From assembly GCA_017471465.1 (NCBI GenBank), contig JAFUTI010000016.1:1-64000 (forward strand): a stretch of DNA of 64,000 nucleotides, read 5' to 3'. Both the position numbers and the translations under genes were made by a program. Shown here in pieces: positions 1 to 64,000 of this stretch. Source of the stretch: Prevotella sp. Its GTDB lineage: Bacteria; Bacteroidota; Bacteroidia; Bacteroidales; Bacteroidaceae. The notes beneath the pieces were generated by a model. That model had not been told where the DNA came from. It saw nothing but the letters and a program-made list of their open reading frames with translations, and did no database searches. Every line of letters starts with the position of its first letter. Position 1 is the first letter of the stretch.

Positions 1-33
1 ACCAGAAGCACCTCTATGACAGAATGTCTGTCT

Positions 34-71
34 CTCATCACACTTGTCATCACTCATCACATTTGTCGTCA
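34..71. repeat. 19-bp tandem repeat, two copies
   Basis: Two adjacent 19-bp units (34-52 and 53-71) differ at two positions, and a third partial unit starts at 72. The rest of 1-160 is AT-rich, and I see no gene, promoter or RNA in it. Confidence 0.6.
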
Positions 72-160
72 CTCATAATATACTGACAGTCATCGTGTTA
101 AGTTGTCGTGAAGATAAACCGATCATAAAAATTATTTTTTTGGCAAGCTCTGTTGTTCAC

Positions 161-303
161 TCACCTTATCACTACCTTGCGGCCGTTATTCACGTAGATG
201 CCGCGGGCGGCGGGCTGGGCGACGAGTTTGCGGCCGTCGAGGGTGTACCAACTATTGTCTTTAACTCCTTTAACTTCTCTAACTTCTTTAACTTCTAAAT
301 ATC
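161..303 (-). pseudogene. Orphan C-terminal tail of a secreted protein
   Basis: On the minus strand the frame that stops at 161-163 reads SWYTLDGRKL, then GIYVNNGRKVVIR and stop. This is the same kind of C-terminal tail found here on the GH43 protein (46.7 kb) and the giant surface protein (58.3 kb). Upstream it runs into a valine-glutamate-lysine repeat encoded by 9-bp tandem repeats, and then into the frame of another small ORF. No start codon or catalytic domain is attached to it. I read it as the surviving end of a deleted gene. A programmed frameshift from the neighbouring DUF2264 gene is the less likely alternative. Confidence 0.6.
261..296. repeat. 9-bp tandem repeat (AACTT core), four units
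   Basis: Four consecutive 9-mers (ttaactcct, ttaacttct, ctaacttct, ttaacttct). A 9-bp period equals three codons, so the array stays open in the minus-strand frame of the orphan tail. The same AACTT core with 9-bp period recurs at 27991-28018. Confidence 0.7.
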
Positions 304-423
304 TCACTCCAGCGGAATCTCTGGATGCTGCACGGCCAGGGCCTCGCCCTCCTTGGAGAGGTAGAACATGTAGAGGATGAAAAACAGTATCAGTTGTATA
401 GGTGCCTGCGCGATTATATCCAT
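304..423 (-). CDS. Small membrane ORF, 39 residues
   Basis: ATG at 423 and TGA at 304-306 give a 39-residue protein. Residues 5-22 form a hydrophobic, membrane-spanning-like stretch (APIQLILFFILYMFYLSK), followed by an acidic tail. The start lies 10 bp after the stop of the DUF2264 gene, with an AGAAG ribosome-binding-like sequence before it, so it could be co-translated from that transcript. I do not recognise the family. It may be a genuine small membrane protein or the remnant of a larger transporter gene, since decayed coding sequence follows directly. Conservation in related genomes would decide. Confidence 0.35.
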   Translation of the reverse strand: MDIIAQAPIQLILFFILYMFYLSKEGEALAVQHPEIPLE

Positions 424-433
424 TTCATTCTTC

Positions 434-1723
434 TCAGTACTTGTCTTTTGTCACGATATCGTCGGCCCAGCGGTGGTCCTTGGGGAAGGGCTGACCACCC
501 CATGCCTTCACCTGTGTCCAAGGTTCGGCCTTGTCCGTCCAGAACGGATGGTCAGCGGGCAGTCCCAGCGGCATGAGCGACAGCGATGTCATGTAGAGCG
601 ACCCGTTGTTGGTGTACCAGTCGGCTGTCTCAGGCTGGTGTCCGCAGAAGCCGATAGTCAGGAAGCCAGCATCGTTGTACTGGCTCTGCTGGTCGTACAT
701 GCGGTGCATCACCTGCGTCAGGGCGGCACGTACCTGACCGTTCGACAGGTCCTTCGGCAACTTCTGATACCATGCCATCAGCGCCAGCGGTTGGAGCGCA
801 GCCATGCGGTAAGGCGTCGAGCGACCGATGACGGGGAAGGTGCCCTCGGGCGAGATGAAACGCTCGAGGATGATGCAGAACTTCTGGGCACGCTTCAGGG
901 CGCGGTCGTAGTACTTCTGGTACTCCAGGCGGGTTCTGGCCTTGGCGTCAAGCATGTTTTGCAGCGTCTCCAGATACATGGCATGGAACACGTAGCTCGA
1001 GTAGTAGTCGAAGGCAAAGACGGGACCGTCGGCATACCAGCCGTCACCCACGTACCACTCCTCCACCTTGCGGATGGTCATCATCACGCGGAAGTCGTCG
1101 TACTCCCTCAGTCCACAGGCCTTGGCGATGAAGCTCTCGATGGTCGACGAGAAGAGAAACCAGTTGGTATAGGGCGGCTCGATGCTGCGGAGCTTCTTAA
1201 ACTCTGTGATGTAACGCTGCTTGGTGACGTCGTCCAGCGGCACCCACAGCGCGTCGTATGCACGGATAAACGACTCGGCAATGTAGGCGGCATCCACGAG
1301 GTTCTGGCCCGACGCCCCCCACACCAGGTAGTCAGGCGACTGCGGGTCCACGCTGTTCTTATAGGAAGCCAATGCCCATTCACGAAGTTGCTTACGCATT
1401 TCAAGTTCCCTGATGTCGGTGGGAGAACCGCCGAACACGCTGTCGGGCAGTGCCAGCCACGGGGCGATGCCCGCCATCAGGCGGCCGAAAGTTTCCATGT
1501 AGACCACCTTGCGGTTGCGGTTGTCGAACGATGGCGAGAACTCCGTCTTCATGTTCTTCTGCAGTTCGCCCTTGGCCATGTTCTCCAGCACGGGCTGCGC
1601 CATCTTCCAAGCCTGCTCCGTCCAGTACTCGCGGTCAGTCATCGCCGCCTTCTTCACCTTCTTTGCCTCAACTGTCGTCAGCGCCAGCAGCGCCAGCAAC
1701 GCTACAAGAAAAACTCTTTTCAT
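434..1723 (-). CDS. Secreted DUF2264 glycoside hydrolase-like protein
   Basis: A 429-residue protein starting at MKRVFLVALLALLAL, a clear signal peptide ending at TVEA. An upstream ATG at 1744 would add seven residues before the signal peptide and is less likely. The body matches the DUF2264 family, an (alpha/alpha)6-barrel-like group associated with glycoside hydrolases acting on uronic-acid-containing glycans (linked to GH154, from memory). Tryptophan- and tyrosine-rich motifs such as SPDYLVWGASGQNLVDAAY and RSTPYRMAALQPLALMAW support the family. It has its own promoter at 1770-1800. Its substrate cannot be read from the sequence. The arabinose-rich glycan operon at 12-20 kb suggests pectin or arabinogalactan side chains. 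Confidence 0.8.
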   Translation of the reverse strand: MKRVFLVALLALLALTTVEAKKVKKAAMTDREYWTEQAWKMAQPVLENMAKGELQKNMKTEFSPSFDNRNRKVVYMETFGRLMAGIAPWLALPDSVFGGSPTDIRELEMRKQLREWALASYKNSVDPQSPDYLVWGASGQNLVDAAYIAESFIRAYDALWVPLDDVTKQRYITEFKKLRSIEPPYTNWFLFSSTIESFIAKACGLREYDDFRVMMTIRKVEEWYVGDGWYADGPVFAFDYYSSYVFHAMYLETLQNMLDAKARTRLEYQKYYDRALKRAQKFCIILERFISPEGTFPVIGRSTPYRMAALQPLALMAWYQKLPKDLSNGQVRAALTQVMHRMYDQQSQYNDAGFLTIGFCGHQPETADWYTNNGSLYMTSLSLMPLGLPADHPFWTDKAEPWTQVKAWGGQPFPKDHRWADDIVTKDKY

Positions 1724-1769
1724 CGCATAATCGTTTTTAGTCATTAGCTTTCTTTTATCTTCCAGAACG

Positions 1770-1800
1770 CAAAAGTAAACAAAAAAGCCGAAAGCACAAA
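1770..1800 (-). promoter_or_regulatory. Bacteroidota-type promoter of the DUF2264 gene
   Basis: On the minus strand TTTG (1797-1800), a 19-bp spacer and TACTTTTG (1770-1777) match the -33/-7 consensus. The predicted start of transcription is near 1763, about 40 bases before the chosen ATG. Confidence 0.75.
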
Positions 1801-1807
1801 ACTTTCG
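1781..1807 (-). terminator. Intrinsic terminator after the AAA-ATPase gene
   Basis: On the minus strand CGAAAG (1802-1807) and CTTTCG (1789-1794) form a short hairpin with a 7-base loop, followed by GC and six T. It overlaps the -33 element of the next gene's promoter, so terminator and promoter share bases. Confidence 0.65.
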
Positions 1808-1874
1808 ACTCGATTATTGCCTTTTGGGGTGACTTTTTTACCTCCAGATTCCGGTCTGTGTCCTTGCTCCAGCT

Positions 1875-3497
1875 CTATTTCACCTTCACCACCTTCCACT
1901 GATCTATGGTGCGGCGGTCCTGACTGATGTTCAGACCGACGGCCCACACGGGGCGCGCGTCAGCAGCGAAGCGTACGGCGTAGTCCTTGGCAATAATCTG
2001 GTCGGTAGCTTCATTGGCTGTCTTGCCGTACTTCAACTCTATGATGTAGATGGCATCAGGCACTTTCAGGGCGATGTCCATTCGACCGTCAGAGGTCTGG
2101 TCCTCGGCGCTTATGTCGGCACCGACGGCCATCAGTGCTGCATAAATCAAAGACTGGTAGAGCTGTTCGTTCTGGTTCTTGTCTGTAATGCTATAAGGAA
2201 TGCCGGCATACCAGCGGCGTATTACCTCGATGAACTCTTCGAAGGTCTTGTCCTTAAAACGCAGGTCGTTGAAGGCAATGCCCAGCGTGTCGCCACTGCC
2301 GATATATTCCTCCATGTAGTACTGATAGAGGCAATGGGCAAAGCCCTCACGCACTTCCTCGTTGGGAAATCCTAACGTCCACTCGTTCTTCCGCATATCA
2401 TAGTCCTTCAGCGTCAGATAACCGCTCTGAAAAAGGGCGGGGATGGGGTCTGTAATGCGTTCGGTAGGCGCATCGAAGCGAGACAGCTTTGATGTGAATC
2501 CCTCTAAGTCTGTAAGACTGATGTTCGTGCGTGTGCGCAGAATGTTTATCAGCGATGTCGGTGTACCGGTTGAGAACCAAAAGTTCATGATGTCGCCCAT
2601 AGAGAAAGCATTGATAAGACTCCACGGGCAGTAGATGTCCGTCATATCCTTTGAGAAATGGTAGCCGTCGTACCAATGTTTTAGTTCAGCAACCGTCTTG
2701 TCGTAGTCGTAGCGTATCCCGTAGCGCTGGCCTATCCTATCCATCTTCTCTGCCAGTAATTCAATGTCGGGCTTCAGCTGTGTGAGCAGCTCCTCCTCGC
2801 TGATGCCGCACACGGCCTCGTATGCGGGGTCGAAGGTGAGCTGCTGCAGGTTGTTCAGCTCGCTGAACACTGAGAGCTGCGAGAACTTCGAGATGCCCGT
2901 CAGGAACACGAAGCGCAGGTACTGCGCCTGAGCCTTCAAGGGCGAAAAGAGGTTGCGCACGCGGTTGCGTATGTAGTCCTGCAGCTCTGGGTCGTTAATG
3001 CTGTCGAGCATCGGCGCGTCGTATTCGTCAATGAGAATCACCACCTTCTCGCCCGTCTGTCGGTGAGCTTCTCGAATGAGTTCGGTCAACCGTGAGTCAT
3101 AGTTAGTAGGATCTTCAGGATTAGTTATGCCGAACTTTTCTTCCTGCCATTTCAAGATGGTATTGATAGTTCCATGCACCAAATCCTTCTCGTAGTACTT
3201 GCCGTTGGAGAGGTCGAGGCGTATGACGGGATACTTCTTCCACTCCTTCTCCTTATCATATATATACAGCCCCTCGAACAGCTCCTTGCGCCCCTCGAAG
3301 TAGCAGCGCAGCGTGTCGACTAATAGTGACTTGCCGAAGCGGCGCGGACGACTGAGGAAGAAATTGACAGCATCGGTCGATACCATCTTCCAAACGTATT
3401 CCGTCTTATCTACATAGACAGAACCGCGCTCACGAATCCTGTCAAACAGCTGTACACCAACGGCGTAGCCGCGTCTTTTCTTCTCTTCCTGTGCCAT
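1875..3497 (-). CDS. AAA-ATPase-like / PD-(D/E)XK nuclease-like protein
   Basis: A 540-residue cytoplasmic protein of a family present in many copies in Prevotella and Bacteroides genomes. The N-terminal half is AAA-ATPase-like: Walker A in RPRRFGKSLLVDTL (near residue 51) and a Walker B-like VVILIDEYDAPML. The C-terminal part carries a PD-(D/E)XK nuclease-fold signature, with RMDIAL followed by IIELKYGK around residues 470-490. The cellular role of the family is not established; defence or mobile-element functions have been suggested on weak grounds. It is transcribed alone, with a promoter at 3518-3549 and a terminator at 1781-1807. Length and both motifs look intact. It shares its fold plan with the ATPase at 50.1-51.5 kb but not obvious sequence. 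Confidence 0.85.
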   Translation of the reverse strand: MAQEEKKRRGYAVGVQLFDRIRERGSVYVDKTEYVWKMVSTDAVNFFLSRPRRFGKSLLVDTLRCYFEGRKELFEGLYIYDKEKEWKKYPVIRLDLSNGKYYEKDLVHGTINTILKWQEEKFGITNPEDPTNYDSRLTELIREAHRQTGEKVVILIDEYDAPMLDSINDPELQDYIRNRVRNLFSPLKAQAQYLRFVFLTGISKFSQLSVFSELNNLQQLTFDPAYEAVCGISEEELLTQLKPDIELLAEKMDRIGQRYGIRYDYDKTVAELKHWYDGYHFSKDMTDIYCPWSLINAFSMGDIMNFWFSTGTPTSLINILRTRTNISLTDLEGFTSKLSRFDAPTERITDPIPALFQSGYLTLKDYDMRKNEWTLGFPNEEVREGFAHCLYQYYMEEYIGSGDTLGIAFNDLRFKDKTFEEFIEVIRRWYAGIPYSITDKNQNEQLYQSLIYAALMAVGADISAEDQTSDGRMDIALKVPDAIYIIELKYGKTANEATDQIIAKDYAVRFAADARPVWAVGLNISQDRRTIDQWKVVKVK

Positions 3498-3517
3498 GGG
3501 TCAATGATAATTTGGTG

Positions 3518-3549
3518 CAAATATACGCATTTTTTTCCATTCTGCCAAA
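3518..3549 (-). promoter_or_regulatory. Promoter of the AAA-ATPase-like gene
   Basis: TTTG (3546-3549), a 20-bp spacer and TATATTTG (3518-3525) on the minus strand, 20 bases before the ATG. Confidence 0.75.
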
Positions 3550-3552
3550 GAA

Positions 3553-3582
3553 AGAAGGACTTTTCGCTGGAAAAGTCCTTCT
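3553..3582 (-). terminator. Intrinsic terminator of the 3.6-11.8 kb operon
   Basis: A perfect 13-bp inverted repeat (3553-3565 and 3570-3582) with a 4-base loop, followed on the minus strand by TTTCTTT. It lies 36 bases after the stop at 3619. Confidence 0.85.
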
Positions 3583-3618
3583 CCTTGATATGCTCTGATA
3601 AAGTCATAGCCTTTTCAG

Positions 3619-6198
3619 TTACTCCTCATACCCTAAGAGGATAATGTTCTGATAATCGTTTATTTCAGAATGGTCCGTGGTTGTTTCACCAAGCTTGTAT
3701 TTTCCGTTGGTGAGTGTAAATCGGGTTGTTTTCCGGGTGAGGGATACTTTACCACAGACCCCATCGCCAACCCAAGGAGAGTGGGCTTTGTAGGGGCGGA
3801 TTTCGCAATCCTCAAGTCGGATGGTTATTTCTTCTATCCTGTCATATAACACTCTTACCCTTGAAATCGTGCCATTTATCAAGTCATCCATGAAGTCATA
3901 TTCTTCATTTTTCTTCTGCGACATTTCCAGGCTCATATCATAGCTGTCGTAAGTTTCTTCGAAGGTTCCTGTATTGGCATCTTTATGGGCATGGATACTC
4001 ACAGCGGGATAGCTTCCCGACACAGAACAAGGAAATTTCTCGGCCCTTTCATAGGCAGTAAGTACAAAGCGATTGTATTGGCCATCGGCTTCCTGAACGA
4101 GTGTTTTGAAGTTTCTTGACTCGGTTTCTGACTCTTCACCTGTTTCCTTGTCTTTAAACTTGCCTGTGACGTACAATGTTCCGCTAAGGTTGTAGAGACC
4201 GTGCAATTTCTCTGTTGTGACAATACAGTTGCTGTCCTCGAACTGTATCTGCCAATGCGAGGGTAGTGCACTGTAGTCAATTCTCGCCCCCAGGTCCTGG
4301 CAGTTAGTATCAATCATAAACGATTTGATGCCACCACCGCTACCGAAGCGAAGTGTGTCGCGCTTACCAATGTTAATATAAGGGCCTGGAACTTCAAAAT
4401 TCTTTCCTGAACCATATATTTCTGTTCCTCCCAGCGTGAAGATGGGGCGCAACACAAACTTACCGGGTCTGACAGATAATGTTCCTGTAGCACTGGAAGC
4501 TTCTTTCCATTCTTTGCTGAACTGCCAATAAGCTGGCATCTTTTTCCCCTCACTGTCGCGCAAAGTATTGGTGTAGTCAACGAGTTCGTCATTCTCGAAC
4601 ACGCCGAATCCCACATTTACTGGCCAGATGATGTTTCGTGAGGGGGTAACAGTAGCGGTTACCTTTTTATAGTTCAGAGCTTTCCCTTCTGCCGTTGCTT
4701 CCACTTCGCAGTCCGGGAATAGAAACAGGTCTACGTCGCCGAAGAAGTTGTAGCCGCCATCAGCGAGCGTCCATTCGCGCTTCTCGGTGAACAGGCTGCT
4801 CACCGTGGCCTTGACTTCATAGTCGGCAGTCAAGGGCGAGAAAGACAGCTTTGAGTCCTTTAGCAGGTTGTAGGCCGACATCTGGTCCTGCATCACGTTG
4901 GAGAGCGAGAAGTTCAGGGCACCGGAGATTTTGGGGCCGAGGTAGGTGGTGAACGTCACTTCGCTGCCCACGATCTTCGACAGCAGCTTCGAAAGTCCGA
5001 AGGAGAAGCCTGTCTTTGCACCACATTGCTCGAAGCCGTTGAACTCAATACTGTAGTTCCACTTGTTGTTCTCTGCCTCCGCCACGGGGTCTGGCTCCTG
5101 CTCGCCCGGTGGTGTGCCGAATCCGCAGTTGAAGTGTGGGTGCTTCCAGTCGCCGTCAACGTACAGTTTTCCCCACGCCTTGCCCTTATACTTGGGAGTC
5201 TGGAGATTGATTTTGGCGTGATATTCGCCGCGCAGGAAGCCATCGAAGCCAAACTCGATGATAAATATAGGAGCTGCGGCAGGCAACGGCATGCCACCGA
5301 AGGCATCGAGACCGAAGGGGAAGATGTCCTTTATCTTGCCATCAAGCGTAAAGCCTAGGCCTACGTCGTTGTTCATCGTGATGAGGATGCTCATCTGATC
5401 CTTGCCCCACAAGGGGAAGTTCCACAAAGCCTTCACGTCAGTAACCACACTCACGTCGGCATCGACACTGATGTTGACGTCGCCTCCCGGACTGGTATAG
5501 ACGGGGAAGTGACCGCTCATTGAGAAGTTGAAGAAGTTGAACGCATATTCCCCACTGCTGTTCCTACGGCTCTTTGTGGGGAACTCGCCCTTCGTCAGCT
5601 GCGGCATGCCGGCCACACGCCGGCGCACCATGTTACCGGCGTTGTCTTGGCCATACTGCTCCACGGTGACAAACTGCTCGAATATGTCGTGAACACTCTC
5701 CAAAGCGTCGCAAACGACTGTGATGCTCCCGCCCGATGTCGAGACAGACTTCACCCTGCCACCGAATAGAGAATTGTATTCGAAATCAGCGAGCACGTCG
5801 CCCTCGTGGGGAATCAGACTTGCGGGCATCGACGGTGAGAAGGTCAGCATCAGCGCTTCCTCGTCCCTGTTAGTGAGATAGTCTGTCATCCCTTCTTTGC
5901 GCATATCGCGCAGCCGTGGGTTGTAGCGTATCTCCGGCTGCACGAAGCCTATGCTGTCAATGGCGGTGAGCATGATGCGGTAGGTGCTGTCGGCGGTGAC
6001 AATTTCCTGCGAGACGTAGTCGTCGTGCTCTACGCCGAGCGTGTCGAGCTTCGAGTAGCTAATCTTCTCGACCTGGTCGTAGAAGAATCCGTCGAAGTGG
6101 CCGTCGTTCTGGTAGATGTAGAAGGCTGCGTTCTCTTCCTGAGCTTGTGCTGTTGCTATGGCAAACAGCGCAATGATTGTAAGGAATAGTTTCTTCAT
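3619..6198 (-). CDS. Large secreted protein, partner of the small CTD protein before it
   Basis: An 859-residue protein with signal peptide MKKLFLTIIALFAIATAQA. Residues about 25-95 form a module that also occurs in the C10 and M64 proteins of this window: YIYQNDGHFDGFFYDQVEKI, then a beta-rich stretch ending TAIDSIGFVQPEI. The rest is predicted beta-rich and soluble, with many aromatic residues. I do not recognise an enzyme in it, and no type IX-type C-terminal domain or lysine-rich tail is present. The start codon overlaps the stop of the 160-residue gene before it (ATGA, 6195-6198), so the two are probably translationally coupled. It is the last gene of a four-gene operon. A cell-surface or extracellular role is inference from the signal peptide. 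Confidence 0.8.
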   Translation of the reverse strand: MKKLFLTIIALFAIATAQAQEENAAFYIYQNDGHFDGFFYDQVEKISYSKLDTLGVEHDDYVSQEIVTADSTYRIMLTAIDSIGFVQPEIRYNPRLRDMRKEGMTDYLTNRDEEALMLTFSPSMPASLIPHEGDVLADFEYNSLFGGRVKSVSTSGGSITVVCDALESVHDIFEQFVTVEQYGQDNAGNMVRRRVAGMPQLTKGEFPTKSRRNSSGEYAFNFFNFSMSGHFPVYTSPGGDVNISVDADVSVVTDVKALWNFPLWGKDQMSILITMNNDVGLGFTLDGKIKDIFPFGLDAFGGMPLPAAAPIFIIEFGFDGFLRGEYHAKINLQTPKYKGKAWGKLYVDGDWKHPHFNCGFGTPPGEQEPDPVAEAENNKWNYSIEFNGFEQCGAKTGFSFGLSKLLSKIVGSEVTFTTYLGPKISGALNFSLSNVMQDQMSAYNLLKDSKLSFSPLTADYEVKATVSSLFTEKREWTLADGGYNFFGDVDLFLFPDCEVEATAEGKALNYKKVTATVTPSRNIIWPVNVGFGVFENDELVDYTNTLRDSEGKKMPAYWQFSKEWKEASSATGTLSVRPGKFVLRPIFTLGGTEIYGSGKNFEVPGPYINIGKRDTLRFGSGGGIKSFMIDTNCQDLGARIDYSALPSHWQIQFEDSNCIVTTEKLHGLYNLSGTLYVTGKFKDKETGEESETESRNFKTLVQEADGQYNRFVLTAYERAEKFPCSVSGSYPAVSIHAHKDANTGTFEETYDSYDMSLEMSQKKNEEYDFMDDLINGTISRVRVLYDRIEEITIRLEDCEIRPYKAHSPWVGDGVCGKVSLTRKTTRFTLTNGKYKLGETTTDHSEINDYQNIILLGYEE

Positions 6199-6677
6199 TT
6201 CCGCAAGAGTTTAATGGTTTCCTTTCCCGCTTTCACGATATACACGCCGCTGGGGCGCTGGCTGACAGAGATGGTGAGCGGCTGACCGTCGCAGGCGGTT
6301 TGCTGCTCAATGAGCATGCCGTTGGCGCTGTAGAGGCTGACGGTAGCACCCTCGGGCAGGTTGCGGTAGGTCACGGCGTCGCCCTCGCGGCTCACCTCAA
6401 TGCTACGCTCGCTAGGTAGCAAGTCGATGCTGGTGGCCACGTTCTCATAGGTGTAGCGCAGCACGTTCTCCAACTGGTAAGTAACGGTGGTCTTGCTCGT
6501 GCGGATGACGAGCAGCCCGTCTTCAAACGTGGTCTCTGGAAGGTCGCTCAGCTGGAAGTGCACCTTCTCGCCCGACTTCTGCCACACCACGAGACGCGGC
6601 GTCGTTTGAGCCATTGCTCCCACTGTCATCAGCCAGAGGAGCAGCATCGTAAATAGATTTCTTTTTCTCATTGACAT
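6195..6677 (-). CDS. Small secreted protein with type IX-like C-terminal domain (copy 2)
   Basis: A 160-residue protein with a signal peptide ending at MTVGAMAQ. Residues about 25-90 hold a beta-rich module (RLVVWQKSGEKVHFQLSDLP). Residues about 95-160 resemble the type IX secretion sorting domain (type A): TVSLYSANGMLIEQQ, then PSGVYIVKAGKETIKLLRK. There is no room for a catalytic domain, so the sorting-like domain is essentially the whole mature C-terminal half. Its stop overlaps the start of the 859-residue protein by ATGA, and it starts 7 bases after the C10 peptidase stop. The arrangement repeats at 11.3-11.8 kb and 25.2-25.7 kb. A role as a trans-acting anchor or chaperone for the downstream partner is a hypothesis. 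Confidence 0.8.
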   Translation of the reverse strand: MSMRKRNLFTMLLLWLMTVGAMAQTTPRLVVWQKSGEKVHFQLSDLPETTFEDGLLVIRTSKTTVTYQLENVLRYTYENVATSIDLLPSERSIEVSREGDAVTYRNLPEGATVSLYSANGMLIEQQTACDGQPLTISVSQRPSGVYIVKAGKETIKLLRK

Positions 6678-6684
6678 TATTCTT

Positions 6685-9600
6685 TTACATTGAAATGTTT
6701 ACAGTATATTGCAGCTTCACCGTTCCCTCGGCCTCGGTCATGCCGGTCGAGATGTCGTCGACGGTGATCTTCTGTTCCACACCTGCATCAAGTGCAGACC
6801 AATCGTAGTTTTCCACTAATGCCACACCTTCGGCTTCGAGGTTGTAGATGCCCGCACCGGTAAAGGCAACGGTGTAGCTGTTGTCAGCATTGCGAACCAC
6901 GGTGAACTCACAGTCAATCTTGTGCTTGATGGTACCGTTCAACAGGTTGAAGATACCTGTAACGTCGCCACCGCTGGCAAGCGACCTGTTGAATCCGTGG
7001 ACAAACTCCTGTTTGGTCTTCTCGACAAACTTGTGCGTAGTGTTGATGGTGAACTGGCCGGAGCCTTCGTTACCCGTCATGGTGCCCACGATGTCGTCGC
7101 CCAGCTTCACATGGCCGGCATCGTCAACGGTGATGAAGTCGTGCTGCTTGAAGAACTTCTCAATCTCGTACTGGAAGCGTGCCTGCTTGTTGAACGAGCC
7201 GTTGAGGTAGCAGGGAATGGCCGTGCTGCTCGCATGCGGATGGGCTACTAGTTCGTCTAATTCGTAGTAATAGAGGTTGCCGTCTATGGTCATGGGTATC
7301 TGGACAACGGCGGGGTCGTAAGCCATGGTAAGATCCTTCAGCTTCGGAGCCTCCACCTCTACGCCGCTGTTTGCCAAATCGATCTTGATTCTCCGCTTGC
7401 CCGTGTTCTCGGATATGGAGAATTTCCATGACTTCTTCTCAATACCGTTCTTGTCGCAGAGCACCACTTCAAACGGCATCTCGTTCTGCAGCAAGGAATA
7501 GACGGTGAAATAGCCCAGTGTGGCGGTACCGTCGTCGCCGATGGTACATTCCCACTCCTTCTCGTTGCTGACGGTCGACGGAATGTTGGCAAAGCGCATG
7601 GTCCATCCGGCAAACTTCGACTTGCCGTCCTTTGGGGCCGAGGAGTCGCTGATAGCGAGCCGATACTGCGTGTTGACGATGGCGGCTACCTTCTTGAGTG
7701 CGTTACTGTAGCGGTTTTGGGCCTCTATCTCCACATTTCGCTTGATGGCTGCGATGACGCTCACCATCTCGCCGTTCATCAGCTCTGCATAGTATTCGTT
7801 GCTGATCTGCTCCTTGTCGGCCTCGCTTATCCACATATAGGAAGAAAGTCCCTGCGTCTTGGCATACTCATAGCTCCAGGTGCGCACTTCCTCGTTGTCG
7901 TCCCAGAAACGGTCGCAGTAGAGGCGGACGGTCTGTTCAATCACCCCTTCGAGCTTGTCCTTCGTCAGTTTGCCCTCCGCAATGATGGGATAGAAGTGGT
8001 TGTACCAGTCTTTCGTCGTGCGGAAGTAGCCATGAGGGTTCTTGTCGTCAATCTTGTATTTCGAATCTCCGATCAGGGCGTTGAATCCATGTAGGCTGTA
8101 GTAGTATTGGTAGGCCTCGCGGAACATGTCGCGCTTTTTCTCCATGACGGAAGTATAGAGCTTGTCGAGGGCAATGCCGATGAAGGCCACGCAGGCCGAC
8201 GAGGCTGCCATGATGGGCGTGCCGATGGCTGCCGCCATCTGTCCGCCGGTGTAGTTGAGTACGGTGCTCAGCGTGCCCTTTACCACGCCGACGTCGTCGC
8301 CCTTGATGTCGGCTCCTACCACGTCGAGAATACTCATGGCCGTGCCTAAGTAGCCCATAGCCGTGACGGCATGGTCGAGTGCCTCGGGCTTGAAGTCGAG
8401 CAGCGGCTCGGTGATGCTGGTCACGGCGTTGTACACGCCGTCGAGGCCCACGCTCTGCCAGAAGCCCATCTCGTCCTTGAACTCTCGCACCATCTGCGCA
8501 TCAGGATCGTCGCTCGAGACGATGTGCAGCAACTTCTTGATGGCATCGTCGATGTCGTAGAGGGTGGGCGTCATTCCATAGTAATTCAGCATGGCCAGCG
8601 ATGTAAAGTCGTTCTTGGTGTAGAAGACGCTGTAGAGCGACAAGTGGTTGGTGGTGATGGTGACGGTGCCGCTTGCCTCGTCATGTTTGAAGCGAACCGG
8701 CTCCCACTGCCCTTCGGCCTCGTTGTAGTAGGCGGCACACACCTTCTCCTGACCCTCCGGCGACACGGGAATGATGATGTCGGCTGCTCCGCTCAGCTCG
8801 TGCTCGCCGTTCGACAGGCTGAGGTCTACGGCAAAGCCGCGCGTAACGCCCTCCATGACCTGAGGCGTGAGCACGGCGTTGCGCACGCTCAGCTGCACGT
8901 CGCCGTCGATACAGGTGGCATCGAACTTCACCGTGCACTTCTGGGCTTCGACGGTGAGCGTAGAGTCGTTCAGGTCGAACACCTCGGCATTGTCGAGGAT
9001 GAAGCCGGGCCTCCACGTGACGCTGTCAATGGCAGCCAGCGACACGGTGAGGTCGGCGTTGCCGTTGCGCTTGATGACTACGTGCTGGCCGTCGTCGGCT
9101 ATCTGCATATTGCCGACCTCGCTGATGGGGATGTTCACGCGCTGTTGGTTTTCGTCGGTAGCGTTGACCACCATGTAGTACTGGCGGTCCTGCGGTGGAG
9201 CGGGTTCGTAATTGTTAATCTCCCTTGGCCACCCAAGACGCTTCCATACCGGTGCATTTAGATAGAGTTCTTCGCTTCCTGGCGGAACATACAGCCACGG
9301 TCGGTTTGTAAAAGTCTTTTCATGAAACGTAGCCTCGGTAATCTCTGGAGGCACCGTCGCATAGCACGTCAGCGTGCGCAGATACTCGTAGTCCTTATAA
9401 GCTCCTTCCATCTCAACCACACTGCTTGGAATCTTGATGCTCGACCCCGGTCGCACGCTTCTCGGCTCCATCCTGACCACTGTCTCAGGCAACACGTCGG
9501 GAAACAACATGGTTTCGTTAGTCGTCATGATGAGGCTTGTGCTGTTATTGTTCAGCAACCAATTCTGAAGCTTCGGTGAACAGTAGAAGTTGGGATTGTC

Positions 9601-11355
9601 TGCCACCATGAAGTACCATAGATCAGGATTGGTGTCGAAGGCGTCGGGTGAAATCTTCTTTAGCTTCGAAGGCACGACGAACGTGTGGTTCGGGAACGGA
9701 CAGAAATAGAAAGCCTGTGACCCTACCTCCTCCAGCATCGTGAAGTCGGGAACCTCTGTGAAGTGGTTCATAGCAAATGCCCGGTAGCCAATCTTGGTGA
9801 TACAGCTGAGCCAGTCGCCACCATTGATTTTGCAGTTAAAGAAAGCCTGGTCGTCTACCTCGAAGGCCGGACTCTTGCTGGTCACCTTCGAAAGGCCGGA
9901 CAGATAGAATGCTCCCTTGCCAATGCGCTTGAGCGATGCGCCGATGTGCAGGCTCTTGACGGTCGTCGAGTTGAACGAGTTGTCGGGCACCTCCTCCAAC
10001 CCGTCGCCGAGCACCAGTTCGTCGATATTGGTATAGATAAAGGAGTTCCGTTCAATGCTCTTGATGTTGTCGCCCAGAGTCAGCTTGGTGAAATGGCCCT
10101 TGCCCGTGAAAGCACTTCTGCCGATGCGCGTCACCTTGTATTCACGGCCTTCGTCGTCCTTCACCACCGACGGGATGGTAAGTTCGCCGTTCTCGCTGCC
10201 ATAGTTGCCCAGCTTATAGCTCAGCACATCGGCCGTTCCGTCCTGTAGCAGGCCATACTCTATGTTGTCAATCTCCTTACGGATGGCATCGTAGGGACGC
10301 ACGTTGGTGAAAATGGCGGCCTGACACTGATAACCACTCACCAATGCACTCTTGTAGAAACCGTCGCAAGCACCTCCCCAACCGTAGTTGAAGTGGAAGT
10401 AGTCATTGCTGGTATAGCCATCGCAGACCAGGGCATGACCAGCTCCTTTCATTTCAAAGTCGGGATAGCCACTGTAAAGAACGGGGCGACCGTTGGTCAG
10501 TTCGGTAATCATCGCATTTTTCAATTCTGCTGCCGTGACGCCATGCTGCACAGCGATGTCCGGCTGATACCCGAAATAGTCTATCAGCGGCTGTGGGTCA
10601 AACCCAGTAGAACTGCCTTCTGGAGCATACCTTGTGCCGAAAGCCTTGCCGATGTCAGCCATCAATGTTGCTACCGCATTAGCTTGCACATCGTTATAAC
10701 GACTTTTATCATAATCATCGAGCATGTTGTCCCAGTCGTAGGTGTGGCCGGAGAAATCACCAATGGCTTTCTCTGGCCATTTCCAGTAGTTCATCACCTG
10801 CGCAATGGCTGTCGGTACGCATCCCGAAGGGCAGCCTGTCGGACAATTAGCGTTATAAGGCCCCCACTGGTTCCATGTCGTGGTGAGCAGCGGCCCCACT
10901 TGGATATATCCTATATAGCTCGGCAATGCGGGGGCCAGACGTGGCGATGCCAGAACAGGACTCTGTCGCAGGGAATCGATGGTTGTGGAATAACTTGCCA
11001 ACAAGTCCTTCATCTGAATGGGACAGCTGTCGTAGCTGAACGAACCGTGGTCGCAGTAGCCCAGCACCTCGTCGTCGGTGCCGGTTTCGCCCGAGATGAC
11101 GACGAAACCCTGATCACCGCCCAGGTTGACGACGTAGACATTGTCCTTGCCTGCCTGCACTTGCGACTTCATGCAGTGGGCCAGCATGGGGGTGGCGGGC
11201 TGTGCCGGAGCCTGTCGCTTAGACAGTTTCCTGGTGGAAGGGTGCGATGCGAACTGGCTGGCAATCTGCAGGGCCTGTTCGCGGCTGATGTCATCGGCCA
11301 ACGCATAGACAGCTGAAAGCAAGAGGGCGAATATGAGGGAAATAATCTTTTTCAT
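6685..11355 (-). CDS. Giant C10 family (streptopain-like) cysteine peptidase with LRR region
   Basis: A 1556-residue secreted protein. Signal peptide 1-20; propeptide-like region about 21-135 (VYVVNLGGDQGFVVISGE); catalytic domain about 145-350. The nucleophile is Cys179 in GCPSGCVPTAIAQVMNYW. The general base is His307 in GAGHALVCDGY, followed by FHFNYGWGG, which holds the Asn and Trp typical of C10 enzymes. Residues about 380-720 are BspA-type leucine-rich repeats (IGRSAFTGKGHFTKLTLGD). Near 735-800 the shared module appears again, ending AAIDSVTWRP. About 700 further residues are unrecognised and include a glycine/alanine-rich segment near 1000-1070. All catalytic residues are present. C10 enzymes are known as SpeB and interpain-type virulence proteases; 1556 residues is far longer than usual. 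Its start overlaps the stop of the small CTD protein before it. Confidence 0.85.
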   Translation of the reverse strand: MKKIISLIFALLLSAVYALADDISREQALQIASQFASHPSTRKLSKRQAPAQPATPMLAHCMKSQVQAGKDNVYVVNLGGDQGFVVISGETGTDDEVLGYCDHGSFSYDSCPIQMKDLLASYSTTIDSLRQSPVLASPRLAPALPSYIGYIQVGPLLTTTWNQWGPYNANCPTGCPSGCVPTAIAQVMNYWKWPEKAIGDFSGHTYDWDNMLDDYDKSRYNDVQANAVATLMADIGKAFGTRYAPEGSSTGFDPQPLIDYFGYQPDIAVQHGVTAAELKNAMITELTNGRPVLYSGYPDFEMKGAGHALVCDGYTSNDYFHFNYGWGGACDGFYKSALVSGYQCQAAIFTNVRPYDAIRKEIDNIEYGLLQDGTADVLSYKLGNYGSENGELTIPSVVKDDEGREYKVTRIGRSAFTGKGHFTKLTLGDNIKSIERNSFIYTNIDELVLGDGLEEVPDNSFNSTTVKSLHIGASLKRIGKGAFYLSGLSKVTSKSPAFEVDDQAFFNCKINGGDWLSCITKIGYRAFAMNHFTEVPDFTMLEEVGSQAFYFCPFPNHTFVVPSKLKKISPDAFDTNPDLWYFMVADNPNFYCSPKLQNWLLNNNSTSLIMTTNETMLFPDVLPETVVRMEPRSVRPGSSIKIPSSVVEMEGAYKDYEYLRTLTCYATVPPEITEATFHEKTFTNRPWLYVPPGSEELYLNAPVWKRLGWPREINNYEPAPPQDRQYYMVVNATDENQQRVNIPISEVGNMQIADDGQHVVIKRNGNADLTVSLAAIDSVTWRPGFILDNAEVFDLNDSTLTVEAQKCTVKFDATCIDGDVQLSVRNAVLTPQVMEGVTRGFAVDLSLSNGEHELSGAADIIIPVSPEGQEKVCAAYYNEAEGQWEPVRFKHDEASGTVTITTNHLSLYSVFYTKNDFTSLAMLNYYGMTPTLYDIDDAIKKLLHIVSSDDPDAQMVREFKDEMGFWQSVGLDGVYNAVTSITEPLLDFKPEALDHAVTAMGYLGTAMSILDVVGADIKGDDVGVVKGTLSTVLNYTGGQMAAAIGTPIMAASSACVAFIGIALDKLYTSVMEKKRDMFREAYQYYYSLHGFNALIGDSKYKIDDKNPHGYFRTTKDWYNHFYPIIAEGKLTKDKLEGVIEQTVRLYCDRFWDDNEEVRTWSYEYAKTQGLSSYMWISEADKEQISNEYYAELMNGEMVSVIAAIKRNVEIEAQNRYSNALKKVAAIVNTQYRLAISDSSAPKDGKSKFAGWTMRFANIPSTVSNEKEWECTIGDDGTATLGYFTVYSLLQNEMPFEVVLCDKNGIEKKSWKFSISENTGKRRIKIDLANSGVEVEAPKLKDLTMAYDPAVVQIPMTIDGNLYYYELDELVAHPHASSTAIPCYLNGSFNKQARFQYEIEKFFKQHDFITVDDAGHVKLGDDIVGTMTGNEGSGQFTINTTHKFVEKTKQEFVHGFNRSLASGGDVTGIFNLLNGTIKHKIDCEFTVVRNADNSYTVAFTGAGIYNLEAEGVALVENYDWSALDAGVEQKITVDDISTGMTEAEGTVKLQYTVNISM

Positions 11356-11831
11356 GGCTTGTGGAACTTAAATGAGAACTGCTTGTTTTTTACGATGTAG
11401 AGGCCCTTGCCCAGATTCTGCAGAGGAATCGTAGCACAGCCATTACCGTCAAGACGGTATTGGCCCGCCATAGTCCCTTTGATGGTGTACAGCGACACCA
11501 CGGAGCCGGGCTCGCCACCACTGATGGTGAGTGTGCCGTCGCGGAAGCTGAACTGCGTCTGTGGTACCGTCACTTCCTCTACGCCGTCGATGATGTCGTC
11601 CACGTCGAAGCCAATCTTCTGCAGCAAGTAGATAGGATACTGCACCGAGGTCTTGCTGGTGGTCATCACCAAATCACTGCCGGAATAGGTCACTACGGGT
11701 TTTTCCGTAAAGGAGAACTTTGCCACGGTGCCGTCTTTCTGATAGACGACTATGGCGTTCTGCGCCCTGACGCCCAATGTCCCTGCCACAAGCAGCAGGG
11801 CGCTTAACACTAGTCTTACGGTTGTCTTCAT
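11352..11831 (-). CDS. Small secreted protein with type IX-like C-terminal domain (copy 1)
   Basis: The start at 11831 gives a 159-residue protein with signal peptide MKTTVRLVLSALLLVAGTLG. The longer frame up to 11915 would begin upstream of the predicted promoter and is rejected. After the signal comes the beta-rich module VVYQKDGTVAKFSFTEKPVV, ending with LLQKIGF, then a sorting-domain-like C-terminus: GSVVSLYTIKGTMAGQY and GKGLYIVKNKQFSFKF. It overlaps the C10 peptidase start by four bases (ATGA) and leads the four-gene operon that runs to 3619. The domain order is the same as in the proteins at 6.2 and 25.2 kb. The role is unknown; supplying a sorting or anchoring domain to the C10 protein, which lacks one, is a reasonable hypothesis. 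Confidence 0.8.
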   Translation of the reverse strand: MKTTVRLVLSALLLVAGTLGVRAQNAIVVYQKDGTVAKFSFTEKPVVTYSGSDLVMTTSKTSVQYPIYLLQKIGFDVDDIIDGVEEVTVPQTQFSFRDGTLTISGGEPGSVVSLYTIKGTMAGQYRLDGNGCATIPLQNLGKGLYIVKNKQFSFKFHKP

Positions 11832-11858
11832 ATCTTTGCAAATAGTTATTATTTGCGA

Positions 11859-11866
11859 CAAAGATA
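11859..11866 (-). promoter_or_regulatory. -7 promoter element of the small CTD/C10 operon
   Basis: TATCTTTG on the minus strand, about 28 bases before the ATG at 11831. A TTTTG at 11892-11896 lies somewhat too far away (25 bp) to be an ideal -33 element. Confidence 0.6.
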
Positions 11867-11899
11867 GGGAAAGGCGGGGAGAAAAGACTTGCAAAATCA

Positions 11900-11939
11900 C
11901 AAAATCGACTTGCAATTGTGATTATGCAAGTCGATTTTG
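11900..11939 (-). terminator. 15-bp inverted repeat, probable terminator of the glycan operon
   Basis: Perfect arms 11900-11914 and 11925-11939 around a 10-base loop, just after the AraC-type regulator stop at 11963. The 3' arm ends in TTTT. The sequence TTGCAAGTC occurs once more just downstream, so an operator role is also possible. Confidence 0.6.
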
Positions 11940-11962
11940 CTGCTTCTGCCGTGGCGCTGCTC

Positions 11963-13576
11963 TTATTTTTCGGCCGTCCAATCCTTCGGCGTCTTGCCGG
12001 TGACGGTCTTGAAAGCGCGGAAGAATGATGACTCTGAAGAGAAGCCCGATGCCGTCCAGATCTCGGAGATTTTCTTGCCGGGATGTCGGCGCAGCAGTTG
12101 TTGGGCGTATTCCACGCGATAGGTGTTGACAAACTGCGTGAACGAGCAGCCGCGGGTGTTCTTGATGCAGTTGGAGACGTAAGTGCGGTTGGAACCAAGC
12201 GCGTCGGCCACGTCCTGCACTTTCAGTTCGCTGCTGAGGTATGGCTGCTGTTCGTCCATGTAACGGCAGATGCGCTCCATGAGCTCGTTGTCGCCAGTGT
12301 CGGTATGGTGGAGTAGCGACGGAGCCGGGCGGCGTCGCCGCAAAATGACTGTCATGATGATGGCTGCAAGAAGGAGTAGTGACGCAATGGCTATCCACAG
12401 CCACAAAGGCAGCCGGTTCTCTTGTAGCTCCATCGTCTTCTCAATGCCGACATGCAGCAGGAACACGGTGGATGCTGCTTCGTAGTTGTTGTTCTGTTGC
12501 AGGATGCCGCCCACCACCATCAGGTCGCCGCTGTCGGTCAGCACGGGATACCAGCGACCTGCGCTGTCCACGGGCTCACTATATAATAAGGTGACAGGTG
12601 CCGGAGTCGACTGATAGTCGATGGCGGCCACATAGAAGCGATGATCACCAGAGTCGTCGGGGTAGTTCTCGCCGTAGCCCACGATGTAGGCCCTGCCTCG
12701 GCTCCTGTCGACGACGACGGGTGCATACCAGCAGATGCGGCTCCACTGGCTCCGCATGGGAATGGGACTGGTGGTTGGCAGCAGCGAGAAGTCCTCGCCC
12801 GTCACCTTGGCAATGGCCATGAGACTGTCGCCACGCAGCACCTGTATCAGGCTGGTGTAGTCGCCTCTGGCCTCGTCGCCGATGAAGCACGAGCCGTGAC
12901 TGCCCGGGAGCGGACAGACGGGGCGCCACGTCCGGAACAGAGGAACGGTGAACGGCTCTCCCCTCAGGCGGTCGACGATGATGGTGTCGAAGTCGTCGGC
13001 ATGGATGTCGCGGCTGCCGAAGATGATGGCGTTGTCACTGGCCGTACGGATGATGTGGGGCACGCTGCGGTGCTGGGTCACGGGCTTCACGAACTTGCAC
13101 TGGCGGCTGCCGTCGTACAGCTCGATGCAGTCGTCCTGATACCAGTTGCCGCTGATGACGATGCGCCCGCTGTCAATGAGCAGCGTATTGGCGAAACAAC
13201 GCTTCCGTTCCAGGCAGCCATAGCCCTTGAAGCTGTGTGCTGCCGGGTCGTACAGCTCGAGCGTAAATGTCTGACCGATTCCCAGAGCCTGCTCGTGGCC
13301 TCCAAACAGCAGCACCTGCCCCGACGGCATGACCGCCGCTCCTCCGTGGTCGTGGCTGTAGGCTGTCTCGATGAGGTGCCACTGGCCGTCGCGATAGTAT
13401 TCTGCCGTCTGCGTGGGCACGAAGCCAGTGGTGTGACCGCCAGCCGCCACCACCTCGCCTCCGACACAGAATACCGAGTGACCGAGGCGTGGAACGTTCA
13501 AGTCGGGCAGTCGCTCCACCTGTAGCGGGGCGGTCGGACAGACGGTCAGCAGCAGTGAGACGAGTAGTGCTGTCAT
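11963..13576 (-). CDS. Kelch-like sensor / transmembrane / AraC-type DNA-binding regulator
   Basis: A 537-residue protein starting at 13576 (MTALLVSLLLTVCPTAPLQ). The open frame extends 65 codons upstream, but that part is the reverse frame of the GH105 gene. After a signal/anchor, residues about 25-380 hold Kelch-type beta-propeller motifs (RLGHSVFCVGGEVVAAGGHT and VMPSGQVLLFGGHEQ). A membrane segment follows near 390-412 (LWLWIAIASLLLLAAIIMTV), then an arginine-rich stop-transfer sequence. Residues about 430-535 form an AraC helix-turn-helix domain (VQDVADALGSNRTYVSNCIK, then KISEIWTASGFSSESSFFRA). There is no kinase or receiver domain. It is the last gene of the GH51/GH51/GH105 operon (14 bp after GH105), so it probably senses a periplasmic sugar and controls that operon. 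Hybrid two-component regulators are the usual architecture for this job; this one is simpler. Confidence 0.85.
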   Translation of the reverse strand: MTALLVSLLLTVCPTAPLQVERLPDLNVPRLGHSVFCVGGEVVAAGGHTTGFVPTQTAEYYRDGQWHLIETAYSHDHGGAAVMPSGQVLLFGGHEQALGIGQTFTLELYDPAAHSFKGYGCLERKRCFANTLLIDSGRIVISGNWYQDDCIELYDGSRQCKFVKPVTQHRSVPHIIRTASDNAIIFGSRDIHADDFDTIIVDRLRGEPFTVPLFRTWRPVCPLPGSHGSCFIGDEARGDYTSLIQVLRGDSLMAIAKVTGEDFSLLPTTSPIPMRSQWSRICWYAPVVVDRSRGRAYIVGYGENYPDDSGDHRFYVAAIDYQSTPAPVTLLYSEPVDSAGRWYPVLTDSGDLMVVGGILQQNNNYEAASTVFLLHVGIEKTMELQENRLPLWLWIAIASLLLLAAIIMTVILRRRRPAPSLLHHTDTGDNELMERICRYMDEQQPYLSSELKVQDVADALGSNRTYVSNCIKNTRGCSFTQFVNTYRVEYAQQLLRRHPGKKISEIWTASGFSSESSFFRAFKTVTGKTPKDWTAEK

Positions 13577-13590
13577 GGGGGCGGTAGTCT

Positions 13591-14811
13591 CTATTTGCCC
13601 TGACTGAGGTAGCGGCTGTATTCGCAGGCGGCGAGCAGGAAGGCACCGACGCCGAAGTTGGCCTCGCTGTTCTGGTCGACCCTCTGGCCGGGGATGGCGC
13701 GCTCGCCGATGGGCTGCACGTAGCCCACCTTTCCGGAAGGCTGCAGGGCGGTCTCCGTCAGGTAGCGCCAAGCCTTAGCAATGACGGGGGCAAACTCATG
13801 CTTGGAGAGGTAGCCGTTGTTGACACCCCACAGCAGACCGTAGGTGAAGAAGGCCGTGCCCGACGTCTCAGGACCGGGAGCATGCTGCGGGTCGGCCATG
13901 GAGCGCGTCCAGTAGCCCTGTGGCTGCTGCAGCGAGGCCACGGCACGGGCCAGACGGGTGTACTTCTCGACGAAGAACGGCTGGCGCACATACTCCTCGG
14001 GCATGTCCTGCAGCACCTTGGCCAGTCCGGCCAGCACCCAGCCGTCGCCGCGTGCCCAGTAGTCTTTCTTGCCGTTGGCCGACTTGTGCTTGGGCCACAC
14101 GTACTTACCGTCGCGGAAGTAGAGGCCCGTCTCGGGGTCGAGCATGATGCTGTCGCTGTAGAGCAGGTTCTCGTAGAGCTTGTCGAGATATTTCTGCTCG
14201 CCCGTCAGGCGGTACATCTTTGTCATCACGGGCATCACCATGTAGAGGGCGTCGGCCCACCACCAGTAGTCGGTCTGTGGCGAGTCGGCCTCGTAGCCCA
14301 TCACCTCGCGGGCACGGGCAATCATTTGTGATTGCTCTTTGTTTATAGTTGAAAGCTTATCGTTTATAGTTGATGTGCTTGCATGCCCTTGTTTACCAGC
14401 AGTGTAATCATCTATAAACTTTAAACCATAAACTTTAAACATAAAAAGATCGATGTAGGTCTGGAAGCATATCTGCCAGTCGCCGAAGAGCACGTAGTCC
14501 TGGCCCTCGCCATACTGGCGGTACTTCCACTTGGCGGGGTCGGTCTCGGTGGCTCCCTGCCAGTGGTTGTGCTCCGCCCAGCGGATGCTGTAGTCGAGCA
14601 TCTGCTGGTCTTGGAGCAACTTATAGACTTCAATATTGCCGGTGTGATAGGCGGCGTTGTCCCAGAAGGCCCGTACTTCGGCCTTGTTATTCGTCTGCCA
14701 GTAGGTGTTGACCTGCCGGATGACATCCTTCACCTGGCCGGACGTCCATGTGCGGGCCTGTATGATGGCGGCCACGGAGAGACACGCCGCAAAAAGAACT
14801 TTTCTCATCAT
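13591..14811 (-). CDS. GH105/GH88-type unsaturated uronyl hydrolase, secreted
   Basis: A 406-residue protein with signal peptide MMRKVLFAACLSVAAIIQA. The family is unsaturated rhamnogalacturonyl hydrolases (YteR/YesR type), which remove 4,5-unsaturated uronic acid from lyase-generated oligosaccharides. Signatures are TDYWWWADALYMVMPVMTKM, YWARGDGWVLAGLAKVLQDM and GPETSGTAFFTYGLLWGV. Residues about 120-155 form a low-complexity insert (STINDKLSTINK) encoded by AT-rich repeats at 14341-14446 and absent from typical family members. It stays in frame and probably forms a surface loop. Its neighbours are two arabinofuranosidases upstream (6 bp gap) and the Kelch-AraC regulator downstream, which fits degradation of arabinose-substituted rhamnogalacturonan. 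Confidence 0.85.
   Translation of the reverse strand: MMRKVLFAACLSVAAIIQARTWTSGQVKDVIRQVNTYWQTNNKAEVRAFWDNAAYHTGNIEVYKLLQDQQMLDYSIRWAEHNHWQGATETDPAKWKYRQYGEGQDYVLFGDWQICFQTYIDLFMFKVYGLKFIDDYTAGKQGHASTSTINDKLSTINKEQSQMIARAREVMGYEADSPQTDYWWWADALYMVMPVMTKMYRLTGEQKYLDKLYENLLYSDSIMLDPETGLYFRDGKYVWPKHKSANGKKDYWARGDGWVLAGLAKVLQDMPEEYVRQPFFVEKYTRLARAVASLQQPQGYWTRSMADPQHAPGPETSGTAFFTYGLLWGVNNGYLSKHEFAPVIAKAWRYLTETALQPSGKVGYVQPIGERAIPGQRVDQNSEANFGVGAFLLAACEYSRYLSQGK
14341..14446. repeat. AT-rich repeat insert inside the GH105 gene
   Basis: GTTTATAG occurs at 14341-14348 and 14362-14369, and its reverse complement at 14412-14419, followed by two copies of ATAAACTTTAAAC. The segment is much more AT-rich than the surrounding coding sequence and codes for the non-conserved loop STINDKLSTINK. 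It resembles an intergenic-type repeat that landed in frame. Confidence 0.65.
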
Positions 14812-14817
14812 GCGCTC

Positions 14818-17283
14818 TTATTTCATAATGTGGATAATGTTCAGAGAATAGGGAGGAATGTCTACCGCCACCTTATTGCCGCAGGGCGAGAGCTCTTGTT
14901 CCACAGGGACGATGGCCGTGGGCTGCGAGAGTGTGTTCTCGTCCATTCCATCGGCAGAACAGAGGCGGACGACATGGGCGTTGCCGGGCACGTAGTTCGC
15001 CAGTCGCAGCTGGGCCGTGGTCTGCTCGCCGCTCGTGTTCACCACCTTCACAATCAGCTCGCCGGTCGACTCGTCGATCGTGGCTGATGAGAAGACGCCT
15101 TTTGACGTGTCGTGCTTCAAGACGGTATCGAAGACGAGGTCGCTGTCGAGCCACACCTTCACGCTGTCGCCGCTGACGGTGAGCTTCACGTCGTACCAGC
15201 GTCCCTGCTCCACCTGTCCGGCTTTGGTAACCGTCTGTATCTTACTGCCATCCTTCACCTGCTCGATGGCGTGCTGGCTGTTGCCCCATCCGCCGAAGTT
15301 CACCCAGCAGTAGTTCTTCTCATCGGTATAGTTGAACACAATCATAAACCCTTCCCGTCCGCCGTCCTTGCGGGCACGGCACGTGATGGTATAGTGGTCG
15401 GAGTCGATGGTGTGGGTGCATAAGGCCATAGCGCCTTCCACATTACCCTTCTGCTGCAGGATGCCCTCGCCGTTCACTTCCCAGTTGCCGTTGACGGTCT
15501 CCGGCTTGCCGGTCTTGGGCAGCGGGTCGCAGTGGGTATAGCTGGCCTGCGTGACCCAAGTGGCGTAGCCCACACGGCTACTCTTGGGGGTGATGCCACG
15601 CTCTCTGGCCATCGTATATGGAATTGTCTGCTTGACGGGCACCACCTGCGTGCCAAGATGCCGTGGCATCAGCATCTGGACGTAATAGGAGGGTGTCCCC
15701 ATGACCTGATGCGAGTTGAAGCGTATCATGTCGGGACGCCACTTCGCGTCGTTCTCGTTGACGAAGATAGGGGCGTAGGAGTTCAGGGGCACGATGTCGG
15801 AGTTGTTCTCCATACCCATCATGTAGACAGCCTCGCCCAGGGCAGCGTTCAGATTGCCGAGGTTGCCGAAGCTGCTGGTGACGGCGTATTCGCCGACATA
15901 GATCTTCGGCCCGCGGCGGTCGTAGCTGTCATACTTACGGAAGTTGTCGGCAAACCACGAGGGGTTGCGGTAGTAGTGTTCGTCGAGCAGCTCTACCGGC
16001 TCCTTGGAATACCATTTCGGCGCGTCAGTGCCCCAGGCAGCGACGTTGCCTATGAGGTGCATCTTCGGATACTTGGCCAGTATCTGCTCCTTGAACAGGC
16101 GGAAGCGGTCGTAGTAGCGGTCGCTCTGCTGGCTGGCATCGGGCTGGTTGTTCTCGTTGCCAATCTCCAGATACTCGATATTGAAGGGTGCGGGATGTCC
16201 GTTCTTGGCACGCAGGGCGCCGTACTTCGTTGTCACGTCGCCGTTAGCGTATTCCAGGGCAGCGAGTGTCTCGTCAATCCAAGGCTGCAGGGAGTCGACG
16301 GGCGTCATGCCGCCGTGCCACAGTCCGACATTCACCACGTAGAGAGGTTTGGCACCGAGGTCCTCGGCCATCTGCAGATACTCGTGGAAACCGATGCCGT
16401 CGGTCGTCCGATAGCCCCAGTTGACGTTCCAGTGGCCCGGACGCTCCTCGACAGGGCCTATCGTGCGCTCCCAGCGGAACGCATTCTCAGGCGAGATCTG
16501 TCCCTCGACGAAGCAGCCGCCGGGGAAGCGCATAAACTTAGGATGCATCTGGTAGAGCATGTTGGCAAGGTCAGGCCGCAGACCGTTGTCGCGGTTCTTG
16601 AAGGTCGGCGGGAAGAGGCTTACCACGTCTATCTGCAGCGTCCCCTTACCGTCGAAGACGAGTGCGAAGCGCGCCTGAGGGTTGTTCTCGACGGCACACA
16701 GCGTTGCCGTCAGCTTCGTCCAGTCTTTCAGGCGCAACCCGCTCTTCACGTTTCCGCCGTCAGACACCAGCAGTTCCGTCTCGGCACAGATGATGTCGCC
16801 CTTGAAGAGCCGCGCCTTGATGCTGCCCCGATAGGTTCCCTTCGCCCATAGCGACAGACGGTACTGCCGGCCCTTCACGGCATTGATACCCCAGAAGCCG
16901 TCGTTGATGAGACAGGCAGGCTGGCGTGGCGTGGCGTCAACGGTCAGTTCCAGGGCGTTCTGCTGCGCGCTGTTCAGCAGTTTCACGCTCTTTGAAGGCT
17001 GAATCAGCTTGGCCGAGAGTTGCCAGGGCATCTGCGGTGCCACGAGCCATGACCGCATATCGGCCGGTTTGCCATATTCCGGGCCGTCCTCGAACGAGCG
17101 GTTCTGGATGAGCTCGGCATAGAGGCCACCGTCGGCGGCGTGGTTGATGTCCTCGAAGAAGATGCCATAGTGCGTGGGGCTGATCCTGGGCCCGCGCTGG
17201 CTGACATCGATGTCGATGTTCACTTGGGCTGCTGCGGCGCTGCAACACAGACAACAGACGGATAGTAGCGTTGATTTCTTCAT
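14818..17283 (-). CDS. GH51 alpha-L-arabinofuranosidase with inserted jelly-roll domain
   Basis: An 821-residue secreted protein with a signal peptide ending near CCSAAAAQ. It has an N-terminal carbohydrate-binding-like beta sandwich (about 25-210) and a GH51 (beta/alpha)8 barrel. The acid/base Glu is in YLEIGNENNQ (near residue 376) and the nucleophile Glu in IYVGEYAVTSSFGN (near 465). Residues about 600-725 form a concanavalin/LamG-like domain (DHYTITCRARKDGGREGFM, then YDVKLTVSGDSVKVWLDSDL) set into the C-terminal beta sandwich. GH51 enzymes release terminal alpha-L-arabinofuranose from arabinan, arabinogalactan or arabinoxylan. It is the second gene of the operon, 12 bp after the other GH51 gene. 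Both catalytic residues are present. Confidence 0.9.
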   Translation of the reverse strand: MKKSTLLSVCCLCCSAAAAQVNIDIDVSQRGPRISPTHYGIFFEDINHAADGGLYAELIQNRSFEDGPEYGKPADMRSWLVAPQMPWQLSAKLIQPSKSVKLLNSAQQNALELTVDATPRQPACLINDGFWGINAVKGRQYRLSLWAKGTYRGSIKARLFKGDIICAETELLVSDGGNVKSGLRLKDWTKLTATLCAVENNPQARFALVFDGKGTLQIDVVSLFPPTFKNRDNGLRPDLANMLYQMHPKFMRFPGGCFVEGQISPENAFRWERTIGPVEERPGHWNVNWGYRTTDGIGFHEYLQMAEDLGAKPLYVVNVGLWHGGMTPVDSLQPWIDETLAALEYANGDVTTKYGALRAKNGHPAPFNIEYLEIGNENNQPDASQQSDRYYDRFRLFKEQILAKYPKMHLIGNVAAWGTDAPKWYSKEPVELLDEHYYRNPSWFADNFRKYDSYDRRGPKIYVGEYAVTSSFGNLGNLNAALGEAVYMMGMENNSDIVPLNSYAPIFVNENDAKWRPDMIRFNSHQVMGTPSYYVQMLMPRHLGTQVVPVKQTIPYTMARERGITPKSSRVGYATWVTQASYTHCDPLPKTGKPETVNGNWEVNGEGILQQKGNVEGAMALCTHTIDSDHYTITCRARKDGGREGFMIVFNYTDEKNYCWVNFGGWGNSQHAIEQVKDGSKIQTVTKAGQVEQGRWYDVKLTVSGDSVKVWLDSDLVFDTVLKHDTSKGVFSSATIDESTGELIVKVVNTSGEQTTAQLRLANYVPGNAHVVRLCSADGMDENTLSQPTAIVPVEQELSPCGNKVAVDIPPYSLNIIHIMK

Positions 17284-17295
17284 GCTTTTATCATT

Positions 17296-19848
17296 TTATA
17301 GTTTAATGACTCGTAAGGAATAGGGAGGCAGGGTGATGCGGCTGCCGGCGATGCCGGTCTCGATAGTCAGCCGCTGGTCACCGGGCTTGCCGCTGAAGCC
17401 CTCGGTGGGGGCGGTGGCGGGGACGTCGAGTCCGCTGACGGTCAGCTGCAGCTCGCAGGGCAGGGCGTTGACCAGCTTCAGGCAGGTGCGGCCGGTCTTG
17501 CTGTCCTTCACGACGCTGGCACCGAGGCGGTAGCGCCACGGAGAGTCGTTGCTATCGCCCGCAGGGTTGTCGATGGCCAGTTGCGAGTGGATATAGGTGT
17601 CGCCGCTGTTCACCGAGAAGAGGCGTTGCACGTGGTAGGCCGGCGTGGGGCGCACACTGGTGTTGGAGAAGTAGATCATGTCGGGGTTCCAGTTTGAGTG
17701 GCCGTCCTTGCAGAGCATCGGGGCGTAGCTGGTCATCTCGACGATGTCGCCGTTGCGCTCGATGTCGGTCAGGTAGAGGGCCTCGGCCAGTGCCGTCTCA
17801 ACATTAGGACGCTTCGTCTTCGTCGAGGCGGCCCACTCTCCCAGATAGACCTTGGTGGCCGGTGTGCCGTCAGCGTTCTGGCGGGGATAGCTGTCGTAGT
17901 AGTCTCGGTGGTGCAGGAACCAGCCCGTCGACTCGTAGTAGTGCTCGTCGGTCATATACTGCATGCCCGGGTTGCGGCGGGCGAAGTCCCAGCCCTCCTG
18001 GTAGTCGGCACTCGGCGCATGGAACGGCCCGACGGTACCGCAGATCCTGATCTCCGGGTACTTCTCGCGGATGGCACGGGCAATCATCGTGAAGCGCTCC
18101 TCGAACGTGGTCGAGATGATGTCCTCATTGCCTATACCTATATATTTAAGGTTGAACGGTGCAGGATGGCCGGCGTCGGCACGCATCCTGGCCCACTCCG
18201 ACGTAGCAGGGTCGCCGTTGGCCCAGTCGATGAGGTCGAGCAGCTCCTGAATGTAGGCGGGCATGTCGTCCATCGGGATGCCACCCTGCTGTCCGCCGAT
18301 GCCGCGGGCGTTGTTGCCCGAGTTCTGACAGGGCACGCCGGCGGCCAGCACCGGCAGCGGTTCTGCACCGATGTCCTCGCAGAACTGGAAGTACTCGTAG
18401 AAGCCCAGTCCGCGCGTCTGGTGGTAGTGCCAGATGTTGAAGTCGGGCTTGCGGTCCTGCAGCGGCCCTACGGTGTGCTGCCAGTGGTAGATGTTTTCCA
18501 GACCCTGTCCGTGGCTCATGCAGCCGCCGGGGAAGCGCACAAACTTAGGCTTCAGGGCGGCGATGGTCTCAGCCAGGTCTTTCCTGAGACCGTTCTTGCG
18601 GCCCATGAAGGTCTCCTGCGGGAAGAGCGAGACCATGTCGACACCAACGTGAGCCGCCTTCAGGGGGATGAGGGCCAGCCGCGCCTTAGCATCGCTCTTC
18701 TTGGCGGTGAGCACGGTGGCATATTGCTGCCAGTCCTTGGCGGCAGTCTTCAGCTTGCTCTTTGCCAGAACGGTGCCATCCTGACCGACAAGCTGAACCA
18801 GGAAGTCCTGCTTCTGTCCGCCAGCCATCACATACATGGAGAAGTCATACTTCTTACCAGCCTCCACGGCAATGCCGTCCCAGCCTTCGTTCCACAGCGT
18901 GTCCTTCGGCCACAGCAGGGCGTAGTGCGGGTTGTTTTTGCTGAGCGGATGCTCAGTAGCTATCTCTATCGGACGTGCCGAGTGCCAGGCGGTGGTAGCC
19001 GTCCAGCCGCCGTGGTCCTTGGCGGTATATTCGAAGTCGCGGTTCTGGATGAGTTCGGCATAGAGGCCGCCGTCGGCAGCATAGCTGATGTCCTCGAAGA
19101 AGATGCCGATGAGCTTGTCGCTGATGGGTTTCTGGCGGGTCATGTCGACGGCGAGCGTGGCGGGCAGCATGGCGGGCAACCCGCGAAGCGCACTGTTGGT
19201 GGCATCGTCGTGCATACGCTCGGACGACAGGCGCCAGTCGTCGGCCGACTGTCTGAAGTGCTGCTCGATTTTCGTCCATTCCATCGGGGATATCTCGAAG
19301 CTATTGCCCTCCTGCAGCTTACCGTCGACGGTAGCCGTATCGCGCAGCCAGGCGTCGTCGCTGATCTGACTGGCACGGTCGGGGGTGAAGTCGCGGAAGT
19401 TTGGCGTGGCCGATGTCCACCGCTTGCCCTCGGGCGACTTATAATAGATGTCAAACGTGCCGTCGGGATTCTCGAAGACCACGGGCTCCAGACATTTTGT
19501 GGTCGACATGATGGGATAGTCCTGAGGCCGCCAGTTCACCAGGTCGCGACTGTAGGCGGCAGCAAAGAGCGGACTGCGGTCGTTCACCTGGAACACCAGC
19601 CGCCACGTGCCGTCCTTGGAGCGGCAGACCGACGGGTGGTACATCCGTTTCTCGGCGCCCCACGTGCCGTAGTCCGACGAGCAGAGCTGCCCCTGGTCCT
19701 TCCATCCCTCTGCCTGTAGCAGGGCGAGGTGCAGGCCACTGGTCTGACCCGGTGAATAGATAAACACTTTGTGCGTGTCAGCTGTTTGTGCCGTTGCAGA
19801 AAGGGTTTGCAGCACAAAGAGTGCCATAGTGAGTAGCTTCGTCTTCAT
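17296..19848 (-). CDS. GH43-like propeller fused to GH51 alpha-L-arabinofuranosidase
   Basis: An 850-residue secreted protein with signal peptide MKTKLLTMALFVLQTLSATA. Residues about 25-190 resemble part of a GH43-type beta-propeller (MYHPSVCRSKDGTWRLVFQV and DGTFDIYYKSPEGKRW). The usual catalytic Asp of a DPSV motif is His here, so this part is probably a sugar-binding module. A GH51 enzyme follows, with FVRFPGGCMSHG, acid/base Glu in YIGIGNEDI (near residue 573) and nucleophile Glu in VYLGEWAAS (near 670). It is the first gene of the operon, with a well-formed promoter at 19881-19912. Together with the next GH51 and GH105 it would strip arabinose from pectic side chains. No susC/susD pair lies nearby, so import must come from elsewhere. 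Confidence 0.9.
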   Translation of the reverse strand: MKTKLLTMALFVLQTLSATAQTADTHKVFIYSPGQTSGLHLALLQAEGWKDQGQLCSSDYGTWGAEKRMYHPSVCRSKDGTWRLVFQVNDRSPLFAAAYSRDLVNWRPQDYPIMSTTKCLEPVVFENPDGTFDIYYKSPEGKRWTSATPNFRDFTPDRASQISDDAWLRDTATVDGKLQEGNSFEISPMEWTKIEQHFRQSADDWRLSSERMHDDATNSALRGLPAMLPATLAVDMTRQKPISDKLIGIFFEDISYAADGGLYAELIQNRDFEYTAKDHGGWTATTAWHSARPIEIATEHPLSKNNPHYALLWPKDTLWNEGWDGIAVEAGKKYDFSMYVMAGGQKQDFLVQLVGQDGTVLAKSKLKTAAKDWQQYATVLTAKKSDAKARLALIPLKAAHVGVDMVSLFPQETFMGRKNGLRKDLAETIAALKPKFVRFPGGCMSHGQGLENIYHWQHTVGPLQDRKPDFNIWHYHQTRGLGFYEYFQFCEDIGAEPLPVLAAGVPCQNSGNNARGIGGQQGGIPMDDMPAYIQELLDLIDWANGDPATSEWARMRADAGHPAPFNLKYIGIGNEDIISTTFEERFTMIARAIREKYPEIRICGTVGPFHAPSADYQEGWDFARRNPGMQYMTDEHYYESTGWFLHHRDYYDSYPRQNADGTPATKVYLGEWAASTKTKRPNVETALAEALYLTDIERNGDIVEMTSYAPMLCKDGHSNWNPDMIYFSNTSVRPTPAYHVQRLFSVNSGDTYIHSQLAIDNPAGDSNDSPWRYRLGASVVKDSKTGRTCLKLVNALPCELQLTVSGLDVPATAPTEGFSGKPGDQRLTIETGIAGSRITLPPYSLRVIKL

Positions 19849-19880
19849 ATTGTTTTGTCTGTTTTAGGCGTTGTTGGTTG

Positions 19881-19912
19881 CAAAGGTACGAAAAAACAAG
19901 CGCAGCACCAAA
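19881..19912 (-). promoter_or_regulatory. Promoter of the GH51-GH105-regulator operon
   Basis: TTTG (19909-19912), a 20-bp spacer and TACCTTTG (19881-19888) on the minus strand; about 32 bases lie between the -7 element and the ATG at 19848. Confidence 0.8.
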
Positions 19913-20043
19913 AAGAATCATCCTTTTTTGAAAAATAATGTCCTTCTTGGCGGGCTTCTTAAAGAACATGGTCTGGCCCAGTCCCTCATCAATGCCTATG
20001 CCGATGATGATCAGGGGACGATGATCACTAAATCCCTTGATTC

Positions 20044-20676
20044 TCAGAAATAGTATCCAAGAGAGATGTCCATCGAGTTGGTCTTTATCTTGCCCATCAG
20101 TTTTTCATATTGGCCAGATACTAACCAGACTTCTCCAGTGCTACCACATGCAAGATTATAGCCGACAGAAAGCTGGCAGTGTTTCAAAGCCATTAGGCCA
20201 GCACCAAAATTCAAGGACATCACTGCATTGCGCGAGCGCCATGTACAGTAGTCAAGGACATACGTCTTGGCACCTATATTGAAATTCACCTGCGGACCTG
20301 CAAACAGGTATAGTCCCCAATCCTTGGACAGTTGCCTCTCATAGCGCAGGTTCAAGGGAATTCTGATTTCCTCAAGCTTGATATTGGTGGTAAAATTTCT
20401 TCCTCCATCAATGTCGTGTGTAATCTCGTCTATTATTGTGTATTGACCATAAAGACCTGATATATCAACAGCCAAGCCCTTGACGGGCAACTGCATCTTT
20501 ACCGACGGTCCTATTGCGAACCCGGAACGTTTGTCCCATGAATTGTATGAAGTGTCGTCAATGCTCAGAAACGGGAATGTCACACCGCCTTTAACACCAA
20601 CGGTCGTTTCTGCTGATGCCGTAGTGCCTATAAAGAGCAATAGGGCGAAAAAAAGTTTTAACATATTCTTTTGCAT
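20044..20676 (-). CDS. Outer-membrane beta-barrel protein
   Basis: A 210-residue protein with a signal peptide (LKLFFALLLFIGTTASAE); the start may be the first Met or the fifth residue. The mature part shows alternating hydrophobic/polar strands typical of small 8-10-stranded porin-like barrels (PF13568-like): TTVGVKGGVTFPFLSID at the start, LRYERQLSKDWGLYLFAGPQ in the middle, and the terminal strand MDISLGYYF with the C-terminal Phe of barrel proteins. No peptidoglycan-binding domain is present. It lies downstream of the truncated C10-like gene and a palindrome. The function is not known. I saw no clear consensus promoter in the 97-bp gap before it. Confidence 0.75.
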   Translation of the reverse strand: MQKNMLKLFFALLLFIGTTASAETTVGVKGGVTFPFLSIDDTSYNSWDKRSGFAIGPSVKMQLPVKGLAVDISGLYGQYTIIDEITHDIDGGRNFTTNIKLEEIRIPLNLRYERQLSKDWGLYLFAGPQVNFNIGAKTYVLDYCTWRSRNAVMSLNFGAGLMALKHCQLSVGYNLACGSTGEVWLVSGQYEKLMGKIKTNSMDISLGYYF

Positions 20677-20747
20677 AATGTATGATTATTAATGTGTTGC
20701 TACTAAAAAACTTACATCGTAACTAAAGCTGCCGTATGAAGTATGTT

Positions 20748-20807
20748 GATCAAGGGGTCGGTTCTACTGTTCATTAAAAAATAATCAGTAGAACCGACCC
20801 CTTGATC
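20748..20807. repeat. Perfect 22-bp inverted repeat
   Basis: Arms 20748-20769 and 20786-20807 are exact reverse complements, separated by a 16-base AT-rich loop. The upper arm is coding sequence of the adjacent gene, and the stop codon lies in the loop. There is no clear T-run, so it is not a standard terminator. An inverted duplication or a REP-like element is possible. Confidence 0.85.
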
Positions 20808-21190
20808 CTTGTATCGGCAGAGACTATGTAACGCTTTGACTGTCCTTTGGATTCAAACAAATACGCAAGCGTATCAAGCTGATATTTTTCTTGTTCTTCT
20901 TGACCTTCTTCCTGCTTGTTCTCAATTATTCCAACAATTTGCAGATCAGACATTCCCCTTGTAGTAATTCCCGTGGTTTCATCCCTAATTATTTGTTCCG
21001 CCTGAACGGGGGTGATATGATTATTCGTATTCAGTCTCGACAAGAAGAATTTTTCTTCATTTGAGAGTTTGTCCGATGTTGTTTCATCTGCAGTCGCAAG
21101 GCTCGCATCGTTTGAACAATTGTAACTGCATAATGATGAAAGAAACAGCAACAAAATACCTGATGGATTTTTAAAATTAAGGTTTATCAT
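20774..21190 (-). CDS. Truncated C10-propeptide-like exported protein
   Basis: A 138-residue protein with an N-terminal hydrophobic signal (SGILLLFLSSLCSYNCSN; the Cys could be a lipid-attachment site, though the lipobox is not canonical). Residues about 40-130 resemble the propeptide of C10 peptidases or their stand-alone inhibitors: ITPVQAEQIIRDETTG, then KRYIVSADTRIKGSVL, the pattern that normally leads into the mature peptidase. The frame ends nine codons later inside a perfect 22-bp palindrome. This is either a truncated peptidase gene or a free inhibitor. The mid-motif ending and the palindrome favour truncation. The DUF3244 gene just upstream fits a C10-associated neighbourhood. Confidence 0.6.
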   Translation of the reverse strand: MINLNFKNPSGILLLFLSSLCSYNCSNDASLATADETTSDKLSNEEKFFLSRLNTNNHITPVQAEQIIRDETTGITTRGMSDLQIVGIIENKQEEGQEEQEKYQLDTLAYLFESKGQSKRYIVSADTRIKGSVLLIIF

Positions 21191-21255
21191 TTCTGTTAAT
21201 AATTAAATGTGAATTATTCCTGAACTATTTTCTATGGTCGGCACAGAAAGAGTCT

Positions 21256-21648
21256 TCATTCAGATTCACTCTGCAAAGTTATACACTTTATCTCTAATAT
21301 GCAAATAAATCCGTGATAATAATAGGTGTCGGTCTCGAAGCGGAGTTCGAATTCGCCAGAGAGCGTCGTGGGCAGGATGACCTGCGTCGTGCCTGCGGGT
21401 ACAAAGACGGAATAAACAATCTCACCGTCCTCGTCATAAAGTCTAAGGGTATAGTCACATGGCGTAGCCGACATCGTGATGATGTTGTCAGTAAGGTCAA
21501 CGCACCACAGATCGACGGGAGATTTTGTGCTACCACCATGAGTGGAACCGGCAGGCATGTGTGTCATCGGAATTTTGTCACCAGCGAAAACGGTGGAAAC
21601 ACTAAGACAGAAGAGCATCGAAATGCAGAAAAGTACTTTTTTTATCAT
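21256..21648 (-). CDS. Secreted DUF3244-like small protein
   Basis: A 130-residue protein with signal peptide MIKKVLFCISMLFCLSVSTV. The mature part is a single beta-sandwich: PCDYTLRLYDEDGEIVYSVF, then LSGEFELRFETDTYYYHGFI, matching the DUF3244 pattern of small Bacteroidota proteins often found beside C10 peptidases. The function is not established; binding or inhibiting a neighbouring peptidase is inference. A good promoter precedes it at 21687-21717, and the truncated C10-like gene follows 65 bp downstream, so the two may be co-transcribed. Confidence 0.65.
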   Translation of the reverse strand: MIKKVLFCISMLFCLSVSTVFAGDKIPMTHMPAGSTHGGSTKSPVDLWCVDLTDNIITMSATPCDYTLRLYDEDGEIVYSVFVPAGTTQVILPTTLSGEFELRFETDTYYYHGFICILEIKCITLQSESE

Positions 21649-21686
21649 TAATATGTTTTACGTTGAACTTAATATATTTTGCGCCG

Positions 21687-21717
21687 CAAAGATACGCTAA
21701 AAACGAAAAACTGACAA
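21687..21717 (-). promoter_or_regulatory. Promoter of the DUF3244 gene
   Basis: TTG (21715-21717), a 20-bp spacer and TATCTTTG (21687-21694) on the minus strand. Confidence 0.75.
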
Positions 21718-21838
21718 GGAAGAGAGTACTTAAATGTTTTAACAAAGTGCGAAAACAAGGAAGTTAAAAGTTTTTACAGGCTATGATACAAATAAAAAAA
21801 AGGCAGAATTCACCGATGAAATCGCGTTTTTTTTGCAC

Positions 21839-23350
21839 TTAAGGCAACGAAAGGATATATTCATCGAGTTCATCGGCACGTCCTTTCTTATTGAAGAGTT
21901 TTTGGTACACTCTTTTACGGGTCTGGGTGATGTAAGCTGGGCTACACTGCTTTAATTTTGCAATGTCTGAGGATGAAACCTGAATCTTAATAAGCATACA
22001 TACATCACATTCAAATTCAGAAAGAATAGTGTCCTCACTGTTGACTAAAGCATAGAATGTCGGTAGTTCTTGTTTAATCAAGTTACGCAAGTCTTTCCAG
22101 TCAGCAAAAGTTGGGGATTGGGAAGGGCTGCTTTTCAGAAGAGAATAGAAGTGTTGTGCTATTGAACTATTGCGAAGCCTCTCATTGACAGCATAGCCAG
22201 ACAAAATGTGTATCTTTTCCTCCAATAGTCGTTTCGCATTTCTGTTGCGAAGATATACAATAGAAGTCAGCAACACCAAAATGACGATAACTGCAGCTGA
22301 TATGATTAAAGTGAACCGTAGTTGGGCAGCCTCCTTTTCTTTTTGAAATGCGATTCGCTCACTACGTGAATAATCAAATATAGCCTGAACTTGAAGGGTT
22401 TTCTGCATTGCTACCTCATTGTGAACAATATCAGTCAAGCTGTCTCTTAAACTACAATACTTTACCAAAGAATCTTTGTTAAAATCTGTCTGGTAGAAGG
22501 CTTGCAGGCCGTTTAATGCAGCAATCTTTTGATCAAAAGTCATTGCAATAGCGTTTAGCTTCCTGAAATAGTATTCTGCTTGAGTTCTTTTAGATGTCAG
22601 GAGGCATAATCGACCTTTAAAATAGTAATACATTTCTTTGCCAGACTCAACAACTCCATTGTCATCAAAGAAACCTGAATGAACTTCGTACTCACGGAGG
22701 AAGTCTGCTGCTCTCTTATAATCCTGTTTTTGCATATAGATGTTGGCAATAGAACAACCAAGACCAGCAGCGAGATTGTTGGCATCAATATCCTTATATA
22801 GCTGATATGCCTGCAAAAGAACAAAAAGGGCAGAATCCGGTATATTCTTTAGCTCATATCCTTCACCCAGCATTGCATAGCAAGCAATATACTGCATAGA
22901 GTCTTTCGCCATCTGTGCATAGCGCATAGCCTGACGCTCCTCATGGACCATGTTGTCGGGCAACAACTGGTAATAGAACACCTCAGCTTTCTGGGAATAT
23001 ACCCGTGATAGTTTGGCGTAGTCACAATCGGCGGCGGTGGTGTCTGCCTTATCAGCTGCATCATTGTAGGCCGCTATTGCTTGCGGCGCCTCGCCGCGGT
23101 CGGCGTATGTGCGACCGAGGATATAGTAGGCACGGAGTTGCTCGTTGGGAGTGCCGTGGCGGTCGAACCAGTCGGCGAGGTCGCGGGCCAGCGAGTCGTT
23201 GAGCATCACGCTGTCGGCACGGTTCTGGCGCTCCAGCTCGGCGAGTTGGAGGTGCTGCCGCTCGCCGCTGTCGCAGGCGGCGAGGAGCAGGACGGCAAGG
23301 AGCAGGACGGCAAGGAGCAGGGCGGCAAGAATGGGAGAACAGATTCTCAT
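21839..23350 (-). CDS. TPR lipoprotein-type membrane regulator with C-terminal DNA-binding-like region
   Basis: A 503-residue protein. The N-terminus is a lipoprotein-like signal whose hydrophobic core consists of LLAVL repeats, ending LLAACDSGE. Residues about 50-290 contain tetratricopeptide-like helices (YYILGRTYADRGEAPQAIAA and LGCSIANIYMQKQDYKRAAD). A transmembrane helix follows near 345-367 (FTLIISAAVIVILVLLTSIV). The C-terminal 110 residues are cytoplasmic, and the segment SSSDIAKLKQCSPAYITQTR looks like a LuxR-type helix-turn-helix. This is a common Bacteroidota architecture for membrane-bound transcription regulators. Target genes are unknown. It follows the S41 peptidase by 13 bp and is probably co-transcribed with it, which invites the idea of proteolytic control. 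Confidence 0.7.
   Translation of the reverse strand: MRICSPILAALLLAVLLLAVLLLAACDSGERQHLQLAELERQNRADSVMLNDSLARDLADWFDRHGTPNEQLRAYYILGRTYADRGEAPQAIAAYNDAADKADTTAADCDYAKLSRVYSQKAEVFYYQLLPDNMVHEERQAMRYAQMAKDSMQYIACYAMLGEGYELKNIPDSALFVLLQAYQLYKDIDANNLAAGLGCSIANIYMQKQDYKRAADFLREYEVHSGFFDDNGVVESGKEMYYYFKGRLCLLTSKRTQAEYYFRKLNAIAMTFDQKIAALNGLQAFYQTDFNKDSLVKYCSLRDSLTDIVHNEVAMQKTLQVQAIFDYSRSERIAFQKEKEAAQLRFTLIISAAVIVILVLLTSIVYLRNRNAKRLLEEKIHILSGYAVNERLRNSSIAQHFYSLLKSSPSQSPTFADWKDLRNLIKQELPTFYALVNSEDTILSEFECDVCMLIKIQVSSSDIAKLKQCSPAYITQTRKRVYQKLFNKKGRADELDEYILSLP
23285..23329. repeat. 15-bp tandem repeat in a signal peptide, three units
   Basis: Units 23285-23299 and 23300-23314 are identical and 23315-23329 differs at one base. 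Each unit encodes five residues (LLAVL) of the hydrophobic core of the TPR regulator's signal sequence, so copy-number change would lengthen or shorten it in frame. Confidence 0.8.
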
Positions 23351-23363
23351 GAAGTCTGTTTGC

Positions 23364-24944
23364 TCACTTCCGAATGACCTCCAAGGCTTTCTTCACAATG
23401 TCGCTCTCCTCGTTGAAGACGCTGAAGTACTCGCTCATGTCCCACAGGTCGCGGGCAATGAGGGCCTTGAGCTGGAGGCGCAGGTAGGGCAGCGTGCGCT
23501 GCAGTTCGGCATCGTCCTTCGGCTCCAGTTTCTGCTTCTTGCCCTCAGCCAGGATATCGTCGACGAGCGACTGGGGCACCTCGTAATGTTTTTTGAACTT
23601 GTCGAAGGCAGGATATTTCTTCTTCAGCTGTTTGCGCTGGCTGTCGACATAGCGCAGGTTCTGCTGGATGATGATGCCCTTCGCGGCGAGCTGTCGGTGC
23701 AGGGGTGTATAGCGTGTGGTGTCGAGGGGCACGAAATAGTCGGGCATGATACCACCGCCACCGTAGACGGCGCGTCCGCGATGGAGCGTCTGGAACTTCA
23801 GCGAGTCGGCGAAGTGTATGCTGTCCTGATTCGTCAGTTCCCCGTTCTTCAGTCGGTTGTAAACGTCCATGGCGTAGTCCTTCTGCTTGCCCTTCTCGTA
23901 GGGCTTCTGGATGCAGCGGCCGGAGGGGGTGTAGTAGTGGGCGATGGTGAGGCGTATCATCGAGCCGTCGGGCAGGTCGATGGGACGCTGGACGAGTCCC
24001 TTGCCGAACGAGCGGCGACCGACGACATAGCCGCGATCCTGATCTTGGATGGCACCGGTGACAATCTCGGCAGCCGAGGCTGTATATTCGTCGACAAGCA
24101 CGACGACCTTGCCATCCATGAAGCTGCCGTTGCCCTGTGCGCGGTATTCCTGACGGGGCACGCGACGGCCTTCGGTATAAACAATCAGCTCGTCCTTAGC
24201 CAGCATCTCATTGGCAATGTTGACGGCAGCCTGCAAGTAACCGCCGCCATTCTCCTGCAGGTCGAGGATAAGACTCTCTGCTCCCTGCAGGTAGAGGTTT
24301 TGCAGGGCGTCGCAGAACTCATGGTGGGTGGTGGCGCCAAAGTTGCCGATACGGATATAGCCGATGCCGGGACGTATGATATAGGCGGCATCAACGCTGT
24401 GAACGGGAATCTTGTCGCGAATGACGGTGAACGTCAGACGGTCTTTGATGCCCGAGCGGACAACGCCTAAGACCACCTTCGTGTCCTTGGGACCTCGCAG
24501 CCGGCGCATGATTTCCTCCTTCGACATCTTGACGCCGGCAATGGCTGTGTCGTTGACAGCGACGATGCGGTCGCCGGCCAGTATGCCGACGCGCTCCGAC
24601 GGGCCGTTGGTGACGGGCTGAATGACCATCAGCGTGTCGTCGATCATGTTGAACTGCACGCCGATACCCTCGAAGTTGCCGTTCAAGGGTTCGTTCATCT
24701 GCTTCACCTCCTTGGCATCGGAATAGGTGGAGTGCGGGTCGAGTTTCTCTAACATTCCGCGGATGGCGTCCTCGACAAGTTTCTGCTCGTCGACGGAGTC
24801 TACGTAGAGGTTGGTGGTAGCAAATTCGGCTATCTGTAACTTGCGCATGGGTGAGTCTTCACTCATATTGATGCGCATCTGGGCCTGAGTACTGACGGCG
24901 GCGATGAGGCTGACAGCCACCGTTGCTATCTTCATTGCTTTCAT
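23364..24944 (-). CDS. S41 family C-terminal processing peptidase
   Basis: The start at 24944 (MKAMKIATVAVSLIAAVSTQ) gives 526 residues. The ATG at 24986 lies upstream of the -7 promoter element at 24973-24980 and is rejected. Signal peptide; N-terminal helical domain; PDZ domain about 75-165 (GVQFNMIDDTLMVIQPV and VGILAGDRIVAVNDTAIAGV); S41 catalytic domain about 180-360. The nucleophile Ser is in EYTASAAEIVTGAI and the Lys in RRSFGKGLVQRP. Family members cut C-terminal regions of periplasmic proteins. The TPR membrane regulator directly downstream is a possible substrate. The catalytic residues appear intact. Confidence 0.9.
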   Translation of the reverse strand: MKAMKIATVAVSLIAAVSTQAQMRINMSEDSPMRKLQIAEFATTNLYVDSVDEQKLVEDAIRGMLEKLDPHSTYSDAKEVKQMNEPLNGNFEGIGVQFNMIDDTLMVIQPVTNGPSERVGILAGDRIVAVNDTAIAGVKMSKEEIMRRLRGPKDTKVVLGVVRSGIKDRLTFTVIRDKIPVHSVDAAYIIRPGIGYIRIGNFGATTHHEFCDALQNLYLQGAESLILDLQENGGGYLQAAVNIANEMLAKDELIVYTEGRRVPRQEYRAQGNGSFMDGKVVVLVDEYTASAAEIVTGAIQDQDRGYVVGRRSFGKGLVQRPIDLPDGSMIRLTIAHYYTPSGRCIQKPYEKGKQKDYAMDVYNRLKNGELTNQDSIHFADSLKFQTLHRGRAVYGGGGIMPDYFVPLDTTRYTPLHRQLAAKGIIIQQNLRYVDSQRKQLKKKYPAFDKFKKHYEVPQSLVDDILAEGKKQKLEPKDDAELQRTLPYLRLQLKALIARDLWDMSEYFSVFNEESDIVKKALEVIRK

Positions 24945-24972
24945 CTTGATGTCGTTAACAATTGTTTGCCTG

Positions 24973-24980
24973 CAAAGGTA
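24973..24980 (-). promoter_or_regulatory. -7 element of the S41 peptidase gene
   Basis: TACCTTTG on the minus strand, 28 bases before the ATG at 24944; no -33 element at ideal distance. It decides the start codon. Confidence 0.65.
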
Positions 24981-25139
24981 CTGCAAAATAACAAGAAATC
25001 GGCAGAAAAGTCAAAAAAAAACTATAATTGGCTCACGAAGCGGCCTTTATGCGCCCCTTTCGTCGCATCAATCAGACAAAAACGTGCACCAATTAGACAA
25101 AAATTGCAAAAAAAGAGATGGATTTCAGATAAAATTCCT

Positions 25140-25147
25140 TATTTTTG
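25140..25147 (+). promoter_or_regulatory. -7 element of the small CTD/M64 operon
   Basis: TATTTTTG, about 57 bases before the ATG at 25205. The -33 region is AT-rich without a clear TTTG. Confidence 0.6.
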
Positions 25148-25204
25148 CAATCGAAGATACTCTTGAAATATAAATGGATCTCAAATTACAAAAACCAATA
25201 GCTT

Positions 25205-25702
25205 ATGAAACAGAACAACAAACAATCCAAATGGCTATGGCTGATCGTCGGGCTCATGCTGCTGCCTTTGGGCGTTAAGGCGCAAGACGCCAAGAGTTAC
25301 GAACTGGTCATAGAGAAAACCAACGGTCAAACACTTCGCTTGCCGATATCCTCTGACGGACAAATCTCTGTCGGTTATGAAGATGTCATTGTGGGACTGG
25401 GTAGCGAAACTCTGTTCCTGACCATGGATGACATCGCCAAGATGTATGCCGAAAAGACAACGACCGGCATCAGCAGACCGACGGACAACACCGTTTCCAT
25501 AGAGTTAGGTCACAATCAGACCGTCGTCCTGTCAGGCTTGAAGGACAATACGGAAGTGATATTTGCAGACCTCTCCGGAAAAGTGCTACTCAGAGAGAAA
25601 GTCACCAGCCGCACAACCACGATTTCAACAACGTCGCTGCCTGCAGGGACTTATATCGTAAAGACATCCTTTGGTGAAACCCTTAAATTCACGAAGCAAT
25701 GA
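25205..25702 (+). CDS. Small secreted protein with type IX-like C-terminal domain (copy 3)
   Basis: A 165-residue protein with a signal peptide (WLWLIVGLMLLPLGVKAQ). The mature N-terminal module (YELVIEKTNGQTLRLPISSD, then SETLFLTMDDIAKMY) matches the beta-rich modules of the small proteins at 6.2 and 11.4 kb. The C-terminal 70 residues follow the sorting-domain pattern: NTEVIFADLSGKVLLREKV, then PAGTYIVKTSFGETLKFTK. The stop overlaps the ATG of the M64 fusion gene by four bases. It is the third and independently located copy of the small-protein/large-protein pair in this window, here on the opposite strand. Its function is unknown; a partner role for the large protein is inferred from the conserved coupling. 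Confidence 0.8.
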   Translation: MKQNNKQSKWLWLIVGLMLLPLGVKAQDAKSYELVIEKTNGQTLRLPISSDGQISVGYEDVIVGLGSETLFLTMDDIAKMYAEKTTTGISRPTDNTVSIELGHNQTVVLSGLKDNTEVIFADLSGKVLLREKVTSRTTTISTTSLPAGTYIVKTSFGETLKFTKQ

Positions 25703-27969
25703 AACGGACACTCATTATTCTGCAGTTCTTGCTGGCGGCAACGGCCACTATTTATGCCCAGCATTTAGAGTTTGTAAAGAACAGTGGTGAACATCAGCAT
25801 GTTAGCATTGACAGCTGGGGCTCCATACTGTCTTTTGATATTGATGAGCGTGGCGAGTTGACTTGGGTATACAACGGGCAACCTTTTAAGGACGTTGAGA
25901 GCGTACTCTTCCGTAACAAAGCCTACGACGACACCAAGGAGCGCGAGGCTCTCATAGAGCTATACAAAGCAACGGACGGCGACCACTGGGCAGACAACAC
26001 CAACTGGTGTAGCGACAAGCCCCTGAGCGAGTGGTATGGCGTTGGCTGTGACTACGCTACGGGCAGGGTGACCAGTATCATGCTCAGCACTAACAAACTG
26101 AAGGGAACGCTACCGGAAAGCCTTGAGAATCTGTCTTGGTTGGAGTACCTCATGATAAGAGACAATCCAAACCTCACAGGCAATATTCCTCAGGCTTTAG
26201 GGAAGCTGATGAATCTGTGGTTTATCAGCCTGGACCATAACAGTCTGACAGGCCCGGTACCAGGAAACCTCTTCATGCTCCCACGCTTAGGGCAAATCCA
26301 TCTCCACGATAACAAACTCAGCGGGACGATACCAGAGACACTCACCTTCATGATGGATAAGGCGAAAGAGCCAAATGACATGTGGATTACCCATAACAGG
26401 TTCACGGGGAAAGTGCCCGATGCCATCCTGCACCACAAGAATTTTCGCAACCTCTGGCCTGCCATTCTGATACAGGACGGAGAAATTGGCGACTTTGATA
26501 TTAAGGACGTCGAGATTCCCGGCCCTGACTTTGAACTCACCGACATGAACGGCGTAGTACACAAGAGCAGCGAGATATACGCCAGGAACAAGCTGACCCT
26601 TCTTTATGAGTGGGCATCCTGGTGTCCATATTCGAAGGAGCTGAATATCAAGCTGATACCCGCCTACAGCCAGTTTAAAGAAAAAGGCTTCGAGGTGCTT
26701 GGCCTGACCAAATTATGTGGTATGGCCACGCCCTGTAGCACAGAGGAAGAATGGATGGACTACCTGCAGACAAATCATGTTGAGTGGCCCAATGTCGTAG
26801 AGGACTTTGACAATCTCTTGAAAGTCATACATTATTTAAGCGGTGTTCCTTTACTGCTGCTGGTTGACCAGAACGGGAAAATCATTTTTTCAAACATCCT
26901 GAAGGAGGATCCTGACACTTATGCGCTTGTGCCAAAGCTGGAGGAATACTTCGGTGCCTTGGAGGGTGGCGAATACTATACTTCTACCGACTACTCCCGC
27001 GACGGTGAGGTGTATACCATGCAGACGGCTACCGAGGGGCACGGCATCAACCTGGTGTTTATGGGCGACGGCTTTGTGGATACCGATATGGCCGATGGCG
27101 GCAAGTATGAGAAGACGATGCAGAAGGCCATGGAGCAGTTCTTCGCCGTGGAGCCTCTCAAGTCGTTGCGCAGCCGTTTCAATGTCTATGGTGTGAAGGC
27201 GGTGTCGCCCAATGCAGAGTTCTCTCAATACGCAGTACGTGCCATTGACCGTGACGACAGCAAGGCCTTCCGTTATGCCAGCAAGATTTCTGGCCTCAGA
27301 ACCGACGAGGGGTTGCACGTGAACGTTATCTACAACACCGATGGCTATGACATCGACCGCAGCTATTGTTCTTCCTATTTCGGCGATGGCTCCTACGTCT
27401 GCTATGCGATGGACGGTGGTGCCAGCATGTTGCTCAACCATGAATCGGGTGGCCACGGCATTGGCCGTCTGTTTGACGAATATGTGGAACCCGGCTATGA
27501 GGGTCTTTCGCTGCCAGAAAGCGAGAAGCAGAGAATGATTTCTTATTGGGCTGACTACGGCTCTGGTGCCAATGTCGACTGGCGTAGTACGCCTACGGAA
27601 GTGAAATGGAGCAAGTTCGTGGCCGACCCGCGATATGCCGAAGAGGGTCTTGGTGCGTATGAAGGCAGCTTCCTCTATGGCAGCGGTGCCTACCGTCCTA
27701 CAGAGAACAGTATGATGCGCTATAACGACACACCGTTCAATGCCCCAAGCCGTGAGGCCATTTACAAGTTTGTCATGCGCGAGTCTGAAGGTTCACAGTG
27801 GGTTTACGACTACGAGACTTTTGTGCAGTTCGATGCTGCCGGACGCGAGGAGTTTGTCAATGCGAAGAAGAGTGGGGCACGTACAAACAAGCGGATGTCT
27901 CCCCTGCGGTTAGAACCGACGACCAAAGCTCCCATTCTGCACGAGGGAACATGGCGTGATACGCAGTAA
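25699..27969 (+). CDS. Secreted LRR / thioredoxin-like / M64 metallopeptidase fusion
   Basis: A 756-residue protein with signal peptide MKRTLIILQFLLAATATIYA. The order is: shared short module (about 20-65, LEFVKNSGEHQHVSI); leucine-rich repeats of the plant-like type (about 75-230, LWFISLDHNSLTGPVPGNLF); a TlpA/AhpC-like thioredoxin fold (about 270-405) with YEWASWCPYSKELNI, where the usual CxxC is CxxS (Cys310); and an M64 (IgA peptidase-like) domain about 430-745. The zinc motif is HESGGHGIGRLFDE, with H581, E582, H585 and the downstream DE of the family. No sorting tail follows the peptidase. It overlaps the small CTD protein gene by ATGA. The peptidase should be active by motif; the redox domain probably cannot do a two-cysteine exchange. 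Confidence 0.85.
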   Translation: MKRTLIILQFLLAATATIYAQHLEFVKNSGEHQHVSIDSWGSILSFDIDERGELTWVYNGQPFKDVESVLFRNKAYDDTKEREALIELYKATDGDHWADNTNWCSDKPLSEWYGVGCDYATGRVTSIMLSTNKLKGTLPESLENLSWLEYLMIRDNPNLTGNIPQALGKLMNLWFISLDHNSLTGPVPGNLFMLPRLGQIHLHDNKLSGTIPETLTFMMDKAKEPNDMWITHNRFTGKVPDAILHHKNFRNLWPAILIQDGEIGDFDIKDVEIPGPDFELTDMNGVVHKSSEIYARNKLTLLYEWASWCPYSKELNIKLIPAYSQFKEKGFEVLGLTKLCGMATPCSTEEEWMDYLQTNHVEWPNVVEDFDNLLKVIHYLSGVPLLLLVDQNGKIIFSNILKEDPDTYALVPKLEEYFGALEGGEYYTSTDYSRDGEVYTMQTATEGHGINLVFMGDGFVDTDMADGGKYEKTMQKAMEQFFAVEPLKSLRSRFNVYGVKAVSPNAEFSQYAVRAIDRDDSKAFRYASKISGLRTDEGLHVNVIYNTDGYDIDRSYCSSYFGDGSYVCYAMDGGASMLLNHESGGHGIGRLFDEYVEPGYEGLSLPESEKQRMISYWADYGSGANVDWRSTPTEVKWSKFVADPRYAEEGLGAYEGSFLYGSGAYRPTENSMMRYNDTPFNAPSREAIYKFVMRESEGSQWVYDYETFVQFDAAGREEFVNAKKSGARTNKRMSPLRLEPTTKAPILHEGTWRDTQ

Positions 27970-27990
27970 AAACAATTTGGTATTTATTTA

Positions 27991-28075
27991 ACGACAACTT
28001 GGACAACTTAGACAACTTTTTATTCATTCGATACCATCCGAATGGCTAAGTTGTCTAAGTTGTCCAAGTTGTCGT
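27991..28075. repeat. 28-bp perfect inverted repeat built of 9-mers, between convergent genes
   Basis: Arms 27991-28018 and 28048-28075 are exact reverse complements. Each arm contains three 9-bp units with core GACAACTT. The 29-base loop contains an inner stem (28025-28030 with 28039-28044). A run of T/A flanks each side, so it could terminate transcription from both the M64 gene and the parE operon. Confidence 0.85.
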
Positions 28076-28092
28076 TTAAAAAAACATGCGAT

Positions 28093-30042
28093 TTATTCGT
28101 ACACGTCTTCTTCGGGTCGGTCTTCCTCGATGACGAGGTTGTCGATGATGAAGTTCTGGCGCTCCATGGTGTTCTTACCCATATAGTATTCAAGGAGCTT
28201 CTGCACCTGGTCGGTCTTGTGGAGCGTCACCTGCTCCAGCCGGATGTCGGGACCTATGAAGCCGGCAAACTCCTCGGGCGAGATCTCGCCGAGACCCTTG
28301 AAGCGGGTAATCTCGGGATCGGGACCCAGTTCGCTGATGGCGTTGAGGCGCTCGTCGTCGCTGTAGCAGTAGCGGGTAATGAAGTCGGTCTTCTTGGCAC
28401 CCGGCTTGGCGTCGGCGTCGGCAACGACCTGCTTGTTCTTGATCTTCGTTCGGCGGTTGCGCACGCGGAAGAGCGGTGTCTGCAGCACGTAGACATGGCC
28501 CTTCTTGATGAGCTCGGGGAAGAACTGCAGGAAGAAGGTGATGATGAGCAGGCGGATGTGCATGCCGTCGACGTCGGCATCGGTGGCTACGATGACCTTA
28601 TTATAGCGTAGGGTGTCGAGCCCCTCCTCGATGTCGAGTGCGGCCTGCAGCAGGTTGAACTCTTCGTTCTCGTAGACCACCTTCTTGGTGAGGCCGAAAC
28701 AGTTCAACGGCTTACCGCGGAGGGAGAAAACGGCCTGTGTGTTGACATCGCGGCTCTTGGTGATGGAGCCGCTGGCGGAGTCGCCCTCGGTAATAAAGAT
28801 GCTCGACTCCTCCTTGCGCTCGTCCTTGACGTCGCTGAAGTGGACGCGGCAGTCGCGCAGCTTGCGGTTGTGCAGGTTGGCCTTTTTGGCACGCTCGCGG
28901 GCCAGCTTGGTGACGCCGGCCATAGCCTTGCGGTCGCGCTCGCTGTCCTTGATCTTTCCCTCCAGGACCTCAGCCACGTCCTGATGGATGTGGAGATAGT
29001 TGTCGACCTCCTGCTTGATGAAGTCGCCCACGTACTTGTTGATGCTCACGCCGTCGGGGGCCATTGTGAGCGAGCCGAGTTTGATCTTCGTCTGGCTCTC
29101 GAACATCGGCTCCTCAACGTTGATGGCAATGGCAGCGACGATGCCGGTGCGGATGTCGCCGTACTCGTATTTGCCGAAAAACTCCTTGATGGTGCGGGCA
29201 ATGTGCTCCTTGAAGGCGCTCTGGTGGGTGCCGCCCTGCGTGGTATGCTGGCCGTTGACGAAGGAGTAGTACTCCTCGCCATACTGGTTGGCATGGGTGA
29301 AGGCTATCTCGATGTCGTCGCCCTGGAGGTGGATGATGGGATAGAGGGCCTCGGTGGTCATGCGGTCCTTTAAGAGGTCTTCCAGACCGTGGCGTGAGAG
29401 GATGCGGCGGCCATTGTACATAATGGTCAGGCCGGTGTTGAGATAAGTATAGTTACGCAGCATGTTCTCGACGATCTCGTCGTGGAACTGGTAGTTCAGG
29501 AAGAGCGTGTCGTCGGGTTCGAAGAAGATGTAGGTGCCGCTCTCGTCCTGGCTGTCGGCGGTCTTGTCGGCGGTCATCTCGCCGCGCTCAAAGGTAGCCT
29601 GACGTACCTTCCCGTCACGGAAGGAGCGCACCTCGAAACGGGAGCTCAGCGCATTGACGGCCTTGACGCCGACACCGTTCAGACCGACGGACTTCTTGAA
29701 GGCCTTGGAGTCGTACTTGCCGCCGGTGTTGAGCACTGAGACGGCCTCGATGAGCTTGCCCTGTGGGATGCCGCGGCCATAGTCGCGGACGGTGACTCGC
29801 AGGTTGTCGTCGACGGTTATCTCTATGCGGTCGCCGGCGTGCATCTTGAACTCGTCTATGGAGTTGTCGATGACCTCTTTGAGCAGGACGTAGATGCCGT
29901 CCTCTGGCAGCGAGCCGTCGCCCAGGCGTCCGATGTACATGCCGGGGCGGGTACGTACGTGCTCCATGTCGGACAGGTGTCGGATGTTGTCGTCATTGTA
30001 CTCGGGGGCATCAGGTGTTGTAGTAATATTCTCTTCTATCAT
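28093..30042 (-). CDS. parE: DNA topoisomerase IV subunit B
   Basis: The start at 30042 ([17 protein letters not shown]) gives 649 residues. The open frame continues 96 codons upstream, but that part is antisense to the acetyltransferase gene. Family GHKL ATPase plus Toprim: [19 protein letters not shown] (ATP-binding lid), [35 protein letters not shown] (Toprim Glu) and [17 protein letters not shown] (Toprim DxD). [12 protein letters not shown] places it with ParE rather than GyrB, and a separate gyrB lies at 61.5-63.5 kb. With ParA/ParC it decatenates daughter chromosomes. The subunit A gene is not in the window. It overlaps the acetyltransferase stop by four bases. Confidence 0.93.
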
Positions 30043-31193
30043 AGGGTTTTCTTGTAACAGCGTCTGCGCTTGTGTTGTTCGTTCTCTACGTACTGCCACT
30101 GTGCTTGTACGGCGGTGTTGGTCTCCATATGTACATGGGTCTCGCCCCACTTGAAGCCGTACTTCTGGTAGATAGGTATCAGATGGTAGAAGAGGAGGGC
30201 GTTGGCGCCTTTCGGGCGATACTCTTCGAGGACGCCGACGAGGAGGCAGTCGACGATGTCGGTCTTTTTCAGATAGAGTGCGCGGAAAAGGTGCCACCAG
30301 CCGAAGGGCAGCAGCCGCCCTTTGCGGCATTTCTGCAGGGCACGGGTGAGCGACGGTATGGAGATGCCGACGCCGATGACGGGGTGGTCGGGTTTGTTCC
30401 AGTCTTCGATGACGCAGAGCATGTCCATTGAGAAGAACTTGAAGTATTCCTTGACGTAGGTGTCGATCTGGCGGTCGGTCATCTGGGAGTATCCATAGAG
30501 ATTGCCGAAGGTCTTGTTGACGACCTCAAGCACCTTGCGTCCGTAGCCGTCGGGGCCGAAGACCTGGCTGCGCTTGATCTTGGGACAGTGGAGGTTGTAG
30601 CGTTTCTCAACCATCTGGGCGATTTTGGAGAATTTCTCGGGCATGTCGTGCTCGGGGACGTAGGCTTTGTACTCTACGTAGTCGTTGTCCTTCTCGTAGC
30701 CCGGCATCTGCTCCATGAGCCGGGGGTAGTAGTCGTAGTTGTAGATGGTGGCCATGGTGCCGAGCTGGTCGAAGCCGTGCGTGAGCATACCCTCGGGGTC
30801 CATGTCGGTGAAGCCGAGGGGCCCGATGATCTCGGTCATGCCCTTCTGCCGGCCATAGTCCTCGACGGCACCAAGCAGGGCCCGCATGACGTCGGGGTCG
30901 TCGACGAGGTCAATCCATCCGAAGCGTACTGCGCGGCGCTGCCACTGCTCGTTATAGCGGTGGTTGATAATGGCTGCGACACGACCGACCAGGCGGCCGT
31001 CTTTATAAGCGAGGTAATACTCAGCCTCGCAGAACTCGAAGGCAGCATTTGTCTCTTTGCTAAGTGTGTGGAGCTCGTCGCTGTAGAGGTTGGGGGCGTC
31101 ATACTGATTGCCCTTATACAACTCGTAGTGGAACTCGATGAAAGCCTTCAAGGATTTCTTGTCGGAAACTTTTCTGATTTCTACTGATGCCAT
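30039..31193 (-). CDS. GNAT-fold N-acetyltransferase-like protein
   Basis: A 384-residue cytoplasmic protein of a conserved but functionally unassigned family. The N-terminal third has GNAT-like features: [20 protein letters not shown], then [20 protein letters not shown], the pattern of an acetyl-CoA-binding strand and helix. The C-terminal part contains [20 protein letters not shown], a second GNAT-like motif, so a tandem acyltransferase fold is possible. The substrate is unknown. It lies directly upstream of parE with a four-base overlap and has a -7 promoter element at 31234-31241. No membrane segment or signal peptide was seen. Confidence 0.7.
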
Positions 31194-31233
31194 CTTTTAA
31201 CTGATAACTGTGAGAGTATTTTAAAATATGTGG

Positions 31234-31241
31234 CAAAGATA
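31234..31241 (-). promoter_or_regulatory. -7 element of the acetyltransferase-parE operon
   Basis: TATCTTTG on the minus strand, 40 bases before the ATG at 31193; no good -33 element. Confidence 0.6.
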
Positions 31242-31271
31242 CGCCATTTTTCTGAAAAAAAGAAAGAAAAA

Positions 31272-31303
31272 TTTGGTTTTTTCAATAAGTTAAGCTACTT
31301 TTG
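31272..31303 (+). promoter_or_regulatory. Promoter of the CHASE2-CHAT operon
   Basis: TTTG (31272-31275), a 20-bp spacer and TACTTTTG (31296-31303); the ATG follows at 31332. It is divergent from the acetyltransferase promoter. Confidence 0.8.
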
Positions 31304-31331
31304 CAGGTAGAACTCTCTTTTTCAAGGAAAA

Positions 31332-32522
31332 ATGAAAGATTTGTTTAAAAGTATCTTTCACATAGATCATATTATCGTTGCTGCGCTTACCATCGTCATT
31401 ATTGAGATTCTGGTGGTAGTCGCGGTGAACCTTGACTTCCTGAGTCCGGTAGTCAGGGCCTTGGACAGCTTCTCCATGACCGACGTGTATTACAAGATTG
31501 AAAACAGGGGCGGACAGACAGAATACTGCAACACCATCACGCTGGTTGACATGACAGAACTGACGCGCCGGCAGGACATCGCAAATGTCATTAGGGAGAT
31601 AAAGGCGCTGAAACCTGCCGTCCTGGCTGTCGACATCATATTTGAAGGGCAGATCCAAGACGGCGACGGGGATGACCTCCTGGCAAAAGCTTCACTTGAC
31701 GGGAACGCCACGGGCACGGTTTGGGCCAACAAACTAACAAAATACAAAGAAGAGGACGGAGGATTTCAAGACTGCCTACACTCGTTCTTCATCGAAGAAG
31801 GGGAGCTCCACGAAGGGTTTGTCAATCTAGTTGACGACCCCGCCAAGACCATCAAGCGATACGCCATCACACTGCCCTACAAAGACACGCTCGCCTACTC
31901 CCTGCCGGCACAGGTCGTCCGGATCCTCAAGAAAGGAGATTTGACAGAAGAAAGGACTCACACCATCAACTACAAGCCTGTGGTCTTCCCTGTCGTAAAA
32001 TATGACGAATTGTCATCCTACCGTGAACTTATTGAGGGGCATATCGTCTTATTGGGAACGACGCAGGAGGAACGGGAGATGTATTACACCCCCGTTGGCC
32101 AGAAGTCGGGTATGGAGATCCTCGCCTATACCATTCTCTCTATGACCGAATCTTCTCCCATACGGCATGCCAGCCGATGGATGATTATTCTCTGGGCACT
32201 TATCGCCGGATATCTTACTAACCTTATCGACTTCTTCCTGACAAAGCGTATTGAAAACCGCCGCTCTACACTCATGGTTTTCATTTCCCAGAGCGAGTTC
32301 TACGACAAAATCATCTCCTTTGTCGTTATGATGCTCATCACTTGGGCTTCCTTTGAACTCTATGTCAGACAGAACTATTTTGTCGATACTGTACTTGCCT
32401 TAAGTACCATTGTGCTTATTGAAGAAGGGCGTTTACTCTATGTGGGATTGCTTTCCGTACTGAAGAAAAAAACGAAATGGAAATGGATAGAGAAGTCTGT
32501 TTACGCTAAAGATTTGAAATAA
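31332..32522 (+). CDS. CHASE2-domain membrane sensor without output domain
   Basis: A 396-residue protein. One N-terminal membrane helix (IIVAALTIVIIEILVVVAVN) is followed by a large extracytoplasmic CHASE2 domain (about 40-275): MTDVYYKIENRGGQ, DIANVIREIKALKPAVLAVD, then LLGTTQEEREMYYTPVGQKS. Three further membrane helices follow, at about 280-300 (WMIILWALIAGYLTNLIDFF), 325-345 and 350-375. After them only about 20 residues remain, so no kinase, cyclase or DNA-binding domain is attached. CHASE2 is an extracellular sensory domain usually fused to such outputs. In some bacteria it is combined with CHAT domains; here the CHAT protein is encoded two genes downstream, which suggests a split receptor. 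Confidence 0.85.
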   Translation: MKDLFKSIFHIDHIIVAALTIVIIEILVVVAVNLDFLSPVVRALDSFSMTDVYYKIENRGGQTEYCNTITLVDMTELTRRQDIANVIREIKALKPAVLAVDIIFEGQIQDGDGDDLLAKASLDGNATGTVWANKLTKYKEEDGGFQDCLHSFFIEEGELHEGFVNLVDDPAKTIKRYAITLPYKDTLAYSLPAQVVRILKKGDLTEERTHTINYKPVVFPVVKYDELSSYRELIEGHIVLLGTTQEEREMYYTPVGQKSGMEILAYTILSMTESSPIRHASRWMIILWALIAGYLTNLIDFFLTKRIENRRSTLMVFISQSEFYDKIISFVVMMLITWASFELYVRQNYFVDTVLALSTIVLIEEGRLLYVGLLSVLKKKTKWKWIEKSVYAKDLK

Positions 32523-32555
32523 AAACCGTAACACAAAAATAAAAAACCTATAGAT

Positions 32556-33059
32556 ATGAGAAAAATCTTTATAACCTTTATGATGGCTTTACTGGCTGTC
32601 GGCGTTTTTGCACAGAAGACCAGTCCGTCGCTGATAGTCTACGATGTAAGCGGGAAGGTCACCAACGTCAAACAATCGAAAGAGACACCGGTTGAGAAGA
32701 AGCAATACTTCTCGTTGACCGATATGATAAAAATACCCGAGAACGGATTTATCAAACTTCTTGACAAAGAAAAGCAGAAGATGTACACGCTCAGGAACAA
32801 ATGCCAAGGAAAGATCTCGGCCCTGATTGAAAGTCAGAAAGACGCAGGGAAAAACCTGACCAAACAATACTTTGCATACGTCTTGAGGAGCTTGACCCGT
32901 TCGGACACTGACGTCATTTACAACACAGGACATACGACAGGTACCTACCGTAACGACGCTGACTCATTGCTTTGCGACATCGACTCGTTACAGACGGTCG
33001 TCGACTCTTTGCAAAATGTTATTAGCACGCTGGTTAATGACAGCACCAGGAAACCATGA
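32556..33059 (+). CDS. Small secreted protein between CHASE2 and CHAT genes
   Basis: A 167-residue protein with signal peptide MRKIFITFMMALLAVGVFAQ. Residues about 22-95 (SLIVYDVSGKVTNVKQSK, then LTDMIKIPENGFIKLLDKE) resemble the FecR-type beta domain, in which a sugar- or signal-binding beta-helix senses periplasmic input. The match is weak and by pattern only. The C-terminal 60 residues end in a short heptad-like coiled-coil stretch (DIDSLQTVVDSLQNVISTLV). Its stop overlaps the start of the TPR-CHAT gene by four bases. It is probably an extracytoplasmic adaptor between the CHASE2 sensor and the CHAT protein; this is inference from position. Confidence 0.65.
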   Translation: MRKIFITFMMALLAVGVFAQKTSPSLIVYDVSGKVTNVKQSKETPVEKKQYFSLTDMIKIPENGFIKLLDKEKQKMYTLRNKCQGKISALIESQKDAGKNLTKQYFAYVLRSLTRSDTDVIYNTGHTTGTYRNDADSLLCDIDSLQTVVDSLQNVISTLVNDSTRKP

Positions 33060-36000
33060 TTACTCGTCTCGCTGTCTTATTCTTATTAATAGCTGTCACC
33101 TTAACCGGGCATGCCCAGGATAAGGAACTGTCCCGATTGGCCGATGCTGCTGCCAAGGCAGAGAAGAAAGGACTACTTACAGAGGCCGACAGCCTTTATG
33201 GGCAATACATCCTCCTTTTCCGTGAACGGGGATTGGCCAAGGATTTTCAATATTCTGATATCCTCATCCGACAGGCACGACGGGCCGTACAGAAAGGATA
33301 CATCAACGAAGCCATCGACATTCAGCAAGAGGTCATAGAAGTCCGCAAGACGGCACAGGACTGCACGTTCCTACAATGGGCAAGTGCCATGAGCGACTTA
33401 GGATCATTCTATTCGTTGAAGGGAGATTACGCCAAAGCCATAGAAATAGGCCAGACAGCCTTGGAGATGCTAAAGAAGAAAATCGGGGAGAAGCATCATT
33501 ACTACAACATAGTACTGGCCAACCTGGCTTCTTATTACAGCGCCCGAGGGTGGCAGGGCGATTATGAAAAGGCAATTGCTTTAGGAGAAAAGGCACTAAA
33601 AGGGCTGCGGCGAGGTTCCCGTGAATATGCCGGTGCACTTAATTCGATGGTTGTCTATTATTCGCAAGTGGGCGACAAGGCTAATGCCATCAAAATAGCA
33701 CAGAAAGCCCGTATTGAGGCGAAGAAATGGTTGAAGGAAGACGGCGTCAGCTATGCAACCACCCTAAACAATCACGCCATCCAACTTGCCAAGGTCGGTA
33801 ATTACGAGGAAGCGGTGAGATATGCCAGCCAAGCTAAAGAGGGATTTGAGATAGCCGGTGTCACGCAGTCGTTGGGCTACACCAAAGTGCTCAACAACAT
33901 GGGAACATTCTATAGTCATCTGCAGAACTATAAAGATGCTGCACAGGTGCTGGAAACGGCCATACCCATCATCGAGCAGGTCGCAACGAAACAACACCCT
34001 GACTATCTGCGTTGTATGAGTGACTTGTCGTCAGTCTACAAAGCCAGTGGCAACCTGTCACGTGCCGACCAGTTAGCCAACGAGTCAAATGCCGTCAGCC
34101 AGACGCTTACTGGCGATGACAACTTGAAATACGCCAAGTCGCTGTCGAAGCAGGCAGGCATCTTTGCTTCTAACGGCAATTACATACGCGCCATCGAACT
34201 CGAACAAAAAGCCTTTGACTTCTACAAGAAACACGCCGACTCAGTAAGCATGGCACAGTCTTTGGGACACATGGCGACCTTCCTTGCCAGAGACGGCCAT
34301 CAGGATGCGGCATTTGAAACAGCGCGCCGGTCGCTGACAATCTTTGAGCAACAGGGAAAGAGAACCACCTATTATGCCCAGGCACTCAATAACACATCCA
34401 TCCTCTACTTCAACGGCGGGAAAAACCAAGAGGCGACAACCTATGGCAGTCTGGCTCGACAGATGTATGAGCACCTCGGTGACACGGCGACAGCCATTTA
34501 TGCCCGAATCTTAGCCAACAACGCACTCTTTTGCTACGTCAACGACAGTCTGGAACAGGCCATCAATATTGCAGAACAAGCTCTGGCACTTCAGACCAAC
34601 ATTCTTGGCTCAGACCACCCCGACCACGTTCCTCTACTCTACAATCTGTCTGTCTATTACAGTAAGGCAGGTCGTAAGACTGACGCCGAGGATCATTACA
34701 AGAAAGCCATCAGGCTACAGTCGGAACTCATCCGGACAGACTTCTTGCACCTGACGTCGCAGGAACGGGAAAAATTCTGGAACCAGAAGAGTTATGTTTT
34801 CAAATACGCTCCCATGTTAGCCTATCTCGATCCTGATAATGGTGATATGGCAACAACGGCGTACAATGCCCTCCTCTTCCAGAAAGGAATCCTGCTCAAC
34901 TCCGACATCGACTTCCGCAAACTGCTGAAACAATCGAACAGCCAAAGTCTACTTAACAAATATAACGAGCTGGAAATACTCCAGCAGCAGCTAGAAGGCT
35001 ATTATCGACTGCCAGCAGGAGAACGACACATCGACCTGAAGGCTATCAAGGCAGAGATTTATAATCTAGAGCGCATTTTAGTAAACGAATGTAAGGAATA
35101 CGGCCGTTTTACCGACAACCTAAGTATCAACGCTGAACAAATCAGCCGGGTGTTAAACGACGACGAGGTCGCCATCGAGTTTGCTAATACTTACATTCAG
35201 GGGCGTGGTAATACCTATCTCGCTTTCATGCTGAAGAAAGGACAGCCGCAGCCACGGCTTATCAGACTTTTCAGCGATGACGAGCTACAGGAAATAACCT
35301 ATGGAAAGATAACTTTTCTTGATGCTATACAGACAACTTTCGGCATTGATTCTATTTATCGAGACCGACGGTTTGGCAGTCTGTTATGGGCATCGTTGAT
35401 TAAGGAGATGAAGGGAGTGCGACGCATTTACTTTTCCCCCACCGGACTCTTCTATCACTTAGGCATCGAGTACTTGCCCTGCGACTCCGTTCATCATATC
35501 AACGACCTCTTCGACGTCTATCGCATATCATCCACAAAACTACTGGCTAATCGTGGCGACAAGCAGTCTGCGGTTAGCTCTGCAACAGTGTATGGTGGCT
35601 TAAACTACAATATGGACCTCAGCCAATTGCAACAACAGCATGAGCAGTTCAAGGCATCCTTCAATTCAGAACAGCTGATGGCCATGACCGATACCGATAT
35701 GACGCGAACACTCGACTCACTTTCCCTTAGAGGGAGCGTTGGCTACCTACCCGGTACACTTCACGAGGCGGAAAATATTGGCGAGCAACTCATGCAGAAA
35801 GACATCCCTACCCACATGTTGCTGGGGAATGAGGGTACCGAGGAATCATTCAAAGCGCTCAACGGACAGAAAATGTCAATTATCCATATTGCCACTCACG
35901 GGTTCTATTTCTCAGAGAAGGAGTTGCAGAAACGACGCCAGCGACTGATATTCCTGAACGAAGAATCGGAAGACATGGAGAATCCCCTCAACTACAGCGG

Positions 36001-36400
36001 TCTGCTACTGTCAGGAGCTAATTACATCCTTAAAGGCGGGAAACTGCCCAACAACCTTGAAGACGGTGTGATGACGGCAAACGAGATAGCGCAAATAGAT
36101 CTTAGCCAGACGGACCTTGTCGTGCTCTCTGCCTGTCAGACCGGCGTTGGCGACATTCGCGAAGACGGTGTCTTCGGCATTCAGCGTGGTTTTAAGAAAG
36201 CAGGTGTAAGGTCGCTGTTAATGAGCCTGTGGAGTGTCAGCGACCAAGCCACAGATCTAATGATGACAAAATTCTACGACTTTTTGCTGGCTGGCTTGCC
36301 TAAACCACGCGCTTTCCAAGCAGCTCAAAAGAGTCTGCGCGAGAGTGGATACGACTCCCCGTTTTACTGGGCTTCCTTTATTTTACTCGACGGTTTCTAA
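33056..36400 (+). CDS. Exported TPR-CHAT (caspase-like) protein
   Basis: A 1114-residue protein with signal peptide MITRLAVLFLLIAVTLTGHA, so the whole enzyme is exported. Residues about 25-560 consist of tetratricopeptide repeats (LGSFYSLKGDYAKAIEIGQT and LNNMGTFYSHLQNYKDAAQV). Residues about 740-1110 form a CHAT domain. The predicted catalytic dyad is His948 in IIHIATHGFYFSE and Cys1027 in VVLSACQTGVGD, followed by GFKKAGVRSLLMSLWSVSDQ. CHAT proteins are caspase-like peptidases; the best-known ones act in the cytoplasm with TPR partners. Export to the periplasm or cell surface makes this one unusual in context. Substrate unknown. It is coupled to the small secreted protein and behind CHASE2. 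Confidence 0.88.
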   Translation: MITRLAVLFLLIAVTLTGHAQDKELSRLADAAAKAEKKGLLTEADSLYGQYILLFRERGLAKDFQYSDILIRQARRAVQKGYINEAIDIQQEVIEVRKTAQDCTFLQWASAMSDLGSFYSLKGDYAKAIEIGQTALEMLKKKIGEKHHYYNIVLANLASYYSARGWQGDYEKAIALGEKALKGLRRGSREYAGALNSMVVYYSQVGDKANAIKIAQKARIEAKKWLKEDGVSYATTLNNHAIQLAKVGNYEEAVRYASQAKEGFEIAGVTQSLGYTKVLNNMGTFYSHLQNYKDAAQVLETAIPIIEQVATKQHPDYLRCMSDLSSVYKASGNLSRADQLANESNAVSQTLTGDDNLKYAKSLSKQAGIFASNGNYIRAIELEQKAFDFYKKHADSVSMAQSLGHMATFLARDGHQDAAFETARRSLTIFEQQGKRTTYYAQALNNTSILYFNGGKNQEATTYGSLARQMYEHLGDTATAIYARILANNALFCYVNDSLEQAINIAEQALALQTNILGSDHPDHVPLLYNLSVYYSKAGRKTDAEDHYKKAIRLQSELIRTDFLHLTSQEREKFWNQKSYVFKYAPMLAYLDPDNGDMATTAYNALLFQKGILLNSDIDFRKLLKQSNSQSLLNKYNELEILQQQLEGYYRLPAGERHIDLKAIKAEIYNLERILVNECKEYGRFTDNLSINAEQISRVLNDDEVAIEFANTYIQGRGNTYLAFMLKKGQPQPRLIRLFSDDELQEITYGKITFLDAIQTTFGIDSIYRDRRFGSLLWASLIKEMKGVRRIYFSPTGLFYHLGIEYLPCDSVHHINDLFDVYRISSTKLLANRGDKQSAVSSATVYGGLNYNMDLSQLQQQHEQFKASFNSEQLMAMTDTDMTRTLDSLSLRGSVGYLPGTLHEAENIGEQLMQKDIPTHMLLGNEGTEESFKALNGQKMSIIHIATHGFYFSEKELQKRRQRLIFLNEESEDMENPLNYSGLLLSGANYILKGGKLPNNLEDGVMTANEIAQIDLSQTDLVVLSACQTGVGDIREDGVFGIQRGFKKAGVRSLLMSLWSVSDQATDLMMTKFYDFLLAGLPKPRAFQAAQKSLRESGYDSPFYWASFILLDGF

Positions 36401-36418
36401 CTTTTTCTGACATTTTTC

Positions 36419-36448
36419 TTGTCATTTAAAGAAAAATAACTATCTTTG
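36419..36448 (+). promoter_or_regulatory. Promoter of the OmpA-type gene
   Basis: TTG (36419-36421), a 19-bp spacer and TATCTTTG (36441-36448); the ATG is at 36499, leaving a leader of about 45 bases. Confidence 0.8.
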
Positions 36449-36498
36449 CAAACAAATTCTAAAACAATCAAATAAAATCATTAATTAAAGAAGACAAG

Positions 36499-37626
36499 AT
36501 GAAGTACATGAATTTCCTTTTCGCTGCGACAATGGCATTGTTGGCAGCGGTTCCTGTGTCAGCACAAGAGGATACGCGTGACGCGCTGAAATCTTATTCG
36601 TATGTTGAAGTACAGGGAGGTATGGAGTGGACGGCTACTGATGCCAAAATAGACAAACTGCTGTCGCCCATCGGAGCCTTGTCCATAGGCCATTTCTTTA
36701 CACCCGTTGTCGGAGCACGTCTGCATGTCTCCGGTCTTGAGGCCAAAGGTCGTTTCGAGGAGATGAACAAAGACTACAAGTGGAATTTCATCACCACCGA
36801 TGCTGACCTGCTGATCAACCTGTCGAGCCTTTTCAGCTGCAACTATGCACGCCCCTTGAATCTTATCTTCGTGGGCGGTATCGGTCTGACCAACGCCTGG
36901 AAGAACGACGACCTGAAGGCTATCGCTGATGCGAATCCTAATCTGGCACCCTTGGCATGGGGTAAAAACAACCGTCTGAGCCACAACCTGCGTGCCGGCC
37001 TCCGCTTGGAGACGAACGTAACGAAGCCTCTTGGCCTGTCGTTAGAGGTGGCTGCCAACAGCCTTGACGACCGTTTCAACTCAAAGACGAACGACGCCGA
37101 CGACTGGATGATCAGTGGTATGATAGGGTTGAGCTACCGTTTCGGCAAGCGCTATGAGAAACCGGCTCCGATTATGACACCTGTCGTGCAGGAGGTGGTA
37201 GAGGACAACAGTGCCGACCTGGCTCCTGCCGTGCCTGTCGTGGCGGAAGAGAAGCCGGAGCCTAAGGCCGTTGTAAAGAAAGAGACCCTGCATGAGGAAA
37301 TCTTTTACATCATCTGCAAAAGTGACCCGACTGAAGGTGGTATAGACCAGCTGAAACGTGTTGCCCAGTTTATGAGCAATTACAAGAATGCCATCGTAAA
37401 GGTTGTCGGCTATGCAGACAAGGGTACTGGCAATCCTGAGATTAACGTTATGTATGCTGAACGACGTGCCGCTGAATGTAAGGATGCACTAGTCAACAAA
37501 TACAACTGCGACGCGGAACGCATCCAGATTGACTCTAAGGGCGACACGGTGCAGCCGTTTGCAGAGAACGACAAGAACCGTTGTGTGATTATTGACTCTG
37601 AGGCTCAGTATACGGTTTATGAGTAA
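36499..37626 (+). CDS. OmpA-family outer-membrane protein
   Basis: A 375-residue protein with signal peptide ending VPVSAQE. The N-terminal beta-barrel (about 25-220) ends with MIGLSYRFGKRYEKP; a proline/valine-rich linker (about 222-260) leads to a C-terminal OmpA-like peptidoglycan-binding domain (about 265-370): VVGYADKGTGNPEINVMYAE and the RRAAE motif. It tethers outer membrane to cell wall and may act as a porin. It has its own promoter after the CHAT gene, so it need not belong to that system. Its 3' end overlaps the convergent methyltransferase gene by 38 bases. Confidence 0.88.
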   Translation: MKYMNFLFAATMALLAAVPVSAQEDTRDALKSYSYVEVQGGMEWTATDAKIDKLLSPIGALSIGHFFTPVVGARLHVSGLEAKGRFEEMNKDYKWNFITTDADLLINLSSLFSCNYARPLNLIFVGGIGLTNAWKNDDLKAIADANPNLAPLAWGKNNRLSHNLRAGLRLETNVTKPLGLSLEVAANSLDDRFNSKTNDADDWMISGMIGLSYRFGKRYEKPAPIMTPVVQEVVEDNSADLAPAVPVVAEEKPEPKAVVKKETLHEEIFYIICKSDPTEGGIDQLKRVAQFMSNYKNAIVKVVGYADKGTGNPEINVMYAERRAAECKDALVNKYNCDAERIQIDSKGDTVQPFAENDKNRCVIIDSEAQYTVYE

Positions 37627-38776
37627 TTAGCAGGACGTGCTTATTATCGGCGAGGGTGGTAGCGAAGATATAGACGCTGCCACCCTCGCTGAGTTTCAGG
37701 CGCCGACGGAGCTCGGCCACGGAGAGTGGGAAGTTGCGGACGGTGATGTTTGCCTGCTTTGTCGCACCAAGACAAGTTTTGAGATCGCGCCCTCGGAGCG
37801 ACGTCACAGCATCAATCTGGAAGGTGCGGCCGGGGAACTGGTCAACAGGGTCGGCCGACACGAAAAGATGGCTGTCACGGGCAATGGGGGCAACACCATA
37901 GTGCTGTGCAAGCGCATTGAAGCAGCCGGCTTTCATGATAGAGGCATTGGGCTCGTAGAGGAAGGCTGACGGCAGTGGCATGCAGGGAGACGGTGAATAA
38001 GGCGTAGCTGAAGGCGTAGCCTCAAACACGTCTTCGTCGTTGACGCAGACCAGTCGCAGTCCATCTGTCTTCTCAGCCATCACGACCAGCAACTCCTTAC
38101 ACTCATTGTCAGCAGAAACGATATGCACCTCGCTGACATACTGCCGTCCAAGGTCGCTGACGGCCTTGCGCCAGTCGAGCATCGGCGAGAGCTTGATGAG
38201 GACGCGGCGGGCCTTTTGGAGCAGGAGTTGACGGAGGCTGAGAACATCAGGCGAACAGTCGGCGATGCCGTAGGTACGGCCACCATGACTATCGCGACGG
38301 GCAGGATCTATATAGATGAGGTCGACAGGAGCCATCTGACGGAGGTAGTCGGCGGCGTCGGCGCAGACGACCTCGGCGTGGTGTAGGCCCAAGAGCCGGA
38401 AATTATGACGAGCCATGTCGCAGAGGTGTGGTTGCTGCTCCACGTAGACAGCCTTCCGGGTTCCCCTTGCCAGGAACGAGAAGTCGACGCCGAAGCCACC
38501 TGTCAGGTCAACGACTGTCGCTGGCTGTCCGGCCAGCAGCCCTTTGTAAAGGGCCGTCTGCTCACTCGAACACTGTTCCATCGACAGATGTGGAGGGTAG
38601 ACGATGCCTTCCACTGCCGCCCATGAGGGCAATTTATGCCGAGCTGTCTGCCACCCGGCAATCTGGTCGAGCGCATACGTCATATCAACCTCCGCGTCTT
38701 TCGTTCCACGAAGTGCCAGCTGCCGGATGTCATCATTCAGATGCTCGGTTATAAAGTCTGCTGTTGCCTGGTTCAT
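37589..38776 (-). CDS. PG_1098-type SAM-dependent methyltransferase (THUMP-like domain)
   Basis: A 395-residue cytoplasmic protein. N-terminal helical part (about 1-85, FITEHLNDDIRQLALRGTKD); class I Rossmann methyltransferase (about 90-230) with the SAM-binding motif VVDLTGGFGVDFSFLARG and the acidic VDLIYIDPARRDSHGGRT; then a ferredoxin-like and a THUMP-like domain (about 285-390, SVAELRRRLKLSEGGSVYIF). The family is conserved across Bacteroidota and is represented by PG_1098 of Porphyromonas; an RNA substrate is likely from the THUMP-like part. The stop lies inside the end of the convergent OmpA gene. It sits directly downstream (3 bp) of the sulfatase maturase gene and is probably co-transcribed. 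Confidence 0.8.
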   Translation of the reverse strand: MNQATADFITEHLNDDIRQLALRGTKDAEVDMTYALDQIAGWQTARHKLPSWAAVEGIVYPPHLSMEQCSSEQTALYKGLLAGQPATVVDLTGGFGVDFSFLARGTRKAVYVEQQPHLCDMARHNFRLLGLHHAEVVCADAADYLRQMAPVDLIYIDPARRDSHGGRTYGIADCSPDVLSLRQLLLQKARRVLIKLSPMLDWRKAVSDLGRQYVSEVHIVSADNECKELLVVMAEKTDGLRLVCVNDEDVFEATPSATPYSPSPCMPLPSAFLYEPNASIMKAGCFNALAQHYGVAPIARDSHLFVSADPVDQFPGRTFQIDAVTSLRGRDLKTCLGATKQANITVRNFPLSVAELRRRLKLSEGGSVYIFATTLADNKHVLLITHKPYTEPQSQ

Positions 38777-38779
38777 ATC

Positions 38780-40006
38780 CTACACGATGTGTTTGTCTTT
38801 CTGCCGGCAGATATTTGAAGGCGGCTGTCCTGCGTCGAGCTGGGCTTTCATAAAGTCCATGTCGGCGGCGACATGGTCGAAGAACTGACGGTAGCCGGCA
38901 CAAAGGTAGTTGAGGCCGGGCTCGCCATACTCATCGCGCAGGAAACGATTCTTCGGACACTCGCCGTGACAGGCAAAGAGGTAGCGGCACTCACGACACT
39001 GTCGGGGCAGGGCGGTCTGCTTCAGACGGCCGAAGGCTTGCTGACGCTGACCGTAGAGCATGGCTGTGAGCGACTGCTGCCGAATATTCCCCAGACGATA
39101 CTCCGGATAGACGAAATGATCGCAGGCGTAGACGTCGCCGTCGGCCTCGATCACAGCGGCATGGCCGCACATCGTCGACAACGAGCAGACACCGGGGATG
39201 ACACCCGCCCAGTTGGCCAGGGTGGCGTCGAAGGTCTGTATGAAGACGGTACCGACGTCGCGAATGACCCACTCGTCGTAGACGCCGCAGAGGAACAGGC
39301 CCCATTCGTCAGGCGTCACCGACCACGACGTCAGCCGGCCGCCTTCCGTCAGGCCGGGAGCGAGCGTCAGGCCGTCAGGGCGGTTGACGAGTCGCTCGAC
39401 GACGGGTGTGAACTGCAGGAACTGACAGTCGATGCTTTTGAAAAACAGATAAAAATCGCGAGGGTGGCCGACATTGGCGTGGCTGATGGCTGCCATGGCG
39501 TTCCACTCGACGCCATGCTTCTGGAGGAGCCGTATGCCGCGCATGACGTCGTGCCATGACGGTCGGCCTTGTCGGTTGTGTCGATAGGCATCGTGCATGG
39601 GCAGCGGTCCGTCGATGGAGACGCCTACGAGGAATTTGTTTTCGCTCAGGAACTCGCACCACTCGTCAGTGAGCAGTGTAGCGTTGGTCTGTAGGCAGTT
39701 GTCGATGTGTCGCCCGCGGGCATAACGCCGCTGTAACTCCAGGGCTCGGCGATAGAAGCTGAGGGGGCGCAGCAGGGGTTCGCCGCCATGCCAGGTGAAG
39801 AGTATGTCGGGAGCTGTCTGAGCTTCGATATACTGGTGAACGAACTCTTCCAGCAGTGTGTCGCTCATGACGCAGTCGGATGGTTGCTGACAGAGGACAT
39901 GTTTTTCGAGATAATAACAGTATCTACAGGCTAGGTTGCACTGGCTGCCGACGGGCTTCAGCATGACATAGAGCGGACGGGCGAAGGGAGCGGGGGTGTT
40001 GACCAT
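38780..40006 (-). CDS. Anaerobic sulfatase-maturating enzyme (radical SAM/SPASM)
   Basis: A 408-residue protein. The radical SAM cluster motif is CNLACRYC (CxxxCxxC) near residues 25-32, preceded by MLKPVGSQ, a hallmark of anaerobic sulfatase maturases. FTWHGGEPLLRPLSFYRRAL and FLVGVSIDGPLPMHDAYRHN continue the barrel. The C-terminal SPASM region has the expected cysteines (CSLSTMCGHAAVIEADGDVY, then CRECRYLFACHGECPKNRF). The enzyme converts a Cys or Ser of sulfatases to formylglycine. No sulfatase lies in the window, so its clients are elsewhere. Promoter at 40027-40057; divergent from gluQ. Confidence 0.88.
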   Translation of the reverse strand: MVNTPAPFARPLYVMLKPVGSQCNLACRYCYYLEKHVLCQQPSDCVMSDTLLEEFVHQYIEAQTAPDILFTWHGGEPLLRPLSFYRRALELQRRYARGRHIDNCLQTNATLLTDEWCEFLSENKFLVGVSIDGPLPMHDAYRHNRQGRPSWHDVMRGIRLLQKHGVEWNAMAAISHANVGHPRDFYLFFKSIDCQFLQFTPVVERLVNRPDGLTLAPGLTEGGRLTSWSVTPDEWGLFLCGVYDEWVIRDVGTVFIQTFDATLANWAGVIPGVCSLSTMCGHAAVIEADGDVYACDHFVYPEYRLGNIRQQSLTAMLYGQRQQAFGRLKQTALPRQCRECRYLFACHGECPKNRFLRDEYGEPGLNYLCAGYRQFFDHVAADMDFMKAQLDAGQPPSNICRQKDKHIV

Positions 40007-40026
40007 AGCTACTGTGAATTATCTTG

Positions 40027-40057
40027 CAAAATTACATTTTTCCCTGCAATTGACAAA
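40027..40057 (-). promoter_or_regulatory. Promoter of the sulfatase-maturase gene
   Basis: TTTG (40054-40057), a 19-bp spacer and TAATTTTG (40027-40034) on the minus strand, about 20 bases before the ATG. Confidence 0.75.
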
Positions 40058-40077
40058 GAAAAGACAAAACTTTTTCT

Positions 40078-40085
40078 TACCTTTG
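40078..40085 (+). promoter_or_regulatory. -7 element placed 7 bases before the gluQ start codon
   Basis: TACCTTTG ends at 40085 and the ATG starts at 40093, so transcription would begin at or next to the start codon. No -33 TTTG stands at standard distance. Confidence 0.55.
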
Positions 40086-40092
40086 CAGCGAC

Positions 40093-40986
40093 ATGAAGAC
40101 CGTAGGACGATTTGCGCCGTCACCCACAGGACGTATGCATCTAGGCAACGTGCTAAGTGCACTGCTGTCGTGGCTCTCTGCCAAGAGCAAGGGCGGCGAG
40201 TGGCTGCTGCGTATTGAAGACATCGACCCACAGCGCTCGCGGCGGGAATATGCCCAATGGCTGATGGACGACCTGGCGTGGCTGGGGCTGACGTGGGACG
40301 GAGAGCCCGTCTGCCAGAGTGAGCGCAGCGATATCTACGAGCACTATTTCCGGCAACTGCTGAGGCAGGGGCTGACCTATCCGTGCTACTGTACGCGGGC
40401 CGACCTGCTGGCCACCCAGGCGCCTCATGAGAGCGACGGCCGCGTAGTGTATGCCGGAACATGCAGGAACCGCCCTCGGCAGTCTGGTGTCCCCGCCGCC
40501 ACCCGCCTTATCGTCCCCGACCGCGACATCACGTTTACCGATGGCCACTACGGCCGGCAGACAGTGAATCTGGCACGGCAGGTAGGCGACTTCATTATCC
40601 GTCGCAAGGACGGAGCCTGGGCCTACCAGCTGGCGGTCGTCGTTGACGACGGTCTGACGGGGGTCAACGAAGTGGTACGTGGCCGCGACCTGCTGCTGTC
40701 GTCGCCCCAGCAGATTTACGTGGCGGAGCTGCTAGGCTTCACGCCGCCCCGCTTTATCCACCTGCCGCTGCTGTTGGGCGACAGCGGCCAGCGCCTGTCG
40801 AAACGTGACCGGAGTCTCGACATGGAGCACCTGCGGTTGCGGTATACGCCAGAAGAAATCATCGGTCGGTTAGCCTTTACGACAGGTCTTCTGTCTGAGC
40901 CGCAGGTGGTCAGTCCTGAGCAGTTGCTGTCGGACTTCTCGTGGGATTCCGTTCCCTTAAACGATCTGACTGTGGCTGCGGAGTAG
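40093..40986 (+). CDS. gluQ: Glutamyl-Q tRNA(Asp) synthetase
   Basis: A 297-residue truncated glutamyl-tRNA synthetase paralogue that glutamylates the queuosine at position 34 of tRNA(Asp). FAPSPTGRMHLGNVLSALLS gives the HIGH-type motif; CYCTRADLL and YAGTCR give the zinc-binding cysteines; RLSKRDRSLDMEHL gives the KMSKS-type loop. The anticodon-binding domain of full GluRS is absent, as expected. The start is fixed by the N-terminal motif beginning MKTVGRFAPSP. The -7 promoter element lies immediately before it, suggesting a leaderless transcript. The last 30 bases overlap the convergent dusB gene. Confidence 0.92.
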   Translation: MKTVGRFAPSPTGRMHLGNVLSALLSWLSAKSKGGEWLLRIEDIDPQRSRREYAQWLMDDLAWLGLTWDGEPVCQSERSDIYEHYFRQLLRQGLTYPCYCTRADLLATQAPHESDGRVVYAGTCRNRPRQSGVPAATRLIVPDRDITFTDGHYGRQTVNLARQVGDFIIRRKDGAWAYQLAVVVDDGLTGVNEVVRGRDLLLSSPQQIYVAELLGFTPPRFIHLPLLLGDSGQRLSKRDRSLDMEHLRLRYTPEEIIGRLAFTTGLLSEPQVVSPEQLLSDFSWDSVPLNDLTVAAE

Positions 40987-41958
40987 TTCACGACACTGTC
41001 TGAGGATAGCCAGCAACTCGTCCTTGGTCTCTGCACGCAGCATCCTGATACGTGTCTCGCGGAAATTAGGGATACCCTTGAAGACGGGTGTAGCTGCCAG
41101 GTGGCGGCGCGTGTGGAGTATGGCGCGCTTCTCGACGGAATAGTCCGAATCGCCGGGCTTCCTGCTGAGTGCCAGACGCTCCAGGTTGATGCGCAGCTGC
41201 TCTTCGAGGATGTCTATCTTCTCATCAATGGTCAAGGACTGGCGGCTGAAAATCCAGGGACAGCCGAAGGTGGCACGGCCAATCATCACGGCATCCACAC
41301 CGTAGCGGTCGAAAGCACGGTCGGCCTCGTCAGGCGAGGTGATATCGCCGTTGCCGATGATGGGGATATGTATCCTGGGGTTACGTTTCACCTCGCCGAT
41401 GAGCGTCCAGTCGGCCTGGCCGGTGTACATCTGACTGCGGGTGCGCCCGTGGATGGTCAGCGCCTGGATACCGCAGTCCTGCAGCTGTTCGGCCAGGGTG
41501 GTGATGATGAGCTGCTCGTGGTTCCAGCCAAGGCGCGTCTTCACCGTGACAGGCAATCTCACGGCCTCCACCACCTTCTGCGTTATCTCCAGCAGCTTCG
41601 GTATGTTCTGCAGCATACCCGCGCCGGCCCCTTTGCCGGCCACCTTCTTTACGGGGCAGCCGAAGTTCAGGTCTATCAGGTCGGGGCCCGCCTGTTCCAC
41701 AATCTTCGCCGCCTCCACCATCGCCTCGACGTCGCGGCCGTAGATCTGGATGCCTACAGGTCGCTCCTCGTCGCTGATGGTCAGCTTACGGATGGTGGTC
41801 TTCACGTCGCGTATCAGGGCCTCGGCCGACACGAACTCCGTGTAGACCATTGCCGCCCCGAACCGCTTGCAGAGCATGCGGAATCCGATGTCGGTTACAT
41901 CCTCCATCGGCGCCAGGAACAGCGGTCGATGGCCAAACTCTATGTTACCTATCTTCAA
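40957..41958 (-). CDS. dusB: tRNA-dihydrouridine synthase (DusB/NifR3 type)
   Basis: A 333-residue flavoprotein that reduces uridine to dihydrouridine in tRNA. The N-terminal TIM barrel begins FLAPMEDVTDIGFRMLCKRF; the catalytic Cys is in LNFGCPVKKVAGKGAGAGML; HGRTRSQMYTGQADW and IIGNGDITSPDEADRAF contribute FMN and substrate contacts; VDAVMIGRATFGCPWIF ends the barrel. A small helical tRNA-binding domain follows. It is the last gene of the DUF2851-thioesterase-dprA-dusB cluster (26 bp after dprA) and its 3' end overlaps gluQ on the other strand. Confidence 0.93.
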   Translation of the reverse strand: MKIGNIEFGHRPLFLAPMEDVTDIGFRMLCKRFGAAMVYTEFVSAEALIRDVKTTIRKLTISDEERPVGIQIYGRDVEAMVEAAKIVEQAGPDLIDLNFGCPVKKVAGKGAGAGMLQNIPKLLEITQKVVEAVRLPVTVKTRLGWNHEQLIITTLAEQLQDCGIQALTIHGRTRSQMYTGQADWTLIGEVKRNPRIHIPIIGNGDITSPDEADRAFDRYGVDAVMIGRATFGCPWIFSRQSLTIDEKIDILEEQLRINLERLALSRKPGDSDYSVEKRAILHTRRHLAATPVFKGIPNFRETRIRMLRAETKDELLAILRQCRELLRSHSQIV

Positions 41959-41984
41959 AACTCTTGACTTTTATCTCTTAACTA

Positions 41985-43100
41985 TTAACTCAACAAATGG
42001 TACGTGCCGCCGGCCAAGGGCTTGACCACGCCCTTCATCTCCAGTTGGAAGAGGAGGGCGGTGAGCTGGCCGATGGAGATGTTGGTCTTCACCGACAGGA
42101 CGTTCAGCTGCAGGTCGTTTGTCTGCTGCAGCAGACTGACGACGGTCTGCTGCTCTGGCGTCAGGTCGGGGAAGAGCTGTCGCTCAACGGTCTGCTGACG
42201 CTCCCTGACGGTCTGCCAGCCCATACTCTCGACGAAGTCGTCGGCCGACGTGATGAGTGCGGCGGTGTTGTTACGTATCATGAGGTTACAGCCCTCAGAG
42301 TAAGCCATGCCCACGGCACCGGGGAAGGCAAACACCTCGCGGCCATACTCCTGGGCGACGCGGCAGGTGATGAGTCCCCCACCCTTGACAGCACTCTCCA
42401 CGAGGATGGTGGCGTCGCTGATGCCGGCGACGATGCGGTTGCGCTGCCGGAAGTTATTGGCAAAGGGTTCCGTCTGCGACATATATTCGGTGAGCAGTCC
42501 GCCGTGTGCCACCATCGCTGCTGCCGTCTCACGATGATGACTGGGGTAGATCTGGTCTAGGCCGTGAGCCAGCACGCCGACGGTGTCGTAGCCGTGCTCC
42601 AGTGCGTTGCGGTGTGCACAGATATCGACGCCGTATGCCAGTCCGCTGACGATGAGCACGTCAGGGCACAGTTCCTGCAGGCGGCTAATGAACTTATGAA
42701 TAAGGTCCTGCCCGTAGGAGGTACAGCGACGCGTGCCGACGATGTCGACGACACGTGCCTGGTTCAGGTCGGCATTTCCCTTATAGTAGAGCACGACAGG
42801 GGCGTCAGGACATTCGCGCAACCGTGCGGGATAGCGTTCGTCGCTCAGTGTCAGGACCTGTATGTCATGCTTGGTGACAAACTCCATCTCTACCGCCGCC
42901 CGCTTCAAGGCGTCATCCCAGTCCTTCAGGGCCTCGGCCAGACGCGGTGTACAGTCGGGCACGATGCTGGCGATGTCGCCACGGTGTTCATAGACTGCCT
43001 GTCCGCTGCCCAGTTCCTGATAGAGCTGCAGGGCCTGTTGCGAGTTGAAGCCCGTCATGCGGGTCAGTGCAATGGTATAGAAGATTTCCTGTTCGTTCAT
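41985..43100 (-). CDS. dprA: DNA-processing protein DprA
   Basis: A 371-residue protein that loads RecA on incoming single-stranded DNA during natural transformation. The Rossmann-like core shows VDIVGTRRCTSYGQDLIHKF, VSGLAYGVDICAHRNALEHG, TVGVLAHGLDQIYPSHHRET and GGGLITCRVAQEYGREVFAF. The N-terminal part has a helix-hairpin-helix/SAM-like region (about 1-65), and the C-terminal 60 residues form the winged-helix-like DprA domain (QTNDLQLNVLSVKTNISIGQ). Length and motifs are complete. Start and thioesterase stop overlap by four bases. Confidence 0.93.
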   Translation of the reverse strand: MNEQEIFYTIALTRMTGFNSQQALQLYQELGSGQAVYEHRGDIASIVPDCTPRLAEALKDWDDALKRAAVEMEFVTKHDIQVLTLSDERYPARLRECPDAPVVLYYKGNADLNQARVVDIVGTRRCTSYGQDLIHKFISRLQELCPDVLIVSGLAYGVDICAHRNALEHGYDTVGVLAHGLDQIYPSHHRETAAAMVAHGGLLTEYMSQTEPFANNFRQRNRIVAGISDATILVESAVKGGGLITCRVAQEYGREVFAFPGAVGMAYSEGCNLMIRNNTAALITSADDFVESMGWQTVRERQQTVERQLFPDLTPEQQTVVSLLQQTNDLQLNVLSVKTNISIGQLTALLFQLEMKGVVKPLAGGTYHLLS

Positions 43101-43495
43101 AGGTAGGGTGCAAATGCTTTGTCGTAATCCTCACTGCCTGCGAGTCGTCCGCTGACGATGCACACCAACGTGACATCACCGCGGAAGCAGAGGGCCTCGT
43201 CACTGGCGCGGAAGATGTCGTGGTGGAACACGTACTTGATGCCCTCCTTGGTCAGGGCGAGCCGCGAGACGAACTCGTCGTCGGGACGCAGGGGCACCTT
43301 GTATTGCAGGTTCATGCGGGCGACGACGGCGTCGACACCTTTCTCGTGCATCTCGGCAAACGACAGGCCGCACTCTTTCAGGAACAGGTGTCGGGTGTGC
43401 TCACAGTAGTGCAGGTAGTTGGCGTTGTTGACGATGCCCTCGATGTCGCACTCGTAGTCGCGCACCGCCATACGGGTTTCAAAACAGTATTTCAT
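43097..43495 (-). CDS. Acyl-CoA thioesterase, 4HBT hotdog fold
   Basis: A 132-residue single hotdog domain. The 4-hydroxybenzoyl-CoA thioesterase motif is YECDIEGIVNNANYLHYCEH, with the catalytic Asp and the conserved V-x-N-x-x-Y spacing. It hydrolyses short or medium acyl-CoA; the true substrate is not readable. YbgC-type and FadM-type roles are both possible. It is translationally coupled to dprA (ATGA overlap) and follows the DUF2851 gene by 29 bp. Confidence 0.85.
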   Translation of the reverse strand: MKYCFETRMAVRDYECDIEGIVNNANYLHYCEHTRHLFLKECGLSFAEMHEKGVDAVVARMNLQYKVPLRPDDEFVSRLALTKEGIKYVFHHDIFRASDEALCFRGDVTLVCIVSGRLAGSEDYDKAFAPYL

Positions 43496-43524
43496 CTTTC
43501 ACTTTTTCTCCTTTTCACCTTTCA

Positions 43525-44823
43525 TTAGCGCGAAGCGCGCAAATATTCGTATCCGAAGCGGCAACGCAGACAGTCGCGGCGGTCGCAGTATTCTCGCTTG
43601 AGCTGTATGAGCGCCTGCGAGTCGCCCGCCGACTTCACCGGCAGTCCGCACTGCTGCCACATGCGGATGATGTGGTTGTTCTCGGGTTTCAGCTGCTCCA
43701 GCAGGTCGAAGGCGCGGTCGCAGAGTTCCTCTTTCTGCCGGTGGCGCCCCACGGCGAAGAGCACGGGTATAGCCGTGTTGATGATGAGCAGGTTGAGTGA
43801 GCCGTAGCTGAGGTGCTTCTCGTTCTTGGCACTGAGCGAGCCGAAGGTGTAGTGCGTCTCCCAGTAGGGTGTGACGTGCGACGAGAGCAGCGTCTTCAGC
43901 TGGTCGACGGTCGTGCACTCCAGGAGCTGGCTCAAGCCCGCCTTGCGTTGGTAGTAGAGGTTGGCCAACTGCGACAGGCGGATATGGGGGAAGTTCTGGG
44001 GTCGCAGGCGCAGGAAGTTCCACTGTGCAGCGTCCATGGGCTGCATCCCAAACTTATGGGCCAGGTACTGGTACTCGTTGCGCAACCGGGCAAAGTAGCC
44101 GTCGTTCAGCGCGTCCTGCTGGTAGTGCTTCGGAATGGTGTCGAGCTCCAGCAGCCCGGCCTGCCCCATGAAGATGGCCTCCACCTGGAACAGGTCGTCG
44201 CGGTGGTGGTCGACGGCTTTCAGCGGCACGTTCCTCGCCCACTGCTCGAAAGTGTCGCTGTTGATGCTGAAGCCGTAGTTGCGGGCCAGTGTCACAAAAT
44301 AGGCATCCTCCCAGGAGCCGCCGCACTGCTCGGCCCGCCGGCGTATGTCCTCGGTCTTGCGCTCCAGGCGCTCCGTCTGCAGGGCGGCCATCCATGAGTG
44401 GACGGTCAGCCGCGTCAGGTCGGGAATAATCTTGTAGCACGGCGGGTACTGGTCCGTCTTCTGCAGTTCGTCGTAGTTGTCGCGAATGTGCTGTGGCACG
44501 CTTAGCTGCAGCTGCGGCAGGTAGTGACCGACGGAGTTCTGCACGTCGCGGTCGACGGTCTCGCAGACGTGCAGCACCACATTGTCGTAGCGTGGGTCGC
44601 GGTCGTGGCCGTGCTGATACCAGTCGCTGGCGCGGTCGTGAATCTCGACATTGCCCACCCACAGCGTCCCGTCAATCTTCACTTTGGCGTTGAAGAAGTC
44701 CGGTCCGGCGTTGCGGTTATGCAGTCCCGGGTCGATGATTTCCACCCGCCGGCCGTCGGTAGTCAGCAAGTCGGTGAGTGGCAGCATCTTGTGCTTCCAA
44801 GTGTAGTGCAGTAGCTGTTCCAT
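43525..44823 (-). CDS. DUF2851 family protein
   Basis: A 432-residue protein conserved in Bacteroidota with unknown function. The open frame reaches 44850, but that ATG lies within the -7 promoter element (44850-44857); the start at 44823 (MEQLLHYTWKHKMLPLTDLL) matches the usual family N-terminus. Typical blocks are VEIIDPGLHNRNAGPDFFNA, WVGNVEIHDRASDWYQHGHD and LGVGH-like C-terminal cysteines (REYCDRRDCLRCRFGYEYL). The conserved histidine and aspartate residues suggest an enzyme, possibly nuclease-like; that is inference. It is the first gene of the dprA-dusB operon. Confidence 0.85.
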   Translation of the reverse strand: MEQLLHYTWKHKMLPLTDLLTTDGRRVEIIDPGLHNRNAGPDFFNAKVKIDGTLWVGNVEIHDRASDWYQHGHDRDPRYDNVVLHVCETVDRDVQNSVGHYLPQLQLSVPQHIRDNYDELQKTDQYPPCYKIIPDLTRLTVHSWMAALQTERLERKTEDIRRRAEQCGGSWEDAYFVTLARNYGFSINSDTFEQWARNVPLKAVDHHRDDLFQVEAIFMGQAGLLELDTIPKHYQQDALNDGYFARLRNEYQYLAHKFGMQPMDAAQWNFLRLRPQNFPHIRLSQLANLYYQRKAGLSQLLECTTVDQLKTLLSSHVTPYWETHYTFGSLSAKNEKHLSYGSLNLLIINTAIPVLFAVGRHRQKEELCDRAFDLLEQLKPENNHIIRMWQQCGLPVKSAGDSQALIQLKREYCDRRDCLRCRFGYEYLRASR

Positions 44824-44849
44824 CTGCTTCTTTTCTCGCTTTTCGAGCA

Positions 44850-44857
44850 CAAAGATA
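44850..44857 (-). promoter_or_regulatory. -7 element of the DUF2851-dprA-dusB operon
   Basis: TATCTTTG on the minus strand, 26 bases before the chosen ATG; it excludes the longer reading of the gene. Confidence 0.7.
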
Positions 44858-44900
44858 CTAAAAAAACGTTATATTGCAAGGCTTTTTCGGAAATTATGAT

Positions 44901-44908
44901 TAATTTTG
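44901..44908 (+). promoter_or_regulatory. -7 element of the GH43 gene
   Basis: TAATTTTG, 44 bases before the ATG at 44953; the TTG at 44874-44876 is a few bases further away than ideal. Confidence 0.65.
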
Positions 44909-44952
44909 CAGCGATTTATCCTTATAATTAAGAAACAAGCTATCAGACAGAT

Positions 44953-46749
44953 ATGAAGAAAAAGACTATTTCCACCCTGCTGACGCTCCTGGTGCTGCTC
45001 GCCGGTGAAGCAAGTGCCGTCACGCTGAAGCGCGTCAGCGTCCACGACCCGAGTGTCGTATGGGAGCACAACTCCAAGCGTTATTATATCATCGGTTCCC
45101 ACCGTGGTTTTGCATGGACCAACGACATGATGAGCTGGACCAGTGCCAATCTGACGTGGGGCAAGGCGGGCAGCTCGGGAAGCGTCAACTTCAAGATGGC
45201 GTTCAACACCTGTACCACGACAAAGGTCACCATCGGCGATGAGGAAAAGGATTTCCAGAACTTCGACGCCGAAGGCTGGTCGAAGGCCTCCGGCGACGGC
45301 TACGACATCACGGGCAACATGTGGGCACCCGATATCATCTGGAACCCCGTGATGCAGAAGTGGTGTATGTATATGAGCATCAATGGCGAGGCCTGGAAGT
45401 CGAGCATCGTGCTCCTGACGAGCAACAACATTTCGGGCCCCTACGTCTATCAGGGACCGGTCGTCATCTCAGGCTTTGAGGCGGCCTCAAGCGCCAACTT
45501 CAGCTATAAGAAGACCGACCTGGAGTTAGTCCTTGGCACGCTGTCGAGCCTGCCTACGCGCTATACGGCCTACTGGGGCCGCCGCTGGCCGCATGCCATC
45601 GACCCCTGCGTGTTCTACGACCAGGAGGGCCAGCTGTGGATGACCTACGGTTCATGGAGCGGCGGCATCTGGATCCTGCAGCTCGACAAGAACACCGGCC
45701 TGCGCGACTACAACGCGAAGTACGCCGTGTTAGGCTCTGGCGATGCCGTCACCAGCGACCCTTACTACGGCAAGCGCATTGCCGACGGTTTCTATTCGTC
45801 GGGCGAGGGCTCCTACGTGGAGTATATCGGCGGCTATTACTACCTGTTTATCTCTAACGGCGGTCTGACGGCCGGCGGTGTGGCCAGCGACTACAACGCC
45901 GGCGGCTACCAGATGCGCGTCTTCCGCAGTGCCAACCCCAACGGCCCATACGTCGATGTGGCTGGCAACAAAGCCGTCTACACACAGTACAAGCTGAACT
46001 TCGGTCCCAACTCCTACAACTGCGGCGTCAACATCTTCGGCGCCTACGGCGACTGGGGCTATATGACCGACGGTGAACGCTCTCAGGGCCACAACTCGAT
46101 TATTGCCGCTGAGGACGGACGCACCTACCTGGTCTACCACACCCGTTTCCAGAACGGCGGCGAAGGTCATGCCGTCCGTGTGCACCAAGTGTTCCAGAAC
46201 CAGGACGGCTGGCTCGTGGCTGCCCCCTTCGAGTACACGGGCGAGAAGGTGAAGAGCGCCGACATTGCCACCACGGAGCAGATAGCGCTGAGCCAGATTC
46301 CGGGCATCTATCAGGTGCTGGTTCACAAGTACGGCCTCGACCACCGCAAGAAGGAACTGTGTACGCCCGTCGAGGTGTCGCTGAAGCCCGACGGCACCGT
46401 CAGCGGCGCCTACAGCGGCACGTGGGAGGTCGTCAGCGGCACGTCGTACGTCAACATCAAGCTGGGGGCCACCACCTACAAGGGTGTGATGGTGGAGCAG
46501 GGCTTAGACCGTAACACTGACAATATGACCGCCACGTTCACCCCCACGAAGGTGCCGGCCTTCACCGGTCTGGCCGGCAACGGCGTCACGATGTGGGCCT
46601 ACCGCTCGGGCGACGACCCGACGGGCATCACCAATGTGAAGACAGCCGACTATCTCGGCAAGTGGTACGACATGCAGGGTCGCCGCGTTGACACGCCGAC
46701 AGGCAAGGGTGCCTATATTCAGAACGGCAAGAAGTTTATCCTAAAATAA
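44953..46749 (+). CDS. Secreted GH43 family arabinanase-like enzyme
   Basis: A 598-residue protein with signal peptide MKKKTISTLLTLLVLLAGEA. The five-bladed propeller covers about 25-440. The catalytic base Asp is in SVHDPSVVWE, the pKa-modulating Asp in AIDPCVFYDQEGQLWMTYGS, and the general acid Glu in YSSGEGSYVEYIGGYYYLFI. Residues about 445-565 match the beta-barrel domain that follows many endo-arabinanases (PEVSLKPDG-type block, GAYSGTWEVVSGTSYVNIKL). The protein ends with the tail LGKWYDMQGRRV, then GAYIQNGKKFILK, shared with other secreted proteins here. It probably cuts alpha-1,5-arabinan, complementing the GH51 operon at 14.8-19.8 kb. It stands alone, with its own promoter. Confidence 0.88.
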   Translation: MKKKTISTLLTLLVLLAGEASAVTLKRVSVHDPSVVWEHNSKRYYIIGSHRGFAWTNDMMSWTSANLTWGKAGSSGSVNFKMAFNTCTTTKVTIGDEEKDFQNFDAEGWSKASGDGYDITGNMWAPDIIWNPVMQKWCMYMSINGEAWKSSIVLLTSNNISGPYVYQGPVVISGFEAASSANFSYKKTDLELVLGTLSSLPTRYTAYWGRRWPHAIDPCVFYDQEGQLWMTYGSWSGGIWILQLDKNTGLRDYNAKYAVLGSGDAVTSDPYYGKRIADGFYSSGEGSYVEYIGGYYYLFISNGGLTAGGVASDYNAGGYQMRVFRSANPNGPYVDVAGNKAVYTQYKLNFGPNSYNCGVNIFGAYGDWGYMTDGERSQGHNSIIAAEDGRTYLVYHTRFQNGGEGHAVRVHQVFQNQDGWLVAAPFEYTGEKVKSADIATTEQIALSQIPGIYQVLVHKYGLDHRKKELCTPVEVSLKPDGTVSGAYSGTWEVVSGTSYVNIKLGATTYKGVMVEQGLDRNTDNMTATFTPTKVPAFTGLAGNGVTMWAYRSGDDPTGITNVKTADYLGKWYDMQGRRVDTPTGKGAYIQNGKKFILK

Positions 46750-46762
46750 CAGACATAACGAC

Positions 46763-47479
46763 ATGAAAATAGCATTAATAGGCTACGGCAAGATGGGCCG
46801 TATGATAGAGCAGATAGCCCTGGAGCGTGGCCACGAGATTGTGAGTATCATCGACATCGACAACCAGCAGGACTTCGACAGCCCTGAGTTCCAGTCGGCC
46901 GACGTTGCCATAGAGTTTACCGCCCCGCAGGTGGCTTACCAGAACTATCTGAAGGCGTGGGCCAAGGGCGTCAAGGTGGTCAGCGGCTCCACGGGCTGGA
47001 TGAAGGAGCACGGCGACGACGTGCGCAAGGCGTGTGCCGAAGACGGTAAGACGCTCTTCTGGGCCTCCAACTTTTCTATCGGCGTGGCCATCTTCTCAGC
47101 CGTCAACCGCTACCTGGCAAAGATTATGAACCAGTTCCCGCAGTACGACGTCGAGATGGAGGAAACCCACCACGTGCATAAGCTCGACCACCCCAGCGGC
47201 ACGGCTATCACGCTGGCCGAGGAGATTGTGGCCGAGATTGACCGCAAGTCCGCCTGGGCTGAGGACACCACCGACCCCAAGATGTTACGCGTGGACCACA
47301 TACGCCGGGGCGAGGTGCCGGGCATTCACACCGTCCGCTACGACTCTGACGCCGACCTCATTACCATCACCCACGACGCCCACTCGCGCAAGGGCTTTGC
47401 CCTCGGTGCCGTGCTGGCTGCGGAGTACACGAAGGATCACGAGGGCCTGCTGACCATCAGCGATATGTTTAAATTCTGA
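46763..47479 (+). CDS. dapB: 4-hydroxy-tetrahydrodipicolinate reductase
   Basis: A 238-residue enzyme of lysine and diaminopimelate synthesis. The NAD(P)-binding loop is IGYGKMGRMIEQIALERGH; SGSTGWMKEHGDDV and ASNFSIGVAIFSAVNRYLAK follow; the active-site block is ETHHVHKLDHPSGTA, with the catalytic His and Lys; the C-terminal block is EVPGIHTVRYDSD. The length is normal. It begins 14 bp after the GH43 gene and precedes lepB by 85 bp, in the order dapB-lepB-lepB-wbqC that I recall as common in Bacteroidales. Confidence 0.95.
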   Translation: MKIALIGYGKMGRMIEQIALERGHEIVSIIDIDNQQDFDSPEFQSADVAIEFTAPQVAYQNYLKAWAKGVKVVSGSTGWMKEHGDDVRKACAEDGKTLFWASNFSIGVAIFSAVNRYLAKIMNQFPQYDVEMEETHHVHKLDHPSGTAITLAEEIVAEIDRKSAWAEDTTDPKMLRVDHIRRGEVPGIHTVRYDSDADLITITHDAHSRKGFALGAVLAAEYTKDHEGLLTISDMFKF

Positions 47480-47563
47480 AAGATTTGTTAAACAAGGGAT
47501 GATGGCGCAACTTCTGTCCATGACATTGCGTCAAACCGGTGACAATCAATAGAAAGAGTTAGA

Positions 47564-48994
47564 ATGGAAAAGAAAAAAGAATTCAATCCTCAGAAGCAGT
47601 GGGCGAAGTTCATCGTCGTACTGGTGCTCTACCTGCTGTTCCTCTACTGGGTCAAGTCGTGGTGGGGCCTGCTCGTCGTGCCCTTCATTTACGATGTCTA
47701 TATCACGAAGAAAATCAAGTGGCAGTGGTGGAAGGAGTCGGAAGGGCCCGTCCGCTGGGTCATGTCGTGGGTCGATGCACTGGTCTTCGCCCTCGTCGCC
47801 GTCTACTTCATCAACCTGTTCTTCTTCCAGAACTACGTCATACCCTCCTCGTCGTTAGAGAAGTCGCTGCTCACGGGCGACTACCTCTTCGTGTCGAAGG
47901 TGAGCTACGGCCCGCGCATCCCTGAGACACCGCTGACGATGCCGCTGACGCAGCACACGCTGCCCGTCGTGGAGTGCAAGAGCTATATCGAGTGGCCGCA
48001 CTGGGACTACCGTCGTGTAAAGGGCTTGGGCAAGGTGGAGCTGAACGACATCGTCGTCTTCAACTTCCCTGCCGGCGACACCCTCTGTTCGGCACCGCAG
48101 TATCAGGCCTACGACTTCTACCAGATGTGCTACGGCATAGGCTACCAGCTCTATCCGCAGCGGCCAAACCCCGACTCGCTGACGGCGGAGCAGCGGCTGA
48201 AGTTCTACCAGACGGTCTACCAGGCCGGACGCGCACAGATAGCAGCCAACTTCCAGGAGTACGGCGACATCATCACCCGGCCTGCCGACCGCCGCGAGAA
48301 CTACGTCAAGCGCTGCGTGGGACTGCCGGGACAGACGCTACAGATCAAGAACCGCATCGTCTACCTCGACGGCAAGGCTAACAAGGAGCCCGACAACGTG
48401 CAGTACACCTACTACGTGAAACTGCGCCAGGGACTGCCCGACGAACTGATGCAGGACCTCGGCATCTCCATGGAAGACCTGATGAGCCTCAACCAGCTGG
48501 GCTACATGCCGCTGACCAGGCGTGCCGTCGACGTGCTCGGCGCCCGCAAGGACCTGGTGGAGAGCATCAAGCTCGTCACCGACGCCAGCGACCTGGACAT
48601 CTACCCCCTGAACGGCAACAAGCACTGGACACGCGACGACTACGGCCCCGTCTGGATTCCCAAGAAGGGAGCCACGCTGAAGCTGACGCTCGACAACCTG
48701 CCCATCTACGAGCGACCCATACGCACCTACGAGGGCAACCAGCTCGAAGTACGCGACGGCAAGATCTACATCAACGGCAAGCCGTCCAACGAATATACCT
48801 TCAAGATGGACTACTACTGGATGCAGGGCGACAACCGCCACAACTCCGCCGACTCACGTTACTGGGGCTTCGTGCCCGAGGACCACATCGTCGGCAAGCC
48901 CATCTTCATCTGGTGGAGCAGCGACCCCGACCGCCGCGGCATCAACGGCATACGCTGGCACCGCCTCTTCCGCTTCGTCGATAATATCAAGTGA
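47564..48994 (+). CDS. lepB: Signal peptidase I
   Basis: A 476-residue membrane peptidase of family S26. Two to three N-terminal membrane helices (AKFIVVLVLYLLFLYWVKSW and WVDALVFALVAVYFINLFFF); the catalytic Ser97 in VIPSSSLEKSLLTGDYLFVS; the general base Lys249 in NYVKRCVGLPGQTLQIKN; the C-terminal block YWMQGDNRHNSADSRYWGFV. An insertion of about 120 residues between the Ser and Lys boxes is usual for Bacteroidota LepB. It removes signal peptides from exported proteins. The stop overlaps the second S26 gene by four bases. Confidence 0.93.
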   Translation: MEKKKEFNPQKQWAKFIVVLVLYLLFLYWVKSWWGLLVVPFIYDVYITKKIKWQWWKESEGPVRWVMSWVDALVFALVAVYFINLFFFQNYVIPSSSLEKSLLTGDYLFVSKVSYGPRIPETPLTMPLTQHTLPVVECKSYIEWPHWDYRRVKGLGKVELNDIVVFNFPAGDTLCSAPQYQAYDFYQMCYGIGYQLYPQRPNPDSLTAEQRLKFYQTVYQAGRAQIAANFQEYGDIITRPADRRENYVKRCVGLPGQTLQIKNRIVYLDGKANKEPDNVQYTYYVKLRQGLPDELMQDLGISMEDLMSLNQLGYMPLTRRAVDVLGARKDLVESIKLVTDASDLDIYPLNGNKHWTRDDYGPVWIPKKGATLKLTLDNLPIYERPIRTYEGNQLEVRDGKIYINGKPSNEYTFKMDYYWMQGDNRHNSADSRYWGFVPEDHIVGKPIFIWWSSDPDRRGINGIRWHRLFRFVDNIK

Positions 48995-49491
48995 AGAGCT
49001 GTCTGAAGTTTCTCCTGGCGCTCGCCATCGCGCTTGTCATCATGCTTACGTTCAGGGCGCTGGTCTTTACCATCTACACGGTACCCGACTCCACGATGGA
49101 GCCGACGTTCAAGGCGGGCGACCGGGTGATGGTAAACCGTTGGTCGTACGGGCTACGCACCGGCGACGACGGACTCTTCAGCTACGGACGCCTCTGCCGT
49201 CAGCCCATCGACAAGGGCGACTGGCTGGCCGTCGACGACTCCCTGGGACGCGTGGTGATAGGACGCTGCACCGCCGTGCCGGGCGACACCATCCGCCTGC
49301 AGGAGCGCACGTTCATCGTGCCCGGCCGCACGACCACCTGTGCCCACCACGACTACTATCTCGTCGACCCCATCGGACTCGTACGCGAGCAGCAGATCAT
49401 CGGCCGCGTCTTCATCGTCGTCTACAACCACACACCAGGCCGTGTCATTTGGCACGGCAACGACCCGTCGCGCCTACTGCTGCCACTATGA
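48991..49491 (+). CDS. Small S26 signal-peptidase-like protein lacking the catalytic lysine
   Basis: A 166-residue protein (start GTG or ATG at 48991 overlapping the lepB stop). It has one membrane helix (FLLALAIALVIMLTFRALVF) and a Ser box YTVPDSTMEPTFKAGDRVMV with Ser34. The block that should hold the general base Lys reads VVIGRCTAVPGDTIRLQE: Gly91 stands where lepB has Lys249. The C-terminal ADSR-type block is also absent. It is either an inactive partner of LepB or uses a different base. It is coupled to both lepB and wbqC by four-base overlaps, so production in a fixed ratio with LepB is likely. Confidence 0.8.
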   Translation: MKSCLKFLLALAIALVIMLTFRALVFTIYTVPDSTMEPTFKAGDRVMVNRWSYGLRTGDDGLFSYGRLCRQPIDKGDWLAVDDSLGRVVIGRCTAVPGDTIRLQERTFIVPGRTTTCAHHDYYLVDPIGLVREQQIIGRVFIVVYNHTPGRVIWHGNDPSRLLLPL

Positions 49492-50102
49492 ACGCCCTGC
49501 TCAGCACCACCTACTTCGGACCCGTCCAGTGGTACCAGAAGCTCTATCGGGCCGACAGCGTGCTGATAGAGCGCTGCGAGTCATTTCAGAAGCAGACCTA
49601 CCGCAACCGCTGCCTCATTGCCACCACCCAGGGCATCCAGGCACTGACGGTGCCCGTCGAGCGTTCCGTACCTCGTACCTCGTACCTCGTACCTCGTATC
49701 AGCGACATCCGCATCAGCGACCACGGCCAGTGGCGCCACCTGCACTGGAACGCCCTCCAGTCGGCCTACGGCGAATCGCCCTTCTTCGAATTCTACGAGG
49801 ACGACCTGCGTCCTTTCTTTGAGCCTCATTGGGAGTTCCTGCTCGACTATAACGAGGCCATCCGCCGGAAGATGTGCGAACTCATTGACATCCAGCCCCG
49901 CGTCGGCTACACCACCGAGTTCACCCGCTCCGCTGCCGATGACTTCCGCGACGCCATCCAGCCCAAGCATCCCGCTCCCGACCCTGACTTCGCCCCCCGA
50001 CCCTACTATCAGGTCTACCGCCAGAAGCATGGCTTCCTGCCCAACCTCAGCATCCTCGACCTGCTGATGAACATGGGGCCCGAAAGCATCTTCTACCTCT
50101 AA
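49488..50102 (+). CDS. WbqC-like family protein
   Basis: A 204-residue protein; the ATG at 49488 overlaps the previous stop as ATGA. The longer open frame from 49140 is the wrong frame of the S26 gene. It starts with the family motif LLSTTYFGPVQWYQKLYRAD and shows RISDHGQWRHLHWNALQSAY and YNEAIRRKMCELIDIQPRV. The WbqC-like family is found near O-antigen genes in some bacteria; its biochemical role is not settled. Residues about 62-72 (VPRTSYLVPR) are encoded by a 7-bp tandem repeat and are not typical of the family. The last 28 codons are duplicated 1.7 kb downstream. Confidence 0.85.
   Translation: MNALLSTTYFGPVQWYQKLYRADSVLIERCESFQKQTYRNRCLIATTQGIQALTVPVERSVPRTSYLVPRISDIRISDHGQWRHLHWNALQSAYGESPFFEFYEDDLRPFFEPHWEFLLDYNEAIRRKMCELIDIQPRVGYTTEFTRSAADDFRDAIQPKHPAPDPDFAPRPYYQVYRQKHGFLPNLSILDLLMNMGPESIFYL
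49667..49698. repeat. 7-bp tandem repeat inside wbqC (4.6 units)
   Basis: Four exact units of CGTACCT (49667-49694) and a partial fifth. Because 7 is not a multiple of 3, gain or loss of one unit shifts the reading frame of the gene. Confidence 0.85.
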
Positions 50103-50116
50103 GCCCATATCCCTAT
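50020..50116 (+). repeat. 97-bp direct repeat, left copy (3' end of wbqC)
   Basis: Covers the last 28 codons of wbqC and the first bases after it. Identical to 51768-51864 except at two positions, both synonymous third-codon changes. Confidence 0.92.
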
Positions 50117-50141
50117 TATTGTAATTGCTGGACATTAACCA

Positions 50142-51533
50142 CTACACCTTCGCTAACACGTCGTTCGGATAATAAATCTTGGTAACTTCTGGATGTTTGG
50201 GAACCTCCCGCAAGAACAGACCGTAATGTATCTCGTAGCCTTTTGCAAATGGTAAGCCTTTTGCAATCGTCTGGAGTCTTTCAAGTTCTTCCTTAGCATC
50301 AATAGCCTGGCTCCCATTCTGCCACTTGCATTCACCCAGGAAAAGATGTTTCCCATCAAAAGACTCTGCTACGACATCCAATTCCACAGGAAGATATTGG
50401 TCCTTTTCCTCGTTGTAGTAACTGCCCCACCAGCGAGATGCCATCTGATACATGATGTCATTGAACCCATGGGTACTAATGTAGTTCCTACACAACTCCT
50501 CCCAAGCTTGGCTGGTATAATCATTCTCCGTCTTCGTCAGCACATTCAAGACAGCTTGGCTGTTGCCCAACTCTATGAGTGAGCGATATGGAAGGACATA
50601 GCGATAATGAAAGCGTAACAACGGGTCGGAAATATGGTACAACCCTTTCTTACTCTTTTTCTCACTTTCACCAAAAGGAATCTCCTTAGTAATAAATCCC
50701 AGCTCTTTCAGTCTCGATAACTGCGGTGTAATATCTGTGGCCTGTTTTTCAGCACGCGATGCTATCTCAGAAAGTTTGTTAGCCCCATTACCGATAAACG
50801 ATAATATGGAGGATGCCTGTACCGTATCGCGCATTTCATCGTACAATAACTTGGACGGCTCATCATATAGTGTCCCTTCTGGTGTCAGCAACAGGTTCTC
50901 TATGGCATCATGGATGCTGTCATAATTCTCGCGAAGTACCCAATATCTGGGAACGCCCCCCCAAACAGCATATTCTCGTACAGCCTGTTCAGCATCACAG
51001 CAAAGCGCCTGACTGACAAAAGAGGGAGCGATAGGTCGCATTTTCATGATTTCGTCAGCACGACCGTAAAGGGGTTCCTTGCTATCGAGGACAAAGCCCT
51101 GCATCATCTGCTGTGAAGAACCGCAGATAATCAGGTCGAACTTCAATTTCTTCTCATCAAGCAGTTTCTGAAGAATAGAAGGCAAGGCGGGACAACTTTT
51201 GACAAGGTAGGGAAATTCATCGAGGCAGACGATGATACGATGGTCAACGGATCTGTTAAGACTGACAAAAAGCGATTCCCACGTAGGATAGCTGGCCATA
51301 CTGAAACCTTCGATGCTCATACCCACCGCAGCGGAGAACAACTGTCGCTGGCTTGGCTCGGAAGTCTTGTCGGCCAAGAAATAGATGTCACCGCGACTAA
51401 AGTCCATCACCTTTTTTATTAATGTGGACTTACCTATACGCCTACGGCCATACACAGCTATGAACTGAGGTTTTTCTCTCAGCAATGCCTTCTGCAATCG
51501 GGAAAATTCTTTCTTTCTATCAACAAACTCCAT
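50142..51533 (-). CDS. AAA ATPase with DUF234-type nuclease-like C-terminus
   Basis: A 463-residue cytoplasmic protein. N-terminal ATPase_2-type domain: Walker A in VYGRRRIGKSTLIKKVM (near residue 30) and Walker B-like RIIVCLDEFPYLVKSCPALP. A winged-helix region (about 230-290, ASRAEKQATDITPQLSRLKE) and a C-terminal DUF234/PD-(D/E)XK-like domain (about 360-430) with LDVVAESFDGKHLFLGECKW follow. The family is widespread in Bacteroidota and archaea; its function is unknown. It sits alone on an approximately 1.7-kb segment inserted at the end of wbqC and bracketed by 97-bp direct repeats, and it has its own promoter. Transfer as a cargo gene is likely. Confidence 0.85.
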   Translation of the reverse strand: MEFVDRKKEFSRLQKALLREKPQFIAVYGRRRIGKSTLIKKVMDFSRGDIYFLADKTSEPSQRQLFSAAVGMSIEGFSMASYPTWESLFVSLNRSVDHRIIVCLDEFPYLVKSCPALPSILQKLLDEKKLKFDLIICGSSQQMMQGFVLDSKEPLYGRADEIMKMRPIAPSFVSQALCCDAEQAVREYAVWGGVPRYWVLRENYDSIHDAIENLLLTPEGTLYDEPSKLLYDEMRDTVQASSILSFIGNGANKLSEIASRAEKQATDITPQLSRLKELGFITKEIPFGESEKKSKKGLYHISDPLLRFHYRYVLPYRSLIELGNSQAVLNVLTKTENDYTSQAWEELCRNYISTHGFNDIMYQMASRWWGSYYNEEKDQYLPVELDVVAESFDGKHLFLGECKWQNGSQAIDAKEELERLQTIAKGLPFAKGYEIHYGLFLREVPKHPEVTKIYYPNDVLAKV

Positions 51534-51553
51534 ATTTCGCGACTTTTATTGAG

Positions 51554-51584
51554 CAAAGATAGGTTAATTTGGCTATCCAACAAA
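51554..51584 (-). promoter_or_regulatory. Promoter of the ATPase gene
   Basis: TTTG (51581-51584), a 19-bp spacer and TATCTTTG (51554-51561) on the minus strand, 20 bases before the ATG. Confidence 0.8.
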
Positions 51585-51767
51585 ATCTTTTAGATATTAT
51601 TAAGAATATAATTCTACTTTATAATAATTCTACTTTATAATTCTAAGAATTTCTGTTAGCCTATCAATGCGAGAGGCAAAATCCGAATATCATCAGCAGG
51701 AACTCCGTAACCATCATCGCTTTTTCATTTGTCTGCTGCAAATTTGATAAATTTTTCGAAATTATTG

Positions 51768-51864
51768 GCCAGAAGCACGGCTTCCTACCCAACCTCAGCA
51801 TCCTCGACCTGCTGATGAACATGGGGCCCGAAAGCATCTTCTACCTCTAAGCCCATATCCCTAT
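51768..51864 (+). repeat. 97-bp direct repeat, right copy (orphan wbqC end)
   Basis: Contains the last 28 codons and stop of a wbqC gene with no gene body in front of it. It differs from the left copy (50020-50116) at two synonymous sites. The sequence before it (51585-51767) is AT-rich and includes a duplicated TAATTCTACTTTA. No gene was seen there. Confidence 0.92.
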
Positions 51865-51902
51865 AGAACCACGAATTTCATAATGAACCTCTAGTAATCT
51901 GA

Positions 51903-51919
51903 ATTACTCATTGAGTAAT
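51903..51919. promoter_or_regulatory. 17-bp palindrome, possible operator
   Basis: ATTACTCA-T-TGAGTAAT, a perfect palindrome with 8-bp arms, about 120 bp upstream of the -7 element of the giant surface protein. Apart from this and the promoter, 51865-52212 holds no gene I can support. Confidence 0.4.
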
Positions 51920-52034
51920 ACTTTCTCAATGGTTAGCATGACTGAATAGTTACCAAATCACCCTGAAAATCATAAAAAATGTTTAGAGGGTTCAAAGTAG
52001 AATTAAGAACGAAGCATATTTCACATTTTTTTTG

Positions 52035-52042
52035 TACCTTTG
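52035..52042 (+). promoter_or_regulatory. -7 element of the giant surface protein gene
   Basis: TACCTTTG with a T-rich stretch before it; the ATG is at 52213, so the leader is about 160 bases, much longer than for other genes here. Short ORFs are present in the leader but not convincing. Confidence 0.6.
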
Positions 52043-52212
52043 CACGCGAAAGGATGCCGCTATGCTTTACCTCGAAAAGTCAGATAATCACAAAACGGCG
52101 AAAAAAATATGCGCATACACGTGCGAAAATATACGGCTTTGCCATTCGGTGAAGCTGCTCATGTTTTTGTTATCATTCAAAATAAGTATAATCTATTAAA
52201 AACTAAAAGCTT

Positions 52213-55200
52213 ATGAAGCAAAAAGTATTTTATCTTTTCGCCCTGCTGCTGATGGCAGCGACGAGCGCCTGGGCGCAAGGCAGTGCGGTGACGCTGGCCG
52301 GTGGTACAGACGATGCCGCCAACTGGACCATCACCCCTGGTGCCGATGTGGCGGCGGGCAGCCAGGTGGCCGTCAGCTATGGCGGCAGCCTGAAGGTGAG
52401 CAGCCTCACGGCTGTGGAGACCTATATAGACAACGTGCTTAGCAACGGCTCGTTCGACAGCGGTACGAGCGACTGGTTTGGCTGGGGCGGCGACTCGCAG
52501 CGCGAATGGGACCAGACCGGCGGCACTGGCGGCAGTGGAGCCCTGAAGATTTCCGTTCTGACAGGCTACGCCAACATCTATGAATTAACGGATGGCATCG
52601 ATATGGATGCCCTCGAAGTCGGCAAGACCTACGTGTTGCGCTTCAAGGTGCGCAGCAGCGGAACGGGACACGTGCAGAGTTGCGTGCAGCAGCCCAGCGG
52701 CAGCTATCCCGGCATAGGCTATAAAACGACTACGACGGGTACAGGCTGGACAACTGTCGAGAGCCAGATTACCATCCCTGCCGACGGTAACAGCTATACC
52801 CGCCTTTGCATCCAGACGGGCCTTGACGCTAACACCACCTATTGGATAGACGACGTGGAGCTGGGCGAGGTGAAGCAGCGCAGCGTAGCACTGACGGAGG
52901 TAGAGGCCGGCCGACAGTGGACGATGACCATGCCGAAGAACAGCGTGTCGCTGCAGGTGGACTACAAGCCGACGTACAAGGTGTCGTTCGTCGCGGGCAC
53001 TAACTTCAAAGCCGGCGAGTGGACGCTCACTGACGCCAATGGCAATGCTCTGCCCACCGGAGGTCTGGCCTCCCCCGGCGACCAGGTGACCATCGTCAAC
53101 AACGGCCACCGCACAGTGAACAGCCTCACGGCAGTGGAGAAATATATAGACAACGTGCTCGGCAACGGCTCGTTCGACAGCGGTACGGACGGCTGGTTTG
53201 GCTGGGGCGGCGATTCGCAGCGCGAATGGGACCAGACCGGCGGCACTGGCGGCAGCGGAGCCCTGAAGATTTCCGTTCTGACAGGCTACACCAACATCTA
53301 TGATTTAACGGATGGCACCGACTTCGCAGCCCTCGGAGCCGGCAAGACCTACACATTGCGCTTCAGGGTGCGCAGCAGCGGCACGGGCCACGTGCAGAGC
53401 TGTGTGCAGCAGCCCAGCGGCAGTTATCCTGGCACGGGCTACAAAACGACAACGACGGGTACTGGCTGGACGACTGTCGAGTCACAGTTTACCATCCCTG
53501 CCGACGGTAACAGCTACACCCGCCTGTGCCTGCAGACGGGACAGGACGCTGGCGTCACCTACTGGATTGACGACGTGGAGCTGGGTGAGCTGAAGGAGCG
53601 TGCCGTCACGCTGACAGAGGTGGAGGCCGGCCGGCGGTGGACGTTCACCATGCCCGCCAACGCCGTGGAGCTACAGGCTAACTGCGAACGATACTACGTG
53701 ACCGCTATGAACGGCACCGAGGATGCCGACAGTTGGACGACAGGAGCAACAAGAGTTGGCCAGCCCGTGACCGTCACCTACAACGGCACAAGGAAGGTGA
53801 AGAGCGTCAAGGCCAAGGTGAACCTGCTGGCCATCCCGCTGACGATGGAGGCTTTGACCGCAGGCACCATTGAGCTGAGAGCAGGCTATGGCCTTCCTAT
53901 AGGTATTAAGTATGCGGTGAACGGTGGCAACAAGAAACTTGTCACTAACGGCACAACCATCTCCGGCCTGCAGCAGGGCGACAAGGTGGCGTTCTATGCT
54001 AACGGCGTCTGCACACAGTCTTATTATGATTACGATTTCAGTATTGACGACGGCACGGCCGAGGTAAAGGTCTATGGCAACATCATGAGTCTGTTGGACG
54101 AGGAGAACTATGCCACTGCCAACAATATAAAGGTAAATGACACTTTCAGAGGACTTTTCCGGAATAATACCAAGATAAAGGATGCCAGTGGCCTGCTGTT
54201 GCCGGCACAAACGCTGACAGAAAGTTGTTACGCATACATGTTTGAATGTTGTACGTCATTGGTCTCAGGTCCGGTGCTGCCAGCTCAGACGTTGACTGAA
54301 ATGTGTTATATGGCCATGTTCAGCGACTGTTCGAGCCTGACTTCCTTGACGTGTTTAGCCACAAATATAAGTGCTTCGGGCTGCACCAATAATTGGACCT
54401 CTGCTGTGCCTGCCACAGGCACATTCACCAAGGCCGCAGGCATGACCGGATGGGAGACGGGGGACAGAGGTATCCCCAGCGGCTGGACTGTTAAGGAGGC
54501 AGAGCCAGGGTCGCTACCTGTCACCGCCATAGACGTTGCCATCACTCCCGTCGTGGGCACTGCCAACCAGTGGACGCTGACCATGCCCGAGAACAATGTG
54601 GAGTTAGAAGTGGAATACTATACCGAGTCAAAGGCCGCCGTGAAGCTGGCTGCCAGCGACGAGGGCGGAACGGCCACGCTGACAGACGCCACGTTTAAGC
54701 CGCTGACACAGGAAGACAAGGTGACGTCGGGCGACCGCTTCGTGCTGAACGTCAACCGGGAGGACGGCTACGACTTCAACGTGTCGCTCAGCACGGGCAA
54801 CCTGAACATCAGCGAATTCAGCGAAGAGGAATACCAGAGCTATCTTGACTACGCCAAGGCGAACAACATCGCCGTGCCGCTGAACACGGTGCTGGCATGG
54901 GTGACGATGCCCTACGTTGCGAGTGGCGACCTGACAGTGACCGTGGACTTCCAGAAGCTGAAGAACTCCACCGTGCTCTATAAGCCCACGACGGCTGCGG
55001 AAGAGGTGTGGTGCCGCTTCGGCCTGAGCAACGGCACCCGAGAAGCCGTTAAGATGAAGTGCGACGCCGAGGTGGGCAGCGAGAAGGTGTGGTCGGTTAA
55101 GGTGTCGGCAGCCTCCACGCCGACTCAGGTGGCCTTCTTCACCACTGAGGAGGCTGCCAAGTCGAACAGTGCCGTGATGAACGATGCCGTGGTGAGCCAG

Positions 55201-58200
55201 TCGGCTGGCTCATGGACAACGGTGCCCAGTGGCCAGTACATCCTCATTGGCGGCAATGCCAAGACGGTGGTGGCCGCCTTCGTGGGCAATGCCGGTACGA
55301 TGGCTGTCTATAACAGCGAGACGGGCGCGTTTGACGCCTCTTCCGACGCACAGGACGTGAGATACCAGATAGCCGTATGCACCACCGACGCCAACGGCAA
55401 CGTGACCGAACCGGCCACCATCACGGCGGCCCCGGCCCCGGCCACCGCTCCCGAGGGCAAGACGTTTGCCCTGTGGAGCGTGCTGGAGGGTACGGCACCC
55501 AACAAGGTTGAGAAGCTCTACAGCGCCGGACAGACGGGCATCAGCATCAGCGAGAACACCATATTCAGTGCCGTATGGATGCCGCAGGCGCTGACGGCCA
55601 CGCTCAACCTGAACGGCGGCACGGGTGCCGCCACCAGCAGCAATGTGGTCTACGGCCAGCCGCTGGCTATCGCGGCCGACCCGTCGCGCGAGGGCTTTGT
55701 CTTCGATGGCTGGACGGTCAGCCAGTCGGTCACCGAGAGCGGACAGCTCTTCGGCAAGGACTCGCCCTTCGACCTCAGCACGCCCATCACGGCCGACCTG
55801 GGCCTGACGGCGCAGTGGAAGCATGAGCACGACTACACCTGTTTCCAGATCAGCGACTTAGGCGAGGCCATGGCAAAATACCAGAACTACAATCATGCCG
55901 TACACATTGCTGCCTGCGCCTGCAATCACTTAGAGCTGCAGGCCCACACCTTCGACGCCAGCGGCCGCTGCGACTGCGGCTATGAGATGCCTAAGCCCTC
56001 GAAGGTGACGCTGAACGTGAGCTACGGCTATTGGAGTGACTACAACTATACTGAGAAGATACCAGGAATGCCCGAGGAGTTCTGGCAGGGTCAGGAGGTC
56101 TCTGTCGCTGCTCCTGCCACCTTGGGCGGCAGGCAGTTCCTGAAGTGGCAGTTCCAGGGCAAAGACGGCCTATGGCTGGAACTGACGGCCGACGACTACG
56201 TTGCGTTCCTCATCCAGCAGGACATCAACTTGCGCGCCCTCTACGTCAACCCCGTCACCGAGCCGCAGGTGGAGCTGAGTGCCCGCAGTTATCTGGACAA
56301 GGCCGAGGTGGAGGGACAGACCTACAACATGGAGAACGTGCTCTACCAGATGAACTACAAACTGCCCGACGGCTGCACATTCGTGGATGCCGGCATACGC
56401 ATGGGCGACAACGGCGGCATCTCCTACTATGAACTGAAGGAGCGCACTTATACGATGGACGCCGAGTGCAAGGCCATCGGCGTGGGCATCTGTACGGTGA
56501 CGAGCATCCTCAGCGGCGGCATCAATACGTTCGACGCATCGACCTCGGAGAAATACTATGCCGAGCGCGAGAACAGCGTGCTCGACGAGATGAGCGCCAC
56601 GACGCTGGCAGAATACATGATGCAGAGCAAGCCCGTGAACGTGGAGAAATATCCGCCCATCTACTGGGGAACCAATGTACCGACCAAGGCCATGAGCGGC
56701 TCGATATGCACGATGCCACCGCTGCGCTTCATCCAGAAGAACAACGGAAAACACTGGATCTATGGCATCGGCTACCTGAAATACAAGGACGCGCAGGGCA
56801 ACGTCAAGACCATCTGCACCGACGCGCTGCCCACGACCCGTGACAACATTCCTGACTACACCGTGACGAAGACCGGCACCGCCACAGCAGGCGCACGACA
56901 GGCTGCAGCCGCCCGCCGCGCTGCTACTCGCCCCCTCATGCGTGCTCCGCAGAACAATTCCGACGGCTTCGACATGAGCCTCGTCTTCGCCTCCGAGACA
57001 CGGCTGACGGTCTATGTGGACGGCAAGTGGTCGGCCGCGCTCTCCGACAGCTACGGCTTCGGCGACAAGGCCGTCGTCACTGCTCCCGCTGTGGATGACA
57101 AGACATTCGCTTACTGGGAGGCCGAGGGCCAGCCCATCAGCACCGCTGCCACGCTGACGCTGACTATGAACGCCAACACCACGCTGCGCGCCGTCTATGA
57201 CGGCAGCACACCGCAGAACGTCGGCGTAGGTGTCACGTCCATCACGCGTACCAGCGACGGCAGCCGTATTTCACTGCAGGCCATGGCCGACGCGCAGGCC
57301 ACGGCGGCAGGCATCGTCTATAGCACCACCGCCACGGGCGACGCACTGACGATTGGTGGCGACGACGTGACCCAGGTGGCAGCCGAGACCATTACCGATG
57401 CCACCACGCAGATGCCCGCCAGCGTGCTCGACGAGAACCACTGCTGGATGCTGCAGATTACACCGCAGGACGCTGCTGCTGTCTATCACGTGCGTGCCTA
57501 CGCTACCATCGGCGGCAACACCGTCTATAGCAATGTCCATGACGTGACGCTCGCCGACCTCCAAGGCGGCATACAGCGCATCTGCAACCTGGAGGGCTTC
57601 AAGCCCGGCATCACCGATGCTATGGCAGAGGTACAGGGCAGCATACTGACTCTGAATGAGGCCACGGACAACGCCGCCACGCTGGCTGAATGGAACGGTC
57701 GCGAGGCCAACGTGACGCTGACGCGCACGCTGCAGACCGGTGGCTACAACACGTTCGCCGTGCCGTTCAGCATGGCCATCCCCAGCGGATGGACAGTGAA
57801 GGAACTGAGCAGCGCATCGTTCAGCGAGGGCGTATTGACGCTGAACTTCGGCAATGCCGCCAGTATCGTGGCCGGCAAGCCGTATCTGGTGAAGGTGAGC
57901 GCAACCACCAACCTCTCTTCAGCAGCCTTCACGGGTGTGACCGTCAGCAAGGATGCCGTGCCCTTTACCTCTACCGACGTAGACTTCATCCCCACATTGG
58001 GCGCAACGACCGTTACGGGCGACGCGAAGAGCATCCTCTTCCTCGGAGCCGAGAACAAGCTGTACCATCCCAATGCCGAGAACTCATCGATGAAGGGCTT
58101 CCGCGCCTACTTCCAGCTGAAGGGTGAGGCTGCCCAGGCCCGCGCCTTCAACATTGATCTCGGCGACGGCGAGGCCACGGGCATCATTTCGGTCAGCGGT

Positions 58201-58320
58201 TCAGAGTCAATGGTTAACGATTCTGACGGCTGCTACGACCTGCAGGGTCGCCGCATCAAAGGTAAGTCCACTCGGAAGGGCATCTACGTGAGCAATGGTA
58301 AAAAGACTGTCATCAAATAA
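52213..58320 (+). CDS. Giant surface protein with twin CBM-like repeats and C-terminal tail
   Basis: A 2035-residue protein with signal peptide MKQKVFYLFALLLMAATSAW. Two nearly identical CenC/CBM4-like domains lie at about 63-236 and 303-476 (NGSFDSGTSDWFGWGGDSQR, then YWIDDVELGE), 240 residues apart. Residues about 640-740 show BspA/DUF285-like repeats (LPAQTLTESCYAYMFECCTS). Residues about 1135-1200 hold a Listeria-Bacteroides repeat (LNLNGGTGAATSSNVVYGQP, then FDGWTVSQ). More beta-sandwich domains follow, and the protein ends CYDLQGRRIKGKSTRKG, then GIYVSNGKKTVIK. It is probably a surface adhesin or glycan-binding protein; no catalytic motif was recognised. It has a long leader and a following small peptide gene. 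Confidence 0.85.
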   Translation: MKQKVFYLFALLLMAATSAWAQGSAVTLAGGTDDAANWTITPGADVAAGSQVAVSYGGSLKVSSLTAVETYIDNVLSNGSFDSGTSDWFGWGGDSQREWDQTGGTGGSGALKISVLTGYANIYELTDGIDMDALEVGKTYVLRFKVRSSGTGHVQSCVQQPSGSYPGIGYKTTTTGTGWTTVESQITIPADGNSYTRLCIQTGLDANTTYWIDDVELGEVKQRSVALTEVEAGRQWTMTMPKNSVSLQVDYKPTYKVSFVAGTNFKAGEWTLTDANGNALPTGGLASPGDQVTIVNNGHRTVNSLTAVEKYIDNVLGNGSFDSGTDGWFGWGGDSQREWDQTGGTGGSGALKISVLTGYTNIYDLTDGTDFAALGAGKTYTLRFRVRSSGTGHVQSCVQQPSGSYPGTGYKTTTTGTGWTTVESQFTIPADGNSYTRLCLQTGQDAGVTYWIDDVELGELKERAVTLTEVEAGRRWTFTMPANAVELQANCERYYVTAMNGTEDADSWTTGATRVGQPVTVTYNGTRKVKSVKAKVNLLAIPLTMEALTAGTIELRAGYGLPIGIKYAVNGGNKKLVTNGTTISGLQQGDKVAFYANGVCTQSYYDYDFSIDDGTAEVKVYGNIMSLLDEENYATANNIKVNDTFRGLFRNNTKIKDASGLLLPAQTLTESCYAYMFECCTSLVSGPVLPAQTLTEMCYMAMFSDCSSLTSLTCLATNISASGCTNNWTSAVPATGTFTKAAGMTGWETGDRGIPSGWTVKEAEPGSLPVTAIDVAITPVVGTANQWTLTMPENNVELEVEYYTESKAAVKLAASDEGGTATLTDATFKPLTQEDKVTSGDRFVLNVNREDGYDFNVSLSTGNLNISEFSEEEYQSYLDYAKANNIAVPLNTVLAWVTMPYVASGDLTVTVDFQKLKNSTVLYKPTTAAEEVWCRFGLSNGTREAVKMKCDAEVGSEKVWSVKVSAASTPTQVAFFTTEEAAKSNSAVMNDAVVSQSAGSWTTVPSGQYILIGGNAKTVVAAFVGNAGTMAVYNSETGAFDASSDAQDVRYQIAVCTTDANGNVTEPATITAAPAPATAPEGKTFALWSVLEGTAPNKVEKLYSAGQTGISISENTIFSAVWMPQALTATLNLNGGTGAATSSNVVYGQPLAIAADPSREGFVFDGWTVSQSVTESGQLFGKDSPFDLSTPITADLGLTAQWKHEHDYTCFQISDLGEAMAKYQNYNHAVHIAACACNHLELQAHTFDASGRCDCGYEMPKPSKVTLNVSYGYWSDYNYTEKIPGMPEEFWQGQEVSVAAPATLGGRQFLKWQFQGKDGLWLELTADDYVAFLIQQDINLRALYVNPVTEPQVELSARSYLDKAEVEGQTYNMENVLYQMNYKLPDGCTFVDAGIRMGDNGGISYYELKERTYTMDAECKAIGVGICTVTSILSGGINTFDASTSEKYYAERENSVLDEMSATTLAEYMMQSKPVNVEKYPPIYWGTNVPTKAMSGSICTMPPLRFIQKNNGKHWIYGIGYLKYKDAQGNVKTICTDALPTTRDNIPDYTVTKTGTATAGARQAAAARRAATRPLMRAPQNNSDGFDMSLVFASETRLTVYVDGKWSAALSDSYGFGDKAVVTAPAVDDKTFAYWEAEGQPISTAATLTLTMNANTTLRAVYDGSTPQNVGVGVTSITRTSDGSRISLQAMADAQATAAGIVYSTTATGDALTIGGDDVTQVAAETITDATTQMPASVLDENHCWMLQITPQDAAAVYHVRAYATIGGNTVYSNVHDVTLADLQGGIQRICNLEGFKPGITDAMAEVQGSILTLNEATDNAATLAEWNGREANVTLTRTLQTGGYNTFAVPFSMAIPSGWTVKELSSASFSEGVLTLNFGNAASIVAGKPYLVKVSATTNLSSAAFTGVTVSKDAVPFTSTDVDFIPTLGATTVTGDAKSILFLGAENKLYHPNAENSSMKGFRAYFQLKGEAAQARAFNIDLGDGEATGIISVSGSESMVNDSDGCYDLQGRRIKGKSTRKGIYVSNGKKTVIK
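52398..52920 (+). repeat. Internal long repeat, copy 1
   Basis: About 520 bp, matching 53118-53640 at an offset of 720 bp (240 codons) with scattered substitutions. It encodes the first CBM4-like domain. Confidence 0.85.
53118..53640 (+). repeat. Internal long repeat, copy 2
   Basis: Second copy of the repeat at 52398-52920, encoding the second CBM4-like domain; long identical runs suggest recent duplication or gene conversion. Confidence 0.85.
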
Positions 58321-58338
58321 AGAATGGAGGATACGACA

Positions 58339-58548
58339 ATGATTAAGAAAGTAACCGATTTTGATCGCTTGCAGAAGCAAGCATACGTGAAGCCGGCGAT
58401 CCAGGTCGTCGTGACCGATATGAAACAGCAGATGCTGGCTGGCTCAATAACCAGCGTAGCCAGCACAGGCCTTGATGCCGAGGAAGAACTCATTCTGCAG
58501 GGCGATGGCGAGCCAACAACAGGCAACCCATGGAACTTCGCTTGGTAA
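58339..58548 (+). CDS. Small peptide following the surface protein
   Basis: The start at 58339 is chosen because GGAGG stands 9 bases before it (58326-58330); the earlier ATG at 58324 lacks this. It encodes 69 residues with no signal peptide. The pattern is YVKPAIQVVVTDMKQQMLAG, then an acidic region and the end GNPWNFAW. I recognise the shape KP-x-VVV-x-QQ-x-LAGS from numerous short hypothetical proteins of Prevotella that follow large secreted proteins; this is memory, not a search. The function is unknown. A leader-like half up to LAGS and a variable acidic half would fit a modified peptide precursor, but no modification enzyme is adjacent. A perfect terminator follows. Confidence 0.7.
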   Translation: MIKKVTDFDRLQKQAYVKPAIQVVVTDMKQQMLAGSITSVASTGLDAEEELILQGDGEPTTGNPWNFAW

Positions 58549-58580
58549 GCATATAACTGAACTTTTCAACCCTTTTTATG

Positions 58581-58626
58581 AACAACGAATTAAAACGAAT
58601 GAAACGATCCGTTTTAATTCGTTGTT
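58581..58626 (+). terminator. Intrinsic terminator after the small peptide gene
   Basis: Perfect 17-bp arms 58581-58597 and 58610-58626 around a 12-base loop, with Ts at the 3' side. Confidence 0.85.
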
Positions 58627-58724
58627 TTTAGAAAATATAAAGGGTGGGAAACTTAAATTACACTCATTTAATAATGAACAAAGATTTTAAGATTTAAAAG
58701 ATTTTGAGCTATCCATAGATAAGG

Positions 58725-58762
58725 AGGCCGTGACGTTTTTCTGTAAGGCCGTGACGTTTTTC
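58725..58762. repeat. 17-bp direct repeat, two copies
   Basis: AGGCCGTGACGTTTTTC occurs at 58725-58741 and 58746-58762 (period 21). The surrounding stretch 58627-58863 contains no gene I can support. Confidence 0.7.
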
Positions 58763-58863
58763 CGGTTCAGGTGTCAGTGCAGGTGAGGGCATTGGTGCGA
58801 CCTACTCGAATCTGTTTGCCGCTGATCATCAAGCAGTTAAGTGCCAGGTGCGCCGGGTGTGGG

Positions 58864-58995
58864 TCACTTGTCTGTAACACAAATAGAGGCTACAGCCGTC
58901 GCACACAGTAGGTGAAGCGCGCCGTATGCCTTGACGAGACTGAAGGGGTTGTAGATATCGGTCAGCAGCGGAACGAACAGGAGCGGACATATCAT
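58864..58995 (-). CDS. Possible small membrane ORF or gene remnant, 43 residues
   Basis: ATG at 58995, stop at 58864-58866. The product is hydrophobic: MICPLLFVPLLTDIYNPFSL followed by a second apolar half. The first half resembles the first membrane helix of O-antigen-ligase-like proteins (apolar stretch, then YNPFSLVK), so it may be the beginning of a decayed gene. It starts 5 bases after the GH95 stop. No ribosome-binding site was convincing. It could equally be noise. Confidence 0.25.
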   Translation of the reverse strand: MICPLLFVPLLTDIYNPFSLVKAYGALHLLCATAVASICVTDK

Positions 58996-59000
58996 GCATA

Positions 59001-61499
59001 TCATTTCACGGTAACAGTCTGGCCAGCCTCCATCTGGAGCGTCTGACTCTTGTTATTATATAATAAGGTGACGCTGCCAGCATGCTTGGCTCTGACTTCG
59101 GCAGACTGCACACGACCGTCTTTCCACTCGAAGCTGACTTCATAGCCACCGCGGGCACAGAGACCGCTGACCCGCCCTTCGCTCCACTCCTGCGGCAGGG
59201 CAGGCAGCAGTTCGATGAAGCCGGCATGCGACTGCATCAGCATCTCGCAGACGCCCGCCGTCCCGCCGAAGTTGCCGTCGATCTGGAAAGGCGGATGGGC
59301 ATCCATCAGATTGGGATAGGTGCCGCCGCTGCGTCGCCGGTCGGAGCCACGGTACTTGTCGGGCGAGACGTAGGTAAGCAGCTTCTTGTAAATATGATAA
59401 GCCTGCGGGGCATTGTGCAGCCGTGCCCACAGATTGATGCGCCAGCCGGTAGACCAGCCCGTGGTCTGGTCGCCCTTCAGCTCCAGCGTGCGCTGACAGG
59501 CTTTAAGAAAGTCTTCCTTGCTGAGCTGGTTGGGTACGGCCAAGACGGCGTTGTCGGGCAGGTGTTGCAGCTTCAGGTAGTGCTGTCCGGGATAGAGCCC
59601 TATGAGGTGACTCTGGTGGCGATGTTTGGGGTCGTAGTCGGCCCAGTCGTAGTACCACTCGTTGAGGTCGCCCTCCTTGCCAACGGTGTAGGGGCGGAGC
59701 TTGACAATATGCATCATCAGGTTCACGCGGTAGGCCGTCAGCGCACCGACAGCCTGGCGCAGCATCCTAGTCTGGACACTGTCTGCCATCGCTTCCTGCA
59801 CCACGGCGTTCATCAGGTCGATGGCTTCCGTTGTTGCCTGGCGGGTGTTCTCCAGCAGTTCGCGGATAATGGCGAGGTCGGCTGTGCCGCCGTAGCAGGT
59901 CATGCCGTGGTAGCCGCTGTCGGTGACATACTCATTCTCCGGCGACGTGCTGGGGGCAGTAATAAGTTCTTTCTTGTCGTGAGGATTCTGGATGAGCCAC
60001 TCCATACAGAAGTCGGCAGCCCCCTGCATCAGCGGCAGGGCGGTGCTGAACAGATAGGCGGCATCGCGGGTGAAGAGGTAACGCTCCCAGAGCGTGTTGA
60101 CAAGCCAGGCGCCACCAAGATTCCAGTTGGCCCACTCGGGCTTCTCGCGCTTCTCGCCCACGGGGTTGGTCATGGCCCAGATGTCGCTGTTGTGACTGGC
60201 GCACCATCCATGGCCGACGCCGTAGTAATTACGGGCAGTGTGCTGACCATTGGCGGCCAGCGCCTTGACAAAGCCGTCGAGCGGCTCGGCCATCTCTGCG
60301 AGGTTGGCAACAAAGGCGGGCCAGTAGTTCTCCTGCAGGTTGATGTTCATCGTATAGTTGCCGCGCCACGGCGACCACAGGTGGGGAGTCCAGAGCCCCT
60401 GCAGGTTGGCAGGGACGCCAGGGGTGCGGCTACTGCTGATGAGCAGGTAGCGGCCGTATTGGAAATAGAGGGTTTCCAGATAGCGGTCATCCTGAGAGTC
60501 GCGGAGCAGGCGGTCGGTGGGAATATCCTGCCTGGCGTCGCGGTCCGACAGCGGGCCCAGCCGCAGCTTCACACGGTCGTACAGGGCTTTGTAGTCGGCA
60601 AGATGACGGGCGAGGAATTCCCCGTAACGATAGTCCTGGGTGTGACGGATGTCGTCGATGGCATTGTCGAGATAGGGGGCTCCCTCGCTGACGGGATGTT
60701 TGTCGAAGCCGTTGAAGCTGGTTTCATTGACAAGGTAGATGACAGCTTCACGGGCATTGATAATAGTCAGCGAAGAGTCGGCAGACGAGACCTCACCGTC
60801 GGTCTCTACCCTGGCAATCGTAGCGAAATGGATGCTCTGCTGCGGGTCGCCCATCGCGTGGCCGGTCATCATGAGCTGTGGTTTCCCGGAGTTGCCGGTC
60901 GGCTTTACCTCATGAGGCACCTGTGCCGTCAGCGTGATACGCACGTTGACGTCGCCAGCCAGACGGACAGCGATGAGCTTGTCGGGATGGGAGGCGAAAT
61001 ACTGGCGGGTAACGGTTCTCCCGTTACGCACATAGCCGTCGCTGACAACGGCGCTGTCGAGCGACAGCTGGCGCCGGTATCCCTCCGTCGCTCCACGATT
61101 GAGGTCGACGATCTGCAGGGTGCCCAGAGGCTGGTAGTACTGCGAGTTAGGCCCCTGCACACGCAGCTGGAGCGAGTCGGCAGCACAGTAGTCTTCGCGG
61201 AACAGTGCCTCGCGAATCCTGGGAATCCACTGGTGGGCATCCTTGTCAAGGTCCTTGTCAACGGGCTTGCCCGTCCACAGGGTGATGTCGTTCAGGTGGA
61301 TGGTACAGGTGTCGGTGCCTCCATAGACCAGTGCACCCAACTTCCCGTTGCCTATGGGAAGCGACTCTTCAAAATAGCGGGAGGGCAGGTCGTACCACAG
61401 CAACATTGGCCGCTGCTGCCGTGCTGTTGCTGGGAGCATGGCCGGCAGGAAAATAAAAAAGGAGAACCACCGTGATTCTCCTTTCAGTTTGTCAAGCAT
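59001..61499 (-). CDS. Secreted GH95 alpha-L-fucosidase-like enzyme
   Basis: The start at 61499 (MLDKLKGESRW) gives 832 residues; the start codon overlaps the gyrB stop. N-terminal beta-sandwich (about 30-260) with YFEESLPIGNGKLGALVYGG and IHLNDITLWTGKP; (alpha/alpha)6 barrel (about 320-720) with NLQENYWPAFVANLAEM, WANWNLGGAWLVNTLWERYL, the acid Glu in TAPSTSPENEYVT, GWSTGWRINLWARLHN and PFQIDGNFGGTAGVCEMLMQ. GH95 enzymes hydrolyse alpha-1,2-fucose (some act on alpha-L-galactose). The signal peptide is short: basic n-region, WFSFFIFLPAML core, PATA end. It is encoded by the bases that form the gyrB terminator. No promoter of its own was found. Confidence 0.88.
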   Translation of the reverse strand: MLDKLKGESRWFSFFIFLPAMLPATARQQRPMLLWYDLPSRYFEESLPIGNGKLGALVYGGTDTCTIHLNDITLWTGKPVDKDLDKDAHQWIPRIREALFREDYCAADSLQLRVQGPNSQYYQPLGTLQIVDLNRGATEGYRRQLSLDSAVVSDGYVRNGRTVTRQYFASHPDKLIAVRLAGDVNVRITLTAQVPHEVKPTGNSGKPQLMMTGHAMGDPQQSIHFATIARVETDGEVSSADSSLTIINAREAVIYLVNETSFNGFDKHPVSEGAPYLDNAIDDIRHTQDYRYGEFLARHLADYKALYDRVKLRLGPLSDRDARQDIPTDRLLRDSQDDRYLETLYFQYGRYLLISSSRTPGVPANLQGLWTPHLWSPWRGNYTMNINLQENYWPAFVANLAEMAEPLDGFVKALAANGQHTARNYYGVGHGWCASHNSDIWAMTNPVGEKREKPEWANWNLGGAWLVNTLWERYLFTRDAAYLFSTALPLMQGAADFCMEWLIQNPHDKKELITAPSTSPENEYVTDSGYHGMTCYGGTADLAIIRELLENTRQATTEAIDLMNAVVQEAMADSVQTRMLRQAVGALTAYRVNLMMHIVKLRPYTVGKEGDLNEWYYDWADYDPKHRHQSHLIGLYPGQHYLKLQHLPDNAVLAVPNQLSKEDFLKACQRTLELKGDQTTGWSTGWRINLWARLHNAPQAYHIYKKLLTYVSPDKYRGSDRRRSGGTYPNLMDAHPPFQIDGNFGGTAGVCEMLMQSHAGFIELLPALPQEWSEGRVSGLCARGGYEVSFEWKDGRVQSAEVRAKHAGSVTLLYNNKSQTLQMEAGQTVTVK
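61449..61484 (-). terminator. Intrinsic terminator of gyrB inside the GH95 coding sequence
   Basis: On the minus strand AAAGGAGAA (61476-61484) and TTCTCCTTT (61458-61466) pair around a 9-base loop, followed by a T-rich run to 61449. It starts 7 bases after the gyrB stop and encodes KGESRWFSFFIF of the GH95 signal peptide. Confidence 0.8.
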
Positions 61500-63471
61500 C
61501 GATATTCGCATAAGTGGCATTCTTTTCGATGAACTGTCGGCGCGGCTCAACGTCGTCGCCCATGAGCATCGAGAATATCTCGTCGGCCTCGGCGGCGTTC
61601 TCGATGGTCACCTGCTTCAGCAGTCGGTTCTCAGGGTTCATGGTCGTCTCCCACAGCTGTTCGGGGTTCATCTCACCCAGGCCTTTGTAGCGCTGGGTGT
61701 GCAGACTCTTGTCGTCGCTGTCGCCAGCCACATACTTGTCGATGAAAGCCTGGCGCTGCTGCTCTGTATAACAGTACTCAGACGTCTTCTTATACGTACA
61801 CTTATAGAGCGGTGGTGTGGCGATATAGAGGTGACCGCCCTGGATGACCTGCGGCATGAAGCGGTAGAAGAGGGTCATAATCAGCGTGTCGATGTGCGAG
61901 CCATCGACGTCGGCGTCGGTCATGATGATAATCTTGTCGTAGCGCAGCTTGTCGATATTGGCTTCCTTGGAATCCTCGCCATCGACGCCGAAACGGACAC
62001 CGATCGACTGGATGATATTCATGACGGACTCAGCCTCGAAGACACGGTGCCACTGTACCTTCTCGACGTTCAGAATCTTTCCACGCAGCGGCAGGATGGC
62101 CTGGAAGTGGCGGTCGCGGCCCTGCTTGGCAGAACCGCCTGCGGAGTCACCCTCGACGAGGAAGATCTCGCAATCCTTGGGATCCTTGTTGGAGCAGTCG
62201 GCCAGCTTACCTGGCAGACCGCCACCCGTCATCGGGTTCTTACGCTGCACACTCTCGCGGGCCTTGCGGGCGGCGATACGGGCGGTGGCGGCGAGAATCA
62301 CCTTCTCGCAGATGGTGTGAGCCTCCTTCGGATGCTCCTCCAGGTAGTTCGTCATGGCCTCGCCAACGGCCTTCTGTACGGCACCGTTGACCTCGCTATT
62401 GCCCAGCTTCGTCTTCGTCTGGCCTTCGAACTGCGGCTCTGCCACCTTGACGCTGATGATGGCCGTCAGACCCTCGCGGAAGTCGTCCTGAGCCACCTCA
62501 ATCTTGGCTTTCTCAATCTGCTTGCGCAGCTGGTCGTCCTCGTCGGCATACTTCTTGAGCGTACGGGCCAGAGCAATGCGGAATCCGGTCAGGTGGGTAC
62601 CGCCCTCGATGGTGTTGATATTGTTGACGTAGGAGTGGATGTTCTCCGAATAGTCGTTATTGTAGAGCAGCGCCACCTCGATGGGCACACCGTCTTTCTC
62701 GGTCTTCAGGCAGATGGGGTCGCCAATGATCGACGTGCGGTGACGGTCGACGTAGCGGACAAACTCCTTCAGGCCCTCCTTGGCGTGGAACACCTCGGGC
62801 TGGCGCAGGTTGCCTTCCTCGTCGGGACGCAGGTCGGTGAGCGTGATGGTAATGCCGGCATTGAGATAGGCCAGCTCACGCATACGGCGGGCAATGATGT
62901 CATACTTGTACTCGGTCGTAGTGAAGATGGTGCCGTCGGGCCAGAACTGCTGACGCTTACCCGTTCGGTCGGTGTCGCCCACGATCTTCACATCGTAGAG
63001 AGGCTTACCCTTCTCGTATTCCTGCTGGTAGACATGGCCGTTACGATAGACTTGCGACATCATGTGGGTGGACAGGGCGTTGACACAGCTGACACCGACG
63101 CCGTGGAGACCACCGGACACCTTGTAGGAGCCTTTGTCGAACTTACCGCCGGCATGGAGGACGGTCATGACGACCTCAAGGGCCGACTTGTGCATCTTCT
63201 CGTGCTCGTCGACGGGGATACCACGGCCGTTATCCTCGACAGTGATGGAGTTGTCTTCGTTGATAGTGACCTCGATATGGGTACAGTAACCGGCCATGGC
63301 CTCGTCGATAGAGTTGTCGACGGTCTCGTTGACCAGATGGTGCAGTCCTTTCTCACTGATGTCGCCAATATACATGGCGGGACGCTTGCGGACTGCCTCC
63401 AGTCCCTCAAGCACTTGGATGTTACTCGCGGAGTAGTTTTCCTGCTCCTGCTGAATCATTTCGTCTGTCAT
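61492..63471 (-). CDS. gyrB: DNA gyrase subunit B
   Basis: A 659-residue type IIA topoisomerase subunit. Blocks: VRKRPAMYIGDISEKGLHHL and VEDNGRGIPVDEHEK (GHKL ATPase), HAGGKFDKGSYKVSGGLHGV (lid), FLVEGDSAGGSAKQGRDRHF (Toprim Glu), IIMTDADVDGSHIDTLIMTL (Toprim Asp residues), and the C-terminal RYKGLGEMNPEQLWETTMNP. With GyrA it introduces negative supercoils; gyrA is not in the window. Promoter -7 element at 63497-63504. The stop codon overlaps the start of the GH95 gene. Confidence 0.96.
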   Translation of the reverse strand: MTDEMIQQEQENYSASNIQVLEGLEAVRKRPAMYIGDISEKGLHHLVNETVDNSIDEAMAGYCTHIEVTINEDNSITVEDNGRGIPVDEHEKMHKSALEVVMTVLHAGGKFDKGSYKVSGGLHGVGVSCVNALSTHMMSQVYRNGHVYQQEYEKGKPLYDVKIVGDTDRTGKRQQFWPDGTIFTTTEYKYDIIARRMRELAYLNAGITITLTDLRPDEEGNLRQPEVFHAKEGLKEFVRYVDRHRTSIIGDPICLKTEKDGVPIEVALLYNNDYSENIHSYVNNINTIEGGTHLTGFRIALARTLKKYADEDDQLRKQIEKAKIEVAQDDFREGLTAIISVKVAEPQFEGQTKTKLGNSEVNGAVQKAVGEAMTNYLEEHPKEAHTICEKVILAATARIAARKARESVQRKNPMTGGGLPGKLADCSNKDPKDCEIFLVEGDSAGGSAKQGRDRHFQAILPLRGKILNVEKVQWHRVFEAESVMNIIQSIGVRFGVDGEDSKEANIDKLRYDKIIIMTDADVDGSHIDTLIMTLFYRFMPQVIQGGHLYIATPPLYKCTYKKTSEYCYTEQQRQAFIDKYVAGDSDDKSLHTQRYKGLGEMNPEQLWETTMNPENRLLKQVTIENAAEADEIFSMLMGDDVEPRRQFIEKNATYANIDA

Positions 63472-63496
63472 TTTTTCTTAGTTTGCTATTTGGCTG

Positions 63497-63504
63497 CAAA
63501 ATTA
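63497..63504 (-). promoter_or_regulatory. -7 element of gyrB
   Basis: TAATTTTG on the minus strand, 25 bases before the gyrB ATG; no -33 element at ideal distance. Confidence 0.6.
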
Positions 63505-63550
63505 CAAAAAAACGAGCAGATAAACGAAGTTTATGTGCTAAAAAACCACA

Positions 63551-63583
63551 AAAAAGCCGTACTCCACAGACGTGAAATACGGT
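63551..63583 (-). terminator. Intrinsic terminator of rpsT
   Basis: On the minus strand CCGTATTTCAC pairs with GTGGAGTACGG (one wobble and one mismatch), followed by C and six T. It is placed 24 bases after the rpsT stop. Confidence 0.85.
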
Positions 63584-63607
63584 TTCCATATTGCTTGGGT
63601 GATTTAC

Positions 63608-63862
63608 TTATCCCAGCTTGTTGATGTGAAGGCAAAGACTCGACTTCAGGTTAGCGGCCTTGTTCTTGTGAATGATGTTGGTCTTGGCCAGCTTGTCGAG
63701 CATCTTCTGCACCTTCGGGTACAGTGCGACAGCCTCGTCCTTGTTAGTCATGGCACGCAGCTTACGTACGGCGTTGCGCATGGTCTTTGCATAATACTTG
63801 TTGTGAAGCGCCCTTTTCTTCTCCTGGCGGATTCTCTTCACAGATGATTTGTGATTTGCCAT
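63608..63862 (-). CDS. rpsT: 30S ribosomal protein S20
   Basis: An 84-residue basic protein with the S20 pattern: [20 protein letters not shown] at the N-terminus, [17 protein letters not shown] in the middle and [20 protein letters not shown] at the end. S20 binds the 5' domain of 16S rRNA early in small-subunit assembly. It has its own terminator. Normal length and no oddities; the 47-bp gap upstream is AT-rich and I saw no consensus promoter in it. Confidence 0.97.
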
Positions 63863-63909
63863 TTTTTTGTTTGTTATTATTTTGGTTTATGTGTTAAAGC
63901 CTGAGGGTC

Positions 63910-64000
63910 TTATGCCGCAAGGACTGCCCGGGCTGACTCTACTGAGCCCTCCGCCACCTTATCCCCGTCAGCACGGGTAGCACTTGGCTGTGCAGATGGC
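63910..64000 (-). CDS. C-terminal end of an unidentified gene (partial)
   Basis: A minus-strand frame enters from the right edge and stops with TAA at 63910-63912. The 29 visible residues (ATRADGDKVAEGSVESARAV and LAA at the end) are alanine-rich and polar and give no family. The other two minus-strand frames contain stops within this stretch, which favours this frame. It would lie directly upstream of rpsT on the same strand. Confidence 0.4.
   Translation of the reverse strand, partial: PSAQPSATRADGDKVAEGSVESARAVLAA

Follow-up and report, generated by a model that had tools for sequence, protein, structure and literature searches.

Cargo of the type IX secretion system (T9SS) is usually detected by a C-terminal sorting domain (CTD) on the protein itself. 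In type A cargo, this domain is present in cis (TIGR04183/PF18962), and both short and long type A CTDs have been described for Prevotella intermedia (PMC11969387). Type B substrates form a two-gene unit with an adjacent PorP/SprF shuttle gene, and the secreted protein depends on this neighbour (PMC12618676, PMC9143113); the term "orphan" is used in PMC12618676 for type B substrates that have no shuttle gene next to them. Moreover, two small secreted CTD proteins, PorA of Porphyromonas gingivalis (246 aa) and Fjoh_0547 of F. johnsoniae (112 aa), were reported to reach the surface or the medium without the translocon, and the accessible part of the report names no coupled partner for either (PMC7712824). 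PorA differs from the proteins described below by a FimH-like domain and a role in signalling (PMC7712824). A comparison that holds for the way of working only is provided by Tat hitchhikers and peroxisomal piggyback import, in which a subunit that has no signal travels with a partner that has one (PMC4273604, PMC9251779). Finally, cohesin-dockerin docking attaches diverse enzymes through a small interaction domain.

The system described here shares with type A cargo the signal peptide, the CTD, a TG-I-like site in several small proteins and the T9SS genes of the host. However, the CTD belongs to a tiny protein of its own, whose gene immediately precedes that of a large protein lacking a CTD, and the mature carrier would be a module of about 50 residues only. 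While the neighbour of a type B substrate is an outer-membrane shuttle recognising a CTD in cis, the neighbour would here supply the CTD. Hitchhiking and piggybacking use other membranes and machines, whereas the adaptors proposed here would be a family dedicated to this role, with many unrelated partners. In contrast to dockerin-based docking, nearly all adaptors seen here carry a CTD, and a dockerin was seen in one small protein. We propose, with a probability of roughly 0.6, that the two proteins are bipartite T9SS cargo, in which the small protein provides the large one with export and anchoring, probably through contact between modules. To our knowledge, no earlier bipartite T9SS cargo is known and this would be the first; a search of the open-access literature found no description of a small-CTD/large-cargo system. 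The window, i.e. the whole stretch of 64,000 nucleotides that was analysed, contains three such pairs (A to C), of which the third spans positions 25205-27969:

3619..6198, minus strand: large partner B, 859 aa, secreted-type, no CTD
6195..6198, minus strand: ATGA overlap of the small B stop and the start of the 859-aa protein, read from the sequence
6195..6677, minus strand: small protein B, 160 aa, with signal peptide, module and CTD; TIGR04183 score 28.1 bits, over the cut-off of 23
6685..11355, minus strand: large partner A, 1556 aa, with signal peptide, Inhibitor_I69 prodomain, Peptidase_C10, BspA-type LRR and internal module; no CTD
9013..9189, minus strand: internal module of the C10 partner, residues 723-781, found with the HMM of the small-protein module (sequence E 7.7e-4)
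11352..11355, minus strand: ATGA overlap of the small A stop and the C10 peptidase start, read from the sequence
11352..11831, minus strand: small protein A, 159 aa, with signal peptide, beta module, linker and long type A CTD
11358..11558, minus strand: CTD of small A, residues 92-158, seven strands predicted by AF2
11607..11756, minus strand: beta module of small A, residues 26-75, six predicted strands in the AF2 model
11859..11866, minus strand: TATCTTTG, candidate promoter element, its last base 28 nt before the small A start codon
25205..25702, plus strand: small protein C, 165 aa; TIGR04183 score 29.0 bits, over the cut-off of 23
25699..27969, plus strand: large partner C, 756 aa, with LRR, thioredoxin-like and peptidase M64 regions; ATGA overlap at 25699-25702; no CTD

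The earlier note had described the small-before-large order twice in one operon, with an ATGA overlap within each pair. The sequence confirms this order and both exact junctions, and the arrangement proved to be part of a widespread pattern. Both proteins of the window pairs have their own Sec-type signal peptides. In the whole draft genome, six small-led cassettes were found, three in the window and three elsewhere, and in each of them the small gene runs via ATGA into a secreted-type frame; one downstream C10 frame stops after 96 aa. Upstream of small A, TATCTTTG is put forward as an element of the type TAnnTTTG, which we take to be the Bacteroidota-type promoter consensus. Partner A matches PF01640 (E 1.7e-49) and PF13734 (E 5e-17) and is thus a putatively active peptidase of family C10 with a prodomain. 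For partner B, searches of Pfam and NCBIfam gave no match up to E 1. Among the matches listed for the small and large proteins of the window pairs, the PorP/SprF family is absent. No relative was found on viral contigs with a single-protein query.

The claim that the small proteins resemble sorting domains was borne out. With a threshold of E≤0.01, less strict than the cut-off, TIGR04183 was matched by 31 of 42 aligned small proteins. Small A alone of the three in the window scores below the cut-off (16.2 against 23 bits); the possibility that its CTD is a false positive was rejected, because the relatives and the AF2 prediction of a compact seven-strand beta-sandwich back the domain despite this score. 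Of the 80 survey proteins described below, 79 match a CTD HMM, which is so by construction because these 80 belong to the 86 small proteins from which the model was derived. A TG-I-like cleavage site was recognised by eye in several small proteins. It could also be confirmed that the large proteins lack a sorting domain: CTD HMMs detected none in 77 survey partners, nor in the 859- and 756-aa partners of the window (0/2). The sole exception seen is a 328-aa partner (L015), from one of the six cassettes of the draft genome, with a short CTD of its own. A CTD hidden in the C10 partner was considered and rejected, its last 332 residues being modelled by AF2 as long hairpins; no T9SS CTD was present among the best 50 of 517 Foldseek matches of this tail, none of which reaches E≤0.001, although the failure to match is of limited weight. 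A search for CTDs with a loose motif regex turned out to be unspecific (chance-like matches in 26 of 77 partners) and was replaced by the HMM test.

The genes that follow the small ones were surveyed for 80 small genes, selected blind to their neighbours, from 41 of the 60 genomes of the genus that were searched. The genes were picked by hand as the first 80 by rank among the matches listed (model match from position ≤30 to ≥155, open frame ≤255 aa), leaving out weaker rows of the same kind, partial matches and long frames. A same-strand gene follows in 79 of the 80 cases and is secreted-type in 78, with signal peptides called by a heuristic and by eye; hence, small copies in related genomes mostly have a secreted-type partner. 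These counts include the near-identical small genes L060 and L061, as well as L063, which was scored as followed and secreted-type: its small frame continues beyond the point where others end, and 119 nt ahead of the stop that it reaches, a partner frame begins whose first residues resemble a signal peptide. Exact ATGA overlaps were found for 41 of the 80 small genes and short gaps for most others. One small gene (L069) lacks a same-strand partner and another (L089) overlaps by ATGA with a cytosolic-type gene, a cysteine synthase. With automatic gene calling, pairs were obtained for 68 of the 80 genes; ATGA overlaps occurred in 35/68 small-led against 15/299 control pairs, and a downstream signal peptide in 64/68 against 146/299.

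The exact ATGA is present in 23 of 24 testable named relatives, Segatella baroniae among them, whose small proteins share 50-67% identity with small A. The next frame begins like a C10 protein in all 23, of which three repeat survey loci; 18 of these frames are closed and encode 1542-1659 aa. Partners as a whole are diverse, and 69 scanned ones included Cthe_2159 (11), DUF4876 (5), CBM77 (4), pectate lyase (4) and GH5 (3) proteins. Twenty hand-picked long frames were viewed apart from the survey. A secreted CTD-less protein lies close behind L131, L132, L134 and L136, and at 21 nt behind L142. The long frame L133 is a module-CTD protein whose partner is absent, L141 is followed by a C10 protein with its own CTD, and L145 overlaps a gene without a signal peptide. 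The remaining long frames have no close secreted CTD-less follower, and some of them are cut at contig ends.

C10 peptidases without a small neighbour, sampled from the matches listed, have a CTD in cis in 41 of 58 cases by HMM and in 48 of 58 by eye, and this class holds some CTD neighbours, because upstream of L156, L159, L181 and L182 a longer protein (313-875 aa) matches the small-protein HMM. By eye, dockerin-like repeats are present in 8 of these peptidases. In contrast, none of 19 small-coupled C10s has a CTD (p 1.7e-8), and these proteins may all belong to a single clade. The sample was taken from 150 rows among the matches listed and consists of 38 one-in-four picks, 13 long frames and 9 extra loci; 2 of the 60 are open-ended, and for L175 only 189 nt are available upstream. 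One C10 protein (L168) lacks a CTD and a dockerin and is not accompanied by a small protein either. A similar picture emerged from 30 loci of GH5 homologues, for which the query was itself a coupled protein: 13 have a CTD, 9 are lipoprotein-type, of which 4 were recognised by script and 5 by eye, and 4 show neither feature but are preceded by a small gene. Four loci fell into no class (L243, wrong frame; L254, open; L256; L261, degenerate tail), and neither a tail nor a small protein is present in L256 (also L269); for the GH5-like enzyme L269, CTD, dockerin and small protein are all absent. The small protein of one GH26-GH5 pair consists of the module and a dockerin (PF00404, 7e-12) in place of the CTD.

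In the majority of pairs examined, the two partners also have a module in common. By HMM, the small-protein module was found in the N-termini of 47 of 76 partners, compared with 4 of 366 control secreted proteins (p 2e-38); in 29 of the 76, it was not found at E≤0.01. Of the three window partners, the C10 protein alone has a clear copy of the module, located internally. The N-terminus of the 859-aa partner is module-like with a weak match (E 0.41), and the 756-aa partner is not among the listed matches of the module HMM. A cognate pairing, in which each small module would be closest to that of its own partner, was rejected, as its signal is weak (240 of 5000 shuffles reach the score; median rank 30 of 72). 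The reverse test, a partner model run against small proteins and controls, was discarded because the model included signal peptides; it also matched 118 of 366 controls at E≤0.01.

That the CTD of the small protein acts in trans was the interpretation of the earlier note. It is partly supported and, as far as sequences can tell, appears to be the best fit, because the small proteins match sorting domains, partners are present and these partners are CTD-less. It is strengthened by the cis/trans complementarity and the module common to the partners. We infer that the CTD exerts its effect on the partner, rather than just bringing the small protein to the surface alongside it. According to its sequence and predicted fold, the small protein would serve as a dedicated adaptor in which a type A CTD is attached to a short beta module. 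The large protein, CTD-less by HMM and with the module near its start in most sampled pairs, would be the effector, an enzyme or a binding protein. Both may meet in the periplasm via their modules, and coupled translation would favour balanced amounts, perhaps in fixed stoichiometry. The CTD would then bring the folded pair via SprA to PorV. As known for the T9SS, PorU would cut the CTD in the linker and join the small module to surface polysaccharide, and the large protein would remain held non-covalently at the cell surface. One adaptor design could thus serve many unrelated effectors. Whether this amounts to a general two-gene export code of the Prevotella lineage seems to us evenly balanced. 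Under such a code, adaptors composed of the module and a long CTD, a short CTD or a dockerin would form complexes with effectors that have the module but no CTD, take them through SprA in this form and tether them to the surface, the effectors being peptidases, pectin- and mannan-active enzymes and other proteins without an assigned role.

Co-expression alone could also explain the gene order. The small protein would then be an ordinary tiny T9SS surface protein, the large one would be periplasmic or otherwise exported independently, and the operon would serve one task. Indeed, secreted downstream genes are common in these loci, as the control pairs illustrate, about half of the pairs lack the overlap, and the cognate-module signal is weak. 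However, the pairing in 78 of 80 loci with very diverse partners, the conservation of the exact ATGA in the named relatives, the complementarity in two enzyme families and the enrichment of the module in partners make this explanation unlikely. Somewhat less probable still is that the large protein exits by another route and is captured outside by the anchored small module. Such a receptor would agree with the small size of the module left on the surface after CTD removal, and the dockerin variant also suggests a docking role. However, two separate exports need no coupled translation, homologues have the CTD in cis, and an alternative passage of the large partners across the outer membrane is not known to us.

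Two further roles for the small protein are much less probable than bipartite cargo. C10 genes adjoining inhibitor genes are known in Bacteroides, and peptidase-like proteins account for two of the three large partners in the window, so that a specific chaperone or inhibitor, e.g. a protease inhibitor next to C10 and M64 peptidases, may be considered. We regard this as improbable: the C10 protein has its own Inhibitor_I69 prodomain, a periplasmic chaperone would need no CTD, and the peptidase inhibitor reading was rejected since the partners are too diverse. The least probable role is that of a T9SS-sensing signal protein like PorA, which is a small CTD protein acting upstream of PorXY-SigP signalling (PMC7712824). 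The N-domain of PorA is FimH-like according to the same source; here, several copies per genome precede a different effector gene each.

If export as bipartite cargo is true, the translocon would be shown to move complexes, and the small protein would be a compact tag for enzyme display. In gut Prevotella relatives, the sorting domain sits on a tiny protein encoded directly upstream and is absent from many large secreted enzymes, which suggests that it works on the partner. If the CTD can be supplied by an adaptor, many enzymes at the surface of abundant Prevotella from gut and rumen may have been filed as periplasmic or without an assigned location. A two-gene code would further imply that CTD-only cargo prediction misses a whole class, including enzymes like the GH26/GH5_4 enzyme of Segatella copri. 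The latter shares the GH26-GH5 architecture with L268 and has a type I signal peptide followed by an N-terminal DUF, a feature of the small-coupled enzymes L067, L074 and L268, too (PMC12704710). Those who described it predict that it is exposed at the surface and detected no cysteine lipid anchor, and the accessible part of their description mentions no small upstream CTD protein (PMC12704710). The trans adaptor reading bears on the question of how this enzyme could be held at the surface, as predicted (PMC12704710).

Across 121 genomes, matches to the small-protein model and SprA occur together in 89 and are both missing in 28, with 4 discordant genomes; absence of the small model is not absolute here, because ≤31 candidates per genome were scored, and the model matches longer CTD proteins, too. 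SprA is present without a small-model match in G316, G347 and G038. The correlation partly reflects the general T9SS need of CTD proteins, and a small CTD protein need not pass SprA, because PorA and Fjoh_0547 reportedly do without. The genome that contains the window encodes SprA, a PF01364 C25 protease of the PorU type, identified by its family and neighbourhood, and a PorV family protein, the last two on the same contig (C12).

At 3619-11831, four minus-strand genes follow one another in the order that the earlier note had given, both of their small/large junctions being exactly ATGA, and 7 nt separate pair A from pair B. A third pair, absent from that note, lies on the plus strand and is likewise joined by ATGA.

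11352-11831, minus: small A, 159 aa, first gene of the 3619-11831 cluster
6685-11355, minus: C10 peptidase, large partner A, 1556 aa, second gene
6195-6677, minus: small B, 160 aa, third gene
3619-6198, minus: 859-aa secreted-type protein, large partner B, fourth gene
25205-25702, plus: small C, 165 aa, third pair
25699-27969, plus: large partner C, 756 aa, with LRR, thioredoxin-like and M64 peptidase domains

A TATCTTTG box, presumably a promoter element of the Bacteroidota type, ends 28 nt before small A. Together with the ATGA overlaps and the 7-nt spacing, this box makes 3619-11831 look like a single four-gene operon.

In each small protein of the window, a signal peptide is followed by a roughly 50-residue beta module and then, across a linker, by a C-terminal sorting domain (CTD) of the type IX secretion system (T9SS). 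The earlier note had called the C-termini of small A and small B sorting-domain-like; TIGR04183 scores small B and small C above its cut-off and small A below it. An AF2 model of small A (23 sequences; mean pLDDT 80) has six strands in the module and seven in the CTD, with low confidence for the linker between them. The modelled CTD is similar, with modest scores, to solved structures of T9SS CTDs, alongside other Ig-like folds. Moreover, 31 of 42 aligned small proteins match TIGR04183 at E<=0.01. The 128-aa small protein of L015, a further locus of the same genome, ends by eye in a short CTD of the Prevotella intermedia type, for which the accessible part of one paper describes PT/GI cleavage and retention of motifs B, D and E (PMC11969387).

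The genome itself has SprA and, on contig C12, a C25 protease of the PorU type near a PorV-family protein. Among 121 genomes of the family, matches to the small-protein model and to SprA agree in 117 (89 with both, 28 with neither), splits within two genera included. Small matches occur without SprA in G268 and G317, and SprA without small matches in G316 and G347. G268, a nearly complete draft, has nine small-model matches and no SprA match, reflecting either an assembly gap or a real loss of the T9SS. Furthermore, the near-complete congener G010, which lacks SprA, has neither small genes nor TIGR04183 matches, and G038 has SprA and no small match at 1e-5. This shows that the CTDs of the small proteins go with the T9SS; SprA co-occurrence alone does not show action in trans. 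PorA and Fjoh_0547 are reported, in the part of PMC7712824 available, to exit without the translocon, and this tells against taking export of small CTD proteins through SprA for granted.

A model of six small proteins matches 57 of 60 genomes of the genus (own included) at E<=1e-5. For 80 matches from 41 genomes, picked blind to their neighbours, the next frame overlaps by exact ATGA in 41 cases and by TAATG in 3, starts 0-60 nt downstream in 30 and is otherwise spaced in 5; only L069 has no same-strand follower. The follower is of the secreted type at 78 loci (heuristic and eye), the exceptions being L069 and L089, where a cysteine synthase follows at exact ATGA. The earlier note had suggested looking for ATGA-coupled neighbours of such genes in other genomes, and automatic gene calling indeed finds ATGA more often in small pairs than in control pairs (35/68 vs 15/299), as it does a signal peptide on the downstream product (64/68 vs 146/299); the controls come from the same loci and are thus not a genome-wide baseline. 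Relatives of small A were collected at 27 loci of GTDB genomes, mostly Prevotella, Prevotellaceae or Bacteroidaceae MAGs plus Segatella baroniae DSM 16972. Three loci are cut before the small gene ends; 23 of the 24 testable ones, three of them already in the survey, have exact ATGA and a C10-like start of the next frame, with small proteins 50-67% identical to small A. In 18 of these the C10-like frame is closed (1542-1659 aa). The exception, L235, is 41% identical.

Three additional small genes of the genome lie beyond the window, all of them ATGA-coupled. At L013:411-1186 (contig C2) the small gene precedes a C10 frame that stops after 96 aa, a second small/C10 pair of which intact relatives exist. 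At L014 an 881-aa protein follows, whose start resembles by eye that of the 859-aa partner. At L015 a 328-aa and a 725-aa protein follow, both with Cthe_2159 domains, and the former bears a short CTD in cis. ATGA coupling extends to longer CTD proteins: at L016:3417-7195 (contig C42), a CTD protein of 507 aa with an MBG domain is coupled to a 752-aa protein with no CTD match.

As the earlier note had stated for the partners of small A and small B, the large proteins are devoid of a CTD, both in the three window partners (two HMMs) and in the survey (0/77 small-coupled partners, HMMs). By inspection, each of the three window partners starts with a type I signal peptide. The C10 partner comprises an Inhibitor_I69 prodomain, Peptidase_C10 and BspA-type LRRs; the 859-aa partner has no Pfam or NCBIfam match up to E 1. 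Partner families are varied (69 scanned: Cthe_2159 11, DUF4876 5, CBM77 4, pectate lyase 4, GH5 3, FISUMP 3), and lone partners in the partner alignment A7 match the Thiol_cytolysin, FGE-sulfatase and alkyl sulfatase families.

Were the CTD lent by the small protein, partner homologues without a small neighbour would be expected to carry one in cis. For C10 peptidases we compared 60 loci out of 150 matches listed, 58 with a closed end. A rule-based check found a small module-CTD gene directly upstream at none of the 60, the visible upstream stretch being 189 nt at L175; at four, a longer upstream protein (313-875 aa) matches the small-protein HMM. By eye, 48 of the 58 closed ends are CTDs, 8 are dockerin-like repeats (L157, L163, L174, L176, L184, L185, L193, L196) and 2 are neither. 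HMMs, one trained on GH5 tails only, detect a CTD in 41/58 vs 0/19 small-coupled C10s (p 1.7e-8, which overstates independence because the coupled C10s may be a single clade). A similar picture holds for GH5 homologues of a coupled partner: among 30 loci, 13 proteins have a CTD and 9 a lipoprotein-type signal (4 by script, 5 by eye); four (L238 to L241) have neither and a small gene upstream, three being survey pairs and the fourth L268. One GH5-like enzyme, L269, contradicts the rule, having neither a tail nor a small gene.

The module recurs in the partners. An HMM built from the modules of the small proteins matches 47/76 partners near their start at E<=0.01, vs 4/366 other secreted proteins of the same loci, and two of these four are a previously unlisted small gene and its next frame at L155. 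In the window C10 partner, the module lies inside the protein, beyond the LRRs. This distribution suggests that small and large protein may meet module to module. The signal for a particular likeness between small modules and the modules of their own partners is weak, so if the proteins dock at all, a common docking surface would be likelier than recognition specific to each pair.

The tail is exchangeable at L268, where the small gene (856-1266) lies 43 nt upstream of a GH26-GH5 enzyme and encodes the module with a dockerin (PF00404, E 7e-12) where the others have a CTD. More cases of this kind may exist among the partial module matches of the genus search. CTD and dockerin tails also alternate in cis on C10 peptidases (dockerins by eye). 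A module with a swapped tail, albeit a single case, is the build to be expected of an adaptor. Sequence comparison establishes the pairing and its coupling, the CTD of the small proteins and its absence from the partners, the shared module, the cis/trans pattern and the SprA co-occurrence, whereas binding, joint export, anchoring and stoichiometry are inferred. We put the probability that the small protein is a trans-acting adaptor, as the earlier note had proposed, at roughly 60%. It would bind its large partner, be exported with it and anchor it, coupled translation setting the stoichiometry. Mere co-expression of the two genes seems unlikely beside the cis/trans pattern and the shared module. 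Separate export of the large protein followed by capture at the surface appears more doubtful still.

In the open-access literature searched, with preprints and most subscription papers outside it, no account turned up of a coupled small protein that provides a CTD in trans. As far as the accessible parts of these papers go, the nearest known cases are Type B substrates whose shuttle is encoded next door (PMC12618676, PMC9143113) and PorA, a small CTD protein (PMC7712824). GH26-GH5 enzymes with the architecture of S. copri GH26|GH5_4 are small-coupled in the loci studied; for the S. copri enzyme, the available part of PMC12704710 predicts a surface location and describes a type I signal peptide followed by an N-terminal DUF, with no lipid anchor on a cysteine.

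At L131 and L132, module and CTD are fused behind propeller-like regions (by eye), and CTD-less secreted proteins follow. Similar regions occur in the frame directly upstream of the cassette (11963-13771, minus), which looks by eye like a propeller-type sensor ending in a helix-turn-helix of the AraC type. The window holds a further ATGA-coupled pair on the plus strand, in which a 167-aa secreted-type protein with no CTD match (32556-33059) precedes a TPR-CHAT protein of 1114 aa (33056-36400) whose start resembles a signal peptide.
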